A DNA stretch of 64,000 nt, from IMG/VR virus record IMGVR_UViG_3300047550_001767, positions 1 through 64,000 of that record; one strand, 5' to 3'. Position numbers and translations under genes: made by a program. The stretch comes from a virus. The notes under the pieces were generated by a model. It had not been told where the DNA came from and did no database searches. It saw only the letters and a program-made list of their open reading frames with translations. Positions 1 through 64,000 of this stretch are shown here, piece by piece (position 1 is the first letter of the stretch; each line of letters opens with the position of its first letter).

Positions 1-477
1 TCGCTAGACTTACCATCGTACTTAGCCTCGTACAATGCGGGCACAGTTTTAATAAATTCGCCAACCTTGTGACGTTTCAAGTCAGCATTGACCGCATAGT
101 CATTTGCGATATTAAAGATTTGCGGGTCACGATCACCGCGACGGCCCATGTGATCATAGACAACATGCAACACTTCATGCGCTACAAGAAATTCAACTTC
201 TTTAACCTTGAGCAACATGATAAATCGTGAATTATAATAAAACTTGCGGCCATCGGTTGCAGCAGTTGCACACCAATCGTCAGCATTAACCAATTGTAAT
301 CTAGTAGCAAGATTACCGAAAAATGAATGACGTAAAAGTAGACCAACGCGGGCAGTAATCAATCGCTCACGTGCCTGCGTATCAATTTTCTTATCAGTAG
401 GACCAATAAGATTGTCAAACTTTTTATTGCGTTTAGACTTTTTGTTGCCTTTAGTGCCTGGGATTACATCTGACATA
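1..477 (-). CDS. VWA-associated metallopeptidase (3' end outside window)
   Basis: The first 159 codons of a gene that continues past the left edge. It starts at the ATG at 477. Residues 100-104 read HEVLH in the context LVAHEVLHVVYDH, a zinc-peptidase HExxH motif, with two downstream histidines. This arrangement matches the putative metallopeptidase domain (COG3864-like) that normally precedes a VWA-like domain; the VWA part would lie outside the window. The first 20 residues are lysine-rich and probably disordered. The MoxR-type ATPase gene at 1396-2490 lies two genes upstream, and MoxR ATPases typically work with VWA proteins, so the two probably form a chaperone-like pair. A near-consensus sigma70 promoter lies just upstream. 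The substrate is unknown. Confidence 0.75.
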
Positions 478-506
478 TTGATTACCTGAGAGTTCATCAT
501 ATGTAT

Positions 507-535
507 ATTATAGTATATATCGGTGTCAAAGTCAA
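507..535 (-). promoter_or_regulatory. sigma70-like promoter for the metallopeptidase gene
   Basis: On the minus strand, TTGACT (535-530) and TATAAT (512-507) are separated by 17 bp. Initiation near 500 gives a leader of about 23 nt before the ATG at 477. Near-consensus boxes at ideal spacing in a gene gap make this one of the best promoters in the window. It suggests early expression by host RNA polymerase. Confidence 0.75.
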
Positions 536-567
536 TTACTATATGAGTATGTAAGTTATTGATATTA

Positions 568-1320
568 TTAAGATTTCTTAAAAACGGGTATAGGCATCAT
601 TTTGTGTAAATTTCTACTACGTATTTGCCTGTATTTTTCTAGATTGTTTTTAGCCTTTTTACTTTTCGGGACAGTACCATTTTCATCGTATAGCATGGCT
701 TCCTCAAGACTAGGATAATCCATACCAAGTTGGTCCTCGTCAGTCCTTCCATCGCTCCACAATCCGTCAGTAGGTTTAGCGTCGATGATATCCTGTAGTA
801 TACCCAAATCACGACCTAATTGCCAAACTTCAGTTTTCATCAAGTCAGCAATTGGACTGATATCGACACCGCCATCACCATACTTGGTAAAGAATCCTAC
901 TCCAAAATCTTCTACCTTGTTACCAGTACCTACCACAATACCATTTACACTTTGTGCAACTTGGTATAGTGCCATCATGCGAATACGGCTACGTGAATTG
1001 GCAAATCCAAGTTCGCTATTAAAATTTGGCAAACTTAATGCACTATCAAAAACGTCATAGGTTCTAGTCAAATCAATATTAATATGTTTGACATTTTTAA
1101 AATTGTGTGTGAGCCATTGTGCGTGACGCACACTCAAACTATGTGTTTGTTCACTTTGACGAATTGGCATCGTGAGAGCATACGTTTTTAATTTGGTATG
1201 TGCGCAAAGTGTACTCACTACACTACTATCAATACCACCGCTTACACCTACAACCAACGCTTTAATATTATTACGTTTGGCGTAGTCTTTAATCCATTTT
1301 GGAATTTGATTAGACAACAT
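568..1320 (-). CDS. nadE: NH3-dependent NAD+ synthetase
   Basis: A 250-aa NAD+ synthetase that would amidate nicotinic acid adenine dinucleotide to NAD+ using ATP and ammonia. Residues 27-32 are SGGIDS, the PP-loop of the N-type ATP pyrophosphatase family. A later block, GNKVEDFGVGFFTKYGDGG followed by DISPIADL, matches the NadE substrate and ATP loop. There is no glutaminase domain, so it is the short ammonia-using form of normal bacterial length. The start is the ATG at 1320; no strong Shine-Dalgarno is visible. A nucleotidyltransferase of the NMNAT-like fold lies nearby at 3619-4392, so the phage may carry part of an NAD+ salvage route. Such phage routes can boost replication or oppose NAD-depleting defences; that role here is inference. 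Confidence 0.9.
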   Translation of the reverse strand: MLSNQIPKWIKDYAKRNNIKALVVGVSGGIDSSVVSTLCAHTKLKTYALTMPIRQSEQTHSLSVRHAQWLTHNFKNVKHINIDLTRTYDVFDSALSLPNFNSELGFANSRSRIRMMALYQVAQSVNGIVVGTGNKVEDFGVGFFTKYGDGGVDISPIADLMKTEVWQLGRDLGILQDIIDAKPTDGLWSDGRTDEDQLGMDYPSLEEAMLYDENGTVPKSKKAKNNLEKYRQIRSRNLHKMMPIPVFKKS

Positions 1321-1328
1321 TTAAAGTA

Positions 1329-1393
1329 CCTGCTTGATAGTCACTAGTAGACTCTCACATTTACTTAGTAGACTACCAAGCAGGATTTTTTTT
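1329..1393 (+). terminator. Plus-strand intrinsic terminator-like hairpin
   Basis: Between the MoxR stop and the nadE start, CCTGCTTG-A-TAGTC pairs with GACTA-C-CAAGCAGG around an AT-rich loop, and T8 follows on the plus strand (1386-1393). The poly-T tract is only on the plus strand, although every gene here is on the minus strand. It could stop antisense transcription, or act as an RNA processing or stability hairpin in the minus-strand mRNA. Confidence 0.5.
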
Positions 1394-1395
1394 AA

Positions 1396-2490
1396 TTAGT
1401 TTGATTGATCAACAATGTATCGACCATACTTTTGATGGAAGTCATCAAAGTTCTTCAACTGACTGGGTTCGATGGGCAACTTGAAAGTCTTGAGTGCAAC
1501 CTTAGCACCCATAACAACCAGTTCAGTCTCAAAGTTAGCCATCATGTAACTAAAGAAATTGTCACACATAGTGTGGAACTTCTTCATATCAACCTTGTTT
1601 TCAATAGCATCACGCAATTCGTAACACATTGAAGTAGTCAACGAATACATTGCCGAAATTTCTTTCACATTAAGGTCCTTGACCTTACCGTTGAGAATGT
1701 CAGTAGGGTTGGGCAACTTGCCTACATGTTTACGGTGAGCCATAAACTTGACTGCAAGACCCTCGCCTACAGCACCTGCGACAAGATTAAACATCGTGTC
1801 GTTATCGGTGTCTGCTTCATCTTCAAGCAATTGCGAAACGAATGTCCAACTACGCGGGGTAGCGAATGCGCGGCTAGCACCCTTACTGTCAAAGTCATAC
1901 AAGTCATTTTTAGCAAACGACAAGTAACCCACAACGTCAGTATGAATACCTGCATTCACAGCCCAATTCTGCCATGACGTAAAATCAGCTCGCATTTCAA
2001 TATGCAAGAAACGATTAGCAAGAGGCATGGGCATACGATACGTGACACCTTTGTCAGACTCACGGTTACCCGCAGCGACAATAACGACATTATCGGGCAG
2101 TCGATATTTGCCTACAGCACGATTGAGTACCAACTGATAACCTGCAGCCTGTACAGCAGGTGCAGCACTATTCATTTCGTCGAGAAACAATACGATGACG
2201 GGATACTTGCTAGCAAGTTCATCATCGGGCAGATCGATAGGCGGAGCCCAGTCCATCTTGCCAACATCTTTATTGTAGTAGGGGATACCACGCAAGTCAG
2301 TAGGCTCCATTTGCGCCATGCGCAAGTCAATCATGTAGCCACCAAGTTCATTCGTAATTTCTTGAACGACCTCAGACTTGCCGATGCCGGGAGGGCCCCA
2401 GAGAAACACGGGACGTTTCGCCTTGAATGCCTTCAGCAACGCCTTGCGTGCCTGAACGCTAGTAACAGTCAAATTATCAGAAATAGCCAT
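1396..2490 (-). CDS. MoxR-type AAA+ ATPase
   Basis: A 364-aa AAA+ ATPase. Walker A is GPPGIGKS at residues 32-39. Walker B is VIVLFLDEMNSA near residue 100, followed by a sensor-type segment ending VIVAAGNRES, typical of the MoxR/RavA branch. I chose the ATG at 2490 rather than the upstream in-frame TTG because AGGAGA sits at correct distance in front of it. MoxR ATPases usually remodel or load metals into targets together with VWA-domain proteins. The VWA-associated metallopeptidase gene at 1-477 is in the same run, separated only by nadE. The specific target is unknown. Confidence 0.85.
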   Translation of the reverse strand: MAISDNLTVTSVQARKALLKAFKAKRPVFLWGPPGIGKSEVVQEITNELGGYMIDLRMAQMEPTDLRGIPYYNKDVGKMDWAPPIDLPDDELASKYPVIVLFLDEMNSAAPAVQAAGYQLVLNRAVGKYRLPDNVVIVAAGNRESDKGVTYRMPMPLANRFLHIEMRADFTSWQNWAVNAGIHTDVVGYLSFAKNDLYDFDSKGASRAFATPRSWTFVSQLLEDEADTDNDTMFNLVAGAVGEGLAVKFMAHRKHVGKLPNPTDILNGKVKDLNVKEISAMYSLTTSMCYELRDAIENKVDMKKFHTMCDNFFSYMMANFETELVVMGAKVALKTFKLPIEPSQLKNFDDFHQKYGRYIVDQSN

Positions 2491-2521
2491 GTGAGAGTCT
2501 CCTATCAATTAATGTATAGAC

Positions 2522-2550
2522 AGCCTATACGATATCACACCTGTTGTCAA
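2522..2550 (-). promoter_or_regulatory. Possible sigma70-like promoter upstream of the MoxR gene
   Basis: A perfect TTGACA (2550-2545) overlaps the end of the preceding gene in the context GGCTTGACA, which it shares with the two promoters below. The matching -10 is weak: TAGGCT at 17-bp spacing, or TATAGG at 15. The -35 is convincing and the -10 is not. Confidence 0.35.
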
Positions 2551-2822
2551 GCCCGATATCGCTCATAATTGCGAATTGGGCTATAACGATTGGTGTGCTT
2601 CTCCTTGAGTTTCACACCAATAGTACGATCACCAAGCGCCGTGAGCAATGTACCGAGGTCCATGTCCTCTTCAAGGTACACCGTCAGACCTTTCTGATAA
2701 GAGTATTCCGAAATCTTATCAGCGATACCCAGGTCGTGCAGCATCTTGCGCTTGACCGCAACCCAGCCATGACCGGGGTCGGCATAGAATTTAAGAGTAA
2801 TCAACTTTTCTTGCTGAAACAT
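2547..2822 (-). CDS. Conserved phage-type hypothetical protein, 91 aa
   Basis: A 91-aa soluble protein of unknown function. The N-terminal half reads like a small folded domain (LKFYADPGHGWVAVKRKML, then LGIADKISEYSY), and the end is basic with several arginines. The GHGW-followed-by-basic-residues pattern recalls small proteins encoded in many phage genomes, but I cannot name a function. It has its own sigma70-like promoter about 30 nt upstream and a GGAG Shine-Dalgarno. No membrane segment or signal peptide is visible. With its neighbour at 2885-3142 it belongs to a set of short, individually promoted genes that look early. Confidence 0.8.
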   Translation of the reverse strand: MFQQEKLITLKFYADPGHGWVAVKRKMLHDLGIADKISEYSYQKGLTVYLEEDMDLGTLLTALGDRTIGVKLKEKHTNRYSPIRNYERYRA

Positions 2823-2852
2823 TTTGTTGCTCCGTAACTCAACGATATAGAT

Positions 2853-2881
2853 ATGGTATCACCAATCGTTCCCAATGTCAA
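2853..2881 (-). promoter_or_regulatory. sigma70-like promoter of the 91-aa gene
   Basis: TTGACA (2881-2876), a 17-bp spacer and TACCAT (2858-2853) on the minus strand. The -35 lies in the block GGCTTGACATTGGGAACG, which is almost identical to the one in front of the next gene upstream. Confidence 0.65.
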
Positions 2882-2884
2882 GCC

Positions 2885-3142
2885 TTATGAAAATTCGTAA
2901 AACTTGATATTGGAATCGAGGGACATAAGTTCCCTAGCAGCCGTCGTCAATTCACGATGACGGGCCTGAACCTGACTGCGGGGTAACTCGCCATCGCAGG
3001 TAAGATTCTCTGGGCTGAGGTCGCTAGAAATACGGTCAGCGACACGTTGACGGCCCTTAGAAGTCTGGACCTCATACTGCTCGCCCTTGAAAAGAGCATT
3101 CCAGCGATTCATTTGGTCAATGTATGCTTGCAACGTTTTCAT
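2885..3142 (-). CDS. Hypothetical protein, 85 aa
   Basis: An 85-aa protein that I do not recognise. It is highly charged and probably mainly helical: an amphipathic N-terminal stretch (LQAYIDQMNRWNALFKG), a basic middle, and a second helix near residues 57-75 containing ARHRELTTAARELM. No catalytic motif, membrane segment or metal site is visible. The ATG at 3142 follows a GGAG Shine-Dalgarno, and a TTGACT/CATAAT promoter lies about 30 nt upstream. Its size and separate promoter suggest an early accessory or host-interaction protein; this is inference. Confidence 0.7.
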   Translation of the reverse strand: MKTLQAYIDQMNRWNALFKGEQYEVQTSKGRQRVADRISSDLSPENLTCDGELPRSQVQARHRELTTAARELMSLDSNIKFYEFS

Positions 3143-3171
3143 ATCAATCTCCGTAACTCGACTATATGTTA

Positions 3172-3200
3172 ATTATGAACCCAAACGCTCCCAAAGTCAA
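3172..3200 (-). promoter_or_regulatory. sigma70-like promoter of the 85-aa gene
   Basis: TTGACT (3200-3195), a 17-bp spacer and CATAAT (3177-3172) on the minus strand. The block GGCTTGACTTTGGGAGCG repeats the sequence around the promoter at 2853-2881, which indicates a promoter family within this phage. Confidence 0.7.
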
Positions 3201-3234
3201 GCCTTTTTTGAGGGTGTGTAAGTTGTTGATTCTA

Positions 3235-3360
3235 TTAGGGTTTATTATAGTCTGTGGCCTGTGATGCTAGATAACCTAGCAGGCCTGCTAGCATAGCAAA
3301 GGCGAAAGTAAAGCCCAGACTCATTAGAATTCCAATTATTACCTGTAATTCTATGCTCAT
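3235..3360 (-). CDS. Small single-pass membrane protein, 41 aa
   Basis: A 41-aa ORF whose ATG (3360) overlaps the TGA of the upstream gene as ATGA, a typical translational-coupling junction. After a short acidic N-terminus, residues 6-33 are almost all hydrophobic or small (including IIGILMSLGFTFAFAMLAGL), forming one predicted transmembrane helix; the tail is short and polar. Phage miniproteins of this shape are often holin- or antiholin-like or alter the host envelope, but nothing specific identifies this one. The coupling and the composition support a real gene despite its length. Confidence 0.6.
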   Translation of the reverse strand: MSIELQVIIGILMSLGFTFAFAMLAGLLGYLASQATDYNKP

Positions 3361-3617
3361 TGTGTGAGCCTCAATATCAATAGCATCTTTTCACAATAGT
3401 CTATGGCATTTGCCAATTCTTCACGTGGCTTGTTGGCTAGATAGGGCTTGTGTAATTGTCTGGCACGTACTTCAGCACTACCTAATACCCCTACTAATTT
3501 TTGGGCATTCTTTATTAATTTACGTAAATCGCTATTAAAATTTAGGCTACGTGCCTGTTTATCAAGGTCATCAACAATATAACTAGCATCTAGTGCTGTT
3601 TCAAATCTACGATGCAC
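3357..3617 (-). CDS. Hypothetical protein, 86 aa
   Basis: An 86-aa helical protein of unknown function. The reading frame is open further upstream, but those codons overlap the previous gene. I prefer the GTG at 3617, one base after that gene's TAA, with AAGGAG lying inside the end of the upstream gene. Using an ATG at 3674 would instead cause a 56-nt overlap. The sequence is rich in Leu, Ala, Lys and Arg (for example DLRKLIKNAQKLVGVLG), which suggests a helical bundle. Its stop overlaps the start of the 41-aa membrane protein, so the two may act together. Confidence 0.65.
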   Translation of the reverse strand: MHRRFETALDASYIVDDLDKQARSLNFNSDLRKLIKNAQKLVGVLGSAEVRARQLHKPYLANKPREELANAIDYCEKMLLILRLTQ

Positions 3618-3618
3618 G

Positions 3619-4392
3619 TTACTTGAGTCCCATCTCCTTACGGATTTTTGTTGCACTGATTGAGTGTGTCGCATCGTCAAAAACCTCTTGTTCAATTTTG
3701 TAACCTACATCACGCCCATATGTAATGTTTACAATATTGGGCACTACCTGTATAGTATACATGCCTTGATAGAGAGGGTCAAGATCGTGGCGAATACGAT
3801 CCATAACTTGATCGATAGCAAATGGGTTACTATCATTCCAACCCTGGCAGTCACGTATCATTATACATACCTGACCCGTTTTTGCCAACGCACGTTCAAA
3901 CAATGCACGATGACCTGCATGCCATGGTTGCCAGCGACCTAACATCTGTACCGTTTCTTTACGCCAATCAAATATTGGTCTACGGTTATCTCTTAATATA
4001 TGTTCGGCAACATATGTTGCCCAGTATTCTCCCTTTTGCTCATTGATGCGAAAATCATAAACTGTAGGAGGGATGAATACTTTATTAGTATCTTCAAAGC
4101 GTCCTTTTTCAATAGTGTCTATCCATATTGTCCAGTCAGCCTTAAAGTTGTTGCGCATTTCTACAAGCGGTGCAACAAAATCGCAAATTACATAATCGGC
4201 TTTACTCTTTTCAGCAAGTTCATACATTCTATGTGATTGTCTAATACGACCTTCGTGACTAAAATCCCAATCGTTAAATTGTTTTCTAACATCGTCAGCA
4301 TTAAACCATTCAACGGTTACGCCAATAATTGCTTCTAATTCTTTTTTCAATAAGTTTGAAAAATAAGTTTTGCCTGAACCGGGTAATCCCAT
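3619..4392 (-). CDS. APS-kinase-like P-loop domain fused to an HxGH nucleotidyltransferase
   Basis: A 257-aa two-domain enzyme. Residues 1-110 resemble adenylylsulfate kinase: P-loop GLPGSGKT at 2-9, then EWFNADDVR and DWDFSHEGR. Residues 148-257 are a nucleotidyltransferase-fold domain with GRWQPWHAGH at 152-161 (HxGH) and ISATKIR at 245-251 (the ISxTxxR site). It could be a sulfate-activation-like kinase/adenylyltransferase, or an NadR-like NMN adenylyltransferase paired with a kinase; the nearby nadE favours a nucleotide-cofactor role. The annotated ATG at 4392 has no Shine-Dalgarno and starts four residues inside the expected N-terminus. A well-placed ATG at 4409, after GAGG, is out of frame by one base across an A6 run (see findings). 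Confidence 0.75.
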   Translation of the reverse strand: MGLPGSGKTYFSNLLKKELEAIIGVTVEWFNADDVRKQFNDWDFSHEGRIRQSHRMYELAEKSKADYVICDFVAPLVEMRNNFKADWTIWIDTIEKGRFEDTNKVFIPPTVYDFRINEQKGEYWATYVAEHILRDNRRPIFDWRKETVQMLGRWQPWHAGHRALFERALAKTGQVCIMIRDCQGWNDSNPFAIDQVMDRIRHDLDPLYQGMYTIQVVPNIVNITYGRDVGYKIEQEVFDDATHSISATKIRKEMGLK

Positions 4393-4408
4393 TACTAAAA
4401 TTTTTTCA

Positions 4409-7075
4409 TTATTTCCTCAATAAAGGTGGTCTGCCGTCTCTACTTACACTAAAACCAAATGCCTTAGCATTTTTTTTGATGCTATCTGGCTTAACGTCCA
4501 CAGTTAGAGCGGTCTTAAATCGTGGATCGTTCTTTTCTTTCTCACTAGGTATATAACCACTTGCTTCTTTGGTTACTTTTTTAATAGGACTGTATAACAT
4601 GAACACGCCTTGGCTATTTGGACCTACTGATTTCCAACCTGGTAAACTAGGCAGTAATCTTTTTACCAACGCTGAATATAATTTAATGCGACTATCTTCT
4701 GCTGCTTGGAAATACAGATATGTTGCTTTCTTTTTCTTAACAAATTGCAGTATACCATTAGTCACTATGCCAAACACTTCTGCTGCTGCGCCTGTACCTT
4801 CTATACCTTGCTTACCCTTCTTCCATGGACTGCGCTTGCTTTTTTGTTCAAATTCTACAAAATATCCATTATCATAATATTGATCGCTAGCGTTTGGTAA
4901 CATTTCATATGGATCAATTTGTTCTGGGGCAAGTCCTACATCTAAGAAACTAAGTTCATATGGTTGTCCATTACTAGCAACAAAGTCTAATGTCATCATG
5001 CTAGGGTCATCAAAATACCACTCTGCTTTATTAGTCTTGCCTGGCTTTGTGTCTAATACTTCTTTCACTACTTTTCCCTGCACAGCAGTTGTTTTAGTTG
5101 GTTCAGGAGCAGTTGATTTTTTGGCATTCGGCATGAATTTGTTTATGGATTGTAATGTAAGAGGTCCTAATACCCCATCAACATCTAGGTTAGCATTATA
5201 CTTTTTGTTTAGAAACTTTTGTATCTTACGTACTGCTTCTGCTTTTGATTCCATTAATGGGCTTTCGCCTTTATAATCACGTATAACACCTCTGCCGTCC
5301 CACTTAGCACAGCACATACGCTCAGTCACCCAATCGTTAATATCTTTATGGAAGCAAAACCCTTTTTCTTTTACAGTATCTTTGCCAGGCAGTGTAACTA
5401 AATCAACACGCTTGCTCATAGCGATGTATTCTTTGTTAGGTGGTTTTAATCCACCATACTTGTTTAGTTCATCTTTGCCTACAGGTTTTTCGCTATCTTT
5501 TTTCCACCATACACAATTTTTACAATTGGTACCTTCAATAAACTTTACACTTTCTTTCACTTTTTTAGACCCTACTTTTTGTAATAGGAACGGGGTGTCG
5601 CCTCTGTTAAGTATAATTGAACTTACAGGTTTTGGAATAGTATCGGGATCAATTTGCTTATATCCAAACTTACTAGCAAAACGATTTACAAAAGCCTGAT
5701 ACAACTTTGCACGGCTAGGTTCTTTAGCACCAAACATTAAAAATTTAGTTTTATGTTTGTTTAAATATTCTTCAATTGTTTTTACTAATGTAGCAAATAC
5801 TGTATATTGATCGCCGGCATTGTCAATACCAAAATTGTCTCCCCAAGGCCCAACTGCTCTGCTAAATTCAATAGCAGTCAAATCATGTTTTGGAAAATTA
5901 TAAAAATTATATTTTAGTATATTTTTGTTTTTATCTTGTGCTGCCGCTGTATACAAAGTATACATTTGACTGACTGGTGCATCAGTCATATAGTTATCCT
6001 GACTCCAATAAACTTTAGCAGCACTTTTTTTATCTAATATTTCATTCACATTGTAAGTAGGATCTACCTTTTGTCTTGGCATGCCTTTAGGCTGTTTAGG
6101 ATCAACAGGATCAATGTCTGTAGTATCAAGACCTAATTTCTTTAATGCTTGAATATATTTGTGTTCAATATCTTCGTCGCCAAACGCCATGATAGTACTA
6201 GGTGGACCTTTACCAAATTTACTTTTATCTGCTCTGTCAAGGTTACTAATAGTCTGACCTAATTTATACCAATCGTATACGTCACTTACATCGACACGCA
6301 CTGTACCCTGTGGCATTGTAGGCTTAAACTCTGGTCCTGGTGGTGTATCGTTTGGGTGATAATCCTCTAAACTTAATTCATTACTATGTAATTCATTTTT
6401 TAAATCATATAGTTTTTTTATCATTCCTGTTTTACGCAGGGCTTTGAATGCTAAGTTTTCCGGACCAAATTCTCCAGTTCGCTCTAAGCCTGCTTGACGA
6501 TAACGTTTAATGATATCCTGTACTTTCTTAATACGTGAAAGGCTTCGTGTTTTAATTGCTAACTCTATTAATTCACCTAACTTTTCATATTTTAATTTTG
6601 TTGAAATTTGATCAAAATTGGCTCGGCGCTTTACTGGTATTTTTAACCAATCTTTTTTTAAAACACTATATTCGCCCAAACTATGATGGGGTTGATTACT
6701 ATCCTGTACGTATAGTTCTACAGGCACACCATGAACTTTTAAATTGTGTGTATCATTATAAACTGTTTTTTTGGCATTAAACAATTCTTTGTAAATTTCA
6801 TCGTCTGGTAATTTTTTAAAATCAACGATAATATGTAAATCTAAATCGCTATGGGGAGTATATGAATATGCTGCATTACTACCTGAAATCGTAATATCTT
6901 CTACTTTTAAACTGCTTAATCCTAATTCTGACATAAAGTCTTTAGCAATTTCCATTAATTTGTCATGTACTTCAGGGTCAAGGTGTGCCTTCTCAGTCCA
7001 TAACGCAGGATTAAGTTTATCGTGAAACTTTACAGCATCACTTAGTTTAAAACTTTCAAGTTCTTTAATATCCAT
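4409..7075 (-). CDS. Chimeric protein: nucleotidyltransferase, Cys cluster, peptidoglycan-binding domain
   Basis: An 888-aa multidomain protein. Residues 60-85 contain GSNAAYSYTPHSDLDLHI, the active-site pattern of Pol-beta-type nucleotidyltransferases (GS then a DxD-like pair). Residues about 515-590 hold a cysteine cluster (NCKNCVWW, CFH, MCCAKWDGRG) suggesting a zinc or Fe-S site of HiPIP-like pattern. Residues about 615-655 (IQKFLNKKYNANLDVDGVLG) match a PG_binding_1 domain. Two segments, about 355-480 and 690-825, look like copies of one domain (AxExSRxKLYxALVxR). The combination is unusual, and the overall role (virion enzyme, nucleotidyl transfer, cell-wall anchoring) is open. The stop overlaps the start signal of the downstream fusion enzyme as TAATG. 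Confidence 0.75.
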   Translation of the reverse strand: MDIKELESFKLSDAVKFHDKLNPALWTEKAHLDPEVHDKLMEIAKDFMSELGLSSLKVEDITISGSNAAYSYTPHSDLDLHIIVDFKKLPDDEIYKELFNAKKTVYNDTHNLKVHGVPVELYVQDSNQPHHSLGEYSVLKKDWLKIPVKRRANFDQISTKLKYEKLGELIELAIKTRSLSRIKKVQDIIKRYRQAGLERTGEFGPENLAFKALRKTGMIKKLYDLKNELHSNELSLEDYHPNDTPPGPEFKPTMPQGTVRVDVSDVYDWYKLGQTISNLDRADKSKFGKGPPSTIMAFGDEDIEHKYIQALKKLGLDTTDIDPVDPKQPKGMPRQKVDPTYNVNEILDKKSAAKVYWSQDNYMTDAPVSQMYTLYTAAAQDKNKNILKYNFYNFPKHDLTAIEFSRAVGPWGDNFGIDNAGDQYTVFATLVKTIEEYLNKHKTKFLMFGAKEPSRAKLYQAFVNRFASKFGYKQIDPDTIPKPVSSIILNRGDTPFLLQKVGSKKVKESVKFIEGTNCKNCVWWKKDSEKPVGKDELNKYGGLKPPNKEYIAMSKRVDLVTLPGKDTVKEKGFCFHKDINDWVTERMCCAKWDGRGVIRDYKGESPLMESKAEAVRKIQKFLNKKYNANLDVDGVLGPLTLQSINKFMPNAKKSTAPEPTKTTAVQGKVVKEVLDTKPGKTNKAEWYFDDPSMMTLDFVASNGQPYELSFLDVGLAPEQIDPYEMLPNASDQYYDNGYFVEFEQKSKRSPWKKGKQGIEGTGAAAEVFGIVTNGILQFVKKKKATYLYFQAAEDSRIKLYSALVKRLLPSLPGWKSVGPNSQGVFMLYSPIKKVTKEASGYIPSEKEKNDPRFKTALTVDVKPDSIKKNAKAFGFSVSRDGRPPLLRK

Positions 7076-7087
7076 ATCTGTATTTAG

Positions 7088-7567
7088 TTATTCCAATATC
7101 TCAAAGGTAAGATGTATTCTAGGGCTAGTACCAGCATTTACAAACGTATGGGGGCGACCATTGTTAACAATGTATACACTACCGTCTGCAGGCATACTAA
7201 AACACCGATGTTCGTATACAAACCAGCAGCCAGGATTAGTAATTAATGGAATATGAAAGCATAATTGTCCAACATCTACATGCCAATTATAAGCAGTATT
7301 TGGCATTATACTACGATAGGTTATACTATTAAAATCAAATATTTTCTTAATATCATCTGCAACTTCCAGCGTATATGATAATTGTGTTTTTTCATTGGCC
7401 CATTCATTACATTTAAGTACGTGAAACTTTTTCTGCACAAGCACTTGATTACCATGATTGCTGACATCTAGTAATTTGTCTTGAACCGTATAATATTCTT
7501 GTAATAAGGTAGATAAATTTGCTTTGATATTAGGAAATTTGTCAAGAAAAGGCACAGTTGCTTTCAT
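7088..7567 (-). CDS. Aspartyl/asparaginyl beta-hydroxylase-like 2-oxoglutarate oxygenase
   Basis: A 159-aa protein with the Fe(II)/2-oxoglutarate facial triad. HVD is at residues 96-98, the distal His at 140 (GRPHTFVN) and the cosubstrate Arg at 150 (PRIHLTF). The spacing and the context YNWHVDVGQLCFHIPL match the Asp/Asn beta-hydroxylase family, which hydroxylates residues in proteins or small molecules. I use the ATG at 7567. A longer reading frame would begin inside the tmRNA and pass through its terminator hairpin, so it is unlikely. Its target is unknown; the virion or modification-island proteins are possible substrates by inference. Confidence 0.8.
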   Translation of the reverse strand: MKATVPFLDKFPNIKANLSTLLQEYYTVQDKLLDVSNHGNQVLVQKKFHVLKCNEWANEKTQLSYTLEVADDIKKIFDFNSITYRSIMPNTAYNWHVDVGQLCFHIPLITNPGCWFVYEHRCFSMPADGSVYIVNNGRPHTFVNAGTSPRIHLTFEILE

Positions 7568-7572
7568 CAAAA

Positions 7573-7580
7573 TATTTATA
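7573..7580 (-). promoter_or_regulatory. TATAAATA late-promoter-like site
   Basis: A perfect T4-type late promoter core, TATAAATA, on the minus strand between the tmRNA terminator and the oxygenase gene. It lies only 6 nt before the ATG at 7567, so initiation would give a leaderless mRNA. It may instead be an accident of the terminator's T-rich tail. Confidence 0.35.
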
Positions 7581-7606
7581 AAAAGAAAGGTCCCGTAGGA
7601 CCTTTC
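7575..7606 (-). terminator. Intrinsic terminator of the tmRNA gene
   Basis: GAAAGGTCC pairs perfectly with GGACCTTTC around a UACG tetraloop (UNCG class) at 7606-7585 on the minus strand, followed directly by TTTTT and an AT-rich run. It ends the tmRNA transcript cleanly. Confidence 0.9.
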
Positions 7607-7925
7607 CTGACTATTGGTTAATAAGGGTGTCACCCCCATCTAGTGTGCCCTTAGGCTGCTAGAGCAAATGTTTCATCATTTGCGTTTACTTTGTTTTACG
7701 CTAATTACGTTAGTCGTCTTTCGGACTGTCTGTTTGGGTACTACTTGCCCTGTCGAAACTAGTCATCCCCTCTGGAGGATTTCCCCATCCTACTAATCTA
7801 GACCATTCACGTTCTGTATAGAACAAATTTCGTGGGCTATCTACTAATTTGGTGGAGATGGTGGGATTCGCACCCACGTCCAAAACATTTTTCCCGTCAC
7901 TTCCTACAGTCATATCAACCTCTAC
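7585..7925 (-). ncRNA. ssrA: tmRNA, circularly permuted (two-piece)
   Basis: Trans-translation RNA with its halves in permuted order. The acceptor half comes first (about 7925-7850): a T-arm reading GTGGG-TGCGAAT-CCCAC, then CATCTCC and an encoded ACCA ending at 7850. A spacer of 79 nt follows (7849-7771), containing a GTTCT/AGAAC hairpin. The coding half starts at 7770 with GGGGATGACTAGTTTCGACAGG, the classic tmRNA 5' end. GGGGATG (7770-7764) and CATCTCC (7860-7854) pair over 7 bp to make the acceptor stem, which proves that the two halves form one tRNA-like domain. The spacer would be removed after transcription. The tag frame is at 7683-7651, and the strong hairpin at 7606-7585 closes the gene. 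The exact 5' end is approximate. Confidence 0.93.
7651..7683 (-). other. tmRNA proteolysis-tag reading frame (ANDETFALAA)
   Basis: Inside the coding half, GCA AAT GAT GAA ACA TTT GCT CTA GCA GCC TAA encodes ANDETFALAA followed by a stop. The ANDE start and ALAA end match bacterial tmRNA tags (E. coli: ANDENYALAA), and ALAA is the degron read by ClpXP-type proteases. The intact tag implies that the RNA is functional rather than a relic. Confidence 0.92.
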
Positions 7926-7931
7926 TATAGG

Positions 7932-7939
7932 TATTTATT
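7932..7939 (-). promoter_or_regulatory. AATAAATA late-promoter-like site before the tmRNA
   Basis: AATAAATA on the minus strand overlaps the stop codon of the 74-aa gene. Initiation 5-8 nt downstream falls at about 7925, just where the acceptor half begins. This would make the tmRNA a late transcript. Confidence 0.5.
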
Positions 7940-8159
7940 CGGCATTGCTTACAAACTCATTGAGTTTCTTTGCTTCTAGAATAATATCTTCTGTAGTCGG
8001 TGCTTTGGGCATTGGTGGAAACGGTGCATTAGGATTTACATCCCGTGCAGCATTCCATTGCATTTCCAAATTTGATCTTTCGTAAAAGTATGGCTCAAAG
8101 ATGCTTTCCTTGGCCAGTCTTAATAGATCCAGACGGATCTCGTATGGTGATTTGCTCAT
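7935..8159 (-). CDS. Conserved phage-type hypothetical protein, 74 aa
   Basis: A 74-aa, charged, probably helical protein. It begins MSKSPYEIRLDLLRLAKE, a start that resembles small proteins of marine T4-like phages, and has a proline-rich centre (NPNAPFPPMPKAP). The function is unknown. The start at 8159 is well supported by a perfect AGGAGG Shine-Dalgarno 5 nt upstream, which is stronger than for most genes here and suggests high expression. A TTATAAAA box about 25 nt further upstream may be its promoter. The tmRNA follows immediately, with its late-promoter-like site overlapping this gene's stop codon. Confidence 0.8.
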   Translation of the reverse strand: MSKSPYEIRLDLLRLAKESIFEPYFYERSNLEMQWNAARDVNPNAPFPPMPKAPTTEDIILEAKKLNEFVSNAE

Positions 8160-8202
8160 AATTACCTCCTGTGTGTATGTGTGTTTTTATAAGCAAATGT
8201 AT

Positions 8203-9258
8203 TTAATCATTAAAATTCGTTTTTAAAAAATTTAATCTATCACTTGTTTTTATTAATAACGGATCTATATGATTGTTTTTTACAAAGTTGGGTATAAAAT
8301 TTTCATCATATGCCAATTTAATAGCGTGGTTTCTATTATACAAAATTTTATCTCTAATAGTATCTTGCACTTTACCTAAATCTTGTAAGGGAGTACCTAC
8401 AATTCTTTTCATACCTAAGCACATTTGATTATACCTTAACTCAGTATTTTCTGTGCTATCAAAACTATAATCAAATAATTCATCATATAACTCAAACCCT
8501 AAATCTTTAATAAACTTGTTACTACCCGCACAACCTGCTATTAAAAAGGGTTTGCCTAAAAGTAACGGGGCTATAGTTTTTTCTGTGATGAAAATTGCTC
8601 TATCTGTTGTTTCACTTACAAGTTGAAAAAAAGAGTTATAATATGCTAGAGGAAAAAATCCTTGATCTTTTTCTGTAGTAAATCTTTCATCTATTACACT
8701 CAATCTATCATCATAATATTTAAATTGATATGAATCTTCAGGTCTATTATAATAATATTTGTGCCAAGAATATACACTATGCTCTAATAAGTTGTGTTTA
8801 CATACTGTGTCTATTAAAAGCCTTCTATGATTGTGACCTTTATTATTAAAAAAGATAAAGTGATGATCAAAGTTTTTCTGATATAAATCTGCCAAAACTT
8901 GACTACTAGATTTAATACCTCTTTTTTCTAGGTGATAAGGATGAAAAAATTGTTCAAATGCTTCTCTGAAAAAAACTTCTGGCCAATAAATCACTTCAAC
9001 ATTTTTTGGCTTAATTAGTTCTTCAGGATAAAATGTAAACGAACTATGACATCCTACTATTGCATAGATTTTTAAATTTTGTTTATTTGCCGCTCTTATT
9101 ATTTTATCATAGTATCGTATACGAAAATATTCAAACTCAGGATGGCAAAAAAGAATTATGCCATCAAAATTCTCATTGTATATTCTATCTATTTTTTGAT
9201 TATAGGTATGGTCATCTATATAATTAGCCTCCCATACATTCATGTGCCAGAAGTTCAT
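8203..9258 (-). CDS. Glycosyltransferase-like protein (phage paralogue family)
   Basis: A 351-aa protein of a family that recurs in this window (21836-23458, 27252-28403, 30535-31773). The diagnostic C-terminal block is here SETTDRAIFITEKTIAPLLLG followed by KPFLIAGCAGSNKFIKDLGF. The paralogues show the same pattern: a TEK or SEK motif, a Pro-Leu pair, PFI, then a GF or GYKTF segment. The layout suggests a GT-B or exostosin/fucosyltransferase-like fold, but no donor or acceptor can be assigned. I chose the ATG at 9258, which overlaps the TAA of the preceding 37-aa gene as TAATG, over an upstream TTG. It is the only family member outside the 19-43 kb island. Confidence 0.7.
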   Translation of the reverse strand: MNFWHMNVWEANYIDDHTYNQKIDRIYNENFDGIILFCHPEFEYFRIRYYDKIIRAANKQNLKIYAIVGCHSSFTFYPEELIKPKNVEVIYWPEVFFREAFEQFFHPYHLEKRGIKSSSQVLADLYQKNFDHHFIFFNNKGHNHRRLLIDTVCKHNLLEHSVYSWHKYYYNRPEDSYQFKYYDDRLSVIDERFTTEKDQGFFPLAYYNSFFQLVSETTDRAIFITEKTIAPLLLGKPFLIAGCAGSNKFIKDLGFELYDELFDYSFDSTENTELRYNQMCLGMKRIVGTPLQDLGKVQDTIRDKILYNRNHAIKLAYDENFIPNFVKNNHIDPLLIKTSDRLNFLKTNFND

Positions 9259-9371
9259 TAATAAAATATACCGTAGGCTACACACCAAACTTCAAGTAAC
9301 AATTTATATGCTACATAACTAGCCAAATAGGCTAAAATTATCTTAAGTATTAACTCTTTTGTATTAATCAT
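9258..9371 (-). CDS. Small membrane protein, 37 aa
   Basis: A 37-aa ORF that fills the gap between two longer genes. Its ATG (9371) lies inside the end of the methyltransferase gene (8-nt overlap), and its TAA overlaps the next ATG as TAATG, so it is coupled on both sides. Residues 6-28 (including LILKIILAYLASYVAYKLLL) form one predicted transmembrane helix with lysines at both ends. No homology is recognisable. Double coupling and the membrane-type composition support it as a real gene. The function is unknown. Confidence 0.6.
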   Translation of the reverse strand: MINTKELILKIILAYLASYVAYKLLLEVWCVAYGIFY

Positions 9372-10635
9372 AAAATTTAAACAACCTCTCTGTATTTAGA
9401 TATTGATTATTGTTCTTACGGAAAACCCATATAGGTTCAATGAATACACTATTCTTTTCTGCTTCTACAATAGCATGTGGTCTAGCCTGCATACGCATAC
9501 CAATTTTACCTAAGTAATGTGCGTTAGGATAAGTCAATATATCATCAACCATATCGTCACATAGATTTAATCTAGTACCCTTAGCGATTCTTGGCTCAAT
9601 GATGTTAATCATCATAAAAGCATTATCAGTTAGTGTATCCCATACTTTACGATTGACCTTGAAGAAAAAGTCATTCTTCCAACTATCAAATGATGGATAT
9701 CTAACCCAACTCTGTGTACTACTGTTGTTTGCTGCATATCGCTCAGTTTCGTAATAGGGAGGACTTGTAAAGTAGAAGTCAAATGTATTTTCATATTGCT
9801 TCCAGTTTACATCTTCACTAGGCAAATTATAGATAACAACCTTCTTTGTTCCTATACAAACAAAGTGGTCTCCATTGTCTTGTAATACTGCACTATCACA
9901 TCCTAATAGATTTTCGTACTCAAGACATTGATCCTTATATGTCTCATAGACTTCAGGATTAGGATCACAGCCTACATATAGTTTAGTACCATATGTGGCA
10001 TAAAAGCCTGCTAGTCTATCACCCCAACCACAACTTGTATCAAGTATCTTACGTGCGTAGTGCTTTTCGTATAATGCCTTTGCTACGCTTGGTTTAAATT
10101 GCGTAGCAGTATATGTACCAATACGAAATGCGCTACGAAAGGCACTGTCGTCAATATCGCTACTACCTAATGCACCCTCACGCCAAAAATGCCAATTCAT
10201 CTTTGTTAGTTTATCTTTACTATGCCATATATCCCAAGGACTATCAACAAGATTGCTACCGCACTTCATGCGATTAGTTTGTTGAAAGTAATTGCTAACA
10301 CTATTATAGACATGTGACTTGTCTATTACTCCTAATGGTTTATCTTTGTAGGAGTACTTATAGTCTACCTTTTCAAGCACATTGTCAAAATTTCTATATT
10401 CATCTAACATACTTGTTTTGCTAAATTTTTCAAATAAATCTACAAGATCAGCATATGAAATTTTACGTAGTGGAAATGCTATTTTATTTGATGTTATATA
10501 CTCAGCAAGACTTTCCTTTACATCATCAACTTGTTTATCTACAATAAACTTTTTCCATTCATTGTTTGGAACATAGGGTATCCCACGACTGTCGCTGTGA
10601 AATGTAAAGAATTTTATAATGTTTGGATCAACCAT
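9364..10635 (-). CDS. SAM-dependent DNA methyltransferase (TSPPYY motif)
   Basis: A 423-aa class I methyltransferase. Residues about 198-210, DTSCGWGDRLAGF, form SAM-binding motif I. About residue 287, TSPPYYETERY is the catalytic motif IV of amino-methyltransferases (the [DNS]PPY class: N6-adenine or N4-cytosine). The roughly 130-residue N-terminal extension may recognise DNA. No restriction endonuclease is adjacent, so it is an orphan enzyme, plausibly protecting phage DNA from host restriction or tuning late transcription. Upstream there is a TTTACA-17-TATAAT promoter whose predicted start lies at the ATG itself, and no Shine-Dalgarno, which points to a leaderless mRNA. Confidence 0.85.
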   Translation of the reverse strand: MVDPNIIKFFTFHSDSRGIPYVPNNEWKKFIVDKQVDDVKESLAEYITSNKIAFPLRKISYADLVDLFEKFSKTSMLDEYRNFDNVLEKVDYKYSYKDKPLGVIDKSHVYNSVSNYFQQTNRMKCGSNLVDSPWDIWHSKDKLTKMNWHFWREGALGSSDIDDSAFRSAFRIGTYTATQFKPSVAKALYEKHYARKILDTSCGWGDRLAGFYATYGTKLYVGCDPNPEVYETYKDQCLEYENLLGCDSAVLQDNGDHFVCIGTKKVVIYNLPSEDVNWKQYENTFDFYFTSPPYYETERYAANNSSTQSWVRYPSFDSWKNDFFFKVNRKVWDTLTDNAFMMINIIEPRIAKGTRLNLCDDMVDDILTYPNAHYLGKIGMRMQARPHAIVEAEKNSVFIEPIWVFRKNNNQYLNTERLFKFYD

Positions 10636-10641
10636 CTAATG

Positions 10642-10670
10642 ATTATAACAGATGATTTGGATAATGTAAA
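10642..10670 (-). promoter_or_regulatory. sigma70-like promoter, probably giving a leaderless mRNA
   Basis: TTTACA (10670-10665), a 17-bp spacer and a perfect TATAAT (10647-10642) on the minus strand. The ATG of the methyltransferase gene begins 6 bp after the -10 box, where transcription would normally start. The leader would be absent or very short. Confidence 0.65.
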
Positions 10671-10675
10671 GTTTC

Positions 10676-10743
10676 GCTTCGGCTTGGATTCGAACCTTGT
10701 CCTAGTCTTGTCGATCTGCACTTCCCACAGTACTGACCGAAGC
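10676..10743 (-). ncRNA. tRNA-like RNA element (acceptor stem and T-loop)
   Basis: A 68-nt segment closed by a perfect 7-bp stem, GCTTCGG with CCGAAGC. Just inside the 3' strand is a T-arm-like sequence, CAAGG-TTCGAAT-CCAAG: the loop TTCGAAT and its closing G-C pairs are canonical, but two inner A-A mismatches weaken the stem. A D-arm-like GTAC/GTGC helix is possible, but I cannot form an anticodon stem, and no CCA is encoded. It may be a degenerate tRNA, a tRNA-mimic RNA, or part of a larger structure with the adjacent element. It lies in a 224-bp gap between speD and the methyltransferase gene. Confidence 0.5.
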
Positions 10744-10748
10744 TGTTT

Positions 10749-10828
10749 TTCTGGTTTATCTCTAGCACCTGCAGAGTGCCTTGATCCTTAAACTAAGCCA
10801 TCGCTATGCGACAAACACTACACCAGAA
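10749..10828 (-). ncRNA. Structured RNA element beside the tRNA-like element
   Basis: An 80-nt segment closed by a 7-bp stem, TTCTGGT with ACCAGAA, five nucleotides before the tRNA-like element. Inside are two clear hairpins: TCGC-ATA-GCGA, and GGCAC-TCTGCAG-GTGCT. An alternative to the second is CTCTG-CAGGTGC-TAGAG, which looks like an anticodon arm but lacks U33. No T-loop is present. The cloverleaf-like branching and tandem arrangement suggest a real non-coding RNA. The family is unknown. Confidence 0.45.
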
Positions 10829-10847
10829 GGTTGTGCGGCTGTGAGAT

Positions 10848-10855
10848 TATTTATA
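10848..10855 (-). promoter_or_regulatory. TATAAATA late promoter before the structured RNA locus
   Basis: A perfect TATAAATA on the minus strand, 20 nt before the first RNA element and just after the speD stop codon. Transcription would start near 10841 and run through both RNA elements, which supports their being expressed. Confidence 0.6.
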
Positions 10856-10859
10856 CTTT

Positions 10860-11234
10860 TTATTCTAAAGGCAGTTCAATAAGTTTATTTTCACGATCCA
10901 AATACTTCATCTCAATCTTGACCGGATGAAAATCACGTAATGCTTCTACTACGTCATATGGGTCAAGATACCCGCAAGTATAAACGTCAAGTTGTACTAG
11001 GGCGGGCTTGTCCTCGTCCCAAATATGTAGTGCGATATGACTGGTTTCAATAATTGCTACAGCAGTAAGACCACGATTGCCTTCTACGTTTAAATACTTA
11101 GCGTATGGGCCCATCATGACCTTCATGCCAATCTTGTCTACAAGTTTGTTCATCCATTCAATAGCAACATTTTCGTCAGTAATGGGCTTGCCGACTTCTG
11201 CACGAATTATAAGATGTTTATGTACTACTGCCAT
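10860..11234 (-). CDS. speD: S-adenosylmethionine decarboxylase
   Basis: A 124-aa AdoMet decarboxylase of the short prokaryotic class. It supplies decarboxylated SAM, the aminopropyl donor for spermidine. Residues 62-68, IETSHIA, carry the autoprocessing site where Ser65 becomes the pyruvoyl group. His66 and, further on, Cys87 (QLDVYTCG) fit the catalytic set. The length matches the Thermotoga-type single-chain proenzyme. The start at 11234 follows GAGGA. No spermidine synthase lies nearby, so the host must provide it. speD is a known auxiliary gene of marine cyanophages. Its product also removes SAM, which the many SAM-using enzymes here compete for. Confidence 0.9.
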   Translation of the reverse strand: MAVVHKHLIIRAEVGKPITDENVAIEWMNKLVDKIGMKVMMGPYAKYLNVEGNRGLTAVAIIETSHIALHIWDEDKPALVQLDVYTCGYLDPYDVVEALRDFHPVKIEMKYLDRENKLIELPLE

Positions 11235-11240
11235 ATATCC

Positions 11241-14200
11241 TCACTTGTATTTTTTTCTGTAATATTCTTTTAACCAAGTCCATTCATAAGACTTCTTAAG
11301 TTCTTCAATATCACCCATTACTTGATCGTAGTATTCTACAGCGTCTAGTGCTCCTTGTATACTGTATTCGGAAAATTCCCCTTCTCCTACAGTTAACCAA
11401 GTTGATAATCTATCACTGGCTATGTCGCTGTAATCACTTTTTAGTTTGATGACTTCTCTAAAGGCAGTTCTCCAAGTACTATAAGGATCAGTATTAAATG
11501 TTGCAACACCACTTAGTATATCAACACTTTCATGCGGGTCATCTAGCGTAAAGTCAAGACCCTTACCCGTATTGGCTAATGTTAATTTTTTATTATAGGC
11601 AATTAACGCTTGGTGTCCATATACTAATCCGTTTACAGGATTTTTCGCATTAAAAATATAATGTTTTGGTATTTGTAATCTGTCTGGTTGCCAACCCCAA
11701 TCAAATTTATTATTGACCTTTAACTTAGCAAATACAGTAAATGCCCAAGGTGTTTGACTTGCTTCTAATGCTGCATGATAACCTTGTACACGACCGTCTA
11801 CGCCATCAACACGAACGATACGATTACTAATACCTTTAGTGACGGCTAACAGATGTTCGTAATTTTCGTCTGCGCATAGTTCACCGTTGCTGAGAAATAC
11901 GATGTCTAATGGCTTACTTTTACTTAATCTATTAGCCGTCTTGATATAAGGATAATCATACAACTCGTTCTTAACTATATCTTTTGCTTCTTTAGGAACA
12001 ATAATTCTTGAACAACCCGTACTTGTGATTACTAAATTTTTTGATTCTTTATCCCATAAACTTATTGGTTCGTCAACATAACTTGCAAAATCTTCTGTAG
12101 CAAAAATCATGTAAGGGAAACTAAAGTCAACATTTAAACTTCCAACATGAGTATCATTGTCTACACGCACAACCGGTGCTGATATTCTTTTTGCTTTTAC
12201 AGATGAATTATAAGTTACTTTTGGATACTTGCGTAAATCTTCTAATGAATTTATAATCTCTCTTGTTAGGTTTACATCAATCAAGAAAGTATCGCCAAAT
12301 TTTTGAGTTTCGCTGTAGAACACATGCAGATTATCTCTAGCAAACGGATCACATATATAACTAAAATCAAATTGTCCGTAATCGCAAATACTTGAACAGA
12401 TCCATAAGTAGTGATCTTTTTTAGTTGGTTGATTTTTTACAATAGTTTGTAAAGTTTCCAAATATGTATTATTATACTTTATAACACTTACTGTTTTGCC
12501 ATTACTTTTTAGTGTCAATAAATCTTTTACCTTGTCTGTGTCTTTATTATCATGATCAATTAATACTATATCATACAAATTATTTGTAGCAACTGCTCTA
12601 CGATCCTTGACGAAATTTAGGTTACTTAAATGCTCTATAATTTTAATATATTTTGTATCAATAGCAAATGTTTCACGATTAACTAAAAAGGTTGTGCCCC
12701 AGTGACTCCACTGTGTGCCAAACACATGTACCATTCTTGTTTGATATTGATTTGGATAATAATTAAAATTGAAGTTTGAATAATCTAATTCACTGTTTAG
12801 TATCCAGCATAGTTCTGTATTACTACGATTAATACAACGATTAATTGTATCTACCCAACTATTTAAGAAACGTGTTTTTTGTATATTAGGGAATTTTATT
12901 TTAAGTTTTTCAAAGCGATCTTTTGCTTCAATATTACCTTTGTCTACAAAGAACATATCATTAGGCTTAAAAAGTTTTGCTAGATATTCTTCATCAACAT
13001 TTGTATTTGGTTCAACATAGTTTAGGTCTGTAAATCCTTGACGATATAATGGTGCTGATACAAAGTAAGTCTGTGTTACATCATAGTCAGGACTGCCAAA
13101 TACCTGCACATAACGTGATTGATCAACAGTTGGACGCCAACTAAAATCAAAATTAGTATAATCAATATTTTCACGAACAGCCCAAAATGTTTCTTCGGGA
13201 TGTTCAAGTACTAAATCATCCAACGTTACTGTAATTGTATAAACAGGTACATATTTAATTTCTAAACGTGTAACTTCAGTTGTATTATTTTCCTTGACCT
13301 CAATCATCTCAACGATAGGTTCTTGAGTATTGCTTACATATACTCTAGGTAATTTTACAATTTCTCCCTTATTACCTGGTGCTACGTAGCGAGGACCGTC
13401 ATTCTCATTCTCAGATGTGCCAAATTGATAAATTTTTGGTTCGTATGTTGAATCAGGTAACCAACTAAAATCAAAATCAGAAACATCAACTCCGTCTGGT
13501 ATAATCCAGTTATTCATAGAAGGTTTAGTAGTTGCTCGTATAGCATCTATAAACTTTTTAAAGTTTGCTCCATCTACAGTATATATAGGACCATTACGTT
13601 GTATACCAACCATTACGTCCCATACTGTTGCAAATTCATAGATATAAGGAGGATCAGTATCATCCGGATGCCAACTAAAGTCAAAGTCTTTAATATTTTC
13701 AGGTATAGTCCAGTTATCTTTGTTAGGTAACTTTTTAGCCTTTAGCGTTGTATCATATTTGACATTAACTGCTCCGGCTACAACATAAGATGGGCCTCCC
13801 GTCTTTTGCCACTGAGTACCGAATTGATAAATCATTGGCGGGTCAGTATCGTCTGGATGCCAACTAAAGTCAAAATCTGCTATATCATTAGGTATAACCC
13901 AATTTTTATTACTTGGCAATTTAATTGCACCTTTAATATCAGTTACGTATTTGATTTCAGACGCTTCAGGCACTACATACTTTGGTCCGCCTGTCTTTTG
14001 CCATTGCGTTCCGAACTGATAAATGTAAGGTGGGGACTGTGGATGAGGTACCCAACTAAAATCAAAATTACTAGTATCTAATCCTTCTGGTATTTGCCAA
14101 TTAGACTTATCAACTTTAGTAGTTGCTTTAACATCTTCTACGTATTTGTTAAATACTGCTTCTGGTACAGTATACACCGGACCACCGCGACTATTCCATA

Positions 14201-17200
14201 CAGTGGCAAATTCATAGATATATGGTGGCTCTGTATCATCTGGGTGCCAACTATAATCAAAATCCTTAATGTTATCTGGTATAGTCCAGTTGTCCATACT
14301 AGGGAGTCTTACAGCCTTAACAGCATCTATATATTTGATTTCTATACCACCTTCTACAACATAACGAGGGCCTCCCGTTTTTTGCCATTGTGTACCGAAT
14401 TGATAAATGTACGGAGGGTCAGTATCGTCTGGATGCCAACTGTAATCAAAATCACCAATGTTTTCCGGTATACTATAATTATTCCTGTTAGGTAATTTAA
14501 TAGCACCTTTTACATCTGTTACATATGTAACTTCAGTTGCTCCCGGTACAACATATCTTGGACCACCTGTCTTTTGCCATTGTGTCCCAAATTGATAAAT
14601 GTAGGGAGGGGCTTGAGGATGCGGTACCCAACTAAAGTCAAAATTACTAGTATCAACATCATTGGGAATTTCCCAGTTATTTTTACTTGGTTTTAACGTT
14701 GCAGTTACATCTTCGATATATTTGTTAAACACTGCATCAGGCACAGTATACACCGGACCGCCGCGATTATTCCATTGAGTAGCAAACTCATAAATGTAAG
14801 GTGGTTCTGTATCGTCAGGGTGCCAACTGTAATCAAAATCTTTTATATTTTCAGGTACAGTCCAATTGTCTTTACTTGGCAATCTAGTTGCTTTTACTTT
14901 GTCAACATACTTAATATCGACAGCGCCATCTACGACATACTTTGGTCCACCCGTCTTTTGCCATTGTGTGCCGAACTGATAAATCATTGGTGGGTCAGTA
15001 TCGTCTGGATGCCAACTATAATCAAAGTTTGTAATGTTGTCAGGTATAATCCAATTCTTTTTAGTTGGTAATTTTATTGCACGTAATTGACTTACATAAT
15101 TTACGAATGTTGTGCTAGGATCAACACCGGGCGCTACATATCTTGGCCCGCCTGTTTTTTGATGTTGTGTACCAAATTGATAGACGTAAGGCGGTGCTGT
15201 ATTATCGGGGTGCCAACTAAAATCAAAACTATCAATATCTAACCCATCTGGAATTATCCAATTATCTCCTCGAGGCAGTGCCTTTGCTTTATTATCGCCG
15301 CCAACATAATTAATTTGCTTTGCACCAGGCACTTCAAATCTTATACCACCGTTATCTTGCCATTGTGTACCGAATTCATATATGTATGGAACTTCTGTGC
15401 TATCTGGATGCCAACTAAAGTCAAAGCCTGTGCTGTCAATATATTCAGGTATTACCCAACGCGGATCTTTACTGTTAGGTAAATATGTTGCTTTTTGCCA
15501 GTCAACATATTTAATTTCTGTTGCTCCGGTAACTGTATATGTAGGACCACCTGTCTTTTGCCACTGCGTACCAAATCTATAAACATAAGGCGGTTCTTTA
15601 GGACTTGGCTTCCAACTAAAATTAAACTTAGTTACATCTAAGTTTTTAGGTATAGACCAGTTGCGTCTATCTTGTCCTAATGTCGCTTTTATATGTGAAA
15701 TATATTTTTCATATATTGCACCCTCGACAACATACTTAACGGTTGGCATAATCTCTGCATCATGATACTGGTTTCCAAACAAGTAAATGTATGGAGGATC
15801 AGTATCATCCGGGTGCCAACTAAAATCAAATGATTCTATGTTATAATCATCAATAATTTCAAATTTAGATTTATTTGGTAGTGCTTGAACCTTTTGCTCA
15901 ATATATTGTGCGTGTGTCGCACCCTCAACAACATATTGAGGTCCACCTGTCTTTTGATGTTGTGTGCCTGCTATATAGATATATGGAGGGCTTGTGGGAT
16001 TAGGTACCCAACTATAATCAAACATACTATCATCAATATTTTCAGGTACTATCCAGCGAGGTTTGTTTGGGGCTAGTATTGCTTTAACACTATCAATGTA
16101 TTTGGTATGCATTGCTCCTTCAACAACATATTGTACTGTTGGCATAATTTCTGCTTCATAGAAATTGTTACCAAACTTATATACATATGGAGGGTCACTA
16201 TCATCAGGGTGCCAACTATAATCAAACTGTAGTACTGGCGCATCTATAATTTCAAACTTAGACTTATCTTCTAATTTTCTAACTTTCTTGTTAAGATACT
16301 TAATTTCATCTGCACCTTCAACTACATATTTAGGTCCACCAGTTTTTTGATGTTGTGTTCCTGTAACATAAATGTATGGTGGGTCTTTGGGGTTGGGCAC
16401 CCAACTATAATCAAACATACTATCATCAATGTTTTCTGGTACAAGCCAGCGTGGCTTATTAGGTGCTAATGTCGCTTTGATATCATTAATGTACTTGACA
16501 TACATTGCTCCTTCAACAACATATTGTACTGTTGGCATCATTTCTGCTTCGTGGAAATTATTTCCAAATTGATAAATGTATGGAGGATCGCTGTCGTCAG
16601 GATGCCAACTATAATCAAAATCACTTATTGGGGCATCTGTTATGATTTCAAATTTAGATTTATCTTCTAACTTTATAACTTTTTGTTTAAGGTATTTAAA
16701 TTCAGTAGCACCTTCTACTACAAATTTAGGACCGCCTGTCTTTTGATGCTGCGTACCTGTAACATAAATGTATGGTGGATCCTTTGGATTAGGTACCCAA
16801 CTATAATCAAATGTGCTATCGTCAATACTTTCTGGAATAATCCAGCGTGATTTATCTGATGTAAGTTTAGCCTTGACGTTATTAATATACTTGACGTACA
16901 TTGCACCTTCAACAGTATATTCTAGTGTTGGCATAATCTCTGCATCATACAATGTATTGCCAAACTGATAGATATATGGCGGATCAGTATCGTCTGGATG
17001 CCAACTATAATCAAAATCTTCTATTTCGTACTCAGTCAATTCTGCAAATTTAAGTTTGTTTGGCAGTTTCTTCACAGTCTTTTCTAGGTACTTTATTTGT
17101 GTAGCGCCGTCTACAACGTATCGCGGACCACCTGTCTTTTGATGCTGTGTACCTGCAACATAGATATATGGAGGTTCACTTGGTTTAGGTTTCCAACTAT

Positions 17201-19370
17201 AGTCAAAATCACTGTCATCAATGTCATCAGGCATAATCCATGCTGACTTATCTTGCGCAAGTGTTGCTATAACGTCATGTACGTATTTGTATTCAGTCGC
17301 TCCTTCTACCACATATTCAAGGGTAGGCATATTCTCAGCATCATAAAACTGATTGCCGAATCTATAGATATAAGGAGCATCTGTATCATCTGGATGCCAA
17401 CTATAATCAAAACTGTCAATTTTGTAATTATTAAAAATTGTAAACTTGTTCTTATTAGGCAACTTTGTTGCTTTTTGAACATCAATGTATTTTACTGGAC
17501 TATTATCATTTGCACCTACTGCATAATAACTTGGACCTCCGGTCTTTTGCCATTGCGTACCAAACTTATATACGTAGGGTTGATCTTCAATACTAGGATG
17601 CCAACTAAAATCAAAATTTTCAACATATACATCATTAGGAACTTTCCAACGTTCTAAATTCGGTACTGCTACAGCACTGATGTTTACATATTGAACTTCT
17701 GTTGCATTAGCAACCGTATATATAGGTCCACCTGATTTACCCCATTGTGTACCAAATTGATAGACATATGCCGGAGCAGTATTATCAGGATGCCAACTAA
17801 AATCAAAACTTGATTCATCAATATTATTTGGAATTTGCCAATTATTTTTATTAGGCAGTGTTTTAGCACGTTGTATGTCCATGTACTTTATTTCTGTTGC
17901 ACCTTCAACTACATACTTAGGACCGCCGTTATTCTGCCATTGTGTACCAAACTCATATACATAAGCAGGATCGTTGGGATTAGGTACCCAACTAAAATCA
18001 AAATCTGTAGTATCAATATGATCCGGTATGACCCAGTTATCCATTGATACGTCAAGTATGGCTACTACATCATGCACATACTTAATTTCTGTTGCCCCTT
18101 CTACTACATAACGTATAGTAGGCATATCTTCAGCACGATAAAAATTATTACCAAATACGTATATGTATGGTTGTTCTGTATTATCAGGATGCCAACTATA
18201 GTCAAATGATTTTACTTTAATATTTCCTATAATTTCAAATTTGTCAGGCTGTTGTTTAGTTTTTGCTTTTTGTAAATCAATATATTTTATTTCTGTTGCA
18301 CCGTCAATAATATATTTAGGCCCACCATTCTTTTGATGCTCAGTTGCAAACTCATAGATGTAGGGTGGGTCGTTAGGATTAGGGACCCATCTAAAATCAA
18401 ATGTTGAATCTTCTACGTTATCAGGTATGATCCAGTTTTCTTTGCTAGGTGCTAAAGTTCCCCAACAATCCTGTACATATTTCTTTTCAGTGGCTCCCGG
18501 TACGTGATACTCAACAGTTGGCATAGTAACAGCACTATAATACTGATTGCCGAACACATAGATATAGGGAGGTGATGTATTATCTGGATGCCAAGTATAA
18601 TCAAAATGCTCTAAGTTAATTCCTGGTAAAATTTGCCATCCGCTATCATTTTTTCTAGGTAATGCCCTAGCCCTTATACCGTCTACACATTTAATGTCTG
18701 TTGCACCCTCACAAACATATCTGGGTCCGCCGTTGCGTTGCCACTGTGTACCAAAATCATAAATCATTTCTGGTTCTCTAGGATCAGGTCTCCAAGAGAA
18801 ATCAAAAGTTGATAGGTCTATATAATCAGGTATTTGCCAACGTTCCCAGTCGGGTAATAATTCTACTACCGTTGACATATACTTTACTTCTTCTGCGCCA
18901 GGAACGATGTATTCCATGACATGTCCTAATTCTACAGGAAAATATCTGTTTCCCCAACGGTAAATGTAGGGAGGATCATTTGGATCAGGATGCCAACCGA
19001 AATCAAATTTTGATTCATCAACTTTATCAATCAAAACAAATTCTTTTGTTTTAATATTTTTTCTTTTTAATCTAGTAACATCTGACCTATAAATTTTAAC
19101 ATCACTATCGTTATTACAAACTAACCATGTGCCACTATCTTTTTGATATATGCTAGGCCATATATTAATATGATTTTCTGCCCAAACTTCATCATCTGAT
19201 AAAAATTCAAAGTCAAAGTCCCAATCAAATCCGGAGTAATCACAAAATTCGTTAATTATCCAAAAGTGTTCAGTTGTGGCTTGTTGCCTAGCATCATCTA
19301 GGTCTTGTGCAGGTCTTTCACGTGGATGAACGTTTGGCTTAGCGCCGTAATAAAAAACATCTCTCAGCAT
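11241..19370 (-). CDS. Giant tandem-repeat protein with C-terminal glycosyltransferase-like domain
   Basis: A 2,709-aa protein dominated by about 30 copies of a roughly 65-aa module: W.IP, a short spacer, FDFSWHPDDTDPPYIYQFG, then TQWQKTGGP and YVV.GATEIKYV. Two variants alternate in the N-terminal half: A (GTQWQKTGGP) and B (GNxFYxAExMPT). The last few copies, towards 12.3 kb, are divergent. The final 250 residues (IVRVDGVDGRVQGYHAALEA, NPVNGLVYG, STWRTAFREVIKL) align by eye with the stand-alone glycosyltransferase-like protein at 40698-41654. That domain also contains one FDWGWQPD copy, so the repeats may derive from a piece of this enzyme. There is no signal peptide or membrane segment. 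Its size and aromatic repeats suggest a fibre, adhesin or scaffold. Confidence 0.8.
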   Translation of the reverse strand: MLRDVFYYGAKPNVHPRERPAQDLDDARQQATTEHFWIINEFCDYSGFDWDFDFEFLSDDEVWAENHINIWPSIYQKDSGTWLVCNNDSDVKIYRSDVTRLKRKNIKTKEFVLIDKVDESKFDFGWHPDPNDPPYIYRWGNRYFPVELGHVMEYIVPGAEEVKYMSTVVELLPDWERWQIPDYIDLSTFDFSWRPDPREPEMIYDFGTQWQRNGGPRYVCEGATDIKCVDGIRARALPRKNDSGWQILPGINLEHFDYTWHPDNTSPPYIYVFGNQYYSAVTMPTVEYHVPGATEKKYVQDCWGTLAPSKENWIIPDNVEDSTFDFRWVPNPNDPPYIYEFATEHQKNGGPKYIIDGATEIKYIDLQKAKTKQQPDKFEIIGNIKVKSFDYSWHPDNTEQPYIYVFGNNFYRAEDMPTIRYVVEGATEIKYVHDVVAILDVSMDNWVIPDHIDTTDFDFSWVPNPNDPAYVYEFGTQWQNNGGPKYVVEGATEIKYMDIQRAKTLPNKNNWQIPNNIDESSFDFSWHPDNTAPAYVYQFGTQWGKSGGPIYTVANATEVQYVNISAVAVPNLERWKVPNDVYVENFDFSWHPSIEDQPYVYKFGTQWQKTGGPSYYAVGANDNSPVKYIDVQKATKLPNKNKFTIFNNYKIDSFDYSWHPDDTDAPYIYRFGNQFYDAENMPTLEYVVEGATEYKYVHDVIATLAQDKSAWIMPDDIDDSDFDYSWKPKPSEPPYIYVAGTQHQKTGGPRYVVDGATQIKYLEKTVKKLPNKLKFAELTEYEIEDFDYSWHPDDTDPPYIYQFGNTLYDAEIMPTLEYTVEGAMYVKYINNVKAKLTSDKSRWIIPESIDDSTFDYSWVPNPKDPPYIYVTGTQHQKTGGPKFVVEGATEFKYLKQKVIKLEDKSKFEIITDAPISDFDYSWHPDDSDPPYIYQFGNNFHEAEMMPTVQYVVEGAMYVKYINDIKATLAPNKPRWLVPENIDDSMFDYSWVPNPKDPPYIYVTGTQHQKTGGPKYVVEGADEIKYLNKKVRKLEDKSKFEIIDAPVLQFDYSWHPDDSDPPYVYKFGNNFYEAEIMPTVQYVVEGAMHTKYIDSVKAILAPNKPRWIVPENIDDSMFDYSWVPNPTSPPYIYIAGTQHQKTGGPQYVVEGATHAQYIEQKVQALPNKSKFEIIDDYNIESFDFSWHPDDTDPPYIYLFGNQYHDAEIMPTVKYVVEGAIYEKYISHIKATLGQDRRNWSIPKNLDVTKFNFSWKPSPKEPPYVYRFGTQWQKTGGPTYTVTGATEIKYVDWQKATYLPNSKDPRWVIPEYIDSTGFDFSWHPDSTEVPYIYEFGTQWQDNGGIRFEVPGAKQINYVGGDNKAKALPRGDNWIIPDGLDIDSFDFSWHPDNTAPPYVYQFGTQHQKTGGPRYVAPGVDPSTTFVNYVSQLRAIKLPTKKNWIIPDNITNFDYSWHPDDTDPPMIYQFGTQWQKTGGPKYVVDGAVDIKYVDKVKATRLPSKDNWTVPENIKDFDYSWHPDDTEPPYIYEFATQWNNRGGPVYTVPDAVFNKYIEDVTATLKPSKNNWEIPNDVDTSNFDFSWVPHPQAPPYIYQFGTQWQKTGGPRYVVPGATEVTYVTDVKGAIKLPNRNNYSIPENIGDFDYSWHPDDTDPPYIYQFGTQWQKTGGPRYVVEGGIEIKYIDAVKAVRLPSMDNWTIPDNIKDFDYSWHPDDTEPPYIYEFATVWNSRGGPVYTVPEAVFNKYVEDVKATTKVDKSNWQIPEGLDTSNFDFSWVPHPQSPPYIYQFGTQWQKTGGPKYVVPEASEIKYVTDIKGAIKLPSNKNWVIPNDIADFDFSWHPDDTDPPMIYQFGTQWQKTGGPSYVVAGAVNVKYDTTLKAKKLPNKDNWTIPENIKDFDFSWHPDDTDPPYIYEFATVWDVMVGIQRNGPIYTVDGANFKKFIDAIRATTKPSMNNWIIPDGVDVSDFDFSWLPDSTYEPKIYQFGTSENENDGPRYVAPGNKGEIVKLPRVYVSNTQEPIVEMIEVKENNTTEVTRLEIKYVPVYTITVTLDDLVLEHPEETFWAVRENIDYTNFDFSWRPTVDQSRYVQVFGSPDYDVTQTYFVSAPLYRQGFTDLNYVEPNTNVDEEYLAKLFKPNDMFFVDKGNIEAKDRFEKLKIKFPNIQKTRFLNSWVDTINRCINRSNTELCWILNSELDYSNFNFNYYPNQYQTRMVHVFGTQWSHWGTTFLVNRETFAIDTKYIKIIEHLSNLNFVKDRRAVATNNLYDIVLIDHDNKDTDKVKDLLTLKSNGKTVSVIKYNNTYLETLQTIVKNQPTKKDHYLWICSSICDYGQFDFSYICDPFARDNLHVFYSETQKFGDTFLIDVNLTREIINSLEDLRKYPKVTYNSSVKAKRISAPVVRVDNDTHVGSLNVDFSFPYMIFATEDFASYVDEPISLWDKESKNLVITSTGCSRIIVPKEAKDIVKNELYDYPYIKTANRLSKSKPLDIVFLSNGELCADENYEHLLAVTKGISNRIVRVDGVDGRVQGYHAALEASQTPWAFTVFAKLKVNNKFDWGWQPDRLQIPKHYIFNAKNPVNGLVYGHQALIAYNKKLTLANTGKGLDFTLDDPHESVDILSGVATFNTDPYSTWRTAFREVIKLKSDYSDIASDRLSTWLTVGEGEFSEYSIQGALDAVEYYDQVMGDIEELKKSYEWTWLKEYYRKKYK
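13060..19040 (-). repeat. Coding tandem repeats, unit about 195 bp (about 30 copies)
   Basis: The plus strand shows a near-constant marker, ccaact(a/g)taatcaaa-like (the complement of FD[FY]SW), at about 13133, 13459, 13671, 13858, 14049, 14244, 14433, 14629, 14822, 15010 and so on up to about 18991. Spacing is mostly 185-205 bp and always keeps the reading frame. Copies differ enough to show age, with stronger similarity within sub-blocks. Confidence 0.9.
13560..15070 (-). repeat. Higher-order repeat: three-module block, about 577 bp
   Basis: Within the tandem array, modules recur in sets of three. A DTDPP module with GTQWQKTGGP is followed by a DTEPP module (EFAT.WN.RGGPVYTVP.AVFNKY), then an HPQ(A/S)PP module. 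Marker positions 15010/14433/13858, 14822/14244/13671 and 14629/14049 are spaced 573-580 bp. This indicates recent segmental duplication, most likely by recombination. Confidence 0.8.
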
Positions 19371-19379
19371 AATGTTTAC

Positions 19380-20861
19380 TTATGATACGACTTTTAGTTT
19401 GTATAATTTTTCAAAACGGTCAGCATCTGATCTATCATTGACCATGGGTTCACCGCGTATATTGAGTGATGTATTGAGCAGCATAGGACAGCCTGTTTTA
19501 GCATACCATGCTTCTAATAATTGTCGTATCCCAGATCCATCTTTTGGAACTGTCTGAACACGACTAGTGCCGTCGTGATGAACAATAGCAGGATAAAGGT
19601 CAGGATGCTTGCAAGTAGCGATGACTTGCATATACCTACTATCACGCCAACCACGAGGCATAGAAAAATACTCATTAACATACTCTTCCAGAATGACCGG
19701 TGCAAAGGGTCTAAATTTTTGTCTACGTTTGATTTCATTTACTTTATCTTTTATTTCTGGGCCTCTTGGGTCTGCTAATAAACTACGATTGCCAAGCGCC
19801 CTAGGGCCAAATTCTGCTTTACCGCTGGCAACACCTACCATCTTTTTCTTAATTAATTGTTTAATTACTTCTTTAACTGGATATGGACCTTTGATATCAG
19901 TACCTAAAAATGCATTAGTCCAATTAACTTTTTTGCCATAACCTAATGCTGCTGCACCAAGACTATTGCCAGCATCACCCGGGTTAGGCATAATCCATAT
20001 ATCATGCCAATACTTACCTAACAATCTATTAGCAAGACAGTTCAATGCCACACCACCACCATATACAAGATTAGTGCTACGACCTATGCGTTTGGCTCGC
20101 ATCATAACTTTTTCAATTAGTGTTTCACAAAGAACCTGTGCGCTTGCTGCGATGTCCATATCGTCTGCTTTATCTAAAAAATTATTAGACCCAAGTCCTA
20201 TATGTAAATTTTGTTTAAAATCTAAATTTTCTAAATTTTCAAGTAATTGACTTGCCATACGTGTAGCATGGCTAGGCTTTCCATATGCTGCCATACCCAT
20301 AAGGATATATTCTTCATCCATAGGACGTAAACCTACACGCTGTGTCATGGCACTATAGAACATACCTATGCTGTTAGGATATTTCTTGCTCCATAGTTTC
20401 TTATATTGTGCATAGCCGTTGTCATCATACCATGCGTCCCATATAGTAATACAGTCCATTTCACCTATAGCGTCTATGACTACCACTGTAGCATCTTCAA
20501 AGGGACTTGTTTGAAATCCTGCGGCTGCGTGTGTCTTGTGATGCACATGAGTTTTGATTGTCATATCATCAAACATTTCTACAAGGTCAGCACCTATAAT
20601 CTGTTTGACGCTTAATGGTCCAATCTTCTGTCCTGCACGAAATTGACGTATGGCCTTCAACCAAGGTTTTTCATAGTAATGAATTTGATATGTGTCATTT
20701 ACATACGACAACGCTTCTTTAATTATACCCTGACACAAATTTGCATCATGCTTCTGTTTACTGTAACGCTCACTATGGCCTGCAAATAGGATATTACCCG
20801 AGTCTGAAATAACAGTTATTCCTGCATCGTGAAATCCGCAACTTATTCCTATATGTGTCAT
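19380..20861 (-). CDS. NodU/CmcH/TobZ-type O-carbamoyltransferase
   Basis: A 493-aa carbamoyltransferase that would activate carbamoyl phosphate with ATP and transfer the carbamoyl group to a hydroxyl of a sugar or antibiotic-like acceptor. The N-terminal ASKHA-type domain has GISCGFHDAG at the start and VYGGGVALNC and NPGDAGNSLGAAALGYG in the middle. The C-terminal YrdC-like region has GKAEFGPRALGNRSLLADPR, a family signature, then RPFAPVILEE and LLNTSLNIRGEPMV. Length is slightly short at the C-terminus but the core is complete. Its ATG overlaps the upstream SGNH gene as ATGA. It fits a role in decorating a glycan made by the island. Confidence 0.9.
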   Translation of the reverse strand: MTHIGISCGFHDAGITVISDSGNILFAGHSERYSKQKHDANLCQGIIKEALSYVNDTYQIHYYEKPWLKAIRQFRAGQKIGPLSVKQIIGADLVEMFDDMTIKTHVHHKTHAAAGFQTSPFEDATVVVIDAIGEMDCITIWDAWYDDNGYAQYKKLWSKKYPNSIGMFYSAMTQRVGLRPMDEEYILMGMAAYGKPSHATRMASQLLENLENLDFKQNLHIGLGSNNFLDKADDMDIAASAQVLCETLIEKVMMRAKRIGRSTNLVYGGGVALNCLANRLLGKYWHDIWIMPNPGDAGNSLGAAALGYGKKVNWTNAFLGTDIKGPYPVKEVIKQLIKKKMVGVASGKAEFGPRALGNRSLLADPRGPEIKDKVNEIKRRQKFRPFAPVILEEYVNEYFSMPRGWRDSRYMQVIATCKHPDLYPAIVHHDGTSRVQTVPKDGSGIRQLLEAWYAKTGCPMLLNTSLNIRGEPMVNDRSDADRFEKLYKLKVVS

Positions 20862-21703
20862 ATGCTTGACTCTTTATTTCTGTTTATACCATTAATTATC
20901 TTAATTATCTCTTTGGCTACAAAATCATGCACAGGTTGGCCAAAATGACCTCCCGGACAATGGATATTTTCATTGCCTAAACTGTAGGCAATTTTTAACA
21001 TGTCTACAGCAAAGGTTAAATTAGCATACTCTTTTAATATAATTAAGTCTTTATAATCAGTAAAATCTCGTTCCCAATATGCTAAATCTTGATGATTGTG
21101 TCTACATGCAATCCAGTTTATGGCTATGGCATTTACTTTACAAAACCCATTTAAAAAAATTACATTTTTATAAAAATTTATTAGGTTATGATAGTTTGTT
21201 TCATAAGTTATTTTATACTTAATGATTGAATCAAGAATTTCAGCGGTTGCGCTACGTTCTAAAATATTTAATAAATTATAACATTTCCAATATTCATTAT
21301 CTGTGGTATTATGTATTCCTAACTCAAATCTGTGTGGATTAGTTATACCTATAAATGCCTGTATAGGTATGTTTGGATTATTCTTTTTAATCTCAATTAA
21401 GTCAGTTACAGATGTGCGCACTATGCGATCCATACTGGAGCCACCTAGTCCTTTATTATAGGTTATAAACTTAGTTGCTTTAGCGACCTTTCCCGCAAAA
21501 CACCGTTCACGTTCGATTTTTGCCAGCTCTAAAACTCTTTTTTCTCTTTCACCTTGAACTTTTCCATACCATTTCCAATGAGCACCTTTAATATTAACAG
21601 TGAATGGATGAACAAAAGGTTTTAGTCCAGGATAATCTGGAAGAAGATCATCGGCTAATTCTGAGCCTGCAACAAAACTATCGCCATTAAAATACAGTAT
21701 CAT
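20858..21703 (-). CDS. SGNH-like hydrolase/acyltransferase-type protein
   Basis: A 281-aa protein with SGNH features. FNGDSF near the N-terminus (Ser9) is block I, LGGSSMDRI gives the block II glycine, and CPGGHFGQPVHDFVA near the end resembles block V with its histidine. The family includes esterases and acyl-group transferases acting on polysaccharides, so deacetylation or acetylation of a glycan is plausible; the canonical block III Asn is not obvious. It has no signal peptide and is predicted to be cytoplasmic. It is coupled by a 4-bp overlap to the carbamoyltransferase and is one of four SGNH-like proteins in the window. Confidence 0.65.
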   Translation of the reverse strand: MILYFNGDSFVAGSELADDLLPDYPGLKPFVHPFTVNIKGAHWKWYGKVQGEREKRVLELAKIERERCFAGKVAKATKFITYNKGLGGSSMDRIVRTSVTDLIEIKKNNPNIPIQAFIGITNPHRFELGIHNTTDNEYWKCYNLLNILERSATAEILDSIIKYKITYETNYHNLINFYKNVIFLNGFCKVNAIAINWIACRHNHQDLAYWERDFTDYKDLIILKEYANLTFAVDMLKIAYSLGNENIHCPGGHFGQPVHDFVAKEIIKIINGINRNKESSI

Positions 21704-21712
21704 GCATAGAAC

Positions 21713-21814
21713 TTATTTGTAAATGAAAGGATCTCTCTTACGTAATTCTTTCAATCTTTTACGATATTGAATTTCACGCATTACTTTTTTCCATAAATTT
21801 TTAAAAAATTTCAT
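21713..21814 (-). CDS. Small basic protein, 33 aa
   Basis: A 33-aa, very basic ORF: MKFFKNLWKKVMRE and then a Tyr-Arg-Lys-rich helix ending RKRDPFIYK. AGAGGTG sits 5 nt before the ATG, and an AATAAATA site lies 16 nt upstream, so it has both translation and late-transcription signals. The amphipathic helix with about 13 basic residues could bind nucleic acid or membrane. I cannot assign a function. Composition and signals support a real gene. Confidence 0.6.
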   Translation of the reverse strand: MKFFKNLWKKVMREIQYRKRLKELRKRDPFIYK

Positions 21815-21829
21815 ATAACACCTCTTGCT

Positions 21830-21837
21830 TATTTATT
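21830..21837 (-). promoter_or_regulatory. AATAAATA late-promoter-like site
   Basis: AATAAATA on the minus strand overlaps the stop codon of the 21836-23458 gene. It sits 16 nt upstream of the 33-aa gene, and would also serve the SGNH and carbamoyltransferase genes. Confidence 0.5.
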
Positions 21838-23458
21838 AAGGACGTATTTTTGTTTTTAACAGTTTTTGATTGTAGGACAATATCGGCATCATACGCTCAT
21901 ATAATTCATTACATTGCGTAATTGTCATAGAATCAATTTCAGTAATTAAATCAAAAATTTTAACTAGACGTTTTTCATGGTTCTCTATATTGTCGTAACT
22001 TTCATCCCAAAATTCATTAAAAGTTTGAAATCCTTGTGACTTTAAATATTTTAAAGTATGGGGCGGACCTACTACAATAAATGGTTTGTAATAAGAAATT
22101 GCCTGATGTATTTTTTCACTATAAGTTGCCATGGGTTGAGCAAATCGTGTCTCGCAAATTATTTCGCAAAATATATTTTTATAATGTTCTTCTATGGCAA
22201 ATAAGTCAATTTTATGTATAACTCTATGTTGAGGGAAAGGATTTTTGAAATAATTGTGTTCAATTTGAGAACTTTCTGTAAAAGTAAAATCTAATAAAAA
22301 AGGACTTTTTTCATTAATAGTGTCTACACCTTTTTTAATACTATCTCTATACCTATCCCATATCGGTTTGTTTAAATTAAAGTATGGACCATAACTCATA
22401 TGTTCATACTCGCATTTAAAGTTCCAACTAATTTTACTATCTAAGTTACATAAAAATGAAACTACAAGATTTCTGTGAAATGTATATCTATAATTCAAAC
22501 TTAAAAATTTTATTGTATGTTTATAATCAAGATAATTTGGATCTATAATTTTTTTAAACCATCCACCCTTTAAACAAATATCATCAGTAATTAATTTTAA
22601 CTTGTCTTTATAATATGGAAAATATTTTTCTACATCATATTCATTAACATGGACTCTTACATCTATTGCCTTATTATTAGCAACAAATTTTAAAATACTG
22701 TCTAATTCATCACTACGCAAATTATCATAATTTACTTTATTAAATTCACTATAAAACCATTCTGTATGTTTGGTTCCCCCTTCTTGATAAATTTCTTGAT
22801 TTACTTGATATGCACACATAGGTTCGTACAAGTAAATATCTAATCCTTTTTCATTAATATCATTAAGTGATGCCTGACTATAAATTAAACTTTCTAATTG
22901 ATGTATATTTTCGTTTCCTAAATATATCATGCAGGGATTACCATAATTATGATGTATACTTTCTTTTAGTCGTTTAATTAAATGATTGTCTATAATCCAA
23001 GGTCTGTCATGTATGTTATATTCATATAATTTATTATTTTGATGATAAAGACTATTCAAAGGTTTAAGTTTTACATGCATTTTAAGTGTGTACTTAATGT
23101 CTAAACTATCTCCTATATTACTCTCCGCGTAGGGTAAATCAGACCTAAAAATGTAATAATCACCCGCATTCCAATTTATAATTCCTTCTTTATCAATTTC
23201 AATATAGTGGCCGGGTTTCCAATCTTGCAACATGACTAAAATTGTAACATCGTGTATGTTTTCTGATTTAGCCGGTACAATTTCTACTGCACTTAGTTTT
23301 TCTATTTTAAAATCATAATGTTCTATGTTGATAAAAATTTCTTTAAATTTTTCAACAAATTCTATATCATTCTTTTGTAATTGTTCAATAGTCCAAAAAG
23401 GAGTAAGGTGTCCGAAAACATAATTTAAATACCCTTGATTTAAATCAATACGAATCAT
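21836..23458 (-). CDS. Oxygenase-like N-terminal domain fused to a glycosyltransferase-like domain
   Basis: A 540-aa protein in two parts. Residues about 75-150 (DWKPGHYIEIDKEG, NWNAGDYYIFRSDLPYAESNIG) resemble a double-stranded beta-helix fold of the cupin/2OG-oxygenase type, with GHYIEID as a possible metal segment; the full iron triad is not certain. The C-terminal 200 residues match the glycosyltransferase-like paralogue family: SEKIHQAISYYKPFIVVG, then SQGFQTFNEFWDESYDN. I chose the ATG at 23458, which overlaps the upstream TAA, over an upstream TTG. A carrier-modifying dual enzyme is possible, but the substrates are unknown. Confidence 0.6.
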   Translation of the reverse strand: MIRIDLNQGYLNYVFGHLTPFWTIEQLQKNDIEFVEKFKEIFINIEHYDFKIEKLSAVEIVPAKSENIHDVTILVMLQDWKPGHYIEIDKEGIINWNAGDYYIFRSDLPYAESNIGDSLDIKYTLKMHVKLKPLNSLYHQNNKLYEYNIHDRPWIIDNHLIKRLKESIHHNYGNPCMIYLGNENIHQLESLIYSQASLNDINEKGLDIYLYEPMCAYQVNQEIYQEGGTKHTEWFYSEFNKVNYDNLRSDELDSILKFVANNKAIDVRVHVNEYDVEKYFPYYKDKLKLITDDICLKGGWFKKIIDPNYLDYKHTIKFLSLNYRYTFHRNLVVSFLCNLDSKISWNFKCEYEHMSYGPYFNLNKPIWDRYRDSIKKGVDTINEKSPFLLDFTFTESSQIEHNYFKNPFPQHRVIHKIDLFAIEEHYKNIFCEIICETRFAQPMATYSEKIHQAISYYKPFIVVGPPHTLKYLKSQGFQTFNEFWDESYDNIENHEKRLVKIFDLITEIDSMTITQCNELYERMMPILSYNQKLLKTKIRP

Positions 23459-24429
23459 TATTGTCTGTGTATGTCTAAGGTTACACAGTGAAAGCAACCA
23501 CCTAATGTTCTAGCATGTCTTAGCGGTAGTAATGCTGATTCTATGTTATGTTTCTCTAATAATCTTGCTAACTCAACCTGATGTTCTTCTATTACAACTA
23601 AATTTGGATTAATAGATAGCAAATTAACATTTACCCAGGGGCTTGAATTACAATAGCCAGGATAATAACCTATGTCATAGGGTTCAGGAGCATATATAAT
23701 CTCCCAAGATTGTAAAGGTTTAGGTAGCATATCAACTGACTTAATACGTTTAGGATTGCACAATATAAGACCCTCACGTAATAAGGCTATAGTGCTATCC
23801 AAATGCATATAACTATAAACCTTTTCTATAGTATGTACTTTTTTATTAGGAAACAACTGTCGTAAATATTCAGCGCCTTTTTTATTGCCGCTGTTGCTAA
23901 CAAGATAATATAAATCATCATTTGCTCTTACAATATTAGCAGCATCAAAGCATGGTTCAGTTTCATGCAGTGCCAAAATATCAGGATCTCCTAAACAATT
24001 AATATTGTATAATTCTGCTCTGTTGGGTTCAGGTGCTTCTATTACTTTAAAATCTTTAAAATGCTCCGACATGGCTTTGTATTCGCCAACTCTAGCAGTA
24101 AGCGCATTAGGTGTAGCTACTGCCACATCGTCCACAATTAATACTGTGTCTCTAGGGCAATAATTATAGTATTTAGGTTTGATGTTTTTATCCGGACGCA
24201 AAACTTCAACATGTTCTTTTCTCAAAAAATCACAGAAAATTTCTAAATCTTCATTAGATTCATCTATGACTTGTTGCGGATAAAGTCCATATGGTATTTC
24301 GTAACTATGAATTTTATCTGCGTAATTGACTAATTTTAAACTTATATCCGGAATAGGAATAGCAGCATCATCCGCTATACCAACAATTACTTTTTTCAGT
24401 GGATCCCATTCATTGCTGCTAAAGTTCAT
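23458..24429 (-). CDS. Amidinotransferase (glycine/inosamine amidinotransferase family)
   Basis: A 323-aa enzyme with the complete amidinotransferase signature. It opens SSNEWDPLKKVIVG. CPRDTVLIVDD spans residues 91-101, and CFDAANI at 160-166 includes Asp162. HLDS at 209-212 has His209. GGCFHCVTLD at 310-319 carries catalytic Cys315. These match the Cys-His-Asp triad of human GATM and bacterial StrB-type enzymes, which move an amidino group from arginine to an amine. Being coupled to an aminotransferase gene (1-bp overlap), it most likely guanidinylates an amino sugar, aminocyclitol or amino acid, but the acceptor cannot be read from the sequence. Length is close to bacterial family members. 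Confidence 0.88.
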   Translation of the reverse strand: MNFSSNEWDPLKKVIVGIADDAAIPIPDISLKLVNYADKIHSYEIPYGLYPQQVIDESNEDLEIFCDFLRKEHVEVLRPDKNIKPKYYNYCPRDTVLIVDDVAVATPNALTARVGEYKAMSEHFKDFKVIEAPEPNRAELYNINCLGDPDILALHETEPCFDAANIVRANDDLYYLVSNSGNKKGAEYLRQLFPNKKVHTIEKVYSYMHLDSTIALLREGLILCNPKRIKSVDMLPKPLQSWEIIYAPEPYDIGYYPGYCNSSPWVNVNLLSINPNLVVIEEHQVELARLLEKHNIESALLPLRHARTLGGCFHCVTLDIHRQ

Positions 24430-25019
24430 TATTCACCCTTAAAAACTTTCATTTTACTTATATCAGGATATTCTTGATATGTCCAATGTTTAGGCGGTAC
24501 ATCTTTAATTATAGGAAATTTTTTGATACCTAACTCTGCTGTTTCTGGCGGCATATAATAATGATATCCGATCGTATCAATATCTTGTACTCGCCATGGC
24601 TTACTTAAATCACGACCATCATAACGCATTTTGCTTAATTTATTATATTGTTCTTCATTGTCTAGTAGTATAACACCGCCTCGTATTAGATTTAAGTGTT
24701 TTTGAAACTGAAAACTAATACACATTAGTGTACCCGGTATGTATCCGTTCTCTTTCCAATACACTGCTGCGTCAACAATATTAGTGTTGTTTAAATAATA
24801 ATAATTTTCCCATAGTTCATCAGTCCAAACATAGGGTATTCCTAATTTTGTAAATGTCATAGGTATGCTTGGATACGTATGGCGAGGACAGCCTGTAGTT
24901 TGAGGTTTTATAAGTCTTAAACATAATTCTACCGCATGTGTACAACAATCTGTTGCTACTGCATATGGCGCATTAAAATATCCTGCAATTAATTTTTCAA
25001 AATCATGAACCGGCTTCAT
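24429..25019 (-). CDS. Miniature DegT/DnrJ/EryC1/StrS-type aminotransferase
   Basis: A 196-aa PLP enzyme of the sugar-aminotransferase family, about half the usual 370 residues. Family features remain in order: the start of the large domain with an AVATDCCTHAVELCL block, Asp83 (IVDAAVYW) for the PLP ring nitrogen, and Lys107 in SFQFQKHLNLIRGG for the Schiff base. The C-terminal small domain is nearly absent. It could be a genuinely minimal enzyme or one needing a partner. It overlaps the B12 radical SAM gene by 17 bp and the amidinotransferase gene by 1 bp. Amination followed by amidination would make a guanidino group; this pairing is inference. Confidence 0.75.
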   Translation of the reverse strand: MKPVHDFEKLIAGYFNAPYAVATDCCTHAVELCLRLIKPQTTGCPRHTYPSIPMTFTKLGIPYVWTDELWENYYYLNNTNIVDAAVYWKENGYIPGTLMCISFQFQKHLNLIRGGVILLDNEEQYNKLSKMRYDGRDLSKPWRVQDIDTIGYHYYMPPETAELGIKKFPIIKDVPPKHWTYQEYPDISKMKVFKGE

Positions 25020-27249
25020 TAGGCACCTTTGATTTAAATGATACTACTTGTTCTTTTGGTTTAGAGACTTCTAAAGTTTTTGGTTTTTTCCAAGTTTCGC
25101 CGCCGGGTACTTCAATTATATATTTTTCCCAGTCGCTCCAATCTCCTTCACCTTCCCATACGTGGTCAAATGTAAAATTAACACACTGATTCAATATTCT
25201 TTCTTCTTCAAGTAACCACATAAATTCTTCGTGGTTTCTCCCTGCATCGCCCCACTTAGGCTTAGCAAATATTCTACTGCGCTTTGCTGTGTTAATATCA
25301 TAACGGCTATAGTCCTGAGCAAAGAAAGGACTTCTACGTTCAAGTGGATCCGGAGGATTTACATTTGAAGGTGGTTGAATAAATTTGATCCAACTTTTAG
25401 CCTTCCATTTACCTTCATCTGTAATTTCAAAGGTATGTTCTGCCCACATAGGACCAGCGTTACGATTGCCCCATTCTTTCATGTCTAGGTCTTCGTCAAA
25501 TATCATAACTCCTTTAAAGCCGCCTCTGGTGCGCCATAACATACGCCAAAACGCAAACATTTCATTAAACATACTATCAGCAAAAGGACTGATATTAGGT
25601 TTGGCTATGTTGTAGTCAAACTTTTCATATTCAATTTCTTTAAACAAATGTGGATGATTAAAATCTATTTTATAATGAAATTTAGGCAAATTTGATCTAT
25701 TAGGTATGACTACCGGCTTATCAAATTTTATGTTTTGTAAAAACGCAGCGAACATTTTCATGCGTTTTACAACGTGCATTTTACTCAATTTAAAGTCTTT
25801 TGTAATCCAATTATCCATGTACATATGATCTAGTACATTAAATCTTTCTAAATTTTGTCCTACAATACTTGTCGGGCCTAATCCAAAACCAAATCCTGCA
25901 GCGATATTTACTATTGATGTATTTCTATTACGCCATAAGAATGTCATTGTATCAGCAAAGTCTTGGTGTTCTTCGGTAGGAAATCCAATTAACCAATTAG
26001 TAAAAGCACCTATATTTGTTGTTGCGCCATCACGTAGATTTTGCTCCATCTCTTTAATAGTAACACCTTTGCTCATATCGTTGAGAACTTTTTGACTACC
26101 TGACTCAATACCGTAATTAAGCATTCTACAGCCACCGGCTGCAAGGTCTTTAAAGTATTCAAGATCCATGCGACCATCACAACGAGCATAACCAGTCCAG
26201 TTTATTTTAAATCCCTTTGCTGCTACTGCCTTTACAAAGGCACGCAACTCATTTACGTTGCCATTAACTAGACTATCAATAAACCAATATACATCGGTAC
26301 CATAATTGTAGTATAGATGTTCAACTTCGCTTACAGCATCTATTGACTGACGCTGACGATAGCGCCAAAAGTGTGTTTCTTCACAGAATGTGCATTTGGC
26401 TGTACATCCGCGACTTAACTGACTACACACACCATTTGGAAAACGATACTCATTAAAATCAAAGTGACTATAATCGGGCAGAGGTAAATTACTAATGTTA
26501 ATACGTTGTTCTTCTGGTTGGCGACGTATTTGTACCTCATCGTATGTTACACCGTTTTCAATTTCATCTAATATATCTAAGAATATTTGTTCCCCTTCAC
26601 CATTACAAATATAATCATATATTTTAGTTCGTTGGGCTTCTTCAGTTAATCTGCCTATTTGATTATGAGTATTACTTCCGCCTATTAATATTTTAACATG
26701 CGGTAATCTTTTTCTAATTTCTTTACACATATATTTAATAGGCTCTTCATTGCAATAGTATTGACTGAAGCCTATCACATCAGGTGGGTTCTCACAAATT
26801 TTGTTAAGATGCTCGTTAAATAAAGGTTCTACGAAAGGATGAATATCAGTGTAATAGTTTGATGCTAGCCATTTCCATTCTCTAGTCCCGTCCCATGGAT
26901 CAAAGTCCATTATTCCAGTTTGAACGTGGTGTCGCAAATATCTATAGGCTTTAATGTTTAAATCTAGTGCGGTAGTCTCATAGCCTGCACGTTTTGCAAC
27001 AGCAGTTAAAAGTGCTGTGTTGTACGGCGGAAATTCTGGAGCCCATTCGGGCATCAATATCATTAGTATCTTTGTTTTTCTTGTAGCATAACTTACATCA
27101 ACATCAGTTACGTTTTTCTGTACACTATTTTTTGCATAGGGAGCAATTGCTTCCATCATTACAAGATGTTTAGCATCAGCAATATCAGGAGTTGGTTTTT
27201 CGTTGGGCTTCCATTCTTTTTTGGCTAATGCCATAAACTCTTGATACAT
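25003..27249 (-). CDS. B12-binding radical SAM protein
   Basis: A 748-aa radical SAM enzyme. The N-terminal region (residues about 45-215: LMILMPEWAPEFPPYNTALL, IGFSQYY, ILIGGSNTHNQ) is a cobalamin-binding Rossmann-like domain. The radical SAM core has RGCTAKCTFCEE (CxxxCxxC, about residue 280) and later GGCRMLNYGIESGS and GFPTEE, which are family hallmarks. The long C-terminal part is unassigned. Such enzymes typically methylate unactivated carbon or phosphorus or rearrange carbon skeletons. It begins a block with the small aminotransferase and the amidinotransferase and ends the run started by the glycosyltransferase-like gene at 27252, with GAGGA as Shine-Dalgarno. Confidence 0.87.
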   Translation of the reverse strand: MYQEFMALAKKEWKPNEKPTPDIADAKHLVMMEAIAPYAKNSVQKNVTDVDVSYATRKTKILMILMPEWAPEFPPYNTALLTAVAKRAGYETTALDLNIKAYRYLRHHVQTGIMDFDPWDGTREWKWLASNYYTDIHPFVEPLFNEHLNKICENPPDVIGFSQYYCNEEPIKYMCKEIRKRLPHVKILIGGSNTHNQIGRLTEEAQRTKIYDYICNGEGEQIFLDILDEIENGVTYDEVQIRRQPEEQRINISNLPLPDYSHFDFNEYRFPNGVCSQLSRGCTAKCTFCEETHFWRYRQRQSIDAVSEVEHLYYNYGTDVYWFIDSLVNGNVNELRAFVKAVAAKGFKINWTGYARCDGRMDLEYFKDLAAGGCRMLNYGIESGSQKVLNDMSKGVTIKEMEQNLRDGATTNIGAFTNWLIGFPTEEHQDFADTMTFLWRNRNTSIVNIAAGFGFGLGPTSIVGQNLERFNVLDHMYMDNWITKDFKLSKMHVVKRMKMFAAFLQNIKFDKPVVIPNRSNLPKFHYKIDFNHPHLFKEIEYEKFDYNIAKPNISPFADSMFNEMFAFWRMLWRTRGGFKGVMIFDEDLDMKEWGNRNAGPMWAEHTFEITDEGKWKAKSWIKFIQPPSNVNPPDPLERRSPFFAQDYSRYDINTAKRSRIFAKPKWGDAGRNHEEFMWLLEEERILNQCVNFTFDHVWEGEGDWSDWEKYIIEVPGGETWKKPKTLEVSKPKEQVVSFKSKVPNEAGS

Positions 27250-27251
27250 AA

Positions 27252-28403
27252 TTAATCCTCAAATAGACTATCGATGGGAGGTCCTACTCTATGATCTGTA
27301 AGACTCAAAAGATATTTATAGTTATATTCCACTATAGGTTTAATATTTTTTTGCCATTCTAACCACTCATTTTTTGTAAATTTTTCCAAACGTTTAATTT
27401 CCTTTACTATCATATCAAATCTTTTATCCGGGTCCTGTTCGTTGTCATAACTTTCGTCTATATATGGGTGAAAAGTTTTATAGCCTCTTTGTTGTAACAC
27501 CTTAAGTGTTCCATGCCAGGCTATTGCTATAAAAGGATGTTTAAGTGCTAATGGTTTATAAATCTTTTCACTTAGGAAAAGTGTGTCCATATAATCAAAA
27601 AACGGACTCTTTTTTGAATCGTAAGGTTCATAAAGAGTTTCTGCGACTACGCTGAAATAACTTTCTTGATGGTAAATTAAATCATCGGGGCAAACATCAA
27701 CTGGATTATGTCTACTTTCAGTAATGTTTAATCTAAGAGGAAGTTTGTCTTTAATAGACAATATTTGTTTATATTCTTCATCTGAAATTAAGGGTAATTT
27801 ACTGTAGTTTTCGGGTTCCAACCAACCGGGAAATTGTCCTTCAAAACTAAAAAAAGATTTTTTAAGCCAATCATTTTTAATGGCTGCTGCTAAAAAGCGT
27901 AATCTATGATGTCTGTGAAGTTTATTAAAACATACAAATAATTTTTCTTTTTCTTTTATTTCATATGGTTGATTCAAATCAGGTTGATGTAGCGTATGCC
28001 AATATATAGTTTGTTCAAAATGATGTGCTCCTATAACGGTAAGTCTGTTATCCCAACCATATTTTTCACAAATTTGATCATAAAATTCTTGAGCGTGGGG
28101 TACGCCTACTGTAAAAATTAAATCTTTTTTGGGTATTTCTTTACATAGTTCAGCAATAGTTTGAACTTTAAATAATACTGAAAACAAAAAAGTTTCGCTA
28201 CTGTTAAAGAAAATAATTTTCTTTACAGGTTTTTTACTAGGTGTACCATGATATGCATCACGTACTTCCTTAACTAACTCTAATGTACTTCTTGAAACTA
28301 TACTATGGTCTACAAACGTAGAAGCATAGACCATGTAAAATTCGTCTTGCCAATATTTTAATTCAGGAAAACTACGTAAAGTGGCTTTAAGAGGACCAGA
28401 CAT
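27252..28403 (-). CDS. Glycosyltransferase-like protein (phage paralogue family)
   Basis: A 383-aa member of the paralogue family described for 8203-9258. The C-terminal block is FLSEKIYKPLALKHPFIAIAW, then QRGYKTFHPYIDESYDNEQDPDKRF. It is very close to the block in 30535-31773, so these two copies are the most recent duplicates. The N-terminal half is AT-rich in sequence and variable. A start at the ATG at 28403 is clear. It lies between the UDP-sugar dehydrogenase and B12 radical SAM genes, which fits use of a nucleotide-sugar donor. No donor-binding motif can be named with confidence. Confidence 0.7.
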   Translation of the reverse strand: MSGPLKATLRSFPELKYWQDEFYMVYASTFVDHSIVSRSTLELVKEVRDAYHGTPSKKPVKKIIFFNSSETFLFSVLFKVQTIAELCKEIPKKDLIFTVGVPHAQEFYDQICEKYGWDNRLTVIGAHHFEQTIYWHTLHQPDLNQPYEIKEKEKLFVCFNKLHRHHRLRFLAAAIKNDWLKKSFFSFEGQFPGWLEPENYSKLPLISDEEYKQILSIKDKLPLRLNITESRHNPVDVCPDDLIYHQESYFSVVAETLYEPYDSKKSPFFDYMDTLFLSEKIYKPLALKHPFIAIAWHGTLKVLQQRGYKTFHPYIDESYDNEQDPDKRFDMIVKEIKRLEKFTKNEWLEWQKNIKPIVEYNYKYLLSLTDHRVGPPIDSLFED

Positions 28404-28435
28404 AAAATCTGATCCTGCTATAGTAGTATACTTGT

Positions 28436-29644
28436 TTAAGGATTTAATTTTTTTTTTCTGGTGTCGCCGTAATGAATAATTTCAGCATTACATTGATCTT
28501 TTTCTAGTTTGCGCCAAGGATCAACTACTGTTACATAACTAGGTAGTGAGCCAATAAGTCCCTGAGTCCATTTATCCCAGTATCCTATAAGATATACATT
28601 TGCCCACTGTGGGTCAAGTTCTAGATCATTTGTATTTTGATCATAATATCTTACTTGTCCGCCGTGTTTTTCAATGTAGTGTCCGACAAGCATACTTGCG
28701 CTACCATTAGTATAAGGCACTGCAGGCTTATATGCCTTACCAATTATAACAACTCTTGTTCCGTACTTTAAACATGCCAAAGCCATGCGCTCTGCTTGTT
28801 TCTCTCTTGCTGTCATAATAGCATCAAATAAATCATAACCTAAATCAAGACGCTCTGCAAGATAGCGCAATGCTATATTGTCACGTGGATGACAAGCGCC
28901 GGCGTCTCCTAAGGCTGCCTTCATGTATGCAGGGCCCATAATTCGATGTGTTGATTTTGCTAATGCATTTGTTACAACATCAACATTCATGTTGCCGTTA
29001 GTCTCAGCAACATCTTGTATCATATTAACTAATGCTAACTTTGTGCTTATAAATGTATTATAGAAAATCTTAATTGCCTCTGCTTCATCCCAGGTACCTA
29101 CTTCATAACGAGGGTTATTTTCCATAAACGGTTTATAAAACTCTATCAATTCTTGTGCATCACCGGTAAGGCTACCATCTTCAGTACCAATAATTACCAT
29201 TTCAGGATTTACCATATCCCATTTTACAGTACCCATAGCGATCAAATATGGATTATAAATGAATCTAGCATTGGTTATATGTTGCACTAAATGATTTCTA
29301 ACTGTGCCAGGTAAAACTGTAGAAATTAGTACTACCAATTTTTCTTTAGTGGCATACTTATTAACTTCTTTCAATATTTCTACTACAGTACTATAATCAA
29401 AATCTTTATTGGGTAAGTGACTAGTAGGAGTCTCTCCGCCATAAATCGGGTCATGTGGAGTAGGGGCGGCAATGAATATAATATCGCCGTGGCCTACTGC
29501 TTCTTCTATGCTTTTACACATGCCGAATCTAGGTTCAACTACAGGATTAACATCGTATCCCATAACGATATAATGTTCAGACATGACTTGGGCACAATCT
29601 TTACCCAACTTACCTACACCAATCATTGTTACTCTTTTAATCAT
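28436..29644 (-). CDS. UDP-glucose/GDP-mannose-type dehydrogenase
   Basis: A 402-aa nucleotide-sugar dehydrogenase that would oxidise a UDP- or GDP-sugar at C6 to the uronic acid in two NAD+-dependent steps. It has an N-terminal Rossmann fold with GVGKLG at residues 9-14, a middle domain with YNTFISTKLALVNM, and the active-site loop GDAGACHPRDN near residue 250, where the Cys aligns with the catalytic cysteine of UDP-glucose dehydrogenase. The C-terminal domain (IGKAYKP) binds the sugar nucleotide. It supplies a uronic acid or an oxidised precursor for the glycosyltransferase-like proteins. An AATAAATA site lies 21 nt upstream. Confidence 0.87.
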   Translation of the reverse strand: MIKRVTMIGVGKLGKDCAQVMSEHYIVMGYDVNPVVEPRFGMCKSIEEAVGHGDIIFIAAPTPHDPIYGGETPTSHLPNKDFDYSTVVEILKEVNKYATKEKLVVLISTVLPGTVRNHLVQHITNARFIYNPYLIAMGTVKWDMVNPEMVIIGTEDGSLTGDAQELIEFYKPFMENNPRYEVGTWDEAEAIKIFYNTFISTKLALVNMIQDVAETNGNMNVDVVTNALAKSTHRIMGPAYMKAALGDAGACHPRDNIALRYLAERLDLGYDLFDAIMTAREKQAERMALACLKYGTRVVIIGKAYKPAVPYTNGSASMLVGHYIEKHGGQVRYYDQNTNDLELDPQWANVYLIGYWDKWTQGLIGSLPSYVTVVDPWRKLEKDQCNAEIIHYGDTRKKKLNP

Positions 29645-29664
29645 GAATTCCTCAAATTTAGTTT

Positions 29665-29672
29665 TATTTATT
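29665..29672 (-). promoter_or_regulatory. AATAAATA late-promoter-like site
   Basis: AATAAATA on the minus strand, in a 45-bp gap 21 nt upstream of the dehydrogenase ATG. The spacing matches the other late-type sites, with GAGGAATTC as ribosome-binding region. Confidence 0.55.
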
Positions 29673-29689
29673 TGGATAAAATATGTAGG

Positions 29690-30538
29690 TTAAATTAAAT
29701 GTAAATTATGAAAATAATTACTATTACTTTCTACTATATTATTAAACCATTTTTCAATTACTGTCCTTTCTTTTAAATCTAAAAGTTCAGTATTATACTG
29801 TAGGACTTTCTCTGCGTTTTTGTCTGAAATATTGAATCCTAAATTTTTTAAATATTCCATATACATTTTTGGATTAGGATGATAATCTTGGAATGGCGTT
29901 TTCCATGAGGAATATGATATAGATGTCCAGTGATATTGATGCCCATTTATCCAACCGCCCTTGCCGTCTTTAACAAATTCATATAGACAATTTGGCATGT
30001 CAAATATCACATCTCTATATAAATCAACTACATCATCTAATCCTACATCTCCTGTATAATATCTTATGTCATATATAGGATCGACTGCTTTTAAAACAAC
30101 TGCGTGACATGGTAAATATCGTAACGAATTCATCGTGGTAGACATTAAACCTAAATCTCTAATAATATAACCGCGTACACAAGTATATTTTTTAATAAAT
30201 TCTTTAGAATAAAAATCTTGTGTCCAAATGTTTCCAGGAGTTTGCCAACCGTTTTCAATATAACGATCTTCTCTGCTAAACGTGCTCCACATAATCAGTA
30301 CTAAATCTTTGTCTGTAAATCTATACTTTTGATTAGCACTTGATATACGCTCAGTAATATAGAGATTGCCTGCCCCCGAACTACCAAAATTGTATATTAA
30401 TGTATCCTCATTTGTCTCCATAGATAGAATATTTGCCCAAGTAGGCCAAGTATAGTGTGTAAAACTACAACCAAAAATGAACACGCGGCTATAAGATTTA
30501 AAATCTATGTCTTTATAATTCCTAAAGTCTAAAATCAT
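29690..30538 (-). CDS. SGNH-like protein
   Basis: A 282-aa protein with a GCSFTHYTWP block near residue 24 (Gly-x-Ser of block I), FGSSGAGN for block II, and DYHPNPKMYMEYL near the end for the Asp-x-x-His-type block V. The order and spacing match SGNH hydrolases, but the first motif has Cys before Ser. There is no signal peptide, so it probably acts in the cytoplasm on activated sugars or a nascent glycan. The start overlaps the upstream glycosyltransferase-like gene as ATGA. It is less similar to the tandem pair at 31777-33257 than those two are to each other. Confidence 0.6.
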   Translation of the reverse strand: MILDFRNYKDIDFKSYSRVFIFGCSFTHYTWPTWANILSMETNEDTLIYNFGSSGAGNLYITERISSANQKYRFTDKDLVLIMWSTFSREDRYIENGWQTPGNIWTQDFYSKEFIKKYTCVRGYIIRDLGLMSTTMNSLRYLPCHAVVLKAVDPIYDIRYYTGDVGLDDVVDLYRDVIFDMPNCLYEFVKDGKGGWINGHQYHWTSISYSSWKTPFQDYHPNPKMYMEYLKNLGFNISDKNAEKVLQYNTELLDLKERTVIEKWFNNIVESNSNYFHNLHLI

Positions 30539-31773
30539 AAAAGTTTTCTCACAAAGTTCTTATGGAGTAATTCGCATTTAGGATCATCTCCCCTTAAAAA
30601 TGGGGCAGTCTTACTAATAATCATTTTTTGATTGTGTTCACAAATAGGTTTTACATTGTCTATAAAAGTTTGTATCTCGTCATTATTGTAATTGCAAATT
30701 TTTTCGATCTCTTTAATTATTTTTTTAAGTCTTTCACAATCATCAAATTCATTATCGTAACTTTCATCTATATAAGGATGAAACGTTTTATATCCTATTT
30801 CTCGTAATAATTCTAAACTTTTCGGTACGGTAACAAATATAAAAGGGTGACCTACGGCGATAGGTTTGAATATCTTTTCACTTAGAAATCTTGCCTCATT
30901 CATTCCTTCCCCATGATAAAATGTAGTTTCAGTAACTACACTTACTAAACTATTAAGGTATAGATAAAGACTTTTGCCTTCTAGATGCGGTTTATTTTCT
31001 ACTAATTCATCAGTATCTAGATAAAGTTCTGGCATATTTAATATGCTTTGCTCATTGTCGGTTAAGAGTTTAGAAATTTCTGCATCTTTACTATGATGTC
31101 CTTTAATCCACCACCAAATATCATTCCATCCTCGACAATCATCACTACGTGCTAAACTTACATATCCTTGTGGAAGCAAATTTTTAGCATGTAATAATGC
31201 GACTAATGTAGGCCTGTGTAGGCGCCATCTACGATTAAAATTCAAGAATCGTTTCGGGTATGGTTGATATGTTAATACTTTGCTATAATCAACACTTATT
31301 TGTTGCGCTTCTATGCTTATTGATTCTTCAAACTCCAATAACCATTCTACGTTCATATACTCAAAATTATTTTCATCAGCATATTTTTTAACTGCTTTAC
31401 CTAAATCTGCTGCTTCATTTGCTATGTAAATTTTATGAGCTGGAATACCGGCATCAACAACTAATGATTGATAAAGGGGTTCAACTATGTCTAAAAAAGC
31501 CTCATGTGTATTTGCCAAATACAAATATGTTCTACTATCTGTTTTTATTTTATCCAAAATAACTTCAGGCATTACAGAGTCTATAGGAAAGACATCAAAT
31601 GCGTCACCGTGAAAAAATTCAATATACCAGTAATCTTTATCATCCCAAGTTCTTAACAACCATATTAAACAACCGTCGGCCTCATGACGTATCCAGTTAT
31701 CATTTTCATTACCAGTTCTAGAGGTATGTAAATATTTAAAGCCCAATTTATATTGTTTATTGAGTAAAGCCAT
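30535..31773 (-). CDS. Glycosyltransferase-like protein (phage paralogue family)
   Basis: A 412-aa paralogue. The signature is SVVTETTFYHGEGMNE, then RFLSEKIFKPIAVGHPFIFV and REIGYKTFHPYIDESYDNE. The last part is nearly the same as in 27252-28403. The upstream half contains RFLNFNRRWRLHRPTLVALLH, an arginine-rich patch that could bind phosphate groups of a donor; this segment is paralleled in the other copies (HRHHRLRFLAAAI). It is coupled to an SGNH gene on each side (ATGA downstream, 3-bp gap upstream). Alternating glycosyltransferase-like and SGNH genes suggest that sugar addition and acyl editing go together. Confidence 0.7.
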   Translation of the reverse strand: MALLNKQYKLGFKYLHTSRTGNENDNWIRHEADGCLIWLLRTWDDKDYWYIEFFHGDAFDVFPIDSVMPEVILDKIKTDSRTYLYLANTHEAFLDIVEPLYQSLVVDAGIPAHKIYIANEAADLGKAVKKYADENNFEYMNVEWLLEFEESISIEAQQISVDYSKVLTYQPYPKRFLNFNRRWRLHRPTLVALLHAKNLLPQGYVSLARSDDCRGWNDIWWWIKGHHSKDAEISKLLTDNEQSILNMPELYLDTDELVENKPHLEGKSLYLYLNSLVSVVTETTFYHGEGMNEARFLSEKIFKPIAVGHPFIFVTVPKSLELLREIGYKTFHPYIDESYDNEFDDCERLKKIIKEIEKICNYNNDEIQTFIDNVKPICEHNQKMIISKTAPFLRGDDPKCELLHKNFVRKLL

Positions 31774-31776
31774 ATA

Positions 31777-32487
31777 TTAAAAATTAATTTCTACCATTTT
31801 TCCCGGTTTGTAATTGTCTATGCATTCAATTATAGCATTCGCTAATAACTTATGCATTTTAAGTGATAAATGGCATTCTCTAGTTTCATTTGATAAATTT
31901 TGAGGCCACTCGTCCTTTCTGCTCAAAAGCATTAAAGGAGGTCTTACTTCTGCACAATTTTCAAAACGATGAAAGTATTTAATATCTTTAAAGTTCACTG
32001 AATCATAAATTTCCCATTTATTAAGTGGTACCTGCGAGAAAACATGTAAGTTAATAAATTTTACTGATGGAAAATCAAGAACCATATGATCATACATGTT
32101 CATTAGTGCAGACATTTCAATATCTGGTTTTTCAGTAAGGGCAAAGTGTTTATAATAGTTGATTGCGGCTTTATACACAGGGTTGTTAATATCTGTTGTA
32201 TCGGTAACTTTTCTATTTGCTATGCTCTCATTTAAAACAGGCATAAAATTATTGTATAATCTATTAATATCAGACCAAACAAATATAACAACATCTGGCA
32301 CAGATTCATTTTTCATGTAATCAAGAAAATTAAAAAATGCTGACCACGGACCAGTTCCGCTCACCCCTCTGAAATCGACATCAGCATTATACTTTGATCT
32401 TAGAATACCTTCATAGACCTGTGGTATTAAAGGATTACCCTGTTGTAATCTTAATATAAAACTATCTCCAAAACCTACAATTTTCAT
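31777..32487 (-). CDS. SGNH-like protein (tandem copy 1)
   Basis: A 236-aa protein with GFGDSFILR at residues 5-13 (block I Ser), GVSGTGPWSAF for block II and ECHLSLKMHKLLANAI near the end, where His is the likely catalytic histidine; the usual Asp is not evident. It is clearly homologous to the next gene: both share the PDVV-F-WS and C-a-EVRP-LM-SRkd-WP patterns and the same length of core. The C-terminus has YKPGKMVEI. No signal peptide is seen. The pair probably arose by tandem duplication inside the operon. Confidence 0.65.
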   Translation of the reverse strand: MKIVGFGDSFILRLQQGNPLIPQVYEGILRSKYNADVDFRGVSGTGPWSAFFNFLDYMKNESVPDVVIFVWSDINRLYNNFMPVLNESIANRKVTDTTDINNPVYKAAINYYKHFALTEKPDIEMSALMNMYDHMVLDFPSVKFINLHVFSQVPLNKWEIYDSVNFKDIKYFHRFENCAEVRPPLMLLSRKDEWPQNLSNETRECHLSLKMHKLLANAIIECIDNYKPGKMVEINF

Positions 32488-33257
32488 TTTGTCACTAATT
32501 TGGTTAAATAAGGTTTATCCATCTTATAGGATTCTATTTCTACTAATAAACCAGGTTCATACTTATCTATACAATTTATAATTGCTTCGGCTACAATTAT
32601 ATGCATAGCCTCTGTTAAATGGCAAGTCCGCGTTTCTAAATGCATTTTGTTACCGCCGGGCCAACCATCTCTGCGACTCATCCACATTAATGCTGGTCTA
32701 ACCTCTGCACAATTTATAAATCTATGATGATAGTCTAATTGTTTTGGTCCTAGTTTATCATAGTGATCCCACCATTGAAAACGCTTTAAATAAGAAAAGT
32801 TATGTAAATTAATAAATTTTATGTTAGGATAATTAAAGACAAATTTATCAAAATACATCATTAAAGAACGCAATTCATAATTTTCTTTTTTATGATCCGC
32901 TATATATAATCCATAATCTAAAGCTGCCTGGTAAATTTCTGAATTAATATGGTTTTCTTGTATTTTATTCTTGCAGGTACCCCGTGTAGTATCAAGGATG
33001 TTAGGATGATATAAGGATCTGCACGCCTCACTCCAGCCGAATAAAACAACATCAGGTAGAACCTCTGCTTCTTTAAGGTAGTTTCTGCACTTTATAAACG
33101 CATGCCATGGACCAGAACCAGGATCGCCATAAAATTCTACGTTAGTTTCGTCAGCCTTATAATTTTTTAATAATAAGCCCTGATAACATGCAAATTCATA
33201 ACTCGATAAATTGTGAACATCATGTTGAAAACTATCCCCGAAAGCAACTATTTTCAT
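32484..33257 (-). CDS. SGNH-like protein (tandem copy 2)
   Basis: A 257-aa paralogue of the previous gene. AFGDSFQHD is block I, GDPGSGPWHAF is block II, and TCHLTEAMHIIVAEAI carries the C-terminal His. The conserved stretch NCAEVRPALMWMSRRDGWP is shared with copy 1. It sits directly after the first of the six radical SAM genes at its downstream end, overlapping it by 4 bp, so SGNH and radical SAM genes are translated from one mRNA. The function is probably acyl transfer or removal on a sugar or peptide; this rests on the fold motif only. Confidence 0.65.
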   Translation of the reverse strand: MKIVAFGDSFQHDVHNLSSYEFACYQGLLLKNYKADETNVEFYGDPGSGPWHAFIKCRNYLKEAEVLPDVVLFGWSEACRSLYHPNILDTTRGTCKNKIQENHINSEIYQAALDYGLYIADHKKENYELRSLMMYFDKFVFNYPNIKFINLHNFSYLKRFQWWDHYDKLGPKQLDYHHRFINCAEVRPALMWMSRRDGWPGGNKMHLETRTCHLTEAMHIIVAEAIINCIDKYEPGLLVEIESYKMDKPYLTKLVTK

Positions 33258-34510
33258 TCAAATACCCAAAATTCTTTCATATATGGTAAATAATCAAATA
33301 TCTTTCTGTTTCTATATTTATCCAGTGGTTCAACAAAATCACGCATCCTGCGCCAATGAGCGAGACGTATTTTTTCATCTACCTTAGCCTTTAACACATT
33401 TGTTCTAATATTTTCAATAGCAGGTAACCACTTATCTTCAAGGTTAACTGTTTTTAAATAATTTTGTAGATCATCCAACATGATTGCTGTTTTATTTTTT
33501 AATTCTATTGGAGCATAAGCAGGATTAAAATAACTAGGATTGTTTACGCATTGTACGTGCGGCAACGATTTTAATATTCCGCATCCTTCATCAGCAACCT
33601 GTGTTTCCCACCATTTAACAATATCACCAAATGTTAATAGATTCAATGATGTTACTGTATGACTTAAATTAATATAATAATCGCCGTTTTGTTTAGCAAT
33701 ATTTTTTATACTATCTAATTGACTAGTTACTTTTTTCCATGTAAAGGGATATCGTATGTATTCGTTTACTTTTCCTACACCATCAATACTGACTGTTATG
33801 TGTTTAGTGCTAAATTGACTCCACAGTTCTAGCATCTCATCACTTATACCTGTTAAATTAGTAACAAATCCCAATGTAATATCTTTGCTACGTCCTTGTT
33901 CTATTAACCTTTTTAACAGATAGGTAACAGCATCATTGATTGTAGGCTCGCCGCCCGCAAACTGCACTGCTTTTAAGTTAGTCAACTTATCTAATATTGG
34001 TGCAATATTTTCTTCTTTAAACCAATTTAAGTTTGGATGATTCCATACAAACCCTGTAATATCTTCTTGCTCTTTAGCCCATAGTGAACTGGCTGAACTA
34101 TTGCACATCAAACATGCACTATTACACTTGTTCCCTGTAGTAACATCTAATAAAAAGATTTTACTAAAGTCTGTAACTTCAGGATTATCTACACGCCAAC
34201 TTTGTCCGGTTTTTTCTTCCACACCAGCAAGCGTGTGATTAAAGATTTGTCTTGTGCTTGCTTGTCCAACATCTTCACGTATCTTACATAAATTACATAT
34301 AGGATTCCATTTGCCTTCTAACATGTCTTTACGTAATTTAACCATGTTTTCATTGTTAAACCATGTAGGCAAATGATTTCTATAATCTGCTAATTGATGG
34401 TCTGTTTCACGCCAAAAATATGTATCAACAGCGCAGCAAGGTCTGCTTCCGCCATGTGGGCCAAAACTTACTGAGTTAAATGCTAATGAGCAATATAAAT
34501 CTTTAGGCAT
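33254..34510 (-). CDS. Radical SAM protein with N-terminal SPASM/twitch-like domain (1 of 6)
   Basis: A 418-aa enzyme. An N-terminal Cys-rich domain (RPCC near residue 24, CNLC near residue 70) resembles a SPASM/twitch auxiliary Fe-S domain placed before the radical SAM core, not after it. The core motif is GNKCNSACLMCN (CxxxCxxC) near residue 130, and QFAGGEPTIND follows. These are the signatures of radical SAM enzymes that modify peptides or sugars. It is the last of the six-gene block in transcription order and overlaps its neighbours by 4 and 8 bp. The substrate is unknown. Confidence 0.85.
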   Translation of the reverse strand: MPKDLYCSLAFNSVSFGPHGGSRPCCAVDTYFWRETDHQLADYRNHLPTWFNNENMVKLRKDMLEGKWNPICNLCKIREDVGQASTRQIFNHTLAGVEEKTGQSWRVDNPEVTDFSKIFLLDVTTGNKCNSACLMCNSSASSLWAKEQEDITGFVWNHPNLNWFKEENIAPILDKLTNLKAVQFAGGEPTINDAVTYLLKRLIEQGRSKDITLGFVTNLTGISDEMLELWSQFSTKHITVSIDGVGKVNEYIRYPFTWKKVTSQLDSIKNIAKQNGDYYINLSHTVTSLNLLTFGDIVKWWETQVADEGCGILKSLPHVQCVNNPSYFNPAYAPIELKNKTAIMLDDLQNYLKTVNLEDKWLPAIENIRTNVLKAKVDEKIRLAHWRRMRDFVEPLDKYRNRKIFDYLPYMKEFWVFE

Positions 34511-35489
34511 TTTGTTTTACCGGTGCACGTTTACTTATTATAATGTCAGTGCCGCAAGTACATTGCATTTTTTTACAGATGACTGGACGTGACATAAGTT
34601 GTATATCTTCATATATATTGCCTAATATGGGGCCCTGTCCACAACTCGCTGCTGTAGTATGTCCGGCACTGTTAATAAACAACGCTTCATCTACATTACA
34701 TTCCCAACCAGTAAAGAAGTTTCTGCGTTCTGCGACTATACGGTTTCCGTTTAAGGGTTGTTCTAATCCAGATTCATAAACTTCTTTACTAGCGCACTGC
34801 CACTTACTGCCTTGTGGTTTGTCTATTGTAGTTTTACTTTCAAAGGTATGAGTTTTGAAAAATTCATGCATCCAAGGTTCGCTATAGTCCCATGGTGCAA
34901 CATTAATATCAATATCGCTAAACAATGGTACCCATTCTAGGTTATAGTTTTGTAATGTTGATTTTACTTTTTCGCCAAATTCCATAACTTCTCTAAATCT
35001 ATCTTCTTGCATCATCATGCGACTACAGAGATAATTTACTTTATCCTGCAAAAATATTAGATTGTCAAGGTATCTGTCACGATTAGCAAAGTCAATATGA
35101 AAACTTGCTACTACATCGTGAAACAAATGATAATGCTCTTTCCACCATTGCGTACTACGGCTTAAATTAGTATTGATACCAATATGAGGATCATCAATAC
35201 GTTCTTTCAACCATTTAATTAGAGGTATCAAAAATGGCCAAACAGTTGGTTCGCCACCACTGAAATAAAACTTATAACCCTTCGTACCCTTACGTTCAAA
35301 CTGTGTGATAATTTTATCTAAGTTAAATTTAATTCTATCAAAATCTTCTGGTTTTCCATGTTTAGGGCCTAATCCTGCCCAATTACCCGGATTGCAGTAC
35401 TTACATTTAAAGTTACAAAAATCATTAACCTGCCAAGTGATATTGACATATGGATGATACATTGGTTTAATTTCAATTAACTTATCCAT
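34503..35489 (-). CDS. Radical SAM protein with C-terminal cysteine domain (2 of 6)
   Basis: A 328-aa enzyme that lacks the N-terminal Cys domain of its neighbours. It opens almost directly with the core: VNDFCNFKCKYCNPGNW (CxxxCxxC) at about residues 22-38, then YFSGGEPTVWP. Eight or more cysteines in the last third (WECNV, SCGQGP, VICKKMQCTCGTD) form a C-terminal SPASM-like auxiliary cluster domain. The reversed domain order compared with the other five suggests a distinct role, perhaps a different step on the same substrate. It has 8-bp overlaps on each side. Confidence 0.85.
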   Translation of the reverse strand: MDKLIEIKPMYHPYVNITWQVNDFCNFKCKYCNPGNWAGLGPKHGKPEDFDRIKFNLDKIITQFERKGTKGYKFYFSGGEPTVWPFLIPLIKWLKERIDDPHIGINTNLSRSTQWWKEHYHLFHDVVASFHIDFANRDRYLDNLIFLQDKVNYLCSRMMMQEDRFREVMEFGEKVKSTLQNYNLEWVPLFSDIDINVAPWDYSEPWMHEFFKTHTFESKTTIDKPQGSKWQCASKEVYESGLEQPLNGNRIVAERRNFFTGWECNVDEALFINSAGHTTAASCGQGPILGNIYEDIQLMSRPVICKKMQCTCGTDIIISKRAPVKQNA

Positions 35490-36864
35490 GTTTTGCTCTA
35501 TAACCGTCTAAAAATTTCTTATAATTTTTAAATTGATTACTATAAGTTTCGTTATAAGGAATATTGATAATTGAATTTTCTAGTGCAGCCATTGTGTCTT
35601 TGTTCACAGTAAAATATTTTAAACCACTATCATGCTGTCTTGCCTTTTCTCTAATTCTAGGTATACACTTCATACGATCCTCATTTGGTATTGATGCTAA
35701 ACCCAAATATAAAGGATATGATAATGTAATAGGCCACCATTCAACACGCTTCTGATATTGCTCTGCTTCTTTTGCTAGCAAATCCCATATTTCTGTAACA
35801 TACTGATAATTTAAGGCCTGTAAAACCGTGTAGCAAAGTATACGCCAGTTAGGACGAGTACTCGCCATTTCAAATACTTTCTTAATATTTTCACGCACTA
35901 CGTCCCACTTAGTACCATAGCGTATGTATTCTGCTACACCACCAATACCGTCAATACTCATCTGTATTTCAACGTTATCAAAATTACTTAAAGCCTCATA
36001 GAATTTTGGATTCCATGTTGTCATATTGGTCGTAAATTCAATCTTACAGTTTCTATTTCCTGCTGCAATTAATTCTTCAAACATCTTATAGTTTGCTTTA
36101 ATAAGTGTTGGCTCGCCTCCCGTCGTGTATAGGCGTCGCAATTTAGGTGCCATACGTCTAAAGTTTTTATAAAACATTTCTGTTTCATACCATTCAGTAA
36201 TTTCGCTTTTTTCTACAAGATCGTAATCATCTTGCCACTTATCCTGTAACCAATCTAGTTTTTGTTCTTTTAGCACGCCTGATTTTAAAATCTCTTTACG
36301 CTCATCTTGAATAAGTGAACTACTCATGCCCCAACATGTTATACATTTTAAATTACATTGATTGCCCAAACGTAACTCAAGGCTTAAAGGTAGCATGTCT
36401 AACACGCTATACATCTTTTTGTTTATACCATCATATTCTGTAATACTGTTTAAATGATTTGATAATTCATTATCATTTTCTTGTCTTATCAACCACATTT
36501 TATTTTGTCCTTTTCTAGGACTGTGGCCACTTACTTTTTCCATTTTATAACAATCTAAACAATCTCCAGATCCATTATTTTGTCTATGTAGATCACGCAC
36601 GTTTTGCATATGATCTGAATTCCAGATTGTGTCGATATCATCATATCCTAAATTAAAAGGCTTTGCAGGTTTACCATAACCTACAAAATAATCCATAGCG
36701 ATACTACAACATAATTTGACATTACCGTTTGGATTCGTATTAAGATTGAGCCATGGCAGTACACAAAACTTCTTCATGTTTCCTGCTAGCCAATTAATTT
36801 TTTTATCGCTTGGTACGTCTTCAGGAACTTTAGGTACAGCGTGAACTACCCAATTTAAATCCAT
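35482..36864 (-). CDS. Radical SAM protein with N-terminal SPASM/twitch-like domain (3 of 6)
   Basis: A 460-aa enzyme. The N-terminal domain is FCVLPWLNLNTNPNGNVKLCC then DCLDCYKMEKVSG; the LPW-to-PxGxxxxCC arrangement is typical of the N-terminal twitch/SPASM group. The core CxxxCxxC is NQCNLKCITCW near residue 170, and YTTGGEPTLI follows; a thinner SMSSSLIQDE segment precedes the loops. It is the longest of the six. Its N-terminus overlaps the next gene by 10 bp. It has no signal peptide. Modification of a ribosomal peptide or of a sugar is possible; the substrate is not encoded in an obvious way. Confidence 0.85.
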   Translation of the reverse strand: MDLNWVVHAVPKVPEDVPSDKKINWLAGNMKKFCVLPWLNLNTNPNGNVKLCCSIAMDYFVGYGKPAKPFNLGYDDIDTIWNSDHMQNVRDLHRQNNGSGDCLDCYKMEKVSGHSPRKGQNKMWLIRQENDNELSNHLNSITEYDGINKKMYSVLDMLPLSLELRLGNQCNLKCITCWGMSSSLIQDERKEILKSGVLKEQKLDWLQDKWQDDYDLVEKSEITEWYETEMFYKNFRRMAPKLRRLYTTGGEPTLIKANYKMFEELIAAGNRNCKIEFTTNMTTWNPKFYEALSNFDNVEIQMSIDGIGGVAEYIRYGTKWDVVRENIKKVFEMASTRPNWRILCYTVLQALNYQYVTEIWDLLAKEAEQYQKRVEWWPITLSYPLYLGLASIPNEDRMKCIPRIREKARQHDSGLKYFTVNKDTMAALENSIINIPYNETYSNQFKNYKKFLDGYRAKHG

Positions 36865-38066
36865 AGTGGTTTTAACTCCGGAAATGTTATTGTTAAATTT
36901 TCATTTCTTAAATTGTCGATTGTAGTTATCACTGCCTTAAATTCAGGAATCAATTCTCTATGATCTGCGCTATCCATATAATCTAGTATACCCTTTACGG
37001 CGTGTATTGTTTGTGGCCAAGCATTATTATCAGTTAACCACTGTATATACTTTTCATATAATTTGTGTACTTCCTTTTTTTGCTCTGGGGTTAACATTGT
37101 AATACTAAAGTAACGCGGATGTGTTAATATGTTAACACGAATGTTATTGATATTCAAGAGTCCTTCTTCGACCCAAGTTCTGTGAAAATCAAAAAGGCTA
37201 TATACACTGAATATACTTACTGTGGGGGTTATTTCAAAATAAACATCTGGGCAACTTTCAATCATCTGTCTACGATTCTTTACAATACGATCCCAGTCTG
37301 TGCCTTTACGACTATATTCTGCACGATCTCCATATGTATCTAAACTTGCTGCGACACGTACATCCTTAAACATTTTCCAATAATCTAATATTGACTTCTC
37401 TTTTAATTTTAAGGCACTAAAGTTAGTAGTATAACGTAGACGTACATCTGTTCTGCCCTTTTCTAACCAATAGTCTAATACTTGGTAGTGTTGCGGTGTG
37501 ATTAATGCTTCGCCACCAGCAAAGTAAACTTCTTCAACATAATCTAAATGCTGTTTTAAATCATCCATAAAAAATGGATTATTCTTTAAATCAATAAACT
37601 TAGATTTGGACCAAGTGGGGAACATCTTTACTTGATCGTCGTACCAACTGCTACTTAAATCAGGGCCGCACGTTCTACAGCGCATGTTGCATAAATTACT
37701 AAAACGTATATCCATATAATACATTTTGTAATCATTTATACTACCATCGTCATTTGTCTTGTCAAACAAATCCATATGATTACTAAAACTTTCTAAACTA
37801 TTTTTTCTTAATGTCCAACTATCTGCGCTTGTCTCTAATTCGTAACAACGCATACATGCTTTTGGTTTTTCGCCATTTAGCATTTGTCTGCGCAGTTCTT
37901 TAAATTTTTCATTATTGATTAATTTGTTAATATCTTCCTTATAGACATTACCAAATACCTCGCTACTATCGCTCATACAGCAAGGAAATGTATTTCCATT
38001 TGGCCATATATGCATATGCATCCAAGGCATTAAACATACAACATTTTTATCTATTGATTTACTCAT
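36855..38066 (-). CDS. Radical SAM protein with N-terminal SPASM/twitch-like domain (4 of 6)
   Basis: A 403-aa enzyme. The N-terminal cysteine domain is CLMPWMHMHIWPNGNTFPCC, then ACMRCYELE, and the core is NLCNMRCRTCGPDLSSSW (CxxxCxxC) near residue 130, followed by YFAGGEALIT. The core is closest to the next copy (38063-39298), with the shared tract DIRFSNLCNMRCRTC against DLRLSNICNMKCRTC, which points to a recent duplication. GEALI replaces the more common GEPL. It is coupled by 4- and 10-bp overlaps. Confidence 0.86.
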   Translation of the reverse strand: MSKSIDKNVVCLMPWMHMHIWPNGNTFPCCMSDSSEVFGNVYKEDINKLINNEKFKELRRQMLNGEKPKACMRCYELETSADSWTLRKNSLESFSNHMDLFDKTNDDGSINDYKMYYMDIRFSNLCNMRCRTCGPDLSSSWYDDQVKMFPTWSKSKFIDLKNNPFFMDDLKQHLDYVEEVYFAGGEALITPQHYQVLDYWLEKGRTDVRLRYTTNFSALKLKEKSILDYWKMFKDVRVAASLDTYGDRAEYSRKGTDWDRIVKNRRQMIESCPDVYFEITPTVSIFSVYSLFDFHRTWVEEGLLNINNIRVNILTHPRYFSITMLTPEQKKEVHKLYEKYIQWLTDNNAWPQTIHAVKGILDYMDSADHRELIPEFKAVITTIDNLRNENLTITFPELKPLWI

Positions 38067-39298
38067 GTTATTAATTCTTCTAGTTCCGGAAATACATTTG
38101 CAAATTGTTCTTCACGTAAATTATCTAAATGTGATGTTTCCTTCTGAAATTGCTCTTTATGTCTTTCCCAAGTGTTATCTGCTAAAACCCATTTTTTAGC
38201 ATCAACTAATGGCTGTACATGATGTGGTTTAAACCCCATCATTTTCATACGTGTAATCACAGTTTCAATACCTTCTATCCCCTGTATTTTAAGATGTACA
38301 GGTAATGCCAATGCTGCTATATGTTCAGGGCTTATCATGTTGTAAATGGTGTTTGATCTATCTTCAGGGGTATAAAAATTCTTATTTAAGAGATAATGAT
38401 AGAAAGTACTAAAGGTAACAAAGTTAAAAATGCTTAATACACTGTTTATTTGTGTAGCAACATAGGGAACACTTTTTACTTTTTTAAAGTTTTCTTCAAT
38501 TTGTTTCCAGTCTGTGCCTTTGCGCATGTATTCTGCTCTTGATCCATAATGATCTAGGCTAGCATAAACTTCTATCTTTTTAGTAAAGTGACTCCACAAA
38601 TCTAATAGGTCTTTATTTTTAAATTTTAAATTACTCAAGTTAGTATTATATCTTAATCTAACATCAGTACGTCCCTGACGTATCATTTCTTCAAGCATAA
38701 TATAATGTTCTTCTGTAATTAATGGTTCTCCGCCTGCAAAATATGCCATTGTTATATGTGGAATCTGTTGTAGTACATCATCTACATATTTGCTACGGTT
38801 ATCTTTATCAATTGTTATAATTGTTCGACCTTGCTTTGCATCTTCATTTTCCCATTGACTACTATAATGACTATTACAAGTTCTACATTTCATATTACAT
38901 ATATTGCTTAAACGCAAATCAAAATAGCGCATTTTAAATTTGCCTATTTCTCCTGTAATATCGGTCGATGCTAATGCTTCGTCAAAAAATTGACCAAACA
39001 TCTGTTCTTCGTTCATATTATTTCTAAAACTATAAATGCCTTGTTCTTCATGTCTATGACAGGCTTTACAAATAGGATTTTTTATACCTTCTAGCATATC
39101 TCTACGCAATTCTTTCATTGCTTCGCTATTCACTAATTCTATTAGTGATTTTTCGTTTGCGTTTCCTACAGGATATAATTGATTACCAATGCAACAAGGA
39201 GTGCCTACACCAACAGGAGTAACATGCATACTAACCCAGGGAAGCATACAAAAACTTCCGTTTTTAGTTAATAACTCTTCTTCTGGTGTATACTTCAT
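38063..39298 (-). CDS. Radical SAM protein with N-terminal SPASM/twitch-like domain (5 of 6)
   Basis: A 411-aa enzyme, the closest relative of the gene at 36855-38066. N-terminal cysteines lie in FCMLPWVSMHVTPVG then TPCC, and in CKACHRHEEQG. The core is NICNMKCRTCNSHYSSQW near residue 137, and YFAGGEPLIT is the glycine-rich SAM-binding strand. A pattern with two arginines, DVRLRYNTNLS, recurs in the fourth copy. It is coupled by 4-bp overlaps on both sides. As with its siblings, no maturase partner or precursor peptide is adjacent. Confidence 0.86.
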   Translation of the reverse strand: MKYTPEEELLTKNGSFCMLPWVSMHVTPVGVGTPCCIGNQLYPVGNANEKSLIELVNSEAMKELRRDMLEGIKNPICKACHRHEEQGIYSFRNNMNEEQMFGQFFDEALASTDITGEIGKFKMRYFDLRLSNICNMKCRTCNSHYSSQWENEDAKQGRTIITIDKDNRSKYVDDVLQQIPHITMAYFAGGEPLITEEHYIMLEEMIRQGRTDVRLRYNTNLSNLKFKNKDLLDLWSHFTKKIEVYASLDHYGSRAEYMRKGTDWKQIEENFKKVKSVPYVATQINSVLSIFNFVTFSTFYHYLLNKNFYTPEDRSNTIYNMISPEHIAALALPVHLKIQGIEGIETVITRMKMMGFKPHHVQPLVDAKKWVLADNTWERHKEQFQKETSHLDNLREEQFANVFPELEELIT

Positions 39299-40698
39299 TG
39301 CAATGGATTCAATCTATTTGTTTCTTGGCAAATTCTATAAAAATTTAAAAGTTCAGGAAATATTTCAAGCATATTTGTGTCTCTGCGCTCATCCAACTCA
39401 TTGAACCAATTATAGAAATCTCTACGTCCTTCTATTAATTTATCTTCATCATATTGAGTTTCACGCATATAATCAACCACACGTTTAAACTTTTCATATT
39501 CAATCGTGCTAAATTTTTTGCTTGACTTATCATCTACATTTTCTTTCATAAAATCTAATGCTTCTTCCATAAAAGGCATAAACTCGCCTTTGGGTAAAAT
39601 ATTCATGTCATACTGGAGTGGCTCACGTAGATAAGGAGTATCAAATCTTACGCGGTGTTGTGGGTTGATGGGGTCATCATACCAATCATACATATTACGC
39701 CACTCCAATATTTTTTGTAGTAATAATTTAAAAGATGTTACACTAAACAAATTAAATGTAATCATAAAGGTTACAGGACTGTTTGTGATACTCAAATATG
39801 TGTGCAAGTTTTTTTCCCATAATTCTATATCAAGGCCTGTACGATTATATTCTGCTCTTGGGCCCCAAGTATCGATACTTGAGAAAAGTTTAAATGCTCT
39901 AATTTTCCCTTCGTCACTTAACTTTCTAACCGCCTTACTCATTTTTTCTACAAGTGCAGTCTTTGTACCTAAATTGCTATTAATGTTAAGTTCAAGCCAG
40001 GGCATAGGATCTTTATCAATTTCATCAAGCACTTGATATGTACTTCTATGCATAGTAGGCTCACCACCAGTTATACGCATGATGTTTAATGTCTTGCGTA
40101 ACTCAGGCCACCATTTCCAGAACGCATCAACGTAAGGGTTTTCTTCTTCACGCTGATATAGTTTCATCCAGTCAATATCACAGCGGTGATTTTTTACGCT
40201 TGTGACAGGACCATGTTCTTTGATTTCTTGATAGAAACGTGTTGAATATTTTGGATGACAGTACCCGCATTTGAAGTTACATTCATTACCGAAATTAATT
40301 TCAAGGTATTCTGGATTAATATTTTGTTCGTGACTACCCTTAGCACATTGATTAAAACGTTCATCTGTAAAAATACTTGCATTTCTAATGTGGCGGTCGC
40401 TTACGTAATCAGGACCCATATCCTCTACGTTCCAACAATATTGACAGCCAGAAGGACGTTTGCCCTCTAACATCATTTTTCGTTCTTCTTTTTTCTCTTT
40501 AGTATTGTGTAATGCTGACGGATTGTCTACTAATTCCTCTAGTGGAATCTTATGAGGGCGGGGGTGATAGCAACTATGTGTCTCACCCGATTGTAAGTAC
40601 ATAGTGACATGATGCCACTTTGCTAAACAAAAAGTTGACGTTGCTTGATTTTCAACTACTACTTTTATTTCTTTAATTCTGTCAATCTCATAACTCAT
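39295..40698 (-). CDS. Radical SAM protein with N-terminal Cys domain (6 of 6)
   Basis: A 467-aa enzyme and the first of the six in transcription order. The N-terminal domain is FCLAKWHHVTMYLQSGETHSC then CQYCWNVEDMG, so the LPW tryptophan of its siblings is AKW and the CC pair is a single Cys here. The core is NECNFKCGYCHPKYSTRF near residue 145, and RITGGEPTMH follows. It lies directly after the 40698-41654 glycosyltransferase-like gene and shares one base with it, which links the radical SAM block to the glycosyltransferase block. Confidence 0.86.
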   Translation of the reverse strand: MSYEIDRIKEIKVVVENQATSTFCLAKWHHVTMYLQSGETHSCYHPRPHKIPLEELVDNPSALHNTKEKKEERKMMLEGKRPSGCQYCWNVEDMGPDYVSDRHIRNASIFTDERFNQCAKGSHEQNINPEYLEINFGNECNFKCGYCHPKYSTRFYQEIKEHGPVTSVKNHRCDIDWMKLYQREEENPYVDAFWKWWPELRKTLNIMRITGGEPTMHRSTYQVLDEIDKDPMPWLELNINSNLGTKTALVEKMSKAVRKLSDEGKIRAFKLFSSIDTWGPRAEYNRTGLDIELWEKNLHTYLSITNSPVTFMITFNLFSVTSFKLLLQKILEWRNMYDWYDDPINPQHRVRFDTPYLREPLQYDMNILPKGEFMPFMEEALDFMKENVDDKSSKKFSTIEYEKFKRVVDYMRETQYDEDKLIEGRRDFYNWFNELDERRDTNMLEIFPELLNFYRICQETNRLNPLQ

Positions 40699-41654
40699 TA
40701 CCAGCCCTCTATTTTTCTTATGACATCCATTTCTTTTACTAATGGGCCTAAGTTATGTTTGTCGGAGTTATAGTGTCGTTTAAAAAACTTACTTTGTTCT
40801 GCATCAAGTGTGCATATAGGTAAATCTAATTTATTCTGTAAAATATCGCCCAATCGGTCACTTTCGGTAACCGGACGCATATGCTTAAAAATACCATCCC
40901 ACATTTTTTGTAAGTTGTCGAACCACATTACATTTTTATGATCCCAAATTGTCAACATAGTCATGTAAGTACCAAGACGTGCGCCATATATAGCCCAATC
41001 TCCGTTCTCTACATCCATGCCAACATTATGCCATATAGTTAAATTATTGAGGTTACGTGATGCTACTCTTGTTTTAAATTCGTCAACTGTTGGTCTAGCG
41101 CCGGCGTCTAAACACATTTTAACTCCCTCACGAAATCCTGCACGCCATGCTTGAAATGGTGTACCATTGGGGTAAGTAGTACTATAACAATCGTACATAG
41201 CCCAATAAAGATTGTCTGCACTATCCATACAAAAATCTACTTGTGTGGCCGAACTACCGTCTGTATGTTCATGTGTACGCATGTTAAACACATATTCTTT
41301 TGTCCAACTGCTCATGCCACCGTTGCCGTAACGTAATCCATTAATATTATTTGTAGCCTTCCAGCGAAACTGTGCTTTTTTATAAATTGGATCAAGACCA
41401 GTAAAGTCAAGTTGAATATTGAAAAAATCAGGTGTAGGTAAATTGTCGCCGTCAATTAATATAAAACGATCAGTCTCACTTGCTTCTGCTGCTGCTTTAT
41501 GTGCGGCATCACTACCCTTTACGCCATCAACACGTTTAGCATATGGGCATAATTCATTTTTTATTTTATGCCAAAAATGTTCTTTTTGTGGCTCATCATA
41601 ACTTAGATATATGCAATCTAAGTCAACAACATCTACTATGTCATCCCAACTCAT
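40698..41654 (-). CDS. Glycosyltransferase-like protein, homologous to the giant protein's C-terminus
   Basis: A 318-aa protein with glycosyltransferase-A-like features. FILIDGDNLPTPDFF contains a DxD-like acidic pair in the place expected for a metal-binding donor site, preceded by KRVDGVKGSDAAHKAAAEA. Shared segments with the last 250 residues of the 2,709-aa protein are VDGV-G----H-A-EAS, N-(I/V)NGL-YG and WR-(A/T)(A/G)FRE. It could glycosylate the repeat protein or share its acceptor. It follows the small gene at 41641-41994 with a 14-bp overlap, and the radical SAM block comes next. Confidence 0.72.
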   Translation of the reverse strand: MSWDDIVDVVDLDCIYLSYDEPQKEHFWHKIKNELCPYAKRVDGVKGSDAAHKAAAEASETDRFILIDGDNLPTPDFFNIQLDFTGLDPIYKKAQFRWKATNNINGLRYGNGGMSSWTKEYVFNMRTHEHTDGSSATQVDFCMDSADNLYWAMYDCYSTTYPNGTPFQAWRAGFREGVKMCLDAGARPTVDEFKTRVASRNLNNLTIWHNVGMDVENGDWAIYGARLGTYMTMLTIWDHKNVMWFDNLQKMWDGIFKHMRPVTESDRLGDILQNKLDLPICTLDAEQSKFFKRHYNSDKHNLGPLVKEMDVIRKIEGW

Positions 41655-41994
41655 ATGTTATTAACACCCATTGGGTAATTTCAATACTACCATCATCAAC
41701 TATAATACTAATATCTTCTTTAGCACATTTATTGCCTAAAAGACTGTCTGGTTGTAACTTGCTTATAATTGCAGAAGGATTTACTGTTGATAAGCGACCG
41801 TTGATAACTCTAACATCAGGGCGAGCTGTAGCAAAAGTAATAGCATCAATAACTATGTATTTGCCTTCAGGTTTCTCGCAGGTATAAAATAATACTTTAC
41901 CGTTTTCTTCTTCGTAATATAAACGAAATTCGGGAGCCTCAATTTTAGGTGCCTCAAACAATAAGACATAATCTTCTGTTTCATCTTGATTCAT
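41641..41994 (-). CDS. Hypothetical protein, 117 aa
   Basis: A 117-aa soluble protein of unknown function. The centre, RLYYEEENGKVLFYTCEKPEGKYIVIDAITFATARPDVRVINGRL, reads like a small beta domain that I associate with phage structural or carrier proteins, but I cannot name a family. The N-terminus is very acidic (MNQDETEDYV). It is coupled on both sides, to the GT-A-like gene upstream and the glycosyltransferase-like gene downstream. Its location could make it a carrier or specificity subunit for the glycosyltransferases; this is inference. Confidence 0.7.
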   Translation of the reverse strand: MNQDETEDYVLLFEAPKIEAPEFRLYYEEENGKVLFYTCEKPEGKYIVIDAITFATARPDVRVINGRLSTVNPSAIISKLQPDSLLGNKCAKEDISIIVDDGSIEITQWVLITYELG

Positions 41995-42785
41995 ATAGAC
42001 TTCTCTATTTCATAGGCAAATTTTTTCACATGATAGTGAAAAGGATACATTTGCGGTACGGTATTTATACGTAAAGTATGAGGTAATATTTCATAAATTA
42101 AAACGTCTGTCCAATCTTCACTAGGCGTGCCATTAATATGTTGCTTCATGTGCACCATAGACATTTCTGGATAATTAGGTAATGTTGTATGTTCTATTCC
42201 TATGATGTGCGCTGCTATCGCATATGCCCAGTCAGTAGTAACAGGCTCAGTAGGACTGCATTTAAGCATAGCACGAAATTCAGGCCAGTTTTCAAAAACC
42301 ATTCTAACGATTTTAAAAAATGTTTCAGCAACATTACTTTTCTTAAAGTATGTTATAGCGTTATAAACATTAGGTAGTTTATTATCTTCAATAAACCGAC
42401 GATAAAATTTCTGTTTACTAATTTCTTGCTTAAAATCTCTTATGTGTGTGCTTACCACTAAATCTTTATGCTTTAAAATATCCCACCAAGGTTCTATTGA
42501 TTTTGGCAAATACAAATCTGCTTCAAGTTTAATAGTATATTCATAAGGACTTGCTTCATAAACTTGCCAGTCATTGATAAGTTTCCAGTTACCGCCTTTA
42601 TCCAAATCTCCATATGGCAAGGCTATCACGCTATCAAAATAACTTGCATCATCTACTTCATCACTAATTAAAGAAACTTTTGCGTCTGGCATATGTTTTT
42701 TAATACTATAAGCCAGCATTTCAGCACATTTAACATAGTTAACAAACTCTGTGTTTTGTGCTAAGATTACAAATCCTTTATCCAT
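41991..42785 (-). CDS. Glycosyltransferase-like protein (GT-A type)
   Basis: A 264-aa protein. The N-terminus GFVILAQNTEFVNYVKCAEMLAYSI and the acidic motif KLEADLYLPKSIEPWWD (residues about 90-108) match the GT-A pattern of glycogenin/GT8-like enzymes, where an acidic pair binds the metal and nucleotide sugar. It is cytoplasmic with no signal peptide. It is coupled to the 42778-43605 protein, a second GT-A-like enzyme, with an 8-bp overlap, so the two may act one after the other. The donor sugar is unknown. Confidence 0.72.
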   Translation of the reverse strand: MDKGFVILAQNTEFVNYVKCAEMLAYSIKKHMPDAKVSLISDEVDDASYFDSVIALPYGDLDKGGNWKLINDWQVYEASPYEYTIKLEADLYLPKSIEPWWDILKHKDLVVSTHIRDFKQEISKQKFYRRFIEDNKLPNVYNAITYFKKSNVAETFFKIVRMVFENWPEFRAMLKCSPTEPVTTDWAYAIAAHIIGIEHTTLPNYPEMSMVHMKQHINGTPSEDWTDVLIYEILPHTLRINTVPQMYPFHYHVKKFAYEIEKSI

Positions 42786-43605
42786 TTTTAATTAACTCCA
42801 CATAAATGTCTTTATTCATTACGTGAAAATCCATATCTTTTATAGTAATAAATTCTTTTCTTATTTTACCACGCTGCCAATTGTCAAACAATACAGTATA
42901 TTCTGTATTGTAAGGAGAGTTACTTGCTGCGATAACATTAGTATTTTTACCTACGTGCATTAAATTCCATGGTATAATATCTTGAGGTGCTATAGTATGA
43001 CCATTTACTATACGTAATGCTAAAGTTAATGCATAATCATTTCTAAAAATATTTGCTAAAAAGTGATGCATGTTTGCGTAGTGACCAAAATTATTTTGTA
43101 TCATTTCAATACAATTGAAGATTTGTTCTGCACGTTCTGTTTTTTTAAAAGCAACTACTGTTGCCCATAATGTTTTATAACTGTATACACTTAATACTTC
43201 TTGCGGTAATCTAGGCTGCATGAAATACTCTGTGTTGTCATGGCAACAAAAATCATCGTACAAATCAAAACATTTTAACAACTTGTCGCTATTAACAACA
43301 TAATCAACATCAAGTAATAAAGTTTCTTTATAAGGACTTAATTTATAGGCTTGATATCTTCCTTTATTAATCCAAGGCGCGCCGTCTCTATTATTATTTT
43401 TATCTGCCGTGACTAATTTTACTTTATCAAATTTATAATCTGAAATGGCGCTATTTAAAGTCTCTTTATCAGTAACTAATGTAACTGGCAAATTTAAAAA
43501 ATGATTTATACGCTGGGCAGTATGAACTGCCATGTCATAATAATTATACTTGGTATTGTTAAATGCAAAAAGTATCGCACCGCGACTTTTCTTTCCGCGT
43601 TTCAT
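42778..43605 (-). CDS. Glycosyltransferase-like protein (GT-A type)
   Basis: A 275-aa protein beginning MKRGKKSRGAILFAFNNTKYNYYDMA. LLLDVDYVV near residue 98 is a clear DxD motif. The spacing and the AVHTAQRINHFLNLPVTLVTD segment fit a GT-A fold. The basic first nine residues may contact nucleic acid or anionic lipid. It is the first enzyme of the island in transcription order, coupled to the 101-aa gene upstream (4-bp overlap). The pair of GT-A enzymes with the glycosyltransferase-like paralogues gives the island at least six transferase-like genes. Confidence 0.75.
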   Translation of the reverse strand: MKRGKKSRGAILFAFNNTKYNYYDMAVHTAQRINHFLNLPVTLVTDKETLNSAISDYKFDKVKLVTADKNNNRDGAPWINKGRYQAYKLSPYKETLLLDVDYVVNSDKLLKCFDLYDDFCCHDNTEYFMQPRLPQEVLSVYSYKTLWATVVAFKKTERAEQIFNCIEMIQNNFGHYANMHHFLANIFRNDYALTLALRIVNGHTIAPQDIIPWNLMHVGKNTNVIAASNSPYNTEYTVLFDNWQRGKIRKEFITIKDMDFHVMNKDIYVELIKNG

Positions 43606-43907
43606 CTCTTTGCCTCTAACTCATTCCATTCTTTTAACCACTCAGTCATAGTCTGTTGATAAACAGATTTTAATTTATGTAGTAAATCTTCTCTATTAAT
43701 TTTAACGGGATTATTAAAGGTATCCATAACGACTATTTCATCGTCATCAAAAGAATTTAATAAAGTTATAGTTTGCTGATCTGCTTTCCATAAGCCACCT
43801 TGATCAGCCAAAGTTAGTCTACTATCATATTTTTCTTTTAAGTAGGCTTTCGCTGAATTGTGACTAAATCTAGCCTTTGATTCGGCTAATAAAGTTTTGA
43901 CATCCAT
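43602..43907 (-). CDS. Conserved phage-type hypothetical protein, 101 aa
   Basis: A 101-aa, largely helical protein. DVKTLLAESKARFSHNSAKAYLKEKY at the start and the helix VYQQTMTEWLKEWNELEAKR at the end suggest a coiled-coil-forming subunit; between them lies a short acidic segment around FDDDEIVVMD. I recall similar small proteins in marine T4-like phages, but no function can be assigned. The start at 43907 has AAGGAGT 5 nt upstream. It begins the coupled run into the glycosyltransferase block. Confidence 0.75.
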   Translation of the reverse strand: MDVKTLLAESKARFSHNSAKAYLKEKYDSRLTLADQGGLWKADQQTITLLNSFDDDEIVVMDTFNNPVKINREDLLHKLKSVYQQTMTEWLKEWNELEAKR

Positions 43908-43975
43908 TTTATACTCCTTGAAGGCGCTAATGCTCCTTGCGAGTATTTAGATTTAAAAAATGGAACGATTAAAAA

Positions 43976-44911
43976 TTATGCGCCTGTAACTGAACCAGCA
44001 AGTGTAATTGTACCCCAAGTGTTTGACAAATTAGTTGTCTCTGGAGCCTGTGCTGTTAGTGTAGTTGCAGAACCAGTTGATACAGAATATCCATCTGGAA
44101 CTTCGTCCCAAACTGTATATAGTGTTACTACTGAAGGTGAGGCGTTTGAATTTACTGCGCCTATTACACGAATAAATGTGCTTTGATATGCTGCTGGACC
44201 TGTACTTGCTGTTTGTGTAAATAGGGTAGTATTTGCAGTAGTCAATGCATAGAAACCTGAATTAGTTGAAATAGTTGGTGTTGATCCACCACCGCCTACT
44301 TTAGTTACACCATTGTAAGATACTGATGCAACTGTAATTGATCCTGATACAGGAGCACTCAATACTACTGTGCCTACGTTACTTGCTAGGTTGTTGAACA
44401 ATAAGTCTATGTTTACGCCTGCTGGGTGTGAACAAGTAATTTTTAATGAGCCACCTGCATTGAAGAAATAACGTGCGGCATCTGCGTTAGCAAATGTAGC
44501 AGTATGTGTAAATGTTAAAGCGGCACTCCACGCACCTGAACGTGTGGCAGTATTTGCTGTGGTGCTGCCTACTGTTTGTGCATTTAATCTATTTGTATAG
44601 ATAGTTTGTAAATTAGTTGGTACTGCCGATACGTATGTTATAAGGCCGCCAGAAACAGGTGCTGAAACAGAAGTTATGCTTGAACCTTGGTGTGTAGCGG
44701 CGTTTGAGGTTCTGTTTACTAGATTAGCCCATGTTGTTGCGCTCACAGTATCGCCCACTGCAACGTTTGCCAAAGCAGTTTGACCATAACCTGCATTGCC
44801 GCTGCCTGTAGCCCAAGTCGCATTTAATGTATTTGCTGTTGTTGAGGTAGGACCGCCTGTAAGATTGTTATAATCAGTTGCTTGGACTAATCCAAATTGT
44901 GCATAAGTCAT
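43976..44911 (-). CDS. Fibre-like virion protein, 311 aa
   Basis: A 311-aa protein of low-complexity composition, rich in Thr, Ser, Ala, Gly and Asn, typical of phage fibre or head-decoration proteins. The N-terminus is MTYAQFGLVQATDYNNLTGG, followed by beta-rich repeats with AN-TT-motifs and a Gly-Gly-Gly turn (KVGGGGSTPTIS). It has no cysteine cluster or enzyme motif, and no signal peptide. A GATAAATA site lies 28 nt upstream, so it is expected to be made late, in keeping with a structural role. Its neighbours are the other structural genes. Confidence 0.75.
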   Translation of the reverse strand: MTYAQFGLVQATDYNNLTGGPTSTTANTLNATWATGSGNAGYGQTALANVAVGDTVSATTWANLVNRTSNAATHQGSSITSVSAPVSGGLITYVSAVPTNLQTIYTNRLNAQTVGSTTANTATRSGAWSAALTFTHTATFANADAARYFFNAGGSLKITCSHPAGVNIDLLFNNLASNVGTVVLSAPVSGSITVASVSYNGVTKVGGGGSTPTISTNSGFYALTTANTTLFTQTASTGPAAYQSTFIRVIGAVNSNASPSVVTLYTVWDEVPDGYSVSTGSATTLTAQAPETTNLSNTWGTITLAGSVTGA

Positions 44912-44938
44912 GTTTTTAACCCTATATTACGTATACAG

Positions 44939-44946
44939 TATTTATC
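44939..44946 (-). promoter_or_regulatory. GATAAATA late-promoter-like site
   Basis: GATAAATA on the minus strand, in a 38-bp gap. It ends 28 nt upstream of the ATG at 44911. This spacing is normal for a phage late promoter, giving a leader of about 22 nt. Confidence 0.6.
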
Positions 44947-44949
44947 AAA

Positions 44950-45879
44950 TTATCTAATAATTACTATGGCCTCTAATAGACCCTCGCCCTCAGAGTTTTT
45001 ATTCTCAAGGGCTCTACCAATAGTATTAAAGGCAGTAGCCTCTCCCTCGTCTGCTCCACGTGCTAATCCGTCTCCTGCACTTACTAAACGCTGCCCCTTA
45101 AGTACCTTTCCTGTAACCTTTACTTTAACACGGCCTGACATAGCAACAGCGGGATGTGTTTTATCTGTACCTGCTCTAGCATTCATTAGATAGCCAGCAG
45201 AGTTAGAAATTACGCCAAATACATCTTCGGACAAATCATATCTGACTTTTCTAATTTCTTTTTGCCCGCCCAATTCAACTACGGTTCCAGGGTCTAATTC
45301 TGTGTCAGCAGCAAAGCGTTCAGCCAAGTCAGCATAAGTTGAATTTAAACGTGAACCGCCTGTTAATGTCCAATTTCCTGTAATAGTTCCTGGATTGCCT
45401 GAACTGCCTGTTGATATAACAGCAGTGTTTAAATTTCCTATGTTTGCTGTAGTAATATTAGCATTTCCAGATACACTTATGTTTATACAGGCTATATTAG
45501 AAGTAGTAATAGAGTTTGTGATAGTGGCATTGTTAGCAGTAAGATTACCTGTAACCGTAACTGCACCGAAAGTTGTTGTACCCTCACTACTTGTGCTTGC
45601 TAATTCTGACCAATTTGCTGCAACTGTTTCCCCATCACTTGGACATACATATAATGTATTATTATTTGTGTTGTACCATAATTGACCTCTTAGAGGATTT
45701 GGGGGAGGGGTACTATCAGCAAAATTTTCAGTTAAATGTGTGAAGTTAGTATCTAAAATTTGACCATAACCAGCATAGTTACGACCGGGTAATCCCAATG
45801 AAGTACTATCTGTATTAACTTGGCCATCAGGAATTGTTGTTAAAACAGTTCCGTCACTTTTTAAAATCGTATATGCCAT
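44950..45879 (-). CDS. Phage fibre-like structural protein, 309 aa
   Basis: A 309-aa structural protein. Residues about 35-85 (YAGYGQILDTNFTHLTENFADSTPPPNPLRGQLWYNT) match the N-terminal domain of fibre proteins of marine T4-like phages, which attaches to the virion. A Thr/Asn/Ala-rich repeat stalk follows. The C-terminal part, from YADLAERFAADTELDPGTVVELGG to the end, has the look of a peptidase-G2-like intramolecular chaperone or knob. Such proteins are usually homotrimeric. The late site GATAAATA lies 22 nt upstream. Its position between other structural genes supports a tail, neck or head fibre role. Confidence 0.82.
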   Translation of the reverse strand: MAYTILKSDGTVLTTIPDGQVNTDSTSLGLPGRNYAGYGQILDTNFTHLTENFADSTPPPNPLRGQLWYNTNNNTLYVCPSDGETVAANWSELASTSSEGTTTFGAVTVTGNLTANNATITNSITTSNIACINISVSGNANITTANIGNLNTAVISTGSSGNPGTITGNWTLTGGSRLNSTYADLAERFAADTELDPGTVVELGGQKEIRKVRYDLSEDVFGVISNSAGYLMNARAGTDKTHPAVAMSGRVKVKVTGKVLKGQRLVSAGDGLARGADEGEATAFNTIGRALENKNSEGEGLLEAIVIIR

Positions 45880-45900
45880 AGAATCATAACTCCGCTAATT

Positions 45901-45908
45901 TATTTATC
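45901..45908 (-). promoter_or_regulatory. GATAAATA late-promoter-like site
   Basis: GATAAATA on the minus strand in the 30-bp gap between the 45910-46524 gene and the fibre gene, 22 nt before the ATG at 45879, with GGAG as Shine-Dalgarno. Confidence 0.6.
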
Positions 45909-45909
45909 T

Positions 45910-46524
45910 TTAAAGTGTTATCTGATTTGTGAGGCTCTGTATTCTCACAGTATAATCTATCTGTATCTGACGGTTAAGTGACTTCTGTACGGGGTGGAAT
46001 ATAACATGCGTTAATAGTCTTGTAATTACATTTCCATCATTGTCAGTTCCGTAATTAGCAAGAAGTCCTAATTCATCAAAAATAAAACTTGAATCTGTTT
46101 CTGTACTGTTGTCAAATGCCATTTGACCCGGGGGTTCACCGTAATCTAGTAAACACTGCACTAAAATGTCTGTATACAATTTTCCACTAGTATGGTTTAC
46201 TGTCATTTTGTTACGTGTTGGATCAGTATTTGATACACTTGTATCATCTACAATTTTAGCATAAGTTTCATTATACAAAGCAGCGTTGGTGCCTGTAACG
46301 TTAGGAGGCAAGTATGTAATAATACCGGTCTCATCAACACTGGCGCCTCCATTACCAAAAGCCATTTGGTAGATTTCGCCAATACCACGGTTACTAAGCG
46401 TGTCTGCTAGGGCTTCGCTCATGTTTTCGTAATTGATAGCATTCTTTTTATCTACGAATACTTCTAATGTATTAGGATCGTAAATTTTTAAGAATCCATC
46501 AATTTTATATGATAATGTAATCAT
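45910..46524 (-). CDS. Conserved virion-associated protein, 204 aa
   Basis: A 204-aa protein of unknown exact function. The first 30 residues include DGFLKIYDPNTLEVFVDKKN, a motif repeated in the 54-aa gene just upstream. The middle has a metal-poor beta-rich segment with YLPPNVTGTNAALYNETY, and the C-terminal HVIFHPVQKSLNRQIQIDYT is strikingly compact. I recall similar proteins in marine phage structural regions. Its start overlaps the stop of the 54-aa gene as TAATG. It lies directly after the giant virion gene, so a baseplate or tail-accessory role is likely. Confidence 0.7.
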   Translation of the reverse strand: MITLSYKIDGFLKIYDPNTLEVFVDKKNAINYENMSEALADTLSNRGIGEIYQMAFGNGGASVDETGIITYLPPNVTGTNAALYNETYAKIVDDTSVSNTDPTRNKMTVNHTSGKLYTDILVQCLLDYGEPPGQMAFDNSTETDSSFIFDELGLLANYGTDNDGNVITRLLTHVIFHPVQKSLNRQIQIDYTVRIQSLTNQITL

Positions 46525-46688
46525 TAATCGTCAGCCCTCTTTTGTAACAACACTTCTTTAGTATTAGGATCAAAAATTTTTAAATGTGAAGATATATATA
46601 CCCCATTATTTTCATTGGGTTTTTTACTATTATCTGCGTCCTTTTTTTCTTCAGATTTAACTTCTTTTCCTATAAAATTATTTATCAT
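46524..46688 (-). CDS. Small protein sharing the LKIxDPNTxEV motif, 54 aa
   Basis: A 54-aa ORF exactly between the giant protein and the 204-aa gene. Its ATG (46688) follows the TAA of the giant gene with no gap, and its TAA overlaps the next ATG by one base. The N-terminal half is very Lys/Glu/Asn-rich (KSEEKKDADNSKKPNENN). The C-terminal half, SSHLKIFDPNTKEVLLQKR, parallels FLKIYDPNTLEVFVDKK of the next protein, indicating a shared domain or partial duplication. Perfect packing and shared motif support a real gene. The function is unknown. Confidence 0.7.
   Translation of the reverse strand: MINNFIGKEVKSEEKKDADNSKKPNENNGVYISSHLKIFDPNTKEVLLQKRADD
46679..46686 (-). promoter_or_regulatory. 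GATAAATA site overlapping the start of the 54-aa gene
   Basis: GATAAATA on the minus strand overlaps the ATG of the 54-aa gene, so it cannot drive that gene. It could initiate a transcript for the 204-aa gene about 150 nt further on. It may also be a chance match. Confidence 0.35.
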
Positions 46689-49600
46689 TTAGGTTACATC
46701 CATATTTAAGAAATCAGGGGCTATACCTGATGCTATTTGCAAAGGGTCGCCCTTAGTTGTATTATATACACCGGGAATTGGATTCCAAGTTTGATTATAG
46801 TAAGTATTACTCATTTTATTAGCAGTAAGTAATCCATATATCGTTGTATATTTAGGTATTATGCTATTTACAGGCGATCCTTGTGCTCCGCGCTGAACAT
46901 TTATAATATGGTTATTTAAGTCAACATTAATAATGTTCATATATTCGCCTTTTACATATAGTGTCTTGCCTTCTAGGATAATGATAGTCAATTCGTCGCC
47001 GGTCTCTATCCAACTTCCAGATTCAATACTGATGTAGGGTCCTATTCCAAAAACTTCTAATTTCAAGTAGTCTTGGTCAATATACCCTAGTCTTGCAGGA
47101 TTGTTATTGAAAACACGTACCTGTAATATATCAAAACGTTTTACCAACAAGCCAATACTATGATAACCTAATACAGCAGCAGGGGTAGTATTGTTTTGTG
47201 TTGTTGTGTCAACAAGTTTTGTTACATCATGTACAACTATATTAGTATCATACTCGCCCACAGTGTCGGCTAACCAAGTTCTAGTATCTGTATTTGCTCT
47301 GTAGACTTTACCTTGATTATCTTTATCAACTATATTAATATATGTTTGAGCGTTTGGAGTTGCGCTTGGCATCATGCTTGTAATTACAACTTCATCCGAA
47401 CTTGAAATTTCTGTTAATATACCAATTTGGTTACCTTCGTAAATCACTAAGTTATTTGAGTTGACACGTTTGCCGGCTACTGTTACCCACAATCTGTCAG
47501 TATTTGTTTGTTCCCATTGTGTAACACGGATATTAATTAATGCCTGACTTGATAGTGTTAATGCTGCTCCATCTAATGTTGCACTTATTGTAAACTCATT
47601 TGTAAATTCATTTATACCTTTAATATAATACTTTTGTCCTGCTATGACTTGTGGTACAGATGTTGGATCTCCCAATTCAATATTATCCTCAGTAAAGTAT
47701 ACTGGGGTACCTGCAACTAATCCATCTACCTCAGATACATTTAATGTCCATTGTTCTGTAAGTGCGTTATAACCTGATGAAGTTACATACATGTTTTCAA
47801 TTATGTAAGTGGTATCTATCCATACATAACCACCGCTTATATAAGTATCAATATATTGAATTGGCGCTGACGTATTGTAAGTTTGACCTGGGATATACTC
47901 GTATAATGCTATAGTTGTATTTGTTAATTTTTGAACTATAAATCTATCATTATTCAATTGAGTTGCCCCAACACATCCATCAATGCGTATTACATCATTG
48001 TTAACTAAATTATGATTTGTACTTGTAGTGACTACTACAGGGCTTGCAAGTGTATTAATGCTAGTAATGGCACTTGTTGTGTTATTTGTAAATGTATTTG
48101 TAAACAAATATTGTCTTTCAGTATCATTAAATGTTGTAACAGCAATATTATCTGTTATATTTGGTGATATTGAAACAAAAGTTATTTCTTGTCCAGCAAA
48201 GTTTATTCCGTATTGATCAGGGGTTAAACGTAATCCATTTATTTCTACAATAGCATTTTGTGGGTTATCTCCCCCAATAAAATTATCTAGTGTGTAGGGT
48301 CCCTGTGTTCCGTCACCATTAAATGTTTGAGTTTGTGGCAATGTATATCCATATTGCAACGGTTCTGTTTTGCCAAAAAATGAATAAGAAATATAATCAC
48401 CTGCAATATCGTAATCTTTTGCAAATACAATCTTAGCATTAATTTGATTATCTGCTAACATTGCTGCATAATCATTAGTAATAAAGATGGCTGTGCCTGA
48501 ACCGTTTGTCAAAACTACTACGTTGCCATATTGATCTTCAATTGTAAATTCAGTAGCACTTAAAATTTCATGTATATAATAAGTTTCTCCATGAGTTATA
48601 CCACCAAAAATAGTATTTGAGAAAACAATTGGTTGATCAACAATTAGTCCTGATGTTGAGAACGTTACTATACTATTATTTGAACTCTTAGTGCTAATGA
48701 CATAATTAGTTAAACCAGAATTTAGTTTGATGCCATTACAGAAAACTGCAGGTTCAGTATAGAATTGTCCTGAAGTTTTTTGTATTACTACAATCATAGA
48801 CCCTGTATCAGTGCTTAAGTCAAATGTTGGACCTGCTACACCCGAAATTAATGTGTCGCTAATAGTAATAGCTTTTCTGACTTCATTAATTGATTTGACA
48901 TAATAAGGTACATTTGCTACGACTCCGCCAAATACTGCTCCCACAAATGTAATTTCATCGTTAACTGTAAACTGAGAAATGTCTGTGCAAATTATATAGT
49001 CATTACCGCTGTCTGTTTCGGTCGCCTCAACGCTTATTGGATAAGAGTCAGGTTGAACAATACCGTTACCATTAAAATCAAGTCTTGTATAGTTGCAATC
49101 AAGTGCTATTTCACTAAACCCTGTAACTTCATTTAGTTCAATAGGATCTTCGTCAGTGCTTGATTTTACAAGTTGATCACCATTGCCAACTTGATATACG
49201 TCAATTCTTAATTGTTCTCCTGCTAAAAGAATATCATTCAGAGTTACAGTTTTATTTACCCAGTCTACTGTATAATCAAGTGTGTCGTATAGGCTTATGC
49301 CTACTCCATCTGTAACTTTAAATACGCTAATATATGCAGGGGTTTGTACAATATTCGCAAAAGTATACTCATTTTCTGTGTTTAGATCATAAATCGTTGA
49401 AACAACATCATAACCTACATGCGCATACTCTACAGCAGGCCAATTAGTACCTGCTCTAGTGTTTACTATTATTGTCACATTATCATCAACATTGCCTGGA
49501 ACCATTTCTTCTGGACCATAACCTGCTTGGAAAGGATCTCCTACTACAGTATATTTTGGTTGAGGGCCTGTAAATATTTGAGTATTATCCCAAGTAATTG

Positions 49601-52600
49601 TAGGTGCTGTTATATTTGTAGTTTGTAATACTGTGTTATTATTACCAACTATAGTCCATTCTCCCTTTTCAGAGACATATGAAATACCATTTAATGTTTC
49701 TGTAGTACCTGTAGTTTTTTGTACGAATGTGTTACCGTCTGTGCTGACTAATAATAGTCCATTCTCGCCTACAGCAACTAATGTATTATCAGCAAATAGT
49801 ATATCATTTAATCTACCTGAAGTAGGAGTATTGACTTGAATCCAATTTATTCCATCTGTAGATTTAGCAATTATATTAAAGTTGCCTACCACATAAATGT
49901 TATTAAAGCCGCTAGTTGCTGCGTACCAAGAGTACACTATACCAGAAGGTGTGGTGTTTTCCCAATTTAAACCATCTTCGCTAATTAAAATTAATCCTGC
50001 TGCGCCGTTTTTTCCAACTGTAATATATCCATCAAAGTCGGCACTGGTTACATATTGTACGTCAAAAAGTTCTTGAGTACTTGCTAGTACACCTCTTTCA
50101 AACCACAACGTACCATTAGCACTAGTGACAACTTTATTTCCTGCGGCTACATAAAGATTGTTATGATATACAACAGAATTTAATTCTAAACCGCTTGCTA
50201 TTAAACGAACCTTATCAAACTCAATACTGTTTGCAGGAGTACCTAATGGTACTATGTAACCATTAGTGTTCCAGTTAACCTGATCTGAACTAATAAGTAT
50301 TGGGGTAGGTTTATTTGTTGATGTTACAACATATAGATTCTGTACTTTTATAATGTCAGTAAAGTCTAAAGTTTGATTTGCAAGCACAGAAATTGCCCAG
50401 TCATCTGTAACTTCAAGGTCTGCAACCATACCTGAATATGCAGGGGTGTTTATAGGACCAATATAATTTGTACCGTTGAATACTACCTTAGGAATGTTTA
50501 TGTGTGTAATATCGAACGGTCTATCAACAAGTTGTGTATCTAACGCAAATTGTTGATCAGGTTCAAACTTATTTCCTTTATAAGTTGCATTTGGATAAGT
50601 CAAACCTGTAAATAATTGAGGCAAGTCTAATCCTGGCATATTCACAGTAGGTCTATACCATCCTACTGCTCTATCTAGTGCGTTTAACTTACGATTTCCA
50701 CTGTTTAATTCTTCCCATTTACCAAACATAAACTCACTGTCATTGTTTGATACTATACACATCCATACACGATTATTGTATTTGACGATGCTAGGATTAA
50801 AGTAGAAGGGTTCAGATAGTAAAGCAAAACTACCCGCTTTAGCAACTACAGGTCCTTCACCTGGCAAATATGAACCTGATACGGGAATGGTCACTGAAGA
50901 AATAGATATAACGCTACCTCCAGGATTATCACTTACACGTATTGTATTACCAGATTTATAAACAATATAATACTTTGATCCTTCTTCTATAGTGAATCCA
51001 CTGTCATTTAATTCTGTGAATACTATTGCGTCATTAATATCTAAATTCGTTGCGTCATACAAATTAATATCGTTTGTAGAAGATACAACGTTAGCGATTG
51101 TTGTTTGAGTAATACCCTCGTAAGGTAGTGTTAAGCCGCTTACCGGTATAGTTAATAGTGGATCACTATATAATTTAAATGTATTTTCTCCATCAACCTT
51201 AACAAAGTAATTAGAAGTTAAACCAATTGGCGTTCCACTTGCAATTACTTTTGTTATAATTCCATTTGATTCTTCAGGTAATGACCAACTATAAGTCCCT
51301 GATACTAATGCATTAATTCTTGAGACTGTCAATATTAAATCATTGTCTGGTGTGAGTCCACCTAACGCAGTGCCTGGAATAGTTATAGTATTATTTTGAG
51401 TAAATCCTAAACCGCCGTCATTTATTATTACATTATAACCACCTAGTACATAACCAACGTCAAATGTAGGACTTTGAATAATTTCTTGATTTAATTTAAC
51501 TGTGCTAATATCATCAGTAAGTACTACAGTTGCTTGACCGTTACCTGTTTGTGGGCTTGATGTGCAAGTAAAATCTATTTTAAAGGCTGTACCATCTAGA
51601 ACGCTGCTCATTGTTGATGAAACCTCAGCGTAAATGATGTCATTTTGTGCTACAGTTACATTAGTGCCGGCTACAACACTCCAAAATAGATTACTTGTAG
51701 TATTAGTGTCATTAATAATGTAGTAATTTCCTGCTACAACTGAAGCAGTTGTGCCAACACCGCCGCCATATAATACATATGTGGCACCCAAAGACTGCCA
51801 AGTTGCTTCGTCAGTCGTTCCTAAATTTTTAATTTCGTACTGGTCGCCGTCTATTAATGTGCCAACTGGTAAGTAAACTTTTGCTGAATTGCTACCTGTG
51901 CCCAACATATTACCGTTGCCGATAGTTGTGACTGTAGCCCCCTCCATTAAGACTTCACTTACTGTAAATGTAGTGCTGTTAATAATATATCTTACATAGT
52001 ATGTAAAGTTAGGTACTAGATTTCCAAACACTACTGCGCCCGAAAATTTAATTGGCATACCTTCATATATCATATCAGTAGTATAATCGTCTGCCAAAGT
52101 AAGTACACCTGATTGACTTTCAGCATCAGTGGTCGTTACAGGTACAAAGTAAATTTTGTTGACAGTATATGTACCTACTCCACCTGATCCAGTTCCATAA
52201 CTTACGATGTAAGTATTTTCTTCAACTCCTGTTCCTGTAATTAAACTGCCCGGATATAGTGTGGGTGTTCCGCCAGTAATACTGGTTACATTCATTTCAT
52301 CCCCAGTAAAAGTTGCTTCAAAACTTGTAGTTTCAGCAGTTGTAGTTTTAATATAAACTTGAATTTTACTTACATCATATGCGTAATATGTTTTACCTGT
52401 CTGTAAAGTAGAAATATTTGCATCTACAGTAAATGGGAAATTAGTATACATGCCCTTTATGCTTTCTACAGAAATTATATTAGTTGACGCAAGGGCTGCA
52501 TTAATGTTAGTTTGAATTAAATTACCGTATACCAAGTTGGCTCCAGTAATATTAGCAAAGTTTTGACTAGTTGGGTAGAAAGTTAATTGTTGTCCGTTTA

Positions 52601-55600
52601 CTTGTCCTGGACTTACAGGTAGAGATAAAGTTACTGTACCATTAAATGATGAATTGGTTAAAGTTTTTGCTGTAGTTTGACTTGTAATATAGCAATAATT
52701 ACCTGATGATTCTGTTACAACTCCAGTTGTAAATACAGGTCCGCCCTTTGTTTCACTTATTGTAATTTCATTAACACCTATAGTTAAAATATAATAAATT
52801 TTTTGCTTTTCTATATTTCCAAATGTATTACTTGATGAACCATTAATAGATATGCTATCAAACACAATAGGATCATCTATTGCCAAACCATTAGTGTTTT
52901 GTACAAACAGTTGGTTAGCAAGATTAGTAGATGTAACTATTACAGTAATAGGAGTGTCATTTTCACTTACACTAAATGATTCTGATCCTAACAATGATAA
53001 GACATAATAAACTCTTCCGTCCTCAAGGCCGCCGCCTAATGTACCACTAAATGTAACTGGTAATTTTTGATACATTCCAGTAGTACCAGCAGAACTTATT
53101 TCAGTAAGAGGTATGGTAACAGTATTGTTAGATGCACTAGTGCCTGTAATTTCTCTTATACCATTATATTCAGTAGTAATTATAGCCGTATCCGTTACTT
53201 TTGCTGTGTAGCAAGTTAGTGATACATTAGCATTTGGAGCTAATACTTTTGTTGGGCCTAATTCTGTTTCACTAATTTTGAATGAATTTAAATCATCTAT
53301 TTCACTTACATAATAAGTAACTCCTGCAGTAATATTTGTTCCTACATTTCCAGTAAACTTAACTGGCATACCTATTGTAAATCCTACAGTAGATCCTGAA
53401 GGGTATAAGTCATCAATTGATGAAGTATAAGATAACGTTATATTATTGTTTGCACCTATTGAATTTCCTGTACGTTCAAATGACGACCAATCTAATTGTC
53501 TGTCATTTGACACATTAAATATTGGGAATACAGTACCTTCAGCACTAGCCTGCAATATGTTAATATCAGGTTGTACGGAGGCTAAACTTAAACTAGTGCT
53601 TGATGAGTTTAAGTAATACCCTACAAATTCACTACCGTAAAATGTATTTGGAGTCCAATCTGTAATTTGACTAGTGTATGAAGTTCTGTCAAAACGTATA
53701 GTTATATTATTTTCTCTGACAGGACTTGATGAAGTTATTGGAATTGCTCTTGCTCCAATATCAAATTTTTGTGTGCCTGACCCCTGAGATAGTAATTTTA
53801 CACGATTTGTATCGTTGATACTATCACTATAACTATTATACAAAGCTAAAATAGTTGTTGGGTTAGAATCTAAAACATTGATGTAGTAATATTCTTTGTT
53901 TGACAACCCGCCAATGTTAATATTGCCTTCTATGTATCTTACCAAATCGCCAGTGGCTAATACAGGAGCATAAATTTCAATAGTGTTAGTTAAAATGTTT
54001 ACATTGCTGCTATTAAATTCAAAACTATCGCTAGGATCAATTACAATTTCTGGGGTAATGGCGTAGCCTTGTCCTGGATCTATAATATTAATACCAATAA
54101 CACTTCCTGCACTCATTTCTGCTTCTAGTACCGCTTCAACTTTTGGCGCAGGATATTGTCCTAAATCTATTTGCGCTAAAACTCTAGGAGGATTTGCGTA
54201 ATTTCTTCCGGTTTCTAGCAATACAACACCCGGTAAATTTATAAAAATTTGTGCTCCGGGTAAGTGATTTGTGACTACAGTTTGGTTTACGCCTCTTGTT
54301 AGTCCAGTTATATAACCACTTAAACGATCTACTGATGCATAACTTATATTTTCTTCGCCTATAGTAATAGTGCCGTTGGCTGGGAAACTCTCAATGTTGC
54401 TTACAAAAATTACTTCACTTATAGTAGTGACGTAAGTTTTAATTGTAGAGATAGGATAATTATCTTGTCCTGCTAGTGATAGTCCATAGTTATTATACCA
54501 TTCGCTATATTCCTGTTCTTGCCATACAGGGCTATCTGGCAAAAACTCATAATCATTATTAACTTGTTGATAGACTAATTGAGGGCTTACAAATTTATTT
54601 ATAGTGCTATCCCAAACAGCAGGCAAGTCAAAGTCTGTTAATGTTCCTGGATAGACGTTTGTTCCTGTATAATCAAATAAAAATTCTTTTACGACGACAT
54701 GGTAAGGTTTAGTTTCGTTTACATAACCTTCTAAAAACTGCTCATTGTCGCTAACAAAGTTTTCAAGTTCTTTTAACTCACGTACTTTATGAGATACATC
54801 TACTAAAGAAGTTTTATTTAACCAAGGCAAATAATTTTGATTTTCAACAGTTTCTTCCTGAATGTACTCAAATAATAAGATTAAACTTTTATTTCTAAAA
54901 ATTAACAATTCGTTTGTATAAATTTGTTCATTAAGGGCTCGCATTATCCAGCGTGTTTCTTCGCTTGGATATATATCATAACTGTCTGTGTCGTAGAATG
55001 TACCACCAAATCCGTAACCTGCAGCCTGATAGTCGAACAAATCACTATTAAACTGTATGGTTCCGTTTTCTACACCGATTCTTACCCATGATCCTATAAC
55101 GCCTGTATAAGGTTCCCAATAATTTACATCGGTAGGGAAAACATTAGGTGGAACATCTTTTAATGAGATATAATTGGTATAATTATATGTTACAACCTTT
55201 TTAGCCAAATACGAACTTCTTGATAGATAATTGCCTTGATAATTTTCAATACTGTCATAACGATAGGTTTCTGTAGAACCCTTGTTGTTCATAGCAACGT
55301 TAACTATAGTGCCGTTGGCTACGTTTAGGGTAGATAAATCGGCATAAATTTGTACCTGTAACACTGGTTTAGTGCTATCGTCATAGCCAGGAGCCCACCA
55401 GTTTACATACTTCCAATAATTAGTTGTATTATAATAAGTTCCTTCTTTATTCAAATAATTGAAAGTTCGCATTTCAGCGATAGGATAAATTTTCATTATA
55501 CTATTAGCATACTGCAAATAATTTTGCATTGCTTTAAATCTATTATAGAAGAAACTTTGTCTTGGACGTGCTAATATTCCTGATTGTACTGCTTTAGGTA

Positions 55601-58600
55601 AGAAAGGATTTGGTACAGTAGCACCGCCTTCATCTACGCCTGCCATACTATCAAGCAATCTATCATATAAACTTTCAGGTTGTGTTATGTTAAATGATCC
55701 CGGTACGCCTGGCAAAAAGTCATCTGCATAGTTTGTTCTAATTAAGTCATATTGTGAATGACCAGGATTATCTTGCTGCCCAGTTACATATCCAATATGT
55801 AACACGCTGTCATTAGCATTAATATATGGTTTACAATTATAAATTGCAAAAGTATCTTGTGCGAGTGGAGCAAAATAACTTATACCGCTAGATTGCGGAT
55901 TAGCAATATATCCTGCTATACTTACATCGGCTAAAGTTTTGTTACCAAATATTATTCCTGAGTTACGGACCCAAAAGAAATATACAGGAGTTACAGTATT
56001 ACTACTGTTAATTACAGTCTGAACTGTATATGCAGTTACATCTTTTGGTATGCCAGCACCTTGATATTGTAGTGGGGGGACGGAACTACCTATCCAAGTA
56101 TATACCGCTACATCACTTCCTGGGAATAATTGGCCCCAATATCTGCTATTATAAACATTATCATTTTGATGATAATTCAAATAACGTATGTTAGAAGTGT
56201 CAAACCAAATAGTGCCAACCTGCGCTGAACCCCATACTATGCCTCTAATATTAGCAACATTATTATAACTTGCAGGGTCAGTATTTCCAACAATATCGAG
56301 ATTTTGTCTTACTGCTCCTAAAATTTTACCTTGCAATGGATCTATATAATCTAAATTTATAAGTGTGTTATTTGTTTCTGCACTAAAGATTTGTATATTT
56401 TCAACTTTATTGATATCAACAATAGGATTACTTTGTCTATGTACCACCCAGTTGTTGGTACCAGTTACGTTTTTATAAATTATAACTTGACCATCAAACA
56501 ATGTTTGTGAGAAATAAGGAGAACCAACTATTATTTTGTTGTCGTGCCAGTCAATAGCAAAACCATATTTTGGTTGACTACCATAAACTAGACTTTGTGA
56601 GTTGACACTTTGAGCGAATGTATAAGCACCGATATTGGTTAATGATTCATGGAAGTTACCTAAATAATCAAATGTATATACCGCACCTGCATTATTAAAT
56701 GAATCTAAAAACTGTGTAGAGTTATTATCAAAAATAGTGTCGTTATTATAATTTGCATCATCAGTAAAATCAAATGTTGTTAATGCATAGCGTGTAGCGA
56801 CAGGTGCGCTAACAGCAACACTGTTGTGTTCATTAAATTTTACTGTAGTACCAAATTGGCTTGCTCCAGCCTGGTTTGGATTTTGTATAATTTGTGTTAA
56901 TTTATATACTTCTAGTCCTAATTCTGTAAATGTATCTGGGTCAGGGGCACTTAGCAATAACTCTTGATTTACATTTGCTATATCTTGATTGGCTAAACCT
57001 ATCATAAGTTTGCCGTCAACTGCGCTAGCAACTATATTAGTAATTTTGGCTGAATTGATTACAGCGGCTGCTTGATCTGCATCACCAGCAAGAATTTCAA
57101 CCAAATAACCGTTAATCAATAATTGTCTTGTTGTTGTAACGTCAACATCAGTATCGCCAACTATGTATCCAAAACGTGCGCTACCATAAGTATATCTGAA
57201 TACTCCGCCCTCAATATTTTGTGAATCTAAGTAGAACGGAGCACCAATTAAGATTTCAGTTCCAAATGTATTTGTGTCTAAACTATAACCAAATTTGACA
57301 CCCGTTCTAGGGGTTTGTTGATTAGTGAATGTTTGTATTAATACAAACTCATCGCCGCTTACTGTGATAATATCACCGTACTGGAATTCCCCTGAATATT
57401 CTAAAATTGATCCTACAAAACTATAATTGGAACTATCTACAACTATTCCGTTTTTAGTAACTGTTGTAAATGTAGAATTTGGTGTCCATGCTAAGTTGAA
57501 TGCTGCCGGCTCAAGTGAATTATATGCTTGATTAATTTCTATATTTTGAACCAGTCTATCATAAACATATGCATTACCGTAATTTTCTACAATGTCTGTA
57601 TCTACATGAGGAGCACCAACCACCAAAGTTGTTCCGTAATAATTTGTTGCTATGGATTGACCATACAAATCAGGTGAAGTTGACCCACTATTAATTGTTT
57701 TACAATACTGATAATCGCATTGTGTTGCAATTCCGTCACCAGAACCAACACCTTCAGCAATAAAGTATATTCCAACTTCATTTGATACTGCCCCGACAGT
57801 TGTAAAGTCTGTCGTTCCTATGCTTGTAATCTGGTATGTTGCACCTATTGTGAAACTACCTGCGCTAGTTAAAGTATTGTTTCTATGGTAAACATGAACT
57901 TTATTTCGAGCAGTAGGAGTTGCTTCATTGTAATCACTAATAAACAACCAATTCAAATCCCCAGATAGCGCAGTGGCACTACCAAAATTAGTTGATCCAG
58001 ATGTAGCAACATTACTTGCAGCAGTAATTGTTTGATAAGGTATTATATTATCGCTTACTGTAGTATTATTGACTGTGTACAAGAATACTGTAGGATTAGT
58101 TGTTGGTTGTGAAATGGCGTAAATATTTTGTTCGTGTGTTATTGAACTACCAAAACTTACATCATTTGTTAGTGTTTGATCTTCTTCATAAGTTTCAGTG
58201 AAACTATCATACTGATAGCGTATTACTTTACCCAATGGTGCATCACCAATCAAATAATCACTTAATTTGGTATAGGCAACGCTTGTTCCAAATTCTATAC
58301 TATTTGTTCTTGCAAACTCAACATCAAATTTGTAAGCAATATTTTTACGATAAACTGCCCAATCGCCATCAGTATTAGTATCTACCCAAACTGTGTTTTT
58401 AACAAATTGACTATTTTGTAATGGTAAATTTTGAATGTCGCTTGGTTGTGCAACTCTTTGTGTAGCAAACTTTAATCCTATTCCTTGTCCAGTTAGAATT
58501 GTGGTTGAATTAGGTAATGTTAGATTTATTAATACTTCTCTAGGATTTATAATTTGAGTAGCAACATAATAACCATTAACTGAACTATCAAAATTAATTA

Positions 58601-61600
58601 TTGAAAAAATATCGTACTGAGTCAGGTTGTGATTTTTGTTAAATGTTACTACACAAGTATTATTAATATTACTGCGTACCTGAACTACTTGACCTATTGA
58701 AGTAGGTGTTAATATCTGCCATGAAGATTGATAATCTGCAAGCCATACATAATCTCCCACATATAAATTACCAATTGGGACAATTATATTGTTCTTATTA
58801 ACTGCTGTTGGTAAATTACTGTAAAAATATGCACTCATTTTTACATCATCTAAATTTACATATCCAGCATTTGGATAAACTTGATTTGGTGTATCTTTAG
58901 GTAGTAAAGGTAATACATATGCGCTATCAAGCGGTCTACCATAATTAAACAATGAATAAAGCGGAGTTAATTGCTGCGCCCCCTCAACATTATTACCGTC
59001 TGTTAATCCTATGATTGCAGGGTTGCCAGTCAATAGATTTTCATATAGTTTTAATTCTAAAAAGTTTGCATTTAGAACGCCACCAAATGTACCTTGCAAG
59101 ATAGCCCAATTTTCGTAAACATCGTAATCAATTCCACCTTGTGGTAGATTTGCACCCTTAAATGCTTTCATCGCATTCAATGTACCTTTTTGTTTAATTA
59201 GATTTTTATAAACGTTAACCTGAGTAATATCTGTAAGGTCTGCGCTAGCCATATACTCTCTAGGTCTAAACCCTATTAAACTAAAACTTAATAAATCGGC
59301 GTCATTTTCAAGATTGGCTTCATCAGCATTATAATATAATGTGCTTTCGTAACTTCTTGTACTGCTATTTGGTAATAAACCTTTTTGTAGTTCATCATAA
59401 TCAGTTACACGCCATTCGTTCTGTTTAAATTCTTTACCTGGTTGAACGATTGTTAATGCTGTAAAAAATTTATTTTTATACTTGACCACAGAGCCCCTGG
59501 TGTATTTTACCTCAGGGTTCCATTGTTCCACATTATCCTGATTATATATAAAGCCACTTGCGAACATAGTGCCGTTCCATTCTGCACTCTTAGTTCCTCG
59601 GACGTAAATACGATTCTGTTTTAAACCAGAAACAAGATTATAGATAACATCATTAAACAGAGTTGTATTTTGAAACACTATGCCATGTTCTATGTTGCTT
59701 AAATTAAATTGCCCATAAGATATAGCATCCCCTGCATTTAATGCAGTAACACTAAACTTATTACTATCTCTTACTATGTTTAAATCTTTATTTTGAATTG
59801 GATATAAATTGTTATTTAAAACAAAATTTGTTTGTGCATATGTTAAAGGCTCAACCACTAAACTTTCTTTGTCTATGGTTAGTTTACTTGCTGCTGGATT
59901 TAGTGTAAGTACGCTTCCTACACTCCAACCAGTCTGACTCCAATACAAGAATTCTGCTACCATTTGTGACCAATTTATAACGATATTTTGTACTTGATCG
60001 TCAAATACAGCGCCCTTACTTGTTAAGTATGCTCCGTAACTTAGTAAAAATTGACTTACTTCTGTTATAGTATAGAAAATAGTTCCATATGGTACTATTT
60101 CTTCATCGGTACTATATGTGGTACATACATTTACTACCGCATCTTGAACATCAATTTTTTCTTTTGGTCCATTTACTATTGGTTTTAAAATTTTAAAATA
60201 TGCATTAGTTTGGTTATTTCCAAATACAGCATATCCAGTACTTGTTAATTGAACTATTACTCCACTATAAACTATACGAGCTTCAGGTACATTTTGATAT
60301 AATAATACTTGATAACTCTCATCAGGAATCATTAATGAACTGTTTCTACTATCTGGTGTACTCTTTTCAACAAAGAATTTTAACAATGTTTTATCGCTAA
60401 ATCCTGCAAGGCGGAATACAAGTCTTACGTCAAGATTAGAAAGTAGTTTTGTGATGTTTGCTGTAGCATCAACTCCTAATTGCTTTTCATAATCTACGAT
60501 CCAGTTTATATAAGATGTTTTGGCAACTCCGTTACCATAAATTTGTATTTGATCGGGTATAAGGTGTGTTCTACCATTAACTAAAAATTGATCAAACTCA
60601 ACATTATATTTGTAATTGTCTAAATCAGCGCCTAAGTTATAGAATTCTGCTGGCTTTAATAAAGATTGAAGTCTTATTAAATCAAACGGATATGTTGAAC
60701 TCTTACGATAAGAATATTCAACTGGCGCATCATCGCCAACTCTCCAACTTCTTTGAAATGTTAAATTATTGTAATTTGATATTACAGCGTCAAGTGGCTG
60801 ACGTAAGTTGCCGTCGCTATCTACAGGTATTACGCCTGGCCAACTTGTTTCTGGGTTAGGCATTAAGCCTGGCTGACCATCACGTTTTCTCTTGTAAAGA
60901 GTTCTGATAACTGGAACCCCATTATTGTAATCGTAGCCATCTTCCATATCTTGCCATAACAATAGGTTGTCGCTTGTATATGGTGCTGGGCCATAACGAT
61001 CTTCCCACCAATCTGGTTTATTGGAATAGCCAATCATAGCCCATGGTGTTAAGTTAGGTGTTGATGTGTCATATAGATAAGTGTAAATACCGCGCCAATT
61101 ACCTTGAAGTACTAAAGAATTTTCTAACTTTAATGTACTTTCTCTATAATTGTAAGTGTAGGGATCATTTGATTTATAAAGTTGCACTTTATAATCTAGT
61201 CTATTTTGTCCAACCCAATCTAAGAAATTTTTACTGTATATAGATGTCCACTCTGCATAGTCTAATGCTGTGTCTCTAAAGTATCCAGGAATAGTCTCTG
61301 CTAAATTAAACGGCAACGTTCTACTTAACTTAAGGTTGTTATAAATTCTAGTTTCAAACTCTAATAGAATCTGATCTCTAAAATCAATTAACATACCTAA
61401 TGTTTCATTGTAATCACCATAAAGTTTATTATATGAACCGTCATGCCCTTGTATAAAATATGTTGGCTGGCTATAAGTGGTATCTAATACTACTGATGGG
61501 ACATATGCAGGATACAACCCAAGTTTAGTAGGAGTGTTTGGAACATATGATCCATATGTTTGATTATATTCTTTGATTATAACTTTATCGCCACGCAATA

Positions 61601-64000
61601 AATCTTTTGTGATAGTTAAACTTGGACTATCAGTGCTTACGTTATAATCAATATCTATAATAAGTTGTTTTACAGTTACAACTCCTTGTATTGTTCTTTG
61701 AATATAAACTAATAAGCCATAATAATTAGCACTTGTAAAATCATAAACTCTACTTAATGGGAAAATACTAGTATCCGAATCATTAGCAAAAGTGTAAACG
61801 TTGCTTATATATGCGGCTTTATTAGGCAACATGTCGGACCAAAAGAATGGTTGCTCTTGATTTTTTGTTGCGGTGATGTCAGCGATTGCCTCATCTAATA
61901 GTAGCGATGGATCAAACTTTTGATCATTAGCAATTCTGTTAATAGCATCAACTAGTAGAGTTTTATATTTTATATACTCTCTACTATTAAACAATAATGA
62001 GTCTGATAAATTAAATCTAGGCTCACGTAAAAACGCTCCAGGCAATACTAAACTTGCACTATTTTGTATTATCTTAGTCCCCCATGGAACTAAATTACCT
62101 AAATCTCTATAATTGTTTGAACCAAAAACTTGTCCAGTAGTATCTGGGTTATTATCAAAAATACTTTGGTATTGGCCACGTATGTCTCCAATATCAACAC
62201 TAACTGGATCTTCATTAAAAGGATTGTTAGATAAGTTAATTGGAATAGTGTAGTAAGCGTTAGAACTTGTTTTATCGCTTAAAATTAAAACTTGTATAGG
62301 GGTATCAACATCCTTGTTTAATTTTACCGTTATGATTGTAGAACTGCTAGTATTTTCAACTGTATAGTCAACACCTTCAGTTAAAATTTCATTATTATTG
62401 TATACTAGTAAACTTGGCCATATTGTTTTATCTACATTTAATTGGGGTATGTCTACCGTAAATGTATAGTCAAAAGTTTCGTCTGGTGTTAATACAAGAG
62501 GCGTAATATTTGCAGTATAATTAAACAAAAATGCTTGATATTGTGTGCTTGGCGCAACTGCTGTTTGCCATCCTGTTAATCTTACAAACTCATTTGATGT
62601 GAGGTAATTGTGTACAAATCCATTTTTAACAGTTGATGTAATTGAATTACCATTATCGATATAGTCAAATGTTTCTGTATTCAAATACACTTGGAAACTA
62701 ATGTCTCCGACATTGTTAATTGAACTATAACTTATAGGAAAACCTAATATAGTATCGTCTACGCCAACTCCCAATTTATAATTAAAGAGTTTGTTGCCTT
62801 TAAATGTTGTTGATTGGTAGACTGCTTTATTACCATAACTACGTCCATTTTCATCAAATAAATCAAACAATGGAGCCTGATTAACTATTTGTTTTTGTTG
62901 TGCTTGAATGTATTCTGTACCGTCGTAGTAGAAACTAAAACCTTTATAATTAAATCCACGAGAAACATAAAATTGATCGTTTTCTACAATAGGACTATCA
63001 AATGCTTCTGTTAAATTAATAACTGGGAAAGGTTCACTTCCAGTATTGTTAAAATTGACAACAAATATTTTATTACGTGTTTGGCTATCTGTATCACCAG
63101 CAAAAACTATTCTTGCCCCTGCAAATACTTGTAAATCTGTATTATCTTTAGTGCTGGATACAAAACTTGCATTACTTATTGTAGCAAGTACGTCTGTAGG
63201 TATAGGCCAATATACTGTTAATACATAATAAGAATAATAATTGTTGTCGATAGACAGAATTCTTGTACCAGTTGGTAATCTGCTTTGTTCATTTATTATT
63301 AGGTCGTTAATCCAAGCACCTTGACTAAATGTTCCGGTTACAATATCATCAGCCGGAATAGAAATTGTTGTTACTGTTTTTGATTTTGCTGTACCATCAC
63401 CTTGAATTGCTGTGCCGGTGCCGAAAGCACTACCTGTCGCTGTAAATATTTCACCTACAGTAGGAGTTGCGCTGGCTCCTATATTTTGCCATTGTGTAGT
63501 TCCTAAAGTAATGATAGTATATTGATTACCTGCAACCAATGATTGCGATTCTGTAATTCCAGTTCCAGTAGACTTAAATAAAGTTTTAAGTGCTGTACCA
63601 CCACCGCCGCCTGCTCCCGGATAAGCACAAGTAAAGATGCTCTCAACATTGTACGTTACTGCTGTGGTACCTGCGATTGCATTCCATTCTGCTTGTGTTA
63701 ATGTACCTAAGTCGGTAATAATATACTCAACTCCCACTTCAAATCCGCCATCGCTATCCTGTTCACTACCTAATGCAATCCATGTGTTTGGAGTTGTTAA
63801 ACCTAAACTTAAAATTTGGTAATATTGATTTGATAGTATGCCTTCTAATGTAACATTAGGAGGAGTATAAATGGTTCCTGTATATTTGGTATAAGTTTCT
63901 ACGTCTGGATAATAATTTTGCTGACCTTCTACTAGATTGAAGGCATCTGTTGTTCTATAATCAATAAAGTCTATACCTTGTTTACCTACAGAACCACTAT
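46689..64000 (-). CDS. Giant virion structural protein, 5' end outside window
   Basis: The frame stays open from the right edge to the TAA at 46689, so at least 5,770 residues are present; the in-frame GTG at 63737 is not a convincing start because coding continues upstream without a stop. The protein is beta-rich, Thr/Asn/Tyr-rich and has almost no Cys. Recognisable modules are YxIxxLGTTxWxxIGA repeats near the N-terminal side, FG-GAP-like propeller repeats at about 56.5-58.2 kb, a Ycf48/BNR-like propeller at about 49.6-50.4 kb, and TYYV-type repeats at 47.6-53.4 kb. These are typical of very large phage tail or baseplate proteins that bind host surface glycans. No protease or hydrolase motif is evident. 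Confidence 0.8.
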   Translation of the reverse strand, partial: SGSVGKQGIDFIDYRTTDAFNLVEGQQNYYPDVETYTKYTGTIYTPPNVTLEGILSNQYYQILSLGLTTPNTWIALGSEQDSDGGFEVGVEYIITDLGTLTQAEWNAIAGTTAVTYNVESIFTCAYPGAGGGGGTALKTLFKSTGTGITESQSLVAGNQYTIITLGTTQWQNIGASATPTVGEIFTATGSAFGTGTAIQGDGTAKSKTVTTISIPADDIVTGTFSQGAWINDLIINEQSRLPTGTRILSIDNNYYSYYVLTVYWPIPTDVLATISNASFVSSTKDNTDLQVFAGARIVFAGDTDSQTRNKIFVVNFNNTGSEPFPVINLTEAFDSPIVENDQFYVSRGFNYKGFSFYYDGTEYIQAQQKQIVNQAPLFDLFDENGRSYGNKAVYQSTTFKGNKLFNYKLGVGVDDTILGFPISYSSINNVGDISFQVYLNTETFDYIDNGNSITSTVKNGFVHNYLTSNEFVRLTGWQTAVAPSTQYQAFLFNYTANITPLVLTPDETFDYTFTVDIPQLNVDKTIWPSLLVYNNNEILTEGVDYTVENTSSSTIITVKLNKDVDTPIQVLILSDKTSSNAYYTIPINLSNNPFNEDPVSVDIGDIRGQYQSIFDNNPDTTGQVFGSNNYRDLGNLVPWGTKIIQNSASLVLPGAFLREPRFNLSDSLLFNSREYIKYKTLLVDAINRIANDQKFDPSLLLDEAIADITATKNQEQPFFWSDMLPNKAAYISNVYTFANDSDTSIFPLSRVYDFTSANYYGLLVYIQRTIQGVVTVKQLIIDIDYNVSTDSPSLTITKDLLRGDKVIIKEYNQTYGSYVPNTPTKLGLYPAYVPSVVLDTTYSQPTYFIQGHDGSYNKLYGDYNETLGMLIDFRDQILLEFETRIYNNLKLSRTLPFNLAETIPGYFRDTALDYAEWTSIYSKNFLDWVGQNRLDYKVQLYKSNDPYTYNYRESTLKLENSLVLQGNWRGIYTYLYDTSTPNLTPWAMIGYSNKPDWWEDRYGPAPYTSDNLLLWQDMEDGYDYNNGVPVIRTLYKRKRDGQPGLMPNPETSWPGVIPVDSDGNLRQPLDAVISNYNNLTFQRSWRVGDDAPVEYSYRKSSTYPFDLIRLQSLLKPAEFYNLGADLDNYKYNVEFDQFLVNGRTHLIPDQIQIYGNGVAKTSYINWIVDYEKQLGVDATANITKLLSNLDVRLVFRLAGFSDKTLLKFFVEKSTPDSRNSSLMIPDESYQVLLYQNVPEARIVYSGVIVQLTSTGYAVFGNNQTNAYFKILKPIVNGPKEKIDVQDAVVNVCTTYSTDEEIVPYGTIFYTITEVSQFLLSYGAYLTSKGAVFDDQVQNIVINWSQMVAEFLYWSQTGWSVGSVLTLNPAASKLTIDKESLVVEPLTYAQTNFVLNNNLYPIQNKDLNIVRDSNKFSVTALNAGDAISYGQFNLSNIEHGIVFQNTTLFNDVIYNLVSGLKQNRIYVRGTKSAEWNGTMFASGFIYNQDNVEQWNPEVKYTRGSVVKYKNKFFTALTIVQPGKEFKQNEWRVTDYDELQKGLLPNSSTRSYESTLYYNADEANLENDADLLSFSLIGFRPREYMASADLTDITQVNVYKNLIKQKGTLNAMKAFKGANLPQGGIDYDVYENWAILQGTFGGVLNANFLELKLYENLLTGNPAIIGLTDGNNVEGAQQLTPLYSLFNYGRPLDSAYVLPLLPKDTPNQVYPNAGYVNLDDVKMSAYFYSNLPTAVNKNNIIVPIGNLYVGDYVWLADYQSSWQILTPTSIGQVVQVRSNINNTCVVTFNKNHNLTQYDIFSIINFDSSVNGYYVATQIINPREVLINLTLPNSTTILTGQGIGLKFATQRVAQPSDIQNLPLQNSQFVKNTVWVDTNTDGDWAVYRKNIAYKFDVEFARTNSIEFGTSVAYTKLSDYLIGDAPLGKVIRYQYDSFTETYEEDQTLTNDVSFGSSITHEQNIYAISQPTTNPTVFLYTVNNTTVSDNIIPYQTITAASNVATSGSTNFGSATALSGDLNWLFISDYNEATPTARNKVHVYHRNNTLTSAGSFTIGATYQITSIGTTDFTTVGAVSNEVGIYFIAEGVGSGDGIATQCDYQYCKTINSGSTSPDLYGQSIATNYYGTTLVVGAPHVDTDIVENYGNAYVYDRLVQNIEINQAYNSLEPAAFNLAWTPNSTFTTVTKNGIVVDSSNYSFVGSILEYSGEFQYGDIITVSGDEFVLIQTFTNQQTPRTGVKFGYSLDTNTFGTEILIGAPFYLDSQNIEGGVFRYTYGSARFGYIVGDTDVDVTTTRQLLINGYLVEILAGDADQAAAVINSAKITNIVASAVDGKLMIGLANQDIANVNQELLLSAPDPDTFTELGLEVYKLTQIIQNPNQAGASQFGTTVKFNEHNSVAVSAPVATRYALTTFDFTDDANYNNDTIFDNNSTQFLDSFNNAGAVYTFDYLGNFHESLTNIGAYTFAQSVNSQSLVYGSQPKYGFAIDWHDNKIIVGSPYFSQTLFDGQVIIYKNVTGTNNWVVHRQSNPIVDINKVENIQIFSAETNNTLINLDYIDPLQGKILGAVRQNLDIVGNTDPASYNNVANIRGIVWGSAQVGTIWFDTSNIRYLNYHQNDNVYNSRYWGQLFPGSDVAVYTWIGSSVPPLQYQGAGIPKDVTAYTVQTVINSSNTVTPVYFFWVRNSGIIFGNKTLADVSIAGYIANPQSSGISYFAPLAQDTFAIYNCKPYINANDSVLHIGYVTGQQDNPGHSQYDLIRTNYADDFLPGVPGSFNITQPESLYDRLLDSMAGVDEGGATVPNPFLPKAVQSGILARPRQSFFYNRFKAMQNYLQYANSIMKIYPIAEMRTFNYLNKEGTYYNTTNYWKYVNWWAPGYDDSTKPVLQVQIYADLSTLNVANGTIVNVAMNNKGSTETYRYDSIENYQGNYLSRSSYLAKKVVTYNYTNYISLKDVPPNVFPTDVNYWEPYTGVIGSWVRIGVENGTIQFNSDLFDYQAAGYGFGGTFYDTDSYDIYPSEETRWIMRALNEQIYTNELLIFRNKSLILLFEYIQEETVENQNYLPWLNKTSLVDVSHKVRELKELENFVSDNEQFLEGYVNETKPYHVVVKEFLFDYTGTNVYPGTLTDFDLPAVWDSTINKFVSPQLVYQQVNNDYEFLPDSPVWQEQEYSEWYNNYGLSLAGQDNYPISTIKTYVTTISEVIFVSNIESFPANGTITIGEENISYASVDRLSGYITGLTRGVNQTVVTNHLPGAQIFINLPGVVLLETGRNYANPPRVLAQIDLGQYPAPKVEAVLEAEMSAGSVIGINIIDPGQGYAITPEIVIDPSDSFEFNSSNVNILTNTIEIYAPVLATGDLVRYIEGNINIGGLSNKEYYYINVLDSNPTTILALYNSYSDSINDTNRVKLLSQGSGTQKFDIGARAIPITSSSPVRENNITIRFDRTSYTSQITDWTPNTFYGSEFVGYYLNSSSTSLSLASVQPDINILQASAEGTVFPIFNVSNDRQLDWSSFERTGNSIGANNNITLSYTSSIDDLYPSGSTVGFTIGMPVKFTGNVGTNITAGVTYYVSEIDDLNSFKISETELGPTKVLAPNANVSLTCYTAKVTDTAIITTEYNGIREITGTSASNNTVTIPLTEISSAGTTGMYQKLPVTFSGTLGGGLEDGRVYYVLSLLGSESFSVSENDTPITVIVTSTNLANQLFVQNTNGLAIDDPIVFDSISINGSSSNTFGNIEKQKIYYILTIGVNEITISETKGGPVFTTGVVTESSGNYCYITSQTTAKTLTNSSFNGTVTLSLPVSPGQVNGQQLTFYPTSQNFANITGANLVYGNLIQTNINAALASTNIISVESIKGMYTNFPFTVDANISTLQTGKTYYAYDVSKIQVYIKTTTAETTSFEATFTGDEMNVTSITGGTPTLYPGSLITGTGVEENTYIVSYGTGSGGVGTYTVNKIYFVPVTTTDAESQSGVLTLADDYTTDMIYEGMPIKFSGAVVFGNLVPNFTYYVRYIINSTTFTVSEVLMEGATVTTIGNGNMLGTGSNSAKVYLPVGTLIDGDQYEIKNLGTTDEATWQSLGATYVLYGGGVGTTASVVAGNYYIINDTNTTSNLFWSVVAGTNVTVAQNDIIYAEVSSTMSSVLDGTAFKIDFTCTSSPQTGNGQATVVLTDDISTVKLNQEIIQSPTFDVGYVLGGYNVIINDGGLGFTQNNTITIPGTALGGLTPDNDLILTVSRINALVSGTYSWSLPEESNGIITKVIASGTPIGLTSNYFVKVDGENTFKLYSDPLLTIPVSGLTLPYEGITQTTIANVVSSTNDINLYDATNLDINDAIVFTELNDSGFTIEEGSKYYIVYKSGNTIRVSDNPGGSVISISSVTIPVSGSYLPGEGPVVAKAGSFALLSEPFYFNPSIVKYNNRVWMCIVSNNDSEFMFGKWEELNSGNRKLNALDRAVGWYRPTVNMPGLDLPQLFTGLTYPNATYKGNKFEPDQQFALDTQLVDRPFDITHINIPKVVFNGTNYIGPINTPAYSGMVADLEVTDDWAISVLANQTLDFTDIIKVQNLYVVTSTNKPTPILISSDQVNWNTNGYIVPLGTPANSIEFDKVRLIASGLELNSVVYHNNLYVAAGNKVVTSANGTLWFERGVLASTQELFDVQYVTSADFDGYITVGKNGAAGLILISEDGLNWENTTPSGIVYSWYAATSGFNNIYVVGNFNIIAKSTDGINWIQVNTPTSGRLNDILFADNTLVAVGENGLLLVSTDGNTFVQKTTGTTETLNGISYVSEKGEWTIVGNNNTVLQTTNITAPTITWDNTQIFTGPQPKYTVVGDPFQAGYGPEEMVPGNVDDNVTIIVNTRAGTNWPAVEYAHVGYDVVSTIYDLNTENEYTFANIVQTPAYISVFKVTDGVGISLYDTLDYTVDWVNKTVTLNDILLAGEQLRIDVYQVGNGDQLVKSSTDEDPIELNEVTGFSEIALDCNYTRLDFNGNGIVQPDSYPISVEATETDSGNDYIICTDISQFTVNDEITFVGAVFGGVVANVPYYVKSINEVRKAITISDTLISGVAGPTFDLSTDTGSMIVVIQKTSGQFYTEPAVFCNGIKLNSGLTNYVISTKSSNNSIVTFSTSGLIVDQPIVFSNTIFGGITHGETYYIHEILSATEFTIEDQYGNVVVLTNGSGTAIFITNDYAAMLADNQINAKIVFAKDYDIAGDYISYSFFGKTEPLQYGYTLPQTQTFNGDGTQGPYTLDNFIGGDNPQNAIVEINGLRLTPDQYGINFAGQEITFVSISPNITDNIAVTTFNDTERQYLFTNTFTNNTTSAITSINTLASPVVVTTSTNHNLVNNDVIRIDGCVGATQLNNDRFIVQKLTNTTIALYEYIPGQTYNTSAPIQYIDTYISGGYVWIDTTYIIENMYVTSSGYNALTEQWTLNVSEVDGLVAGTPVYFTEDNIELGDPTSVPQVIAGQKYYIKGINEFTNEFTISATLDGAALTLSSQALINIRVTQWEQTNTDRLWVTVAGKRVNSNNLVIYEGNQIGILTEISSSDEVVITSMMPSATPNAQTYINIVDKDNQGKVYRANTDTRTWLADTVGEYDTNIVVHDVTKLVDTTTQNNTTPAAVLGYHSIGLLVKRFDILQVRVFNNNPARLGYIDQDYLKLEVFGIGPYISIESGSWIETGDELTIIILEGKTLYVKGEYMNIINVDLNNHIINVQRGAQGSPVNSIIPKYTTIYGLLTANKMSNTYYNQTWNPIPGVYNTTKGDPLQIASGIAPDFLNMDVT
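47560..53400 (-). repeat. Degenerate YYV-type protein repeats in the giant virion protein
   Basis: At least eight copies of a pattern PIxFSGxxxGGxxxGxxYYVxxI---xFxISExxxGP, for example PVKFTGNVGTNITAGVTYYV, PVTFSGTLGGGLEDGRVYYV and PIVFSNTIFGGITHGETYYI. Copies are irregularly spaced, with other beta segments between them. They resemble repeats of phage fibre and baseplate proteins. Confidence 0.75.
49590..50400 (-). repeat. Ycf48/BNR-like beta-propeller blades
   Basis: About six blade-like motifs such as GLILISEDGLNWENTTP, IIAKSTDGINWIQVN and GLLLVSTDGNTFVQK, with NIYVVGN and LVAVGEN strands before them. The S-x-D-G-x-x-W Asp-box pattern is typical of six- or seven-bladed propellers, which often bind sugars. 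Confidence 0.75.
56460..58180 (-). repeat. FG-GAP-like (integrin-type) propeller repeats
   Basis: About six copies of FGxS(I/V)xxxxxxLxVGAPxxxxxxxxxGxVxVY, for example YGQSIATNYYGTTLVVGAP and GFAIDWHDNKIIVGSPYF. These form a second propeller-like module in the same protein, a fold usually used in adhesion. Confidence 0.72.
63380..64000 (-). repeat. LGTTxWxxIGA beta modules (three tandem copies)
   Basis: Three modules at the N-terminal side read YQILSLGLTTPNTWIALGS, YIITDLGTLTQAEWNAIAG and YTIITLGTTQWQNIGAS, the last followed by VGEIFTATGSAFGTGTA. Related copies lie at about 57.72-57.86 kb and 51.65-51.86 kb, so the module is dispersed through the protein. Confidence 0.72.

Follow-up and report, generated by a model that had tools for sequence, protein, structure and literature searches.

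The spacer between the two halves of a permuted tmRNA gene is usually treated as waste that is discarded in processing. Can it hold a gene? This question is raised by a locus in the 64,000-nt stretch of DNA analysed here (the window), the first 64,000 bases (1-64000) of a virus record that is 88,673 bases long. Novelty as a phage-borne permuted tmRNA was rejected, since such genes are published and common. Buchholz 2022 described one in phage Melnitz and, across sequenced phages, counted 53 two-piece tmRNAs, of which 50 came from aquatic phages (PMC9004378). The accessible part of a 2025 tmRNA database paper reports 97,179 tmRNA sequences, 79 from bacteriophages; it describes endonuclease genes in introns and, within intervening sequences, a single tRNA and a single repetitive element, and this part makes no mention of a protein gene in a permuted spacer (PMC11915505). 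Nor did we find a report of such a gene in the literature covered, which includes few subscription papers. We propose, with a probability of roughly 70%, that the window encodes a functional phage tmRNA and that the precursor of this RNA is also the mRNA of a 67-aa protein.

The tmRNA gene and its transcription unit

The only gene called by ARAGORN in the window is a permuted tmRNA with the tag ANDETFALAA (7560-7942, minus strand). With cmscan, RF04321 (tmRNA_permuted) scores 128.9 bits (gathering 47, E=6.8e-25) over 7911-7651 and RF01850 (beta_tmRNA) scores 124.1 bits (gathering 84, E=2.5e-37) over 7967-7582, where the beta model aligns end to end. A permuted tmRNA had been claimed here by a first-pass annotation made from the letters alone, and ARAGORN and the two Rfam models, both above gathering, bear this out for both halves. 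The 7-bp acceptor stem that it described across a 79-nt spacer could be traced as well: the strands GGGGATG/CATCTCC form 7/7 pairs, including a G3-U70 wobble, and are separated by exactly 79 nt. Such a wobble is the mark of alanine acceptors. The tag, claimed to be intact, is so according to ARAGORN and the sequence and is followed by its stop (7683-7651), and the proposed ends at 7770 and 7850 agree with the gene boundaries, which are positions taken from the sequence. The same annotation took the spacer for filler and overlooked the conserved reading frame in it. The T loop of the window reads TGCGAAT, versus TTCGAAT. A residue other than U at position 54 is unusual for a T loop; of the 191 phage tmRNA domains, about 40, the window's among them, have a loop of the type TGCGAAT or TGCGATT.

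The late promoter that had been suspected upstream (Table 1) is supported by the motif AATAAATA itself, by the strand bias of its core and by a gp55-type late sigma factor in the record (L167:974-1906, E=3e-74). All 12 copies of the core ATAAATA in the window lie on the coding (minus) strand, versus 52 expected over both strands, and elsewhere in the window the motif looks selected against. Several of the minus-strand sites lie just 5' of gene starts. The promoter motif is also found upstream in three related loci (L322, L333 and L048). At the other end of the gene, the UNCG-loop terminator predicted at first pass is present as GAAAGGTCC-TACG-GGACCTTTC with a U-tract, the hairpin proper spanning 7606-7585. 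The next late promoter, TATAAATA (7580-7573), overlaps this U-tract and serves the following gene; the tmRNA gene is therefore a short unit of its own. Thus, a TATAAATA-like promoter occurs together with a gp55-type sigma factor, as in T4-type late units, the start site being predicted. The record also contains T4-type baseplate genes. The window phage is T4-like and its tmRNA is of the beta type; a blastn search against sequenced phages returned no close relatives of the window.

Another ATAAATA (10854-10848) lies 8 nt before the start of a COG2908 RNA motif (RF02939, 73 bits, 10796-10840, minus strand), so that this motif probably forms the extreme 5' terminus of a late phage transcript.

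Table 1. Features of the tmRNA locus (positions in the window)
Feature	Position	Strand	Basis
T4-type late promoter motif AATAAATA	7932..7939	-	motif, strand bias, gp55-type sigma factor in the record
Shine-Dalgarno AGAGG, 5 nt 5' of ATG 7913	7919..7923	-	sequence
Overlapping ORF of 67 codons, MTVGSDGKNVLDVGANPTISTKLVDSPRNLFYTEREWSRLVGWGNPPEGMTSFDRASSTQTDSPKDD, putative start ATG 7913, TAA 7712-7710	7710..7913	-	open frame, selection tests
tmRNA acceptor piece (3' tRNA-like half, T arm, CCACCA)	7850..7911	-	ARAGORN, RF04321/RF01850
Spacer (intervening sequence), 79 nt; appears to encode the core LVDSPRNLFYTEREWSRLVGWGNPP	7771..7849	-	sequence, selection tests, homology
tmRNA coding piece, from acceptor 5' strand GGGGATG to end of tag	7651..7770	-	ARAGORN, Rfam models, sequence
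Proteolysis tag ANDETFALAA and stop	7651..7683	-	ARAGORN, sequence
Intrinsic terminator, hairpin GAAAGGTCC-TACG-GGACCTTTC with UACG loop, U-tract	7580..7606	-	sequence; folds as 9-bp hairpin

Phage and bacterial permuted tmRNAs

Six scans of IMG/VR for permuted tmRNAs, four with patterns and two based on proteins, yielded more than 200 viral loci; the domain boundaries are ARAGORN's own. In 190 of 191 distinct phage tRNA-like domains, all 7/7 acceptor pairs and G3-U70 are kept, and this with 21 different stems. The pairing across the permutation is therefore under selection and not due to chance; 21 stems with the pairing retained represent compensatory change on a large scale. Applied to the first 52 contigs that contain an ANDETFA-type stretch, ARAGORN found 42 permuted and 2 one-piece tmRNAs. 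One-piece tmRNAs with the tag ANDETFALAA occur on the viral contigs L036 and L041.

The resemblance of the tag to beta- and gammaproteobacterial ones, noted at first pass, is right in outline: among the full-length models a beta-type one fits best, and Burkholderia is the match that ARAGORN gives for the tag. In the bacterial loci from a tag scan (84,980 genomes), ANDETFALAA always belonged to a one-piece tmRNA (117 in one comparison). Permuted beta tmRNAs were found in only about 14 of 399 Burkholderia-order genomes, with other tags. In these data, the combination of permutation and ANDETFALAA is thus a phage one. We rejected the tag as an indicator of the host, because the one-piece tmRNAs that carry it in bacteria come from both Burkholderia-group and Colwellia-like species. 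The closest bacterial permuted tmRNAs, on a weakly supported tree, are those of three small genomes (L299-L301). Hexulose-phosphate synthase, used as a marker for Methylophilaceae, was negative or below the cut-off in 15/15 genomes. A Burkholderiales-order genome of 5.3 Mb (G271, locus L304) gives a beta_tmRNA match of 104 bits with an aberrant ARAGORN tag; this could be a prophage or a degenerate permuted tmRNA.

The window gene shares gene order, T arm, acceptor stem, resume region and a tag of the form ANDExxALAA with the betaproteobacterial permuted tmRNAs (RF01850). It differs from them in the spacer. Those of the 14 bacterial permuted tmRNAs from the 399 Burkholderiales-order genomes, which represent the beta group, are 25-43 nt long, whereas the window's has 79 nt and appears to be coding. 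The spacers of phage permuted tmRNAs have a median length of 85 nt and reach 232 nt. If phage spacers do house genes, this would explain why they are long and those in related bacteria short.

A reading frame under selection in the spacer

Seven further loci (L321, L322, L331, L333, L005, L048 and L014) form, together with the window, a group of eight window-type variants. Their spacers measure 79, 124, 91, 97, 79, 94, 94 and 79 nt and share as little as 56% DNA identity. In all eight, a frame is open from a conserved ATG (position 7913 in the window), while the other two frames contain stops. In the window, the 67 codons of this frame extend through the T arm, the acceptor strand and the entire spacer into the beginning of the coding piece. 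As all spacer lengths are 1 mod 3, the phase in which the frame enters the coding piece is constant.

Selection can be tested in the spacer only, because RNA structure imposes constraints of its own on the ORF where it runs through the two RNA halves. pN/pS was below 1 in 28/28 codon-aligned spacer pairs and 0.44 when pooled (0.21 for the window and L321, 0.15 for L322 and L331); since such pairs are not independent, tree-based tests carry more weight. On a tree made from the tmRNA parts only, which is weakly supported in places, parsimony changes at codon positions 1, 2 and 3 stood at 32:32:60 (p=3.7e-4). In 300 non-coding simulations with the same topology, branch lengths fitted to the spacer and a stop-free root, all eight frames were open in 2/300, and no run attained the observed third-position share or the observed amino-acid identity (0/300). 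The reading frame in the spacer is under purifying selection, and judging from its sequence the spacer appears to encode a conserved small protein. Part of the core is lost in L333. Neither Pfam nor PHROGs contains a match for the spacer ORF protein. Its AlphaFold model is of low confidence (pLDDT 54) and mostly unstructured, with one short helix over EREWSRLV.

Could this still be an ordinary phage permuted tmRNA, with a non-coding spacer whose open frame is due to chance or RNA constraint? Every defining tmRNA feature is present, and most phage tmRNA spacers do not contain an ORF, which fits such an explanation. However, it leaves the third-position excess, the eight stop-free frames, the length changes in multiples of three and the outcome of the simulations unaccounted for, and also the homology of the peptide to proteins encoded outside any tmRNA (see below). 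We therefore regard it as quite unlikely.

Stand-alone relatives of the spacer protein

A profile built from the eight spacer peptides only was run on six-frame translations of all 505 loci. It finds a stand-alone protein of 49 aa in L332 (MSDGRWWYTESEWSRLVGWGKLPEKYAK..., E=1.5e-8), on a contig stretch without a tmRNA, so that the core is homologous to a phage protein with a gene of its own. The same profile weakly matches YYYSEEEWNRLGCGPLP-type proteins. A profile of the latter finds six loci (L152, L503, L408, L132, L045 and L385), in which the protein is encoded directly upstream of a permuted tmRNA and on the same strand, at distances ranging from a 21-nt overlap to 303 nt; it also finds the spacer ORF of L014 (6e-4). 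Since the profiles match, the same small protein seems to have its gene next to that of the tmRNA in some phages, but within the tmRNA gene in the window lineage. Its recurrence at such places suggests that it acts together with the tmRNA, or merely that the two share late timing.

Spacer ORFs in other phages

A complete small ORF with its own ribosome site, strictly defined, was found in 18 of 158 spacers. Shuffling of the spacer interior with both ends kept gave 4.45 on average and a maximum of 9 (200 runs). The excess is most marked in spacers of at least 120 nt, 10 of 19 of which contain a complete ORF, versus 0.3 expected. In the layout of these nested ORFs, the CCA is followed by a TAAGGA-type ribosome site, a start codon, the ORF and a stop within a terminal TTATGAT that sits just before the coding piece. 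The spacer ORF of L115 corresponds to Pfam DUF2061 (E=3.5e-20) and has a diverged relative in L340, and three nested families of two or four members show pN/pS values of 0.08-0.37. The encoded proteins are unrelated to that of the window.

A terminal stem of at least 6 bp is found in 90% of the phage spacers of 40 nt or more, versus 9% after shuffling. In the eight window-type spacers, this stem comprises 1-4 bp, as expected if coding has replaced the hairpin.

The isolated phage Melnitz (L320/L504, MZ577097, 45984-46436) has a 142-nt spacer with a Shine-Dalgarno sequence and a candidate ORF, MFKWLSKTRLVVITRDYF..., which is unannotated in GenBank; the open frame MFKWLSKTRLVVITRDYFRERNRK... continues from the spacer into the coding piece. 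Homologues of this ORF were not found beyond four Melnitz genomes, and as a gene it is a candidate only. Melnitz resembles the window in being a T4-like aquatic phage with a permuted ssrA, with no need for a phage SmpB, and with a possible ORF in the spacer. It differs in its alpha-type tmRNA (PMC9004378), the tag ANDNYVPVDYALAA, a glutamine riboswitch and the unrelated spacer ORF, whereas the window has a beta-type tmRNA and a late promoter motif, with no riboswitch among its Rfam matches.

Where translation of the window protein begins is a separate matter. We favour ATG 7913, although its conservation is no proof of a start, because this ATG is also part of the conserved 5' consensus of beta permuted tmRNAs. 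The protein might instead originate from another transcript, or its translation might begin within the spacer. Such an origin would be in keeping with the nested ORFs of other phages, which begin within the spacer, with an in-frame ATG in the spacer of L048 and with the Shine-Dalgarno sequences before the conserved ATG: these are clear in four of eight variants (the window, L322, L333 and L048) and weak or unclear in the other four (L321, L331, L005 and L014). However, no start codon inside the spacer is common to all eight variants, as ATG 7913 is, and the stand-alone relatives reach N-terminal of the core. We consider either of these other origins unlikely.

The tmRNA precursor as a possible messenger

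If the precursor indeed doubles as an mRNA, events at this locus could run as follows. Late transcription from 7939 would lead from the gp55-type promoter to the intrinsic terminator as a short unit of its own. Cuts at the CCA end (7850) and at 7770, made by 3' processing and RNase P, would turn the precursor into a two-piece tmRNA that would be charged with alanine and work with host SmpB. Proteins from stalled ribosomes would then receive the tag ANDETFALAA, and host proteases would complete the job; tmRNA-mediated rescue late in infection is plausible. The uncut precursor would serve as mRNA. Ribosomes would start at ATG 7913, pass through the acceptor half and the spacer and stop early in the coding half, giving a 67-aa product with the conserved core derived from the spacer. 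As cutting would destroy the message, any one precursor would have a single use, as mRNA or as tmRNA. Ribosomes stranded on cut precursors would in turn be substrates of the tmRNA, which hints at a possible feedback. We give even odds to the wider proposal that in aquatic phages the spacer is a general site for small protein genes and that the window-lineage precursor is either translated or cut into a tmRNA that rescues its own caught ribosomes.

A host SmpB is assumed here because no SmpB was found in the 88.7-kb record, which is incomplete; 20 other phage records did not contain one either. The lack of SmpB in the record would also suit a tmRNA relic, or a decoy that sequesters SmpB, retained only for the embedded protein. 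There is a possible precedent in mycobacteriophage DS6A: according to the accessible parts of two papers, its tag-less tRNA-like domain resembles tmRNA inhibitors, and SmpB sequestering has been suggested for this RNA (PMC4131195, PMC11915505). The window gene, in contrast, combines an intact tag and stop with the fully paired acceptor stem and its G3-U70, CCA and a strong beta_tmRNA score, and the tag region is intact in 8/8 variants, with the tags ANDETFALAA, ANDDVYALAA and ANDDVYSLAA. A relic or decoy thus seems highly improbable to us.

A functional tmRNA that is also a message would have partial parallels. As described in the accessible part of the database paper, tmRNA genes with a group I intron homing endonuclease likewise carry a protein gene in a part that is removed (PMC11915505). 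The window has no endonuclease and no group I intron among its Rfam matches; the putative gene is carried in the spacer of a permuted gene, and the frame of the window family overlaps mature tmRNA sequence as well. SgrS/SgrT and RNAIII/delta-haemolysin are bifunctional bacterial RNAs, in which an RNA function and a small ORF share one transcript, as would be the case here. SgrS and RNAIII are regulatory RNAs, whereas the window RNA is a component of the apparatus of translation, and the ORF would be severed when this RNA is processed. If our main reading is true, a single transcript would be both translation machinery and message, with processing deciding between the two, and a class of small phage proteins would be hidden from gene callers by the RNA gene annotated in their place. 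As Melnitz grows on a cultured OM43 host, the idea is directly testable.

Other genes in the window

The window has further unusual contents. The cluster of radical-SAM genes at 25003-40698 on the minus strand, next to a UDP-glucose dehydrogenase, is unusual for a phage; of the at least five radical-SAM proteins encoded there, one has a B12-binding domain and two have SPASM domains. NAD synthetase, an AAA ATPase, S-adenosylmethionine decarboxylase and a Nol-like carbamoyltransferase are encoded at 568-2508 and 10860-21703 (minus strand). Two open frames on the minus strand, of 5682 codons (46689-63737) and 2709 codons (11241-19370), are very long for a phage.
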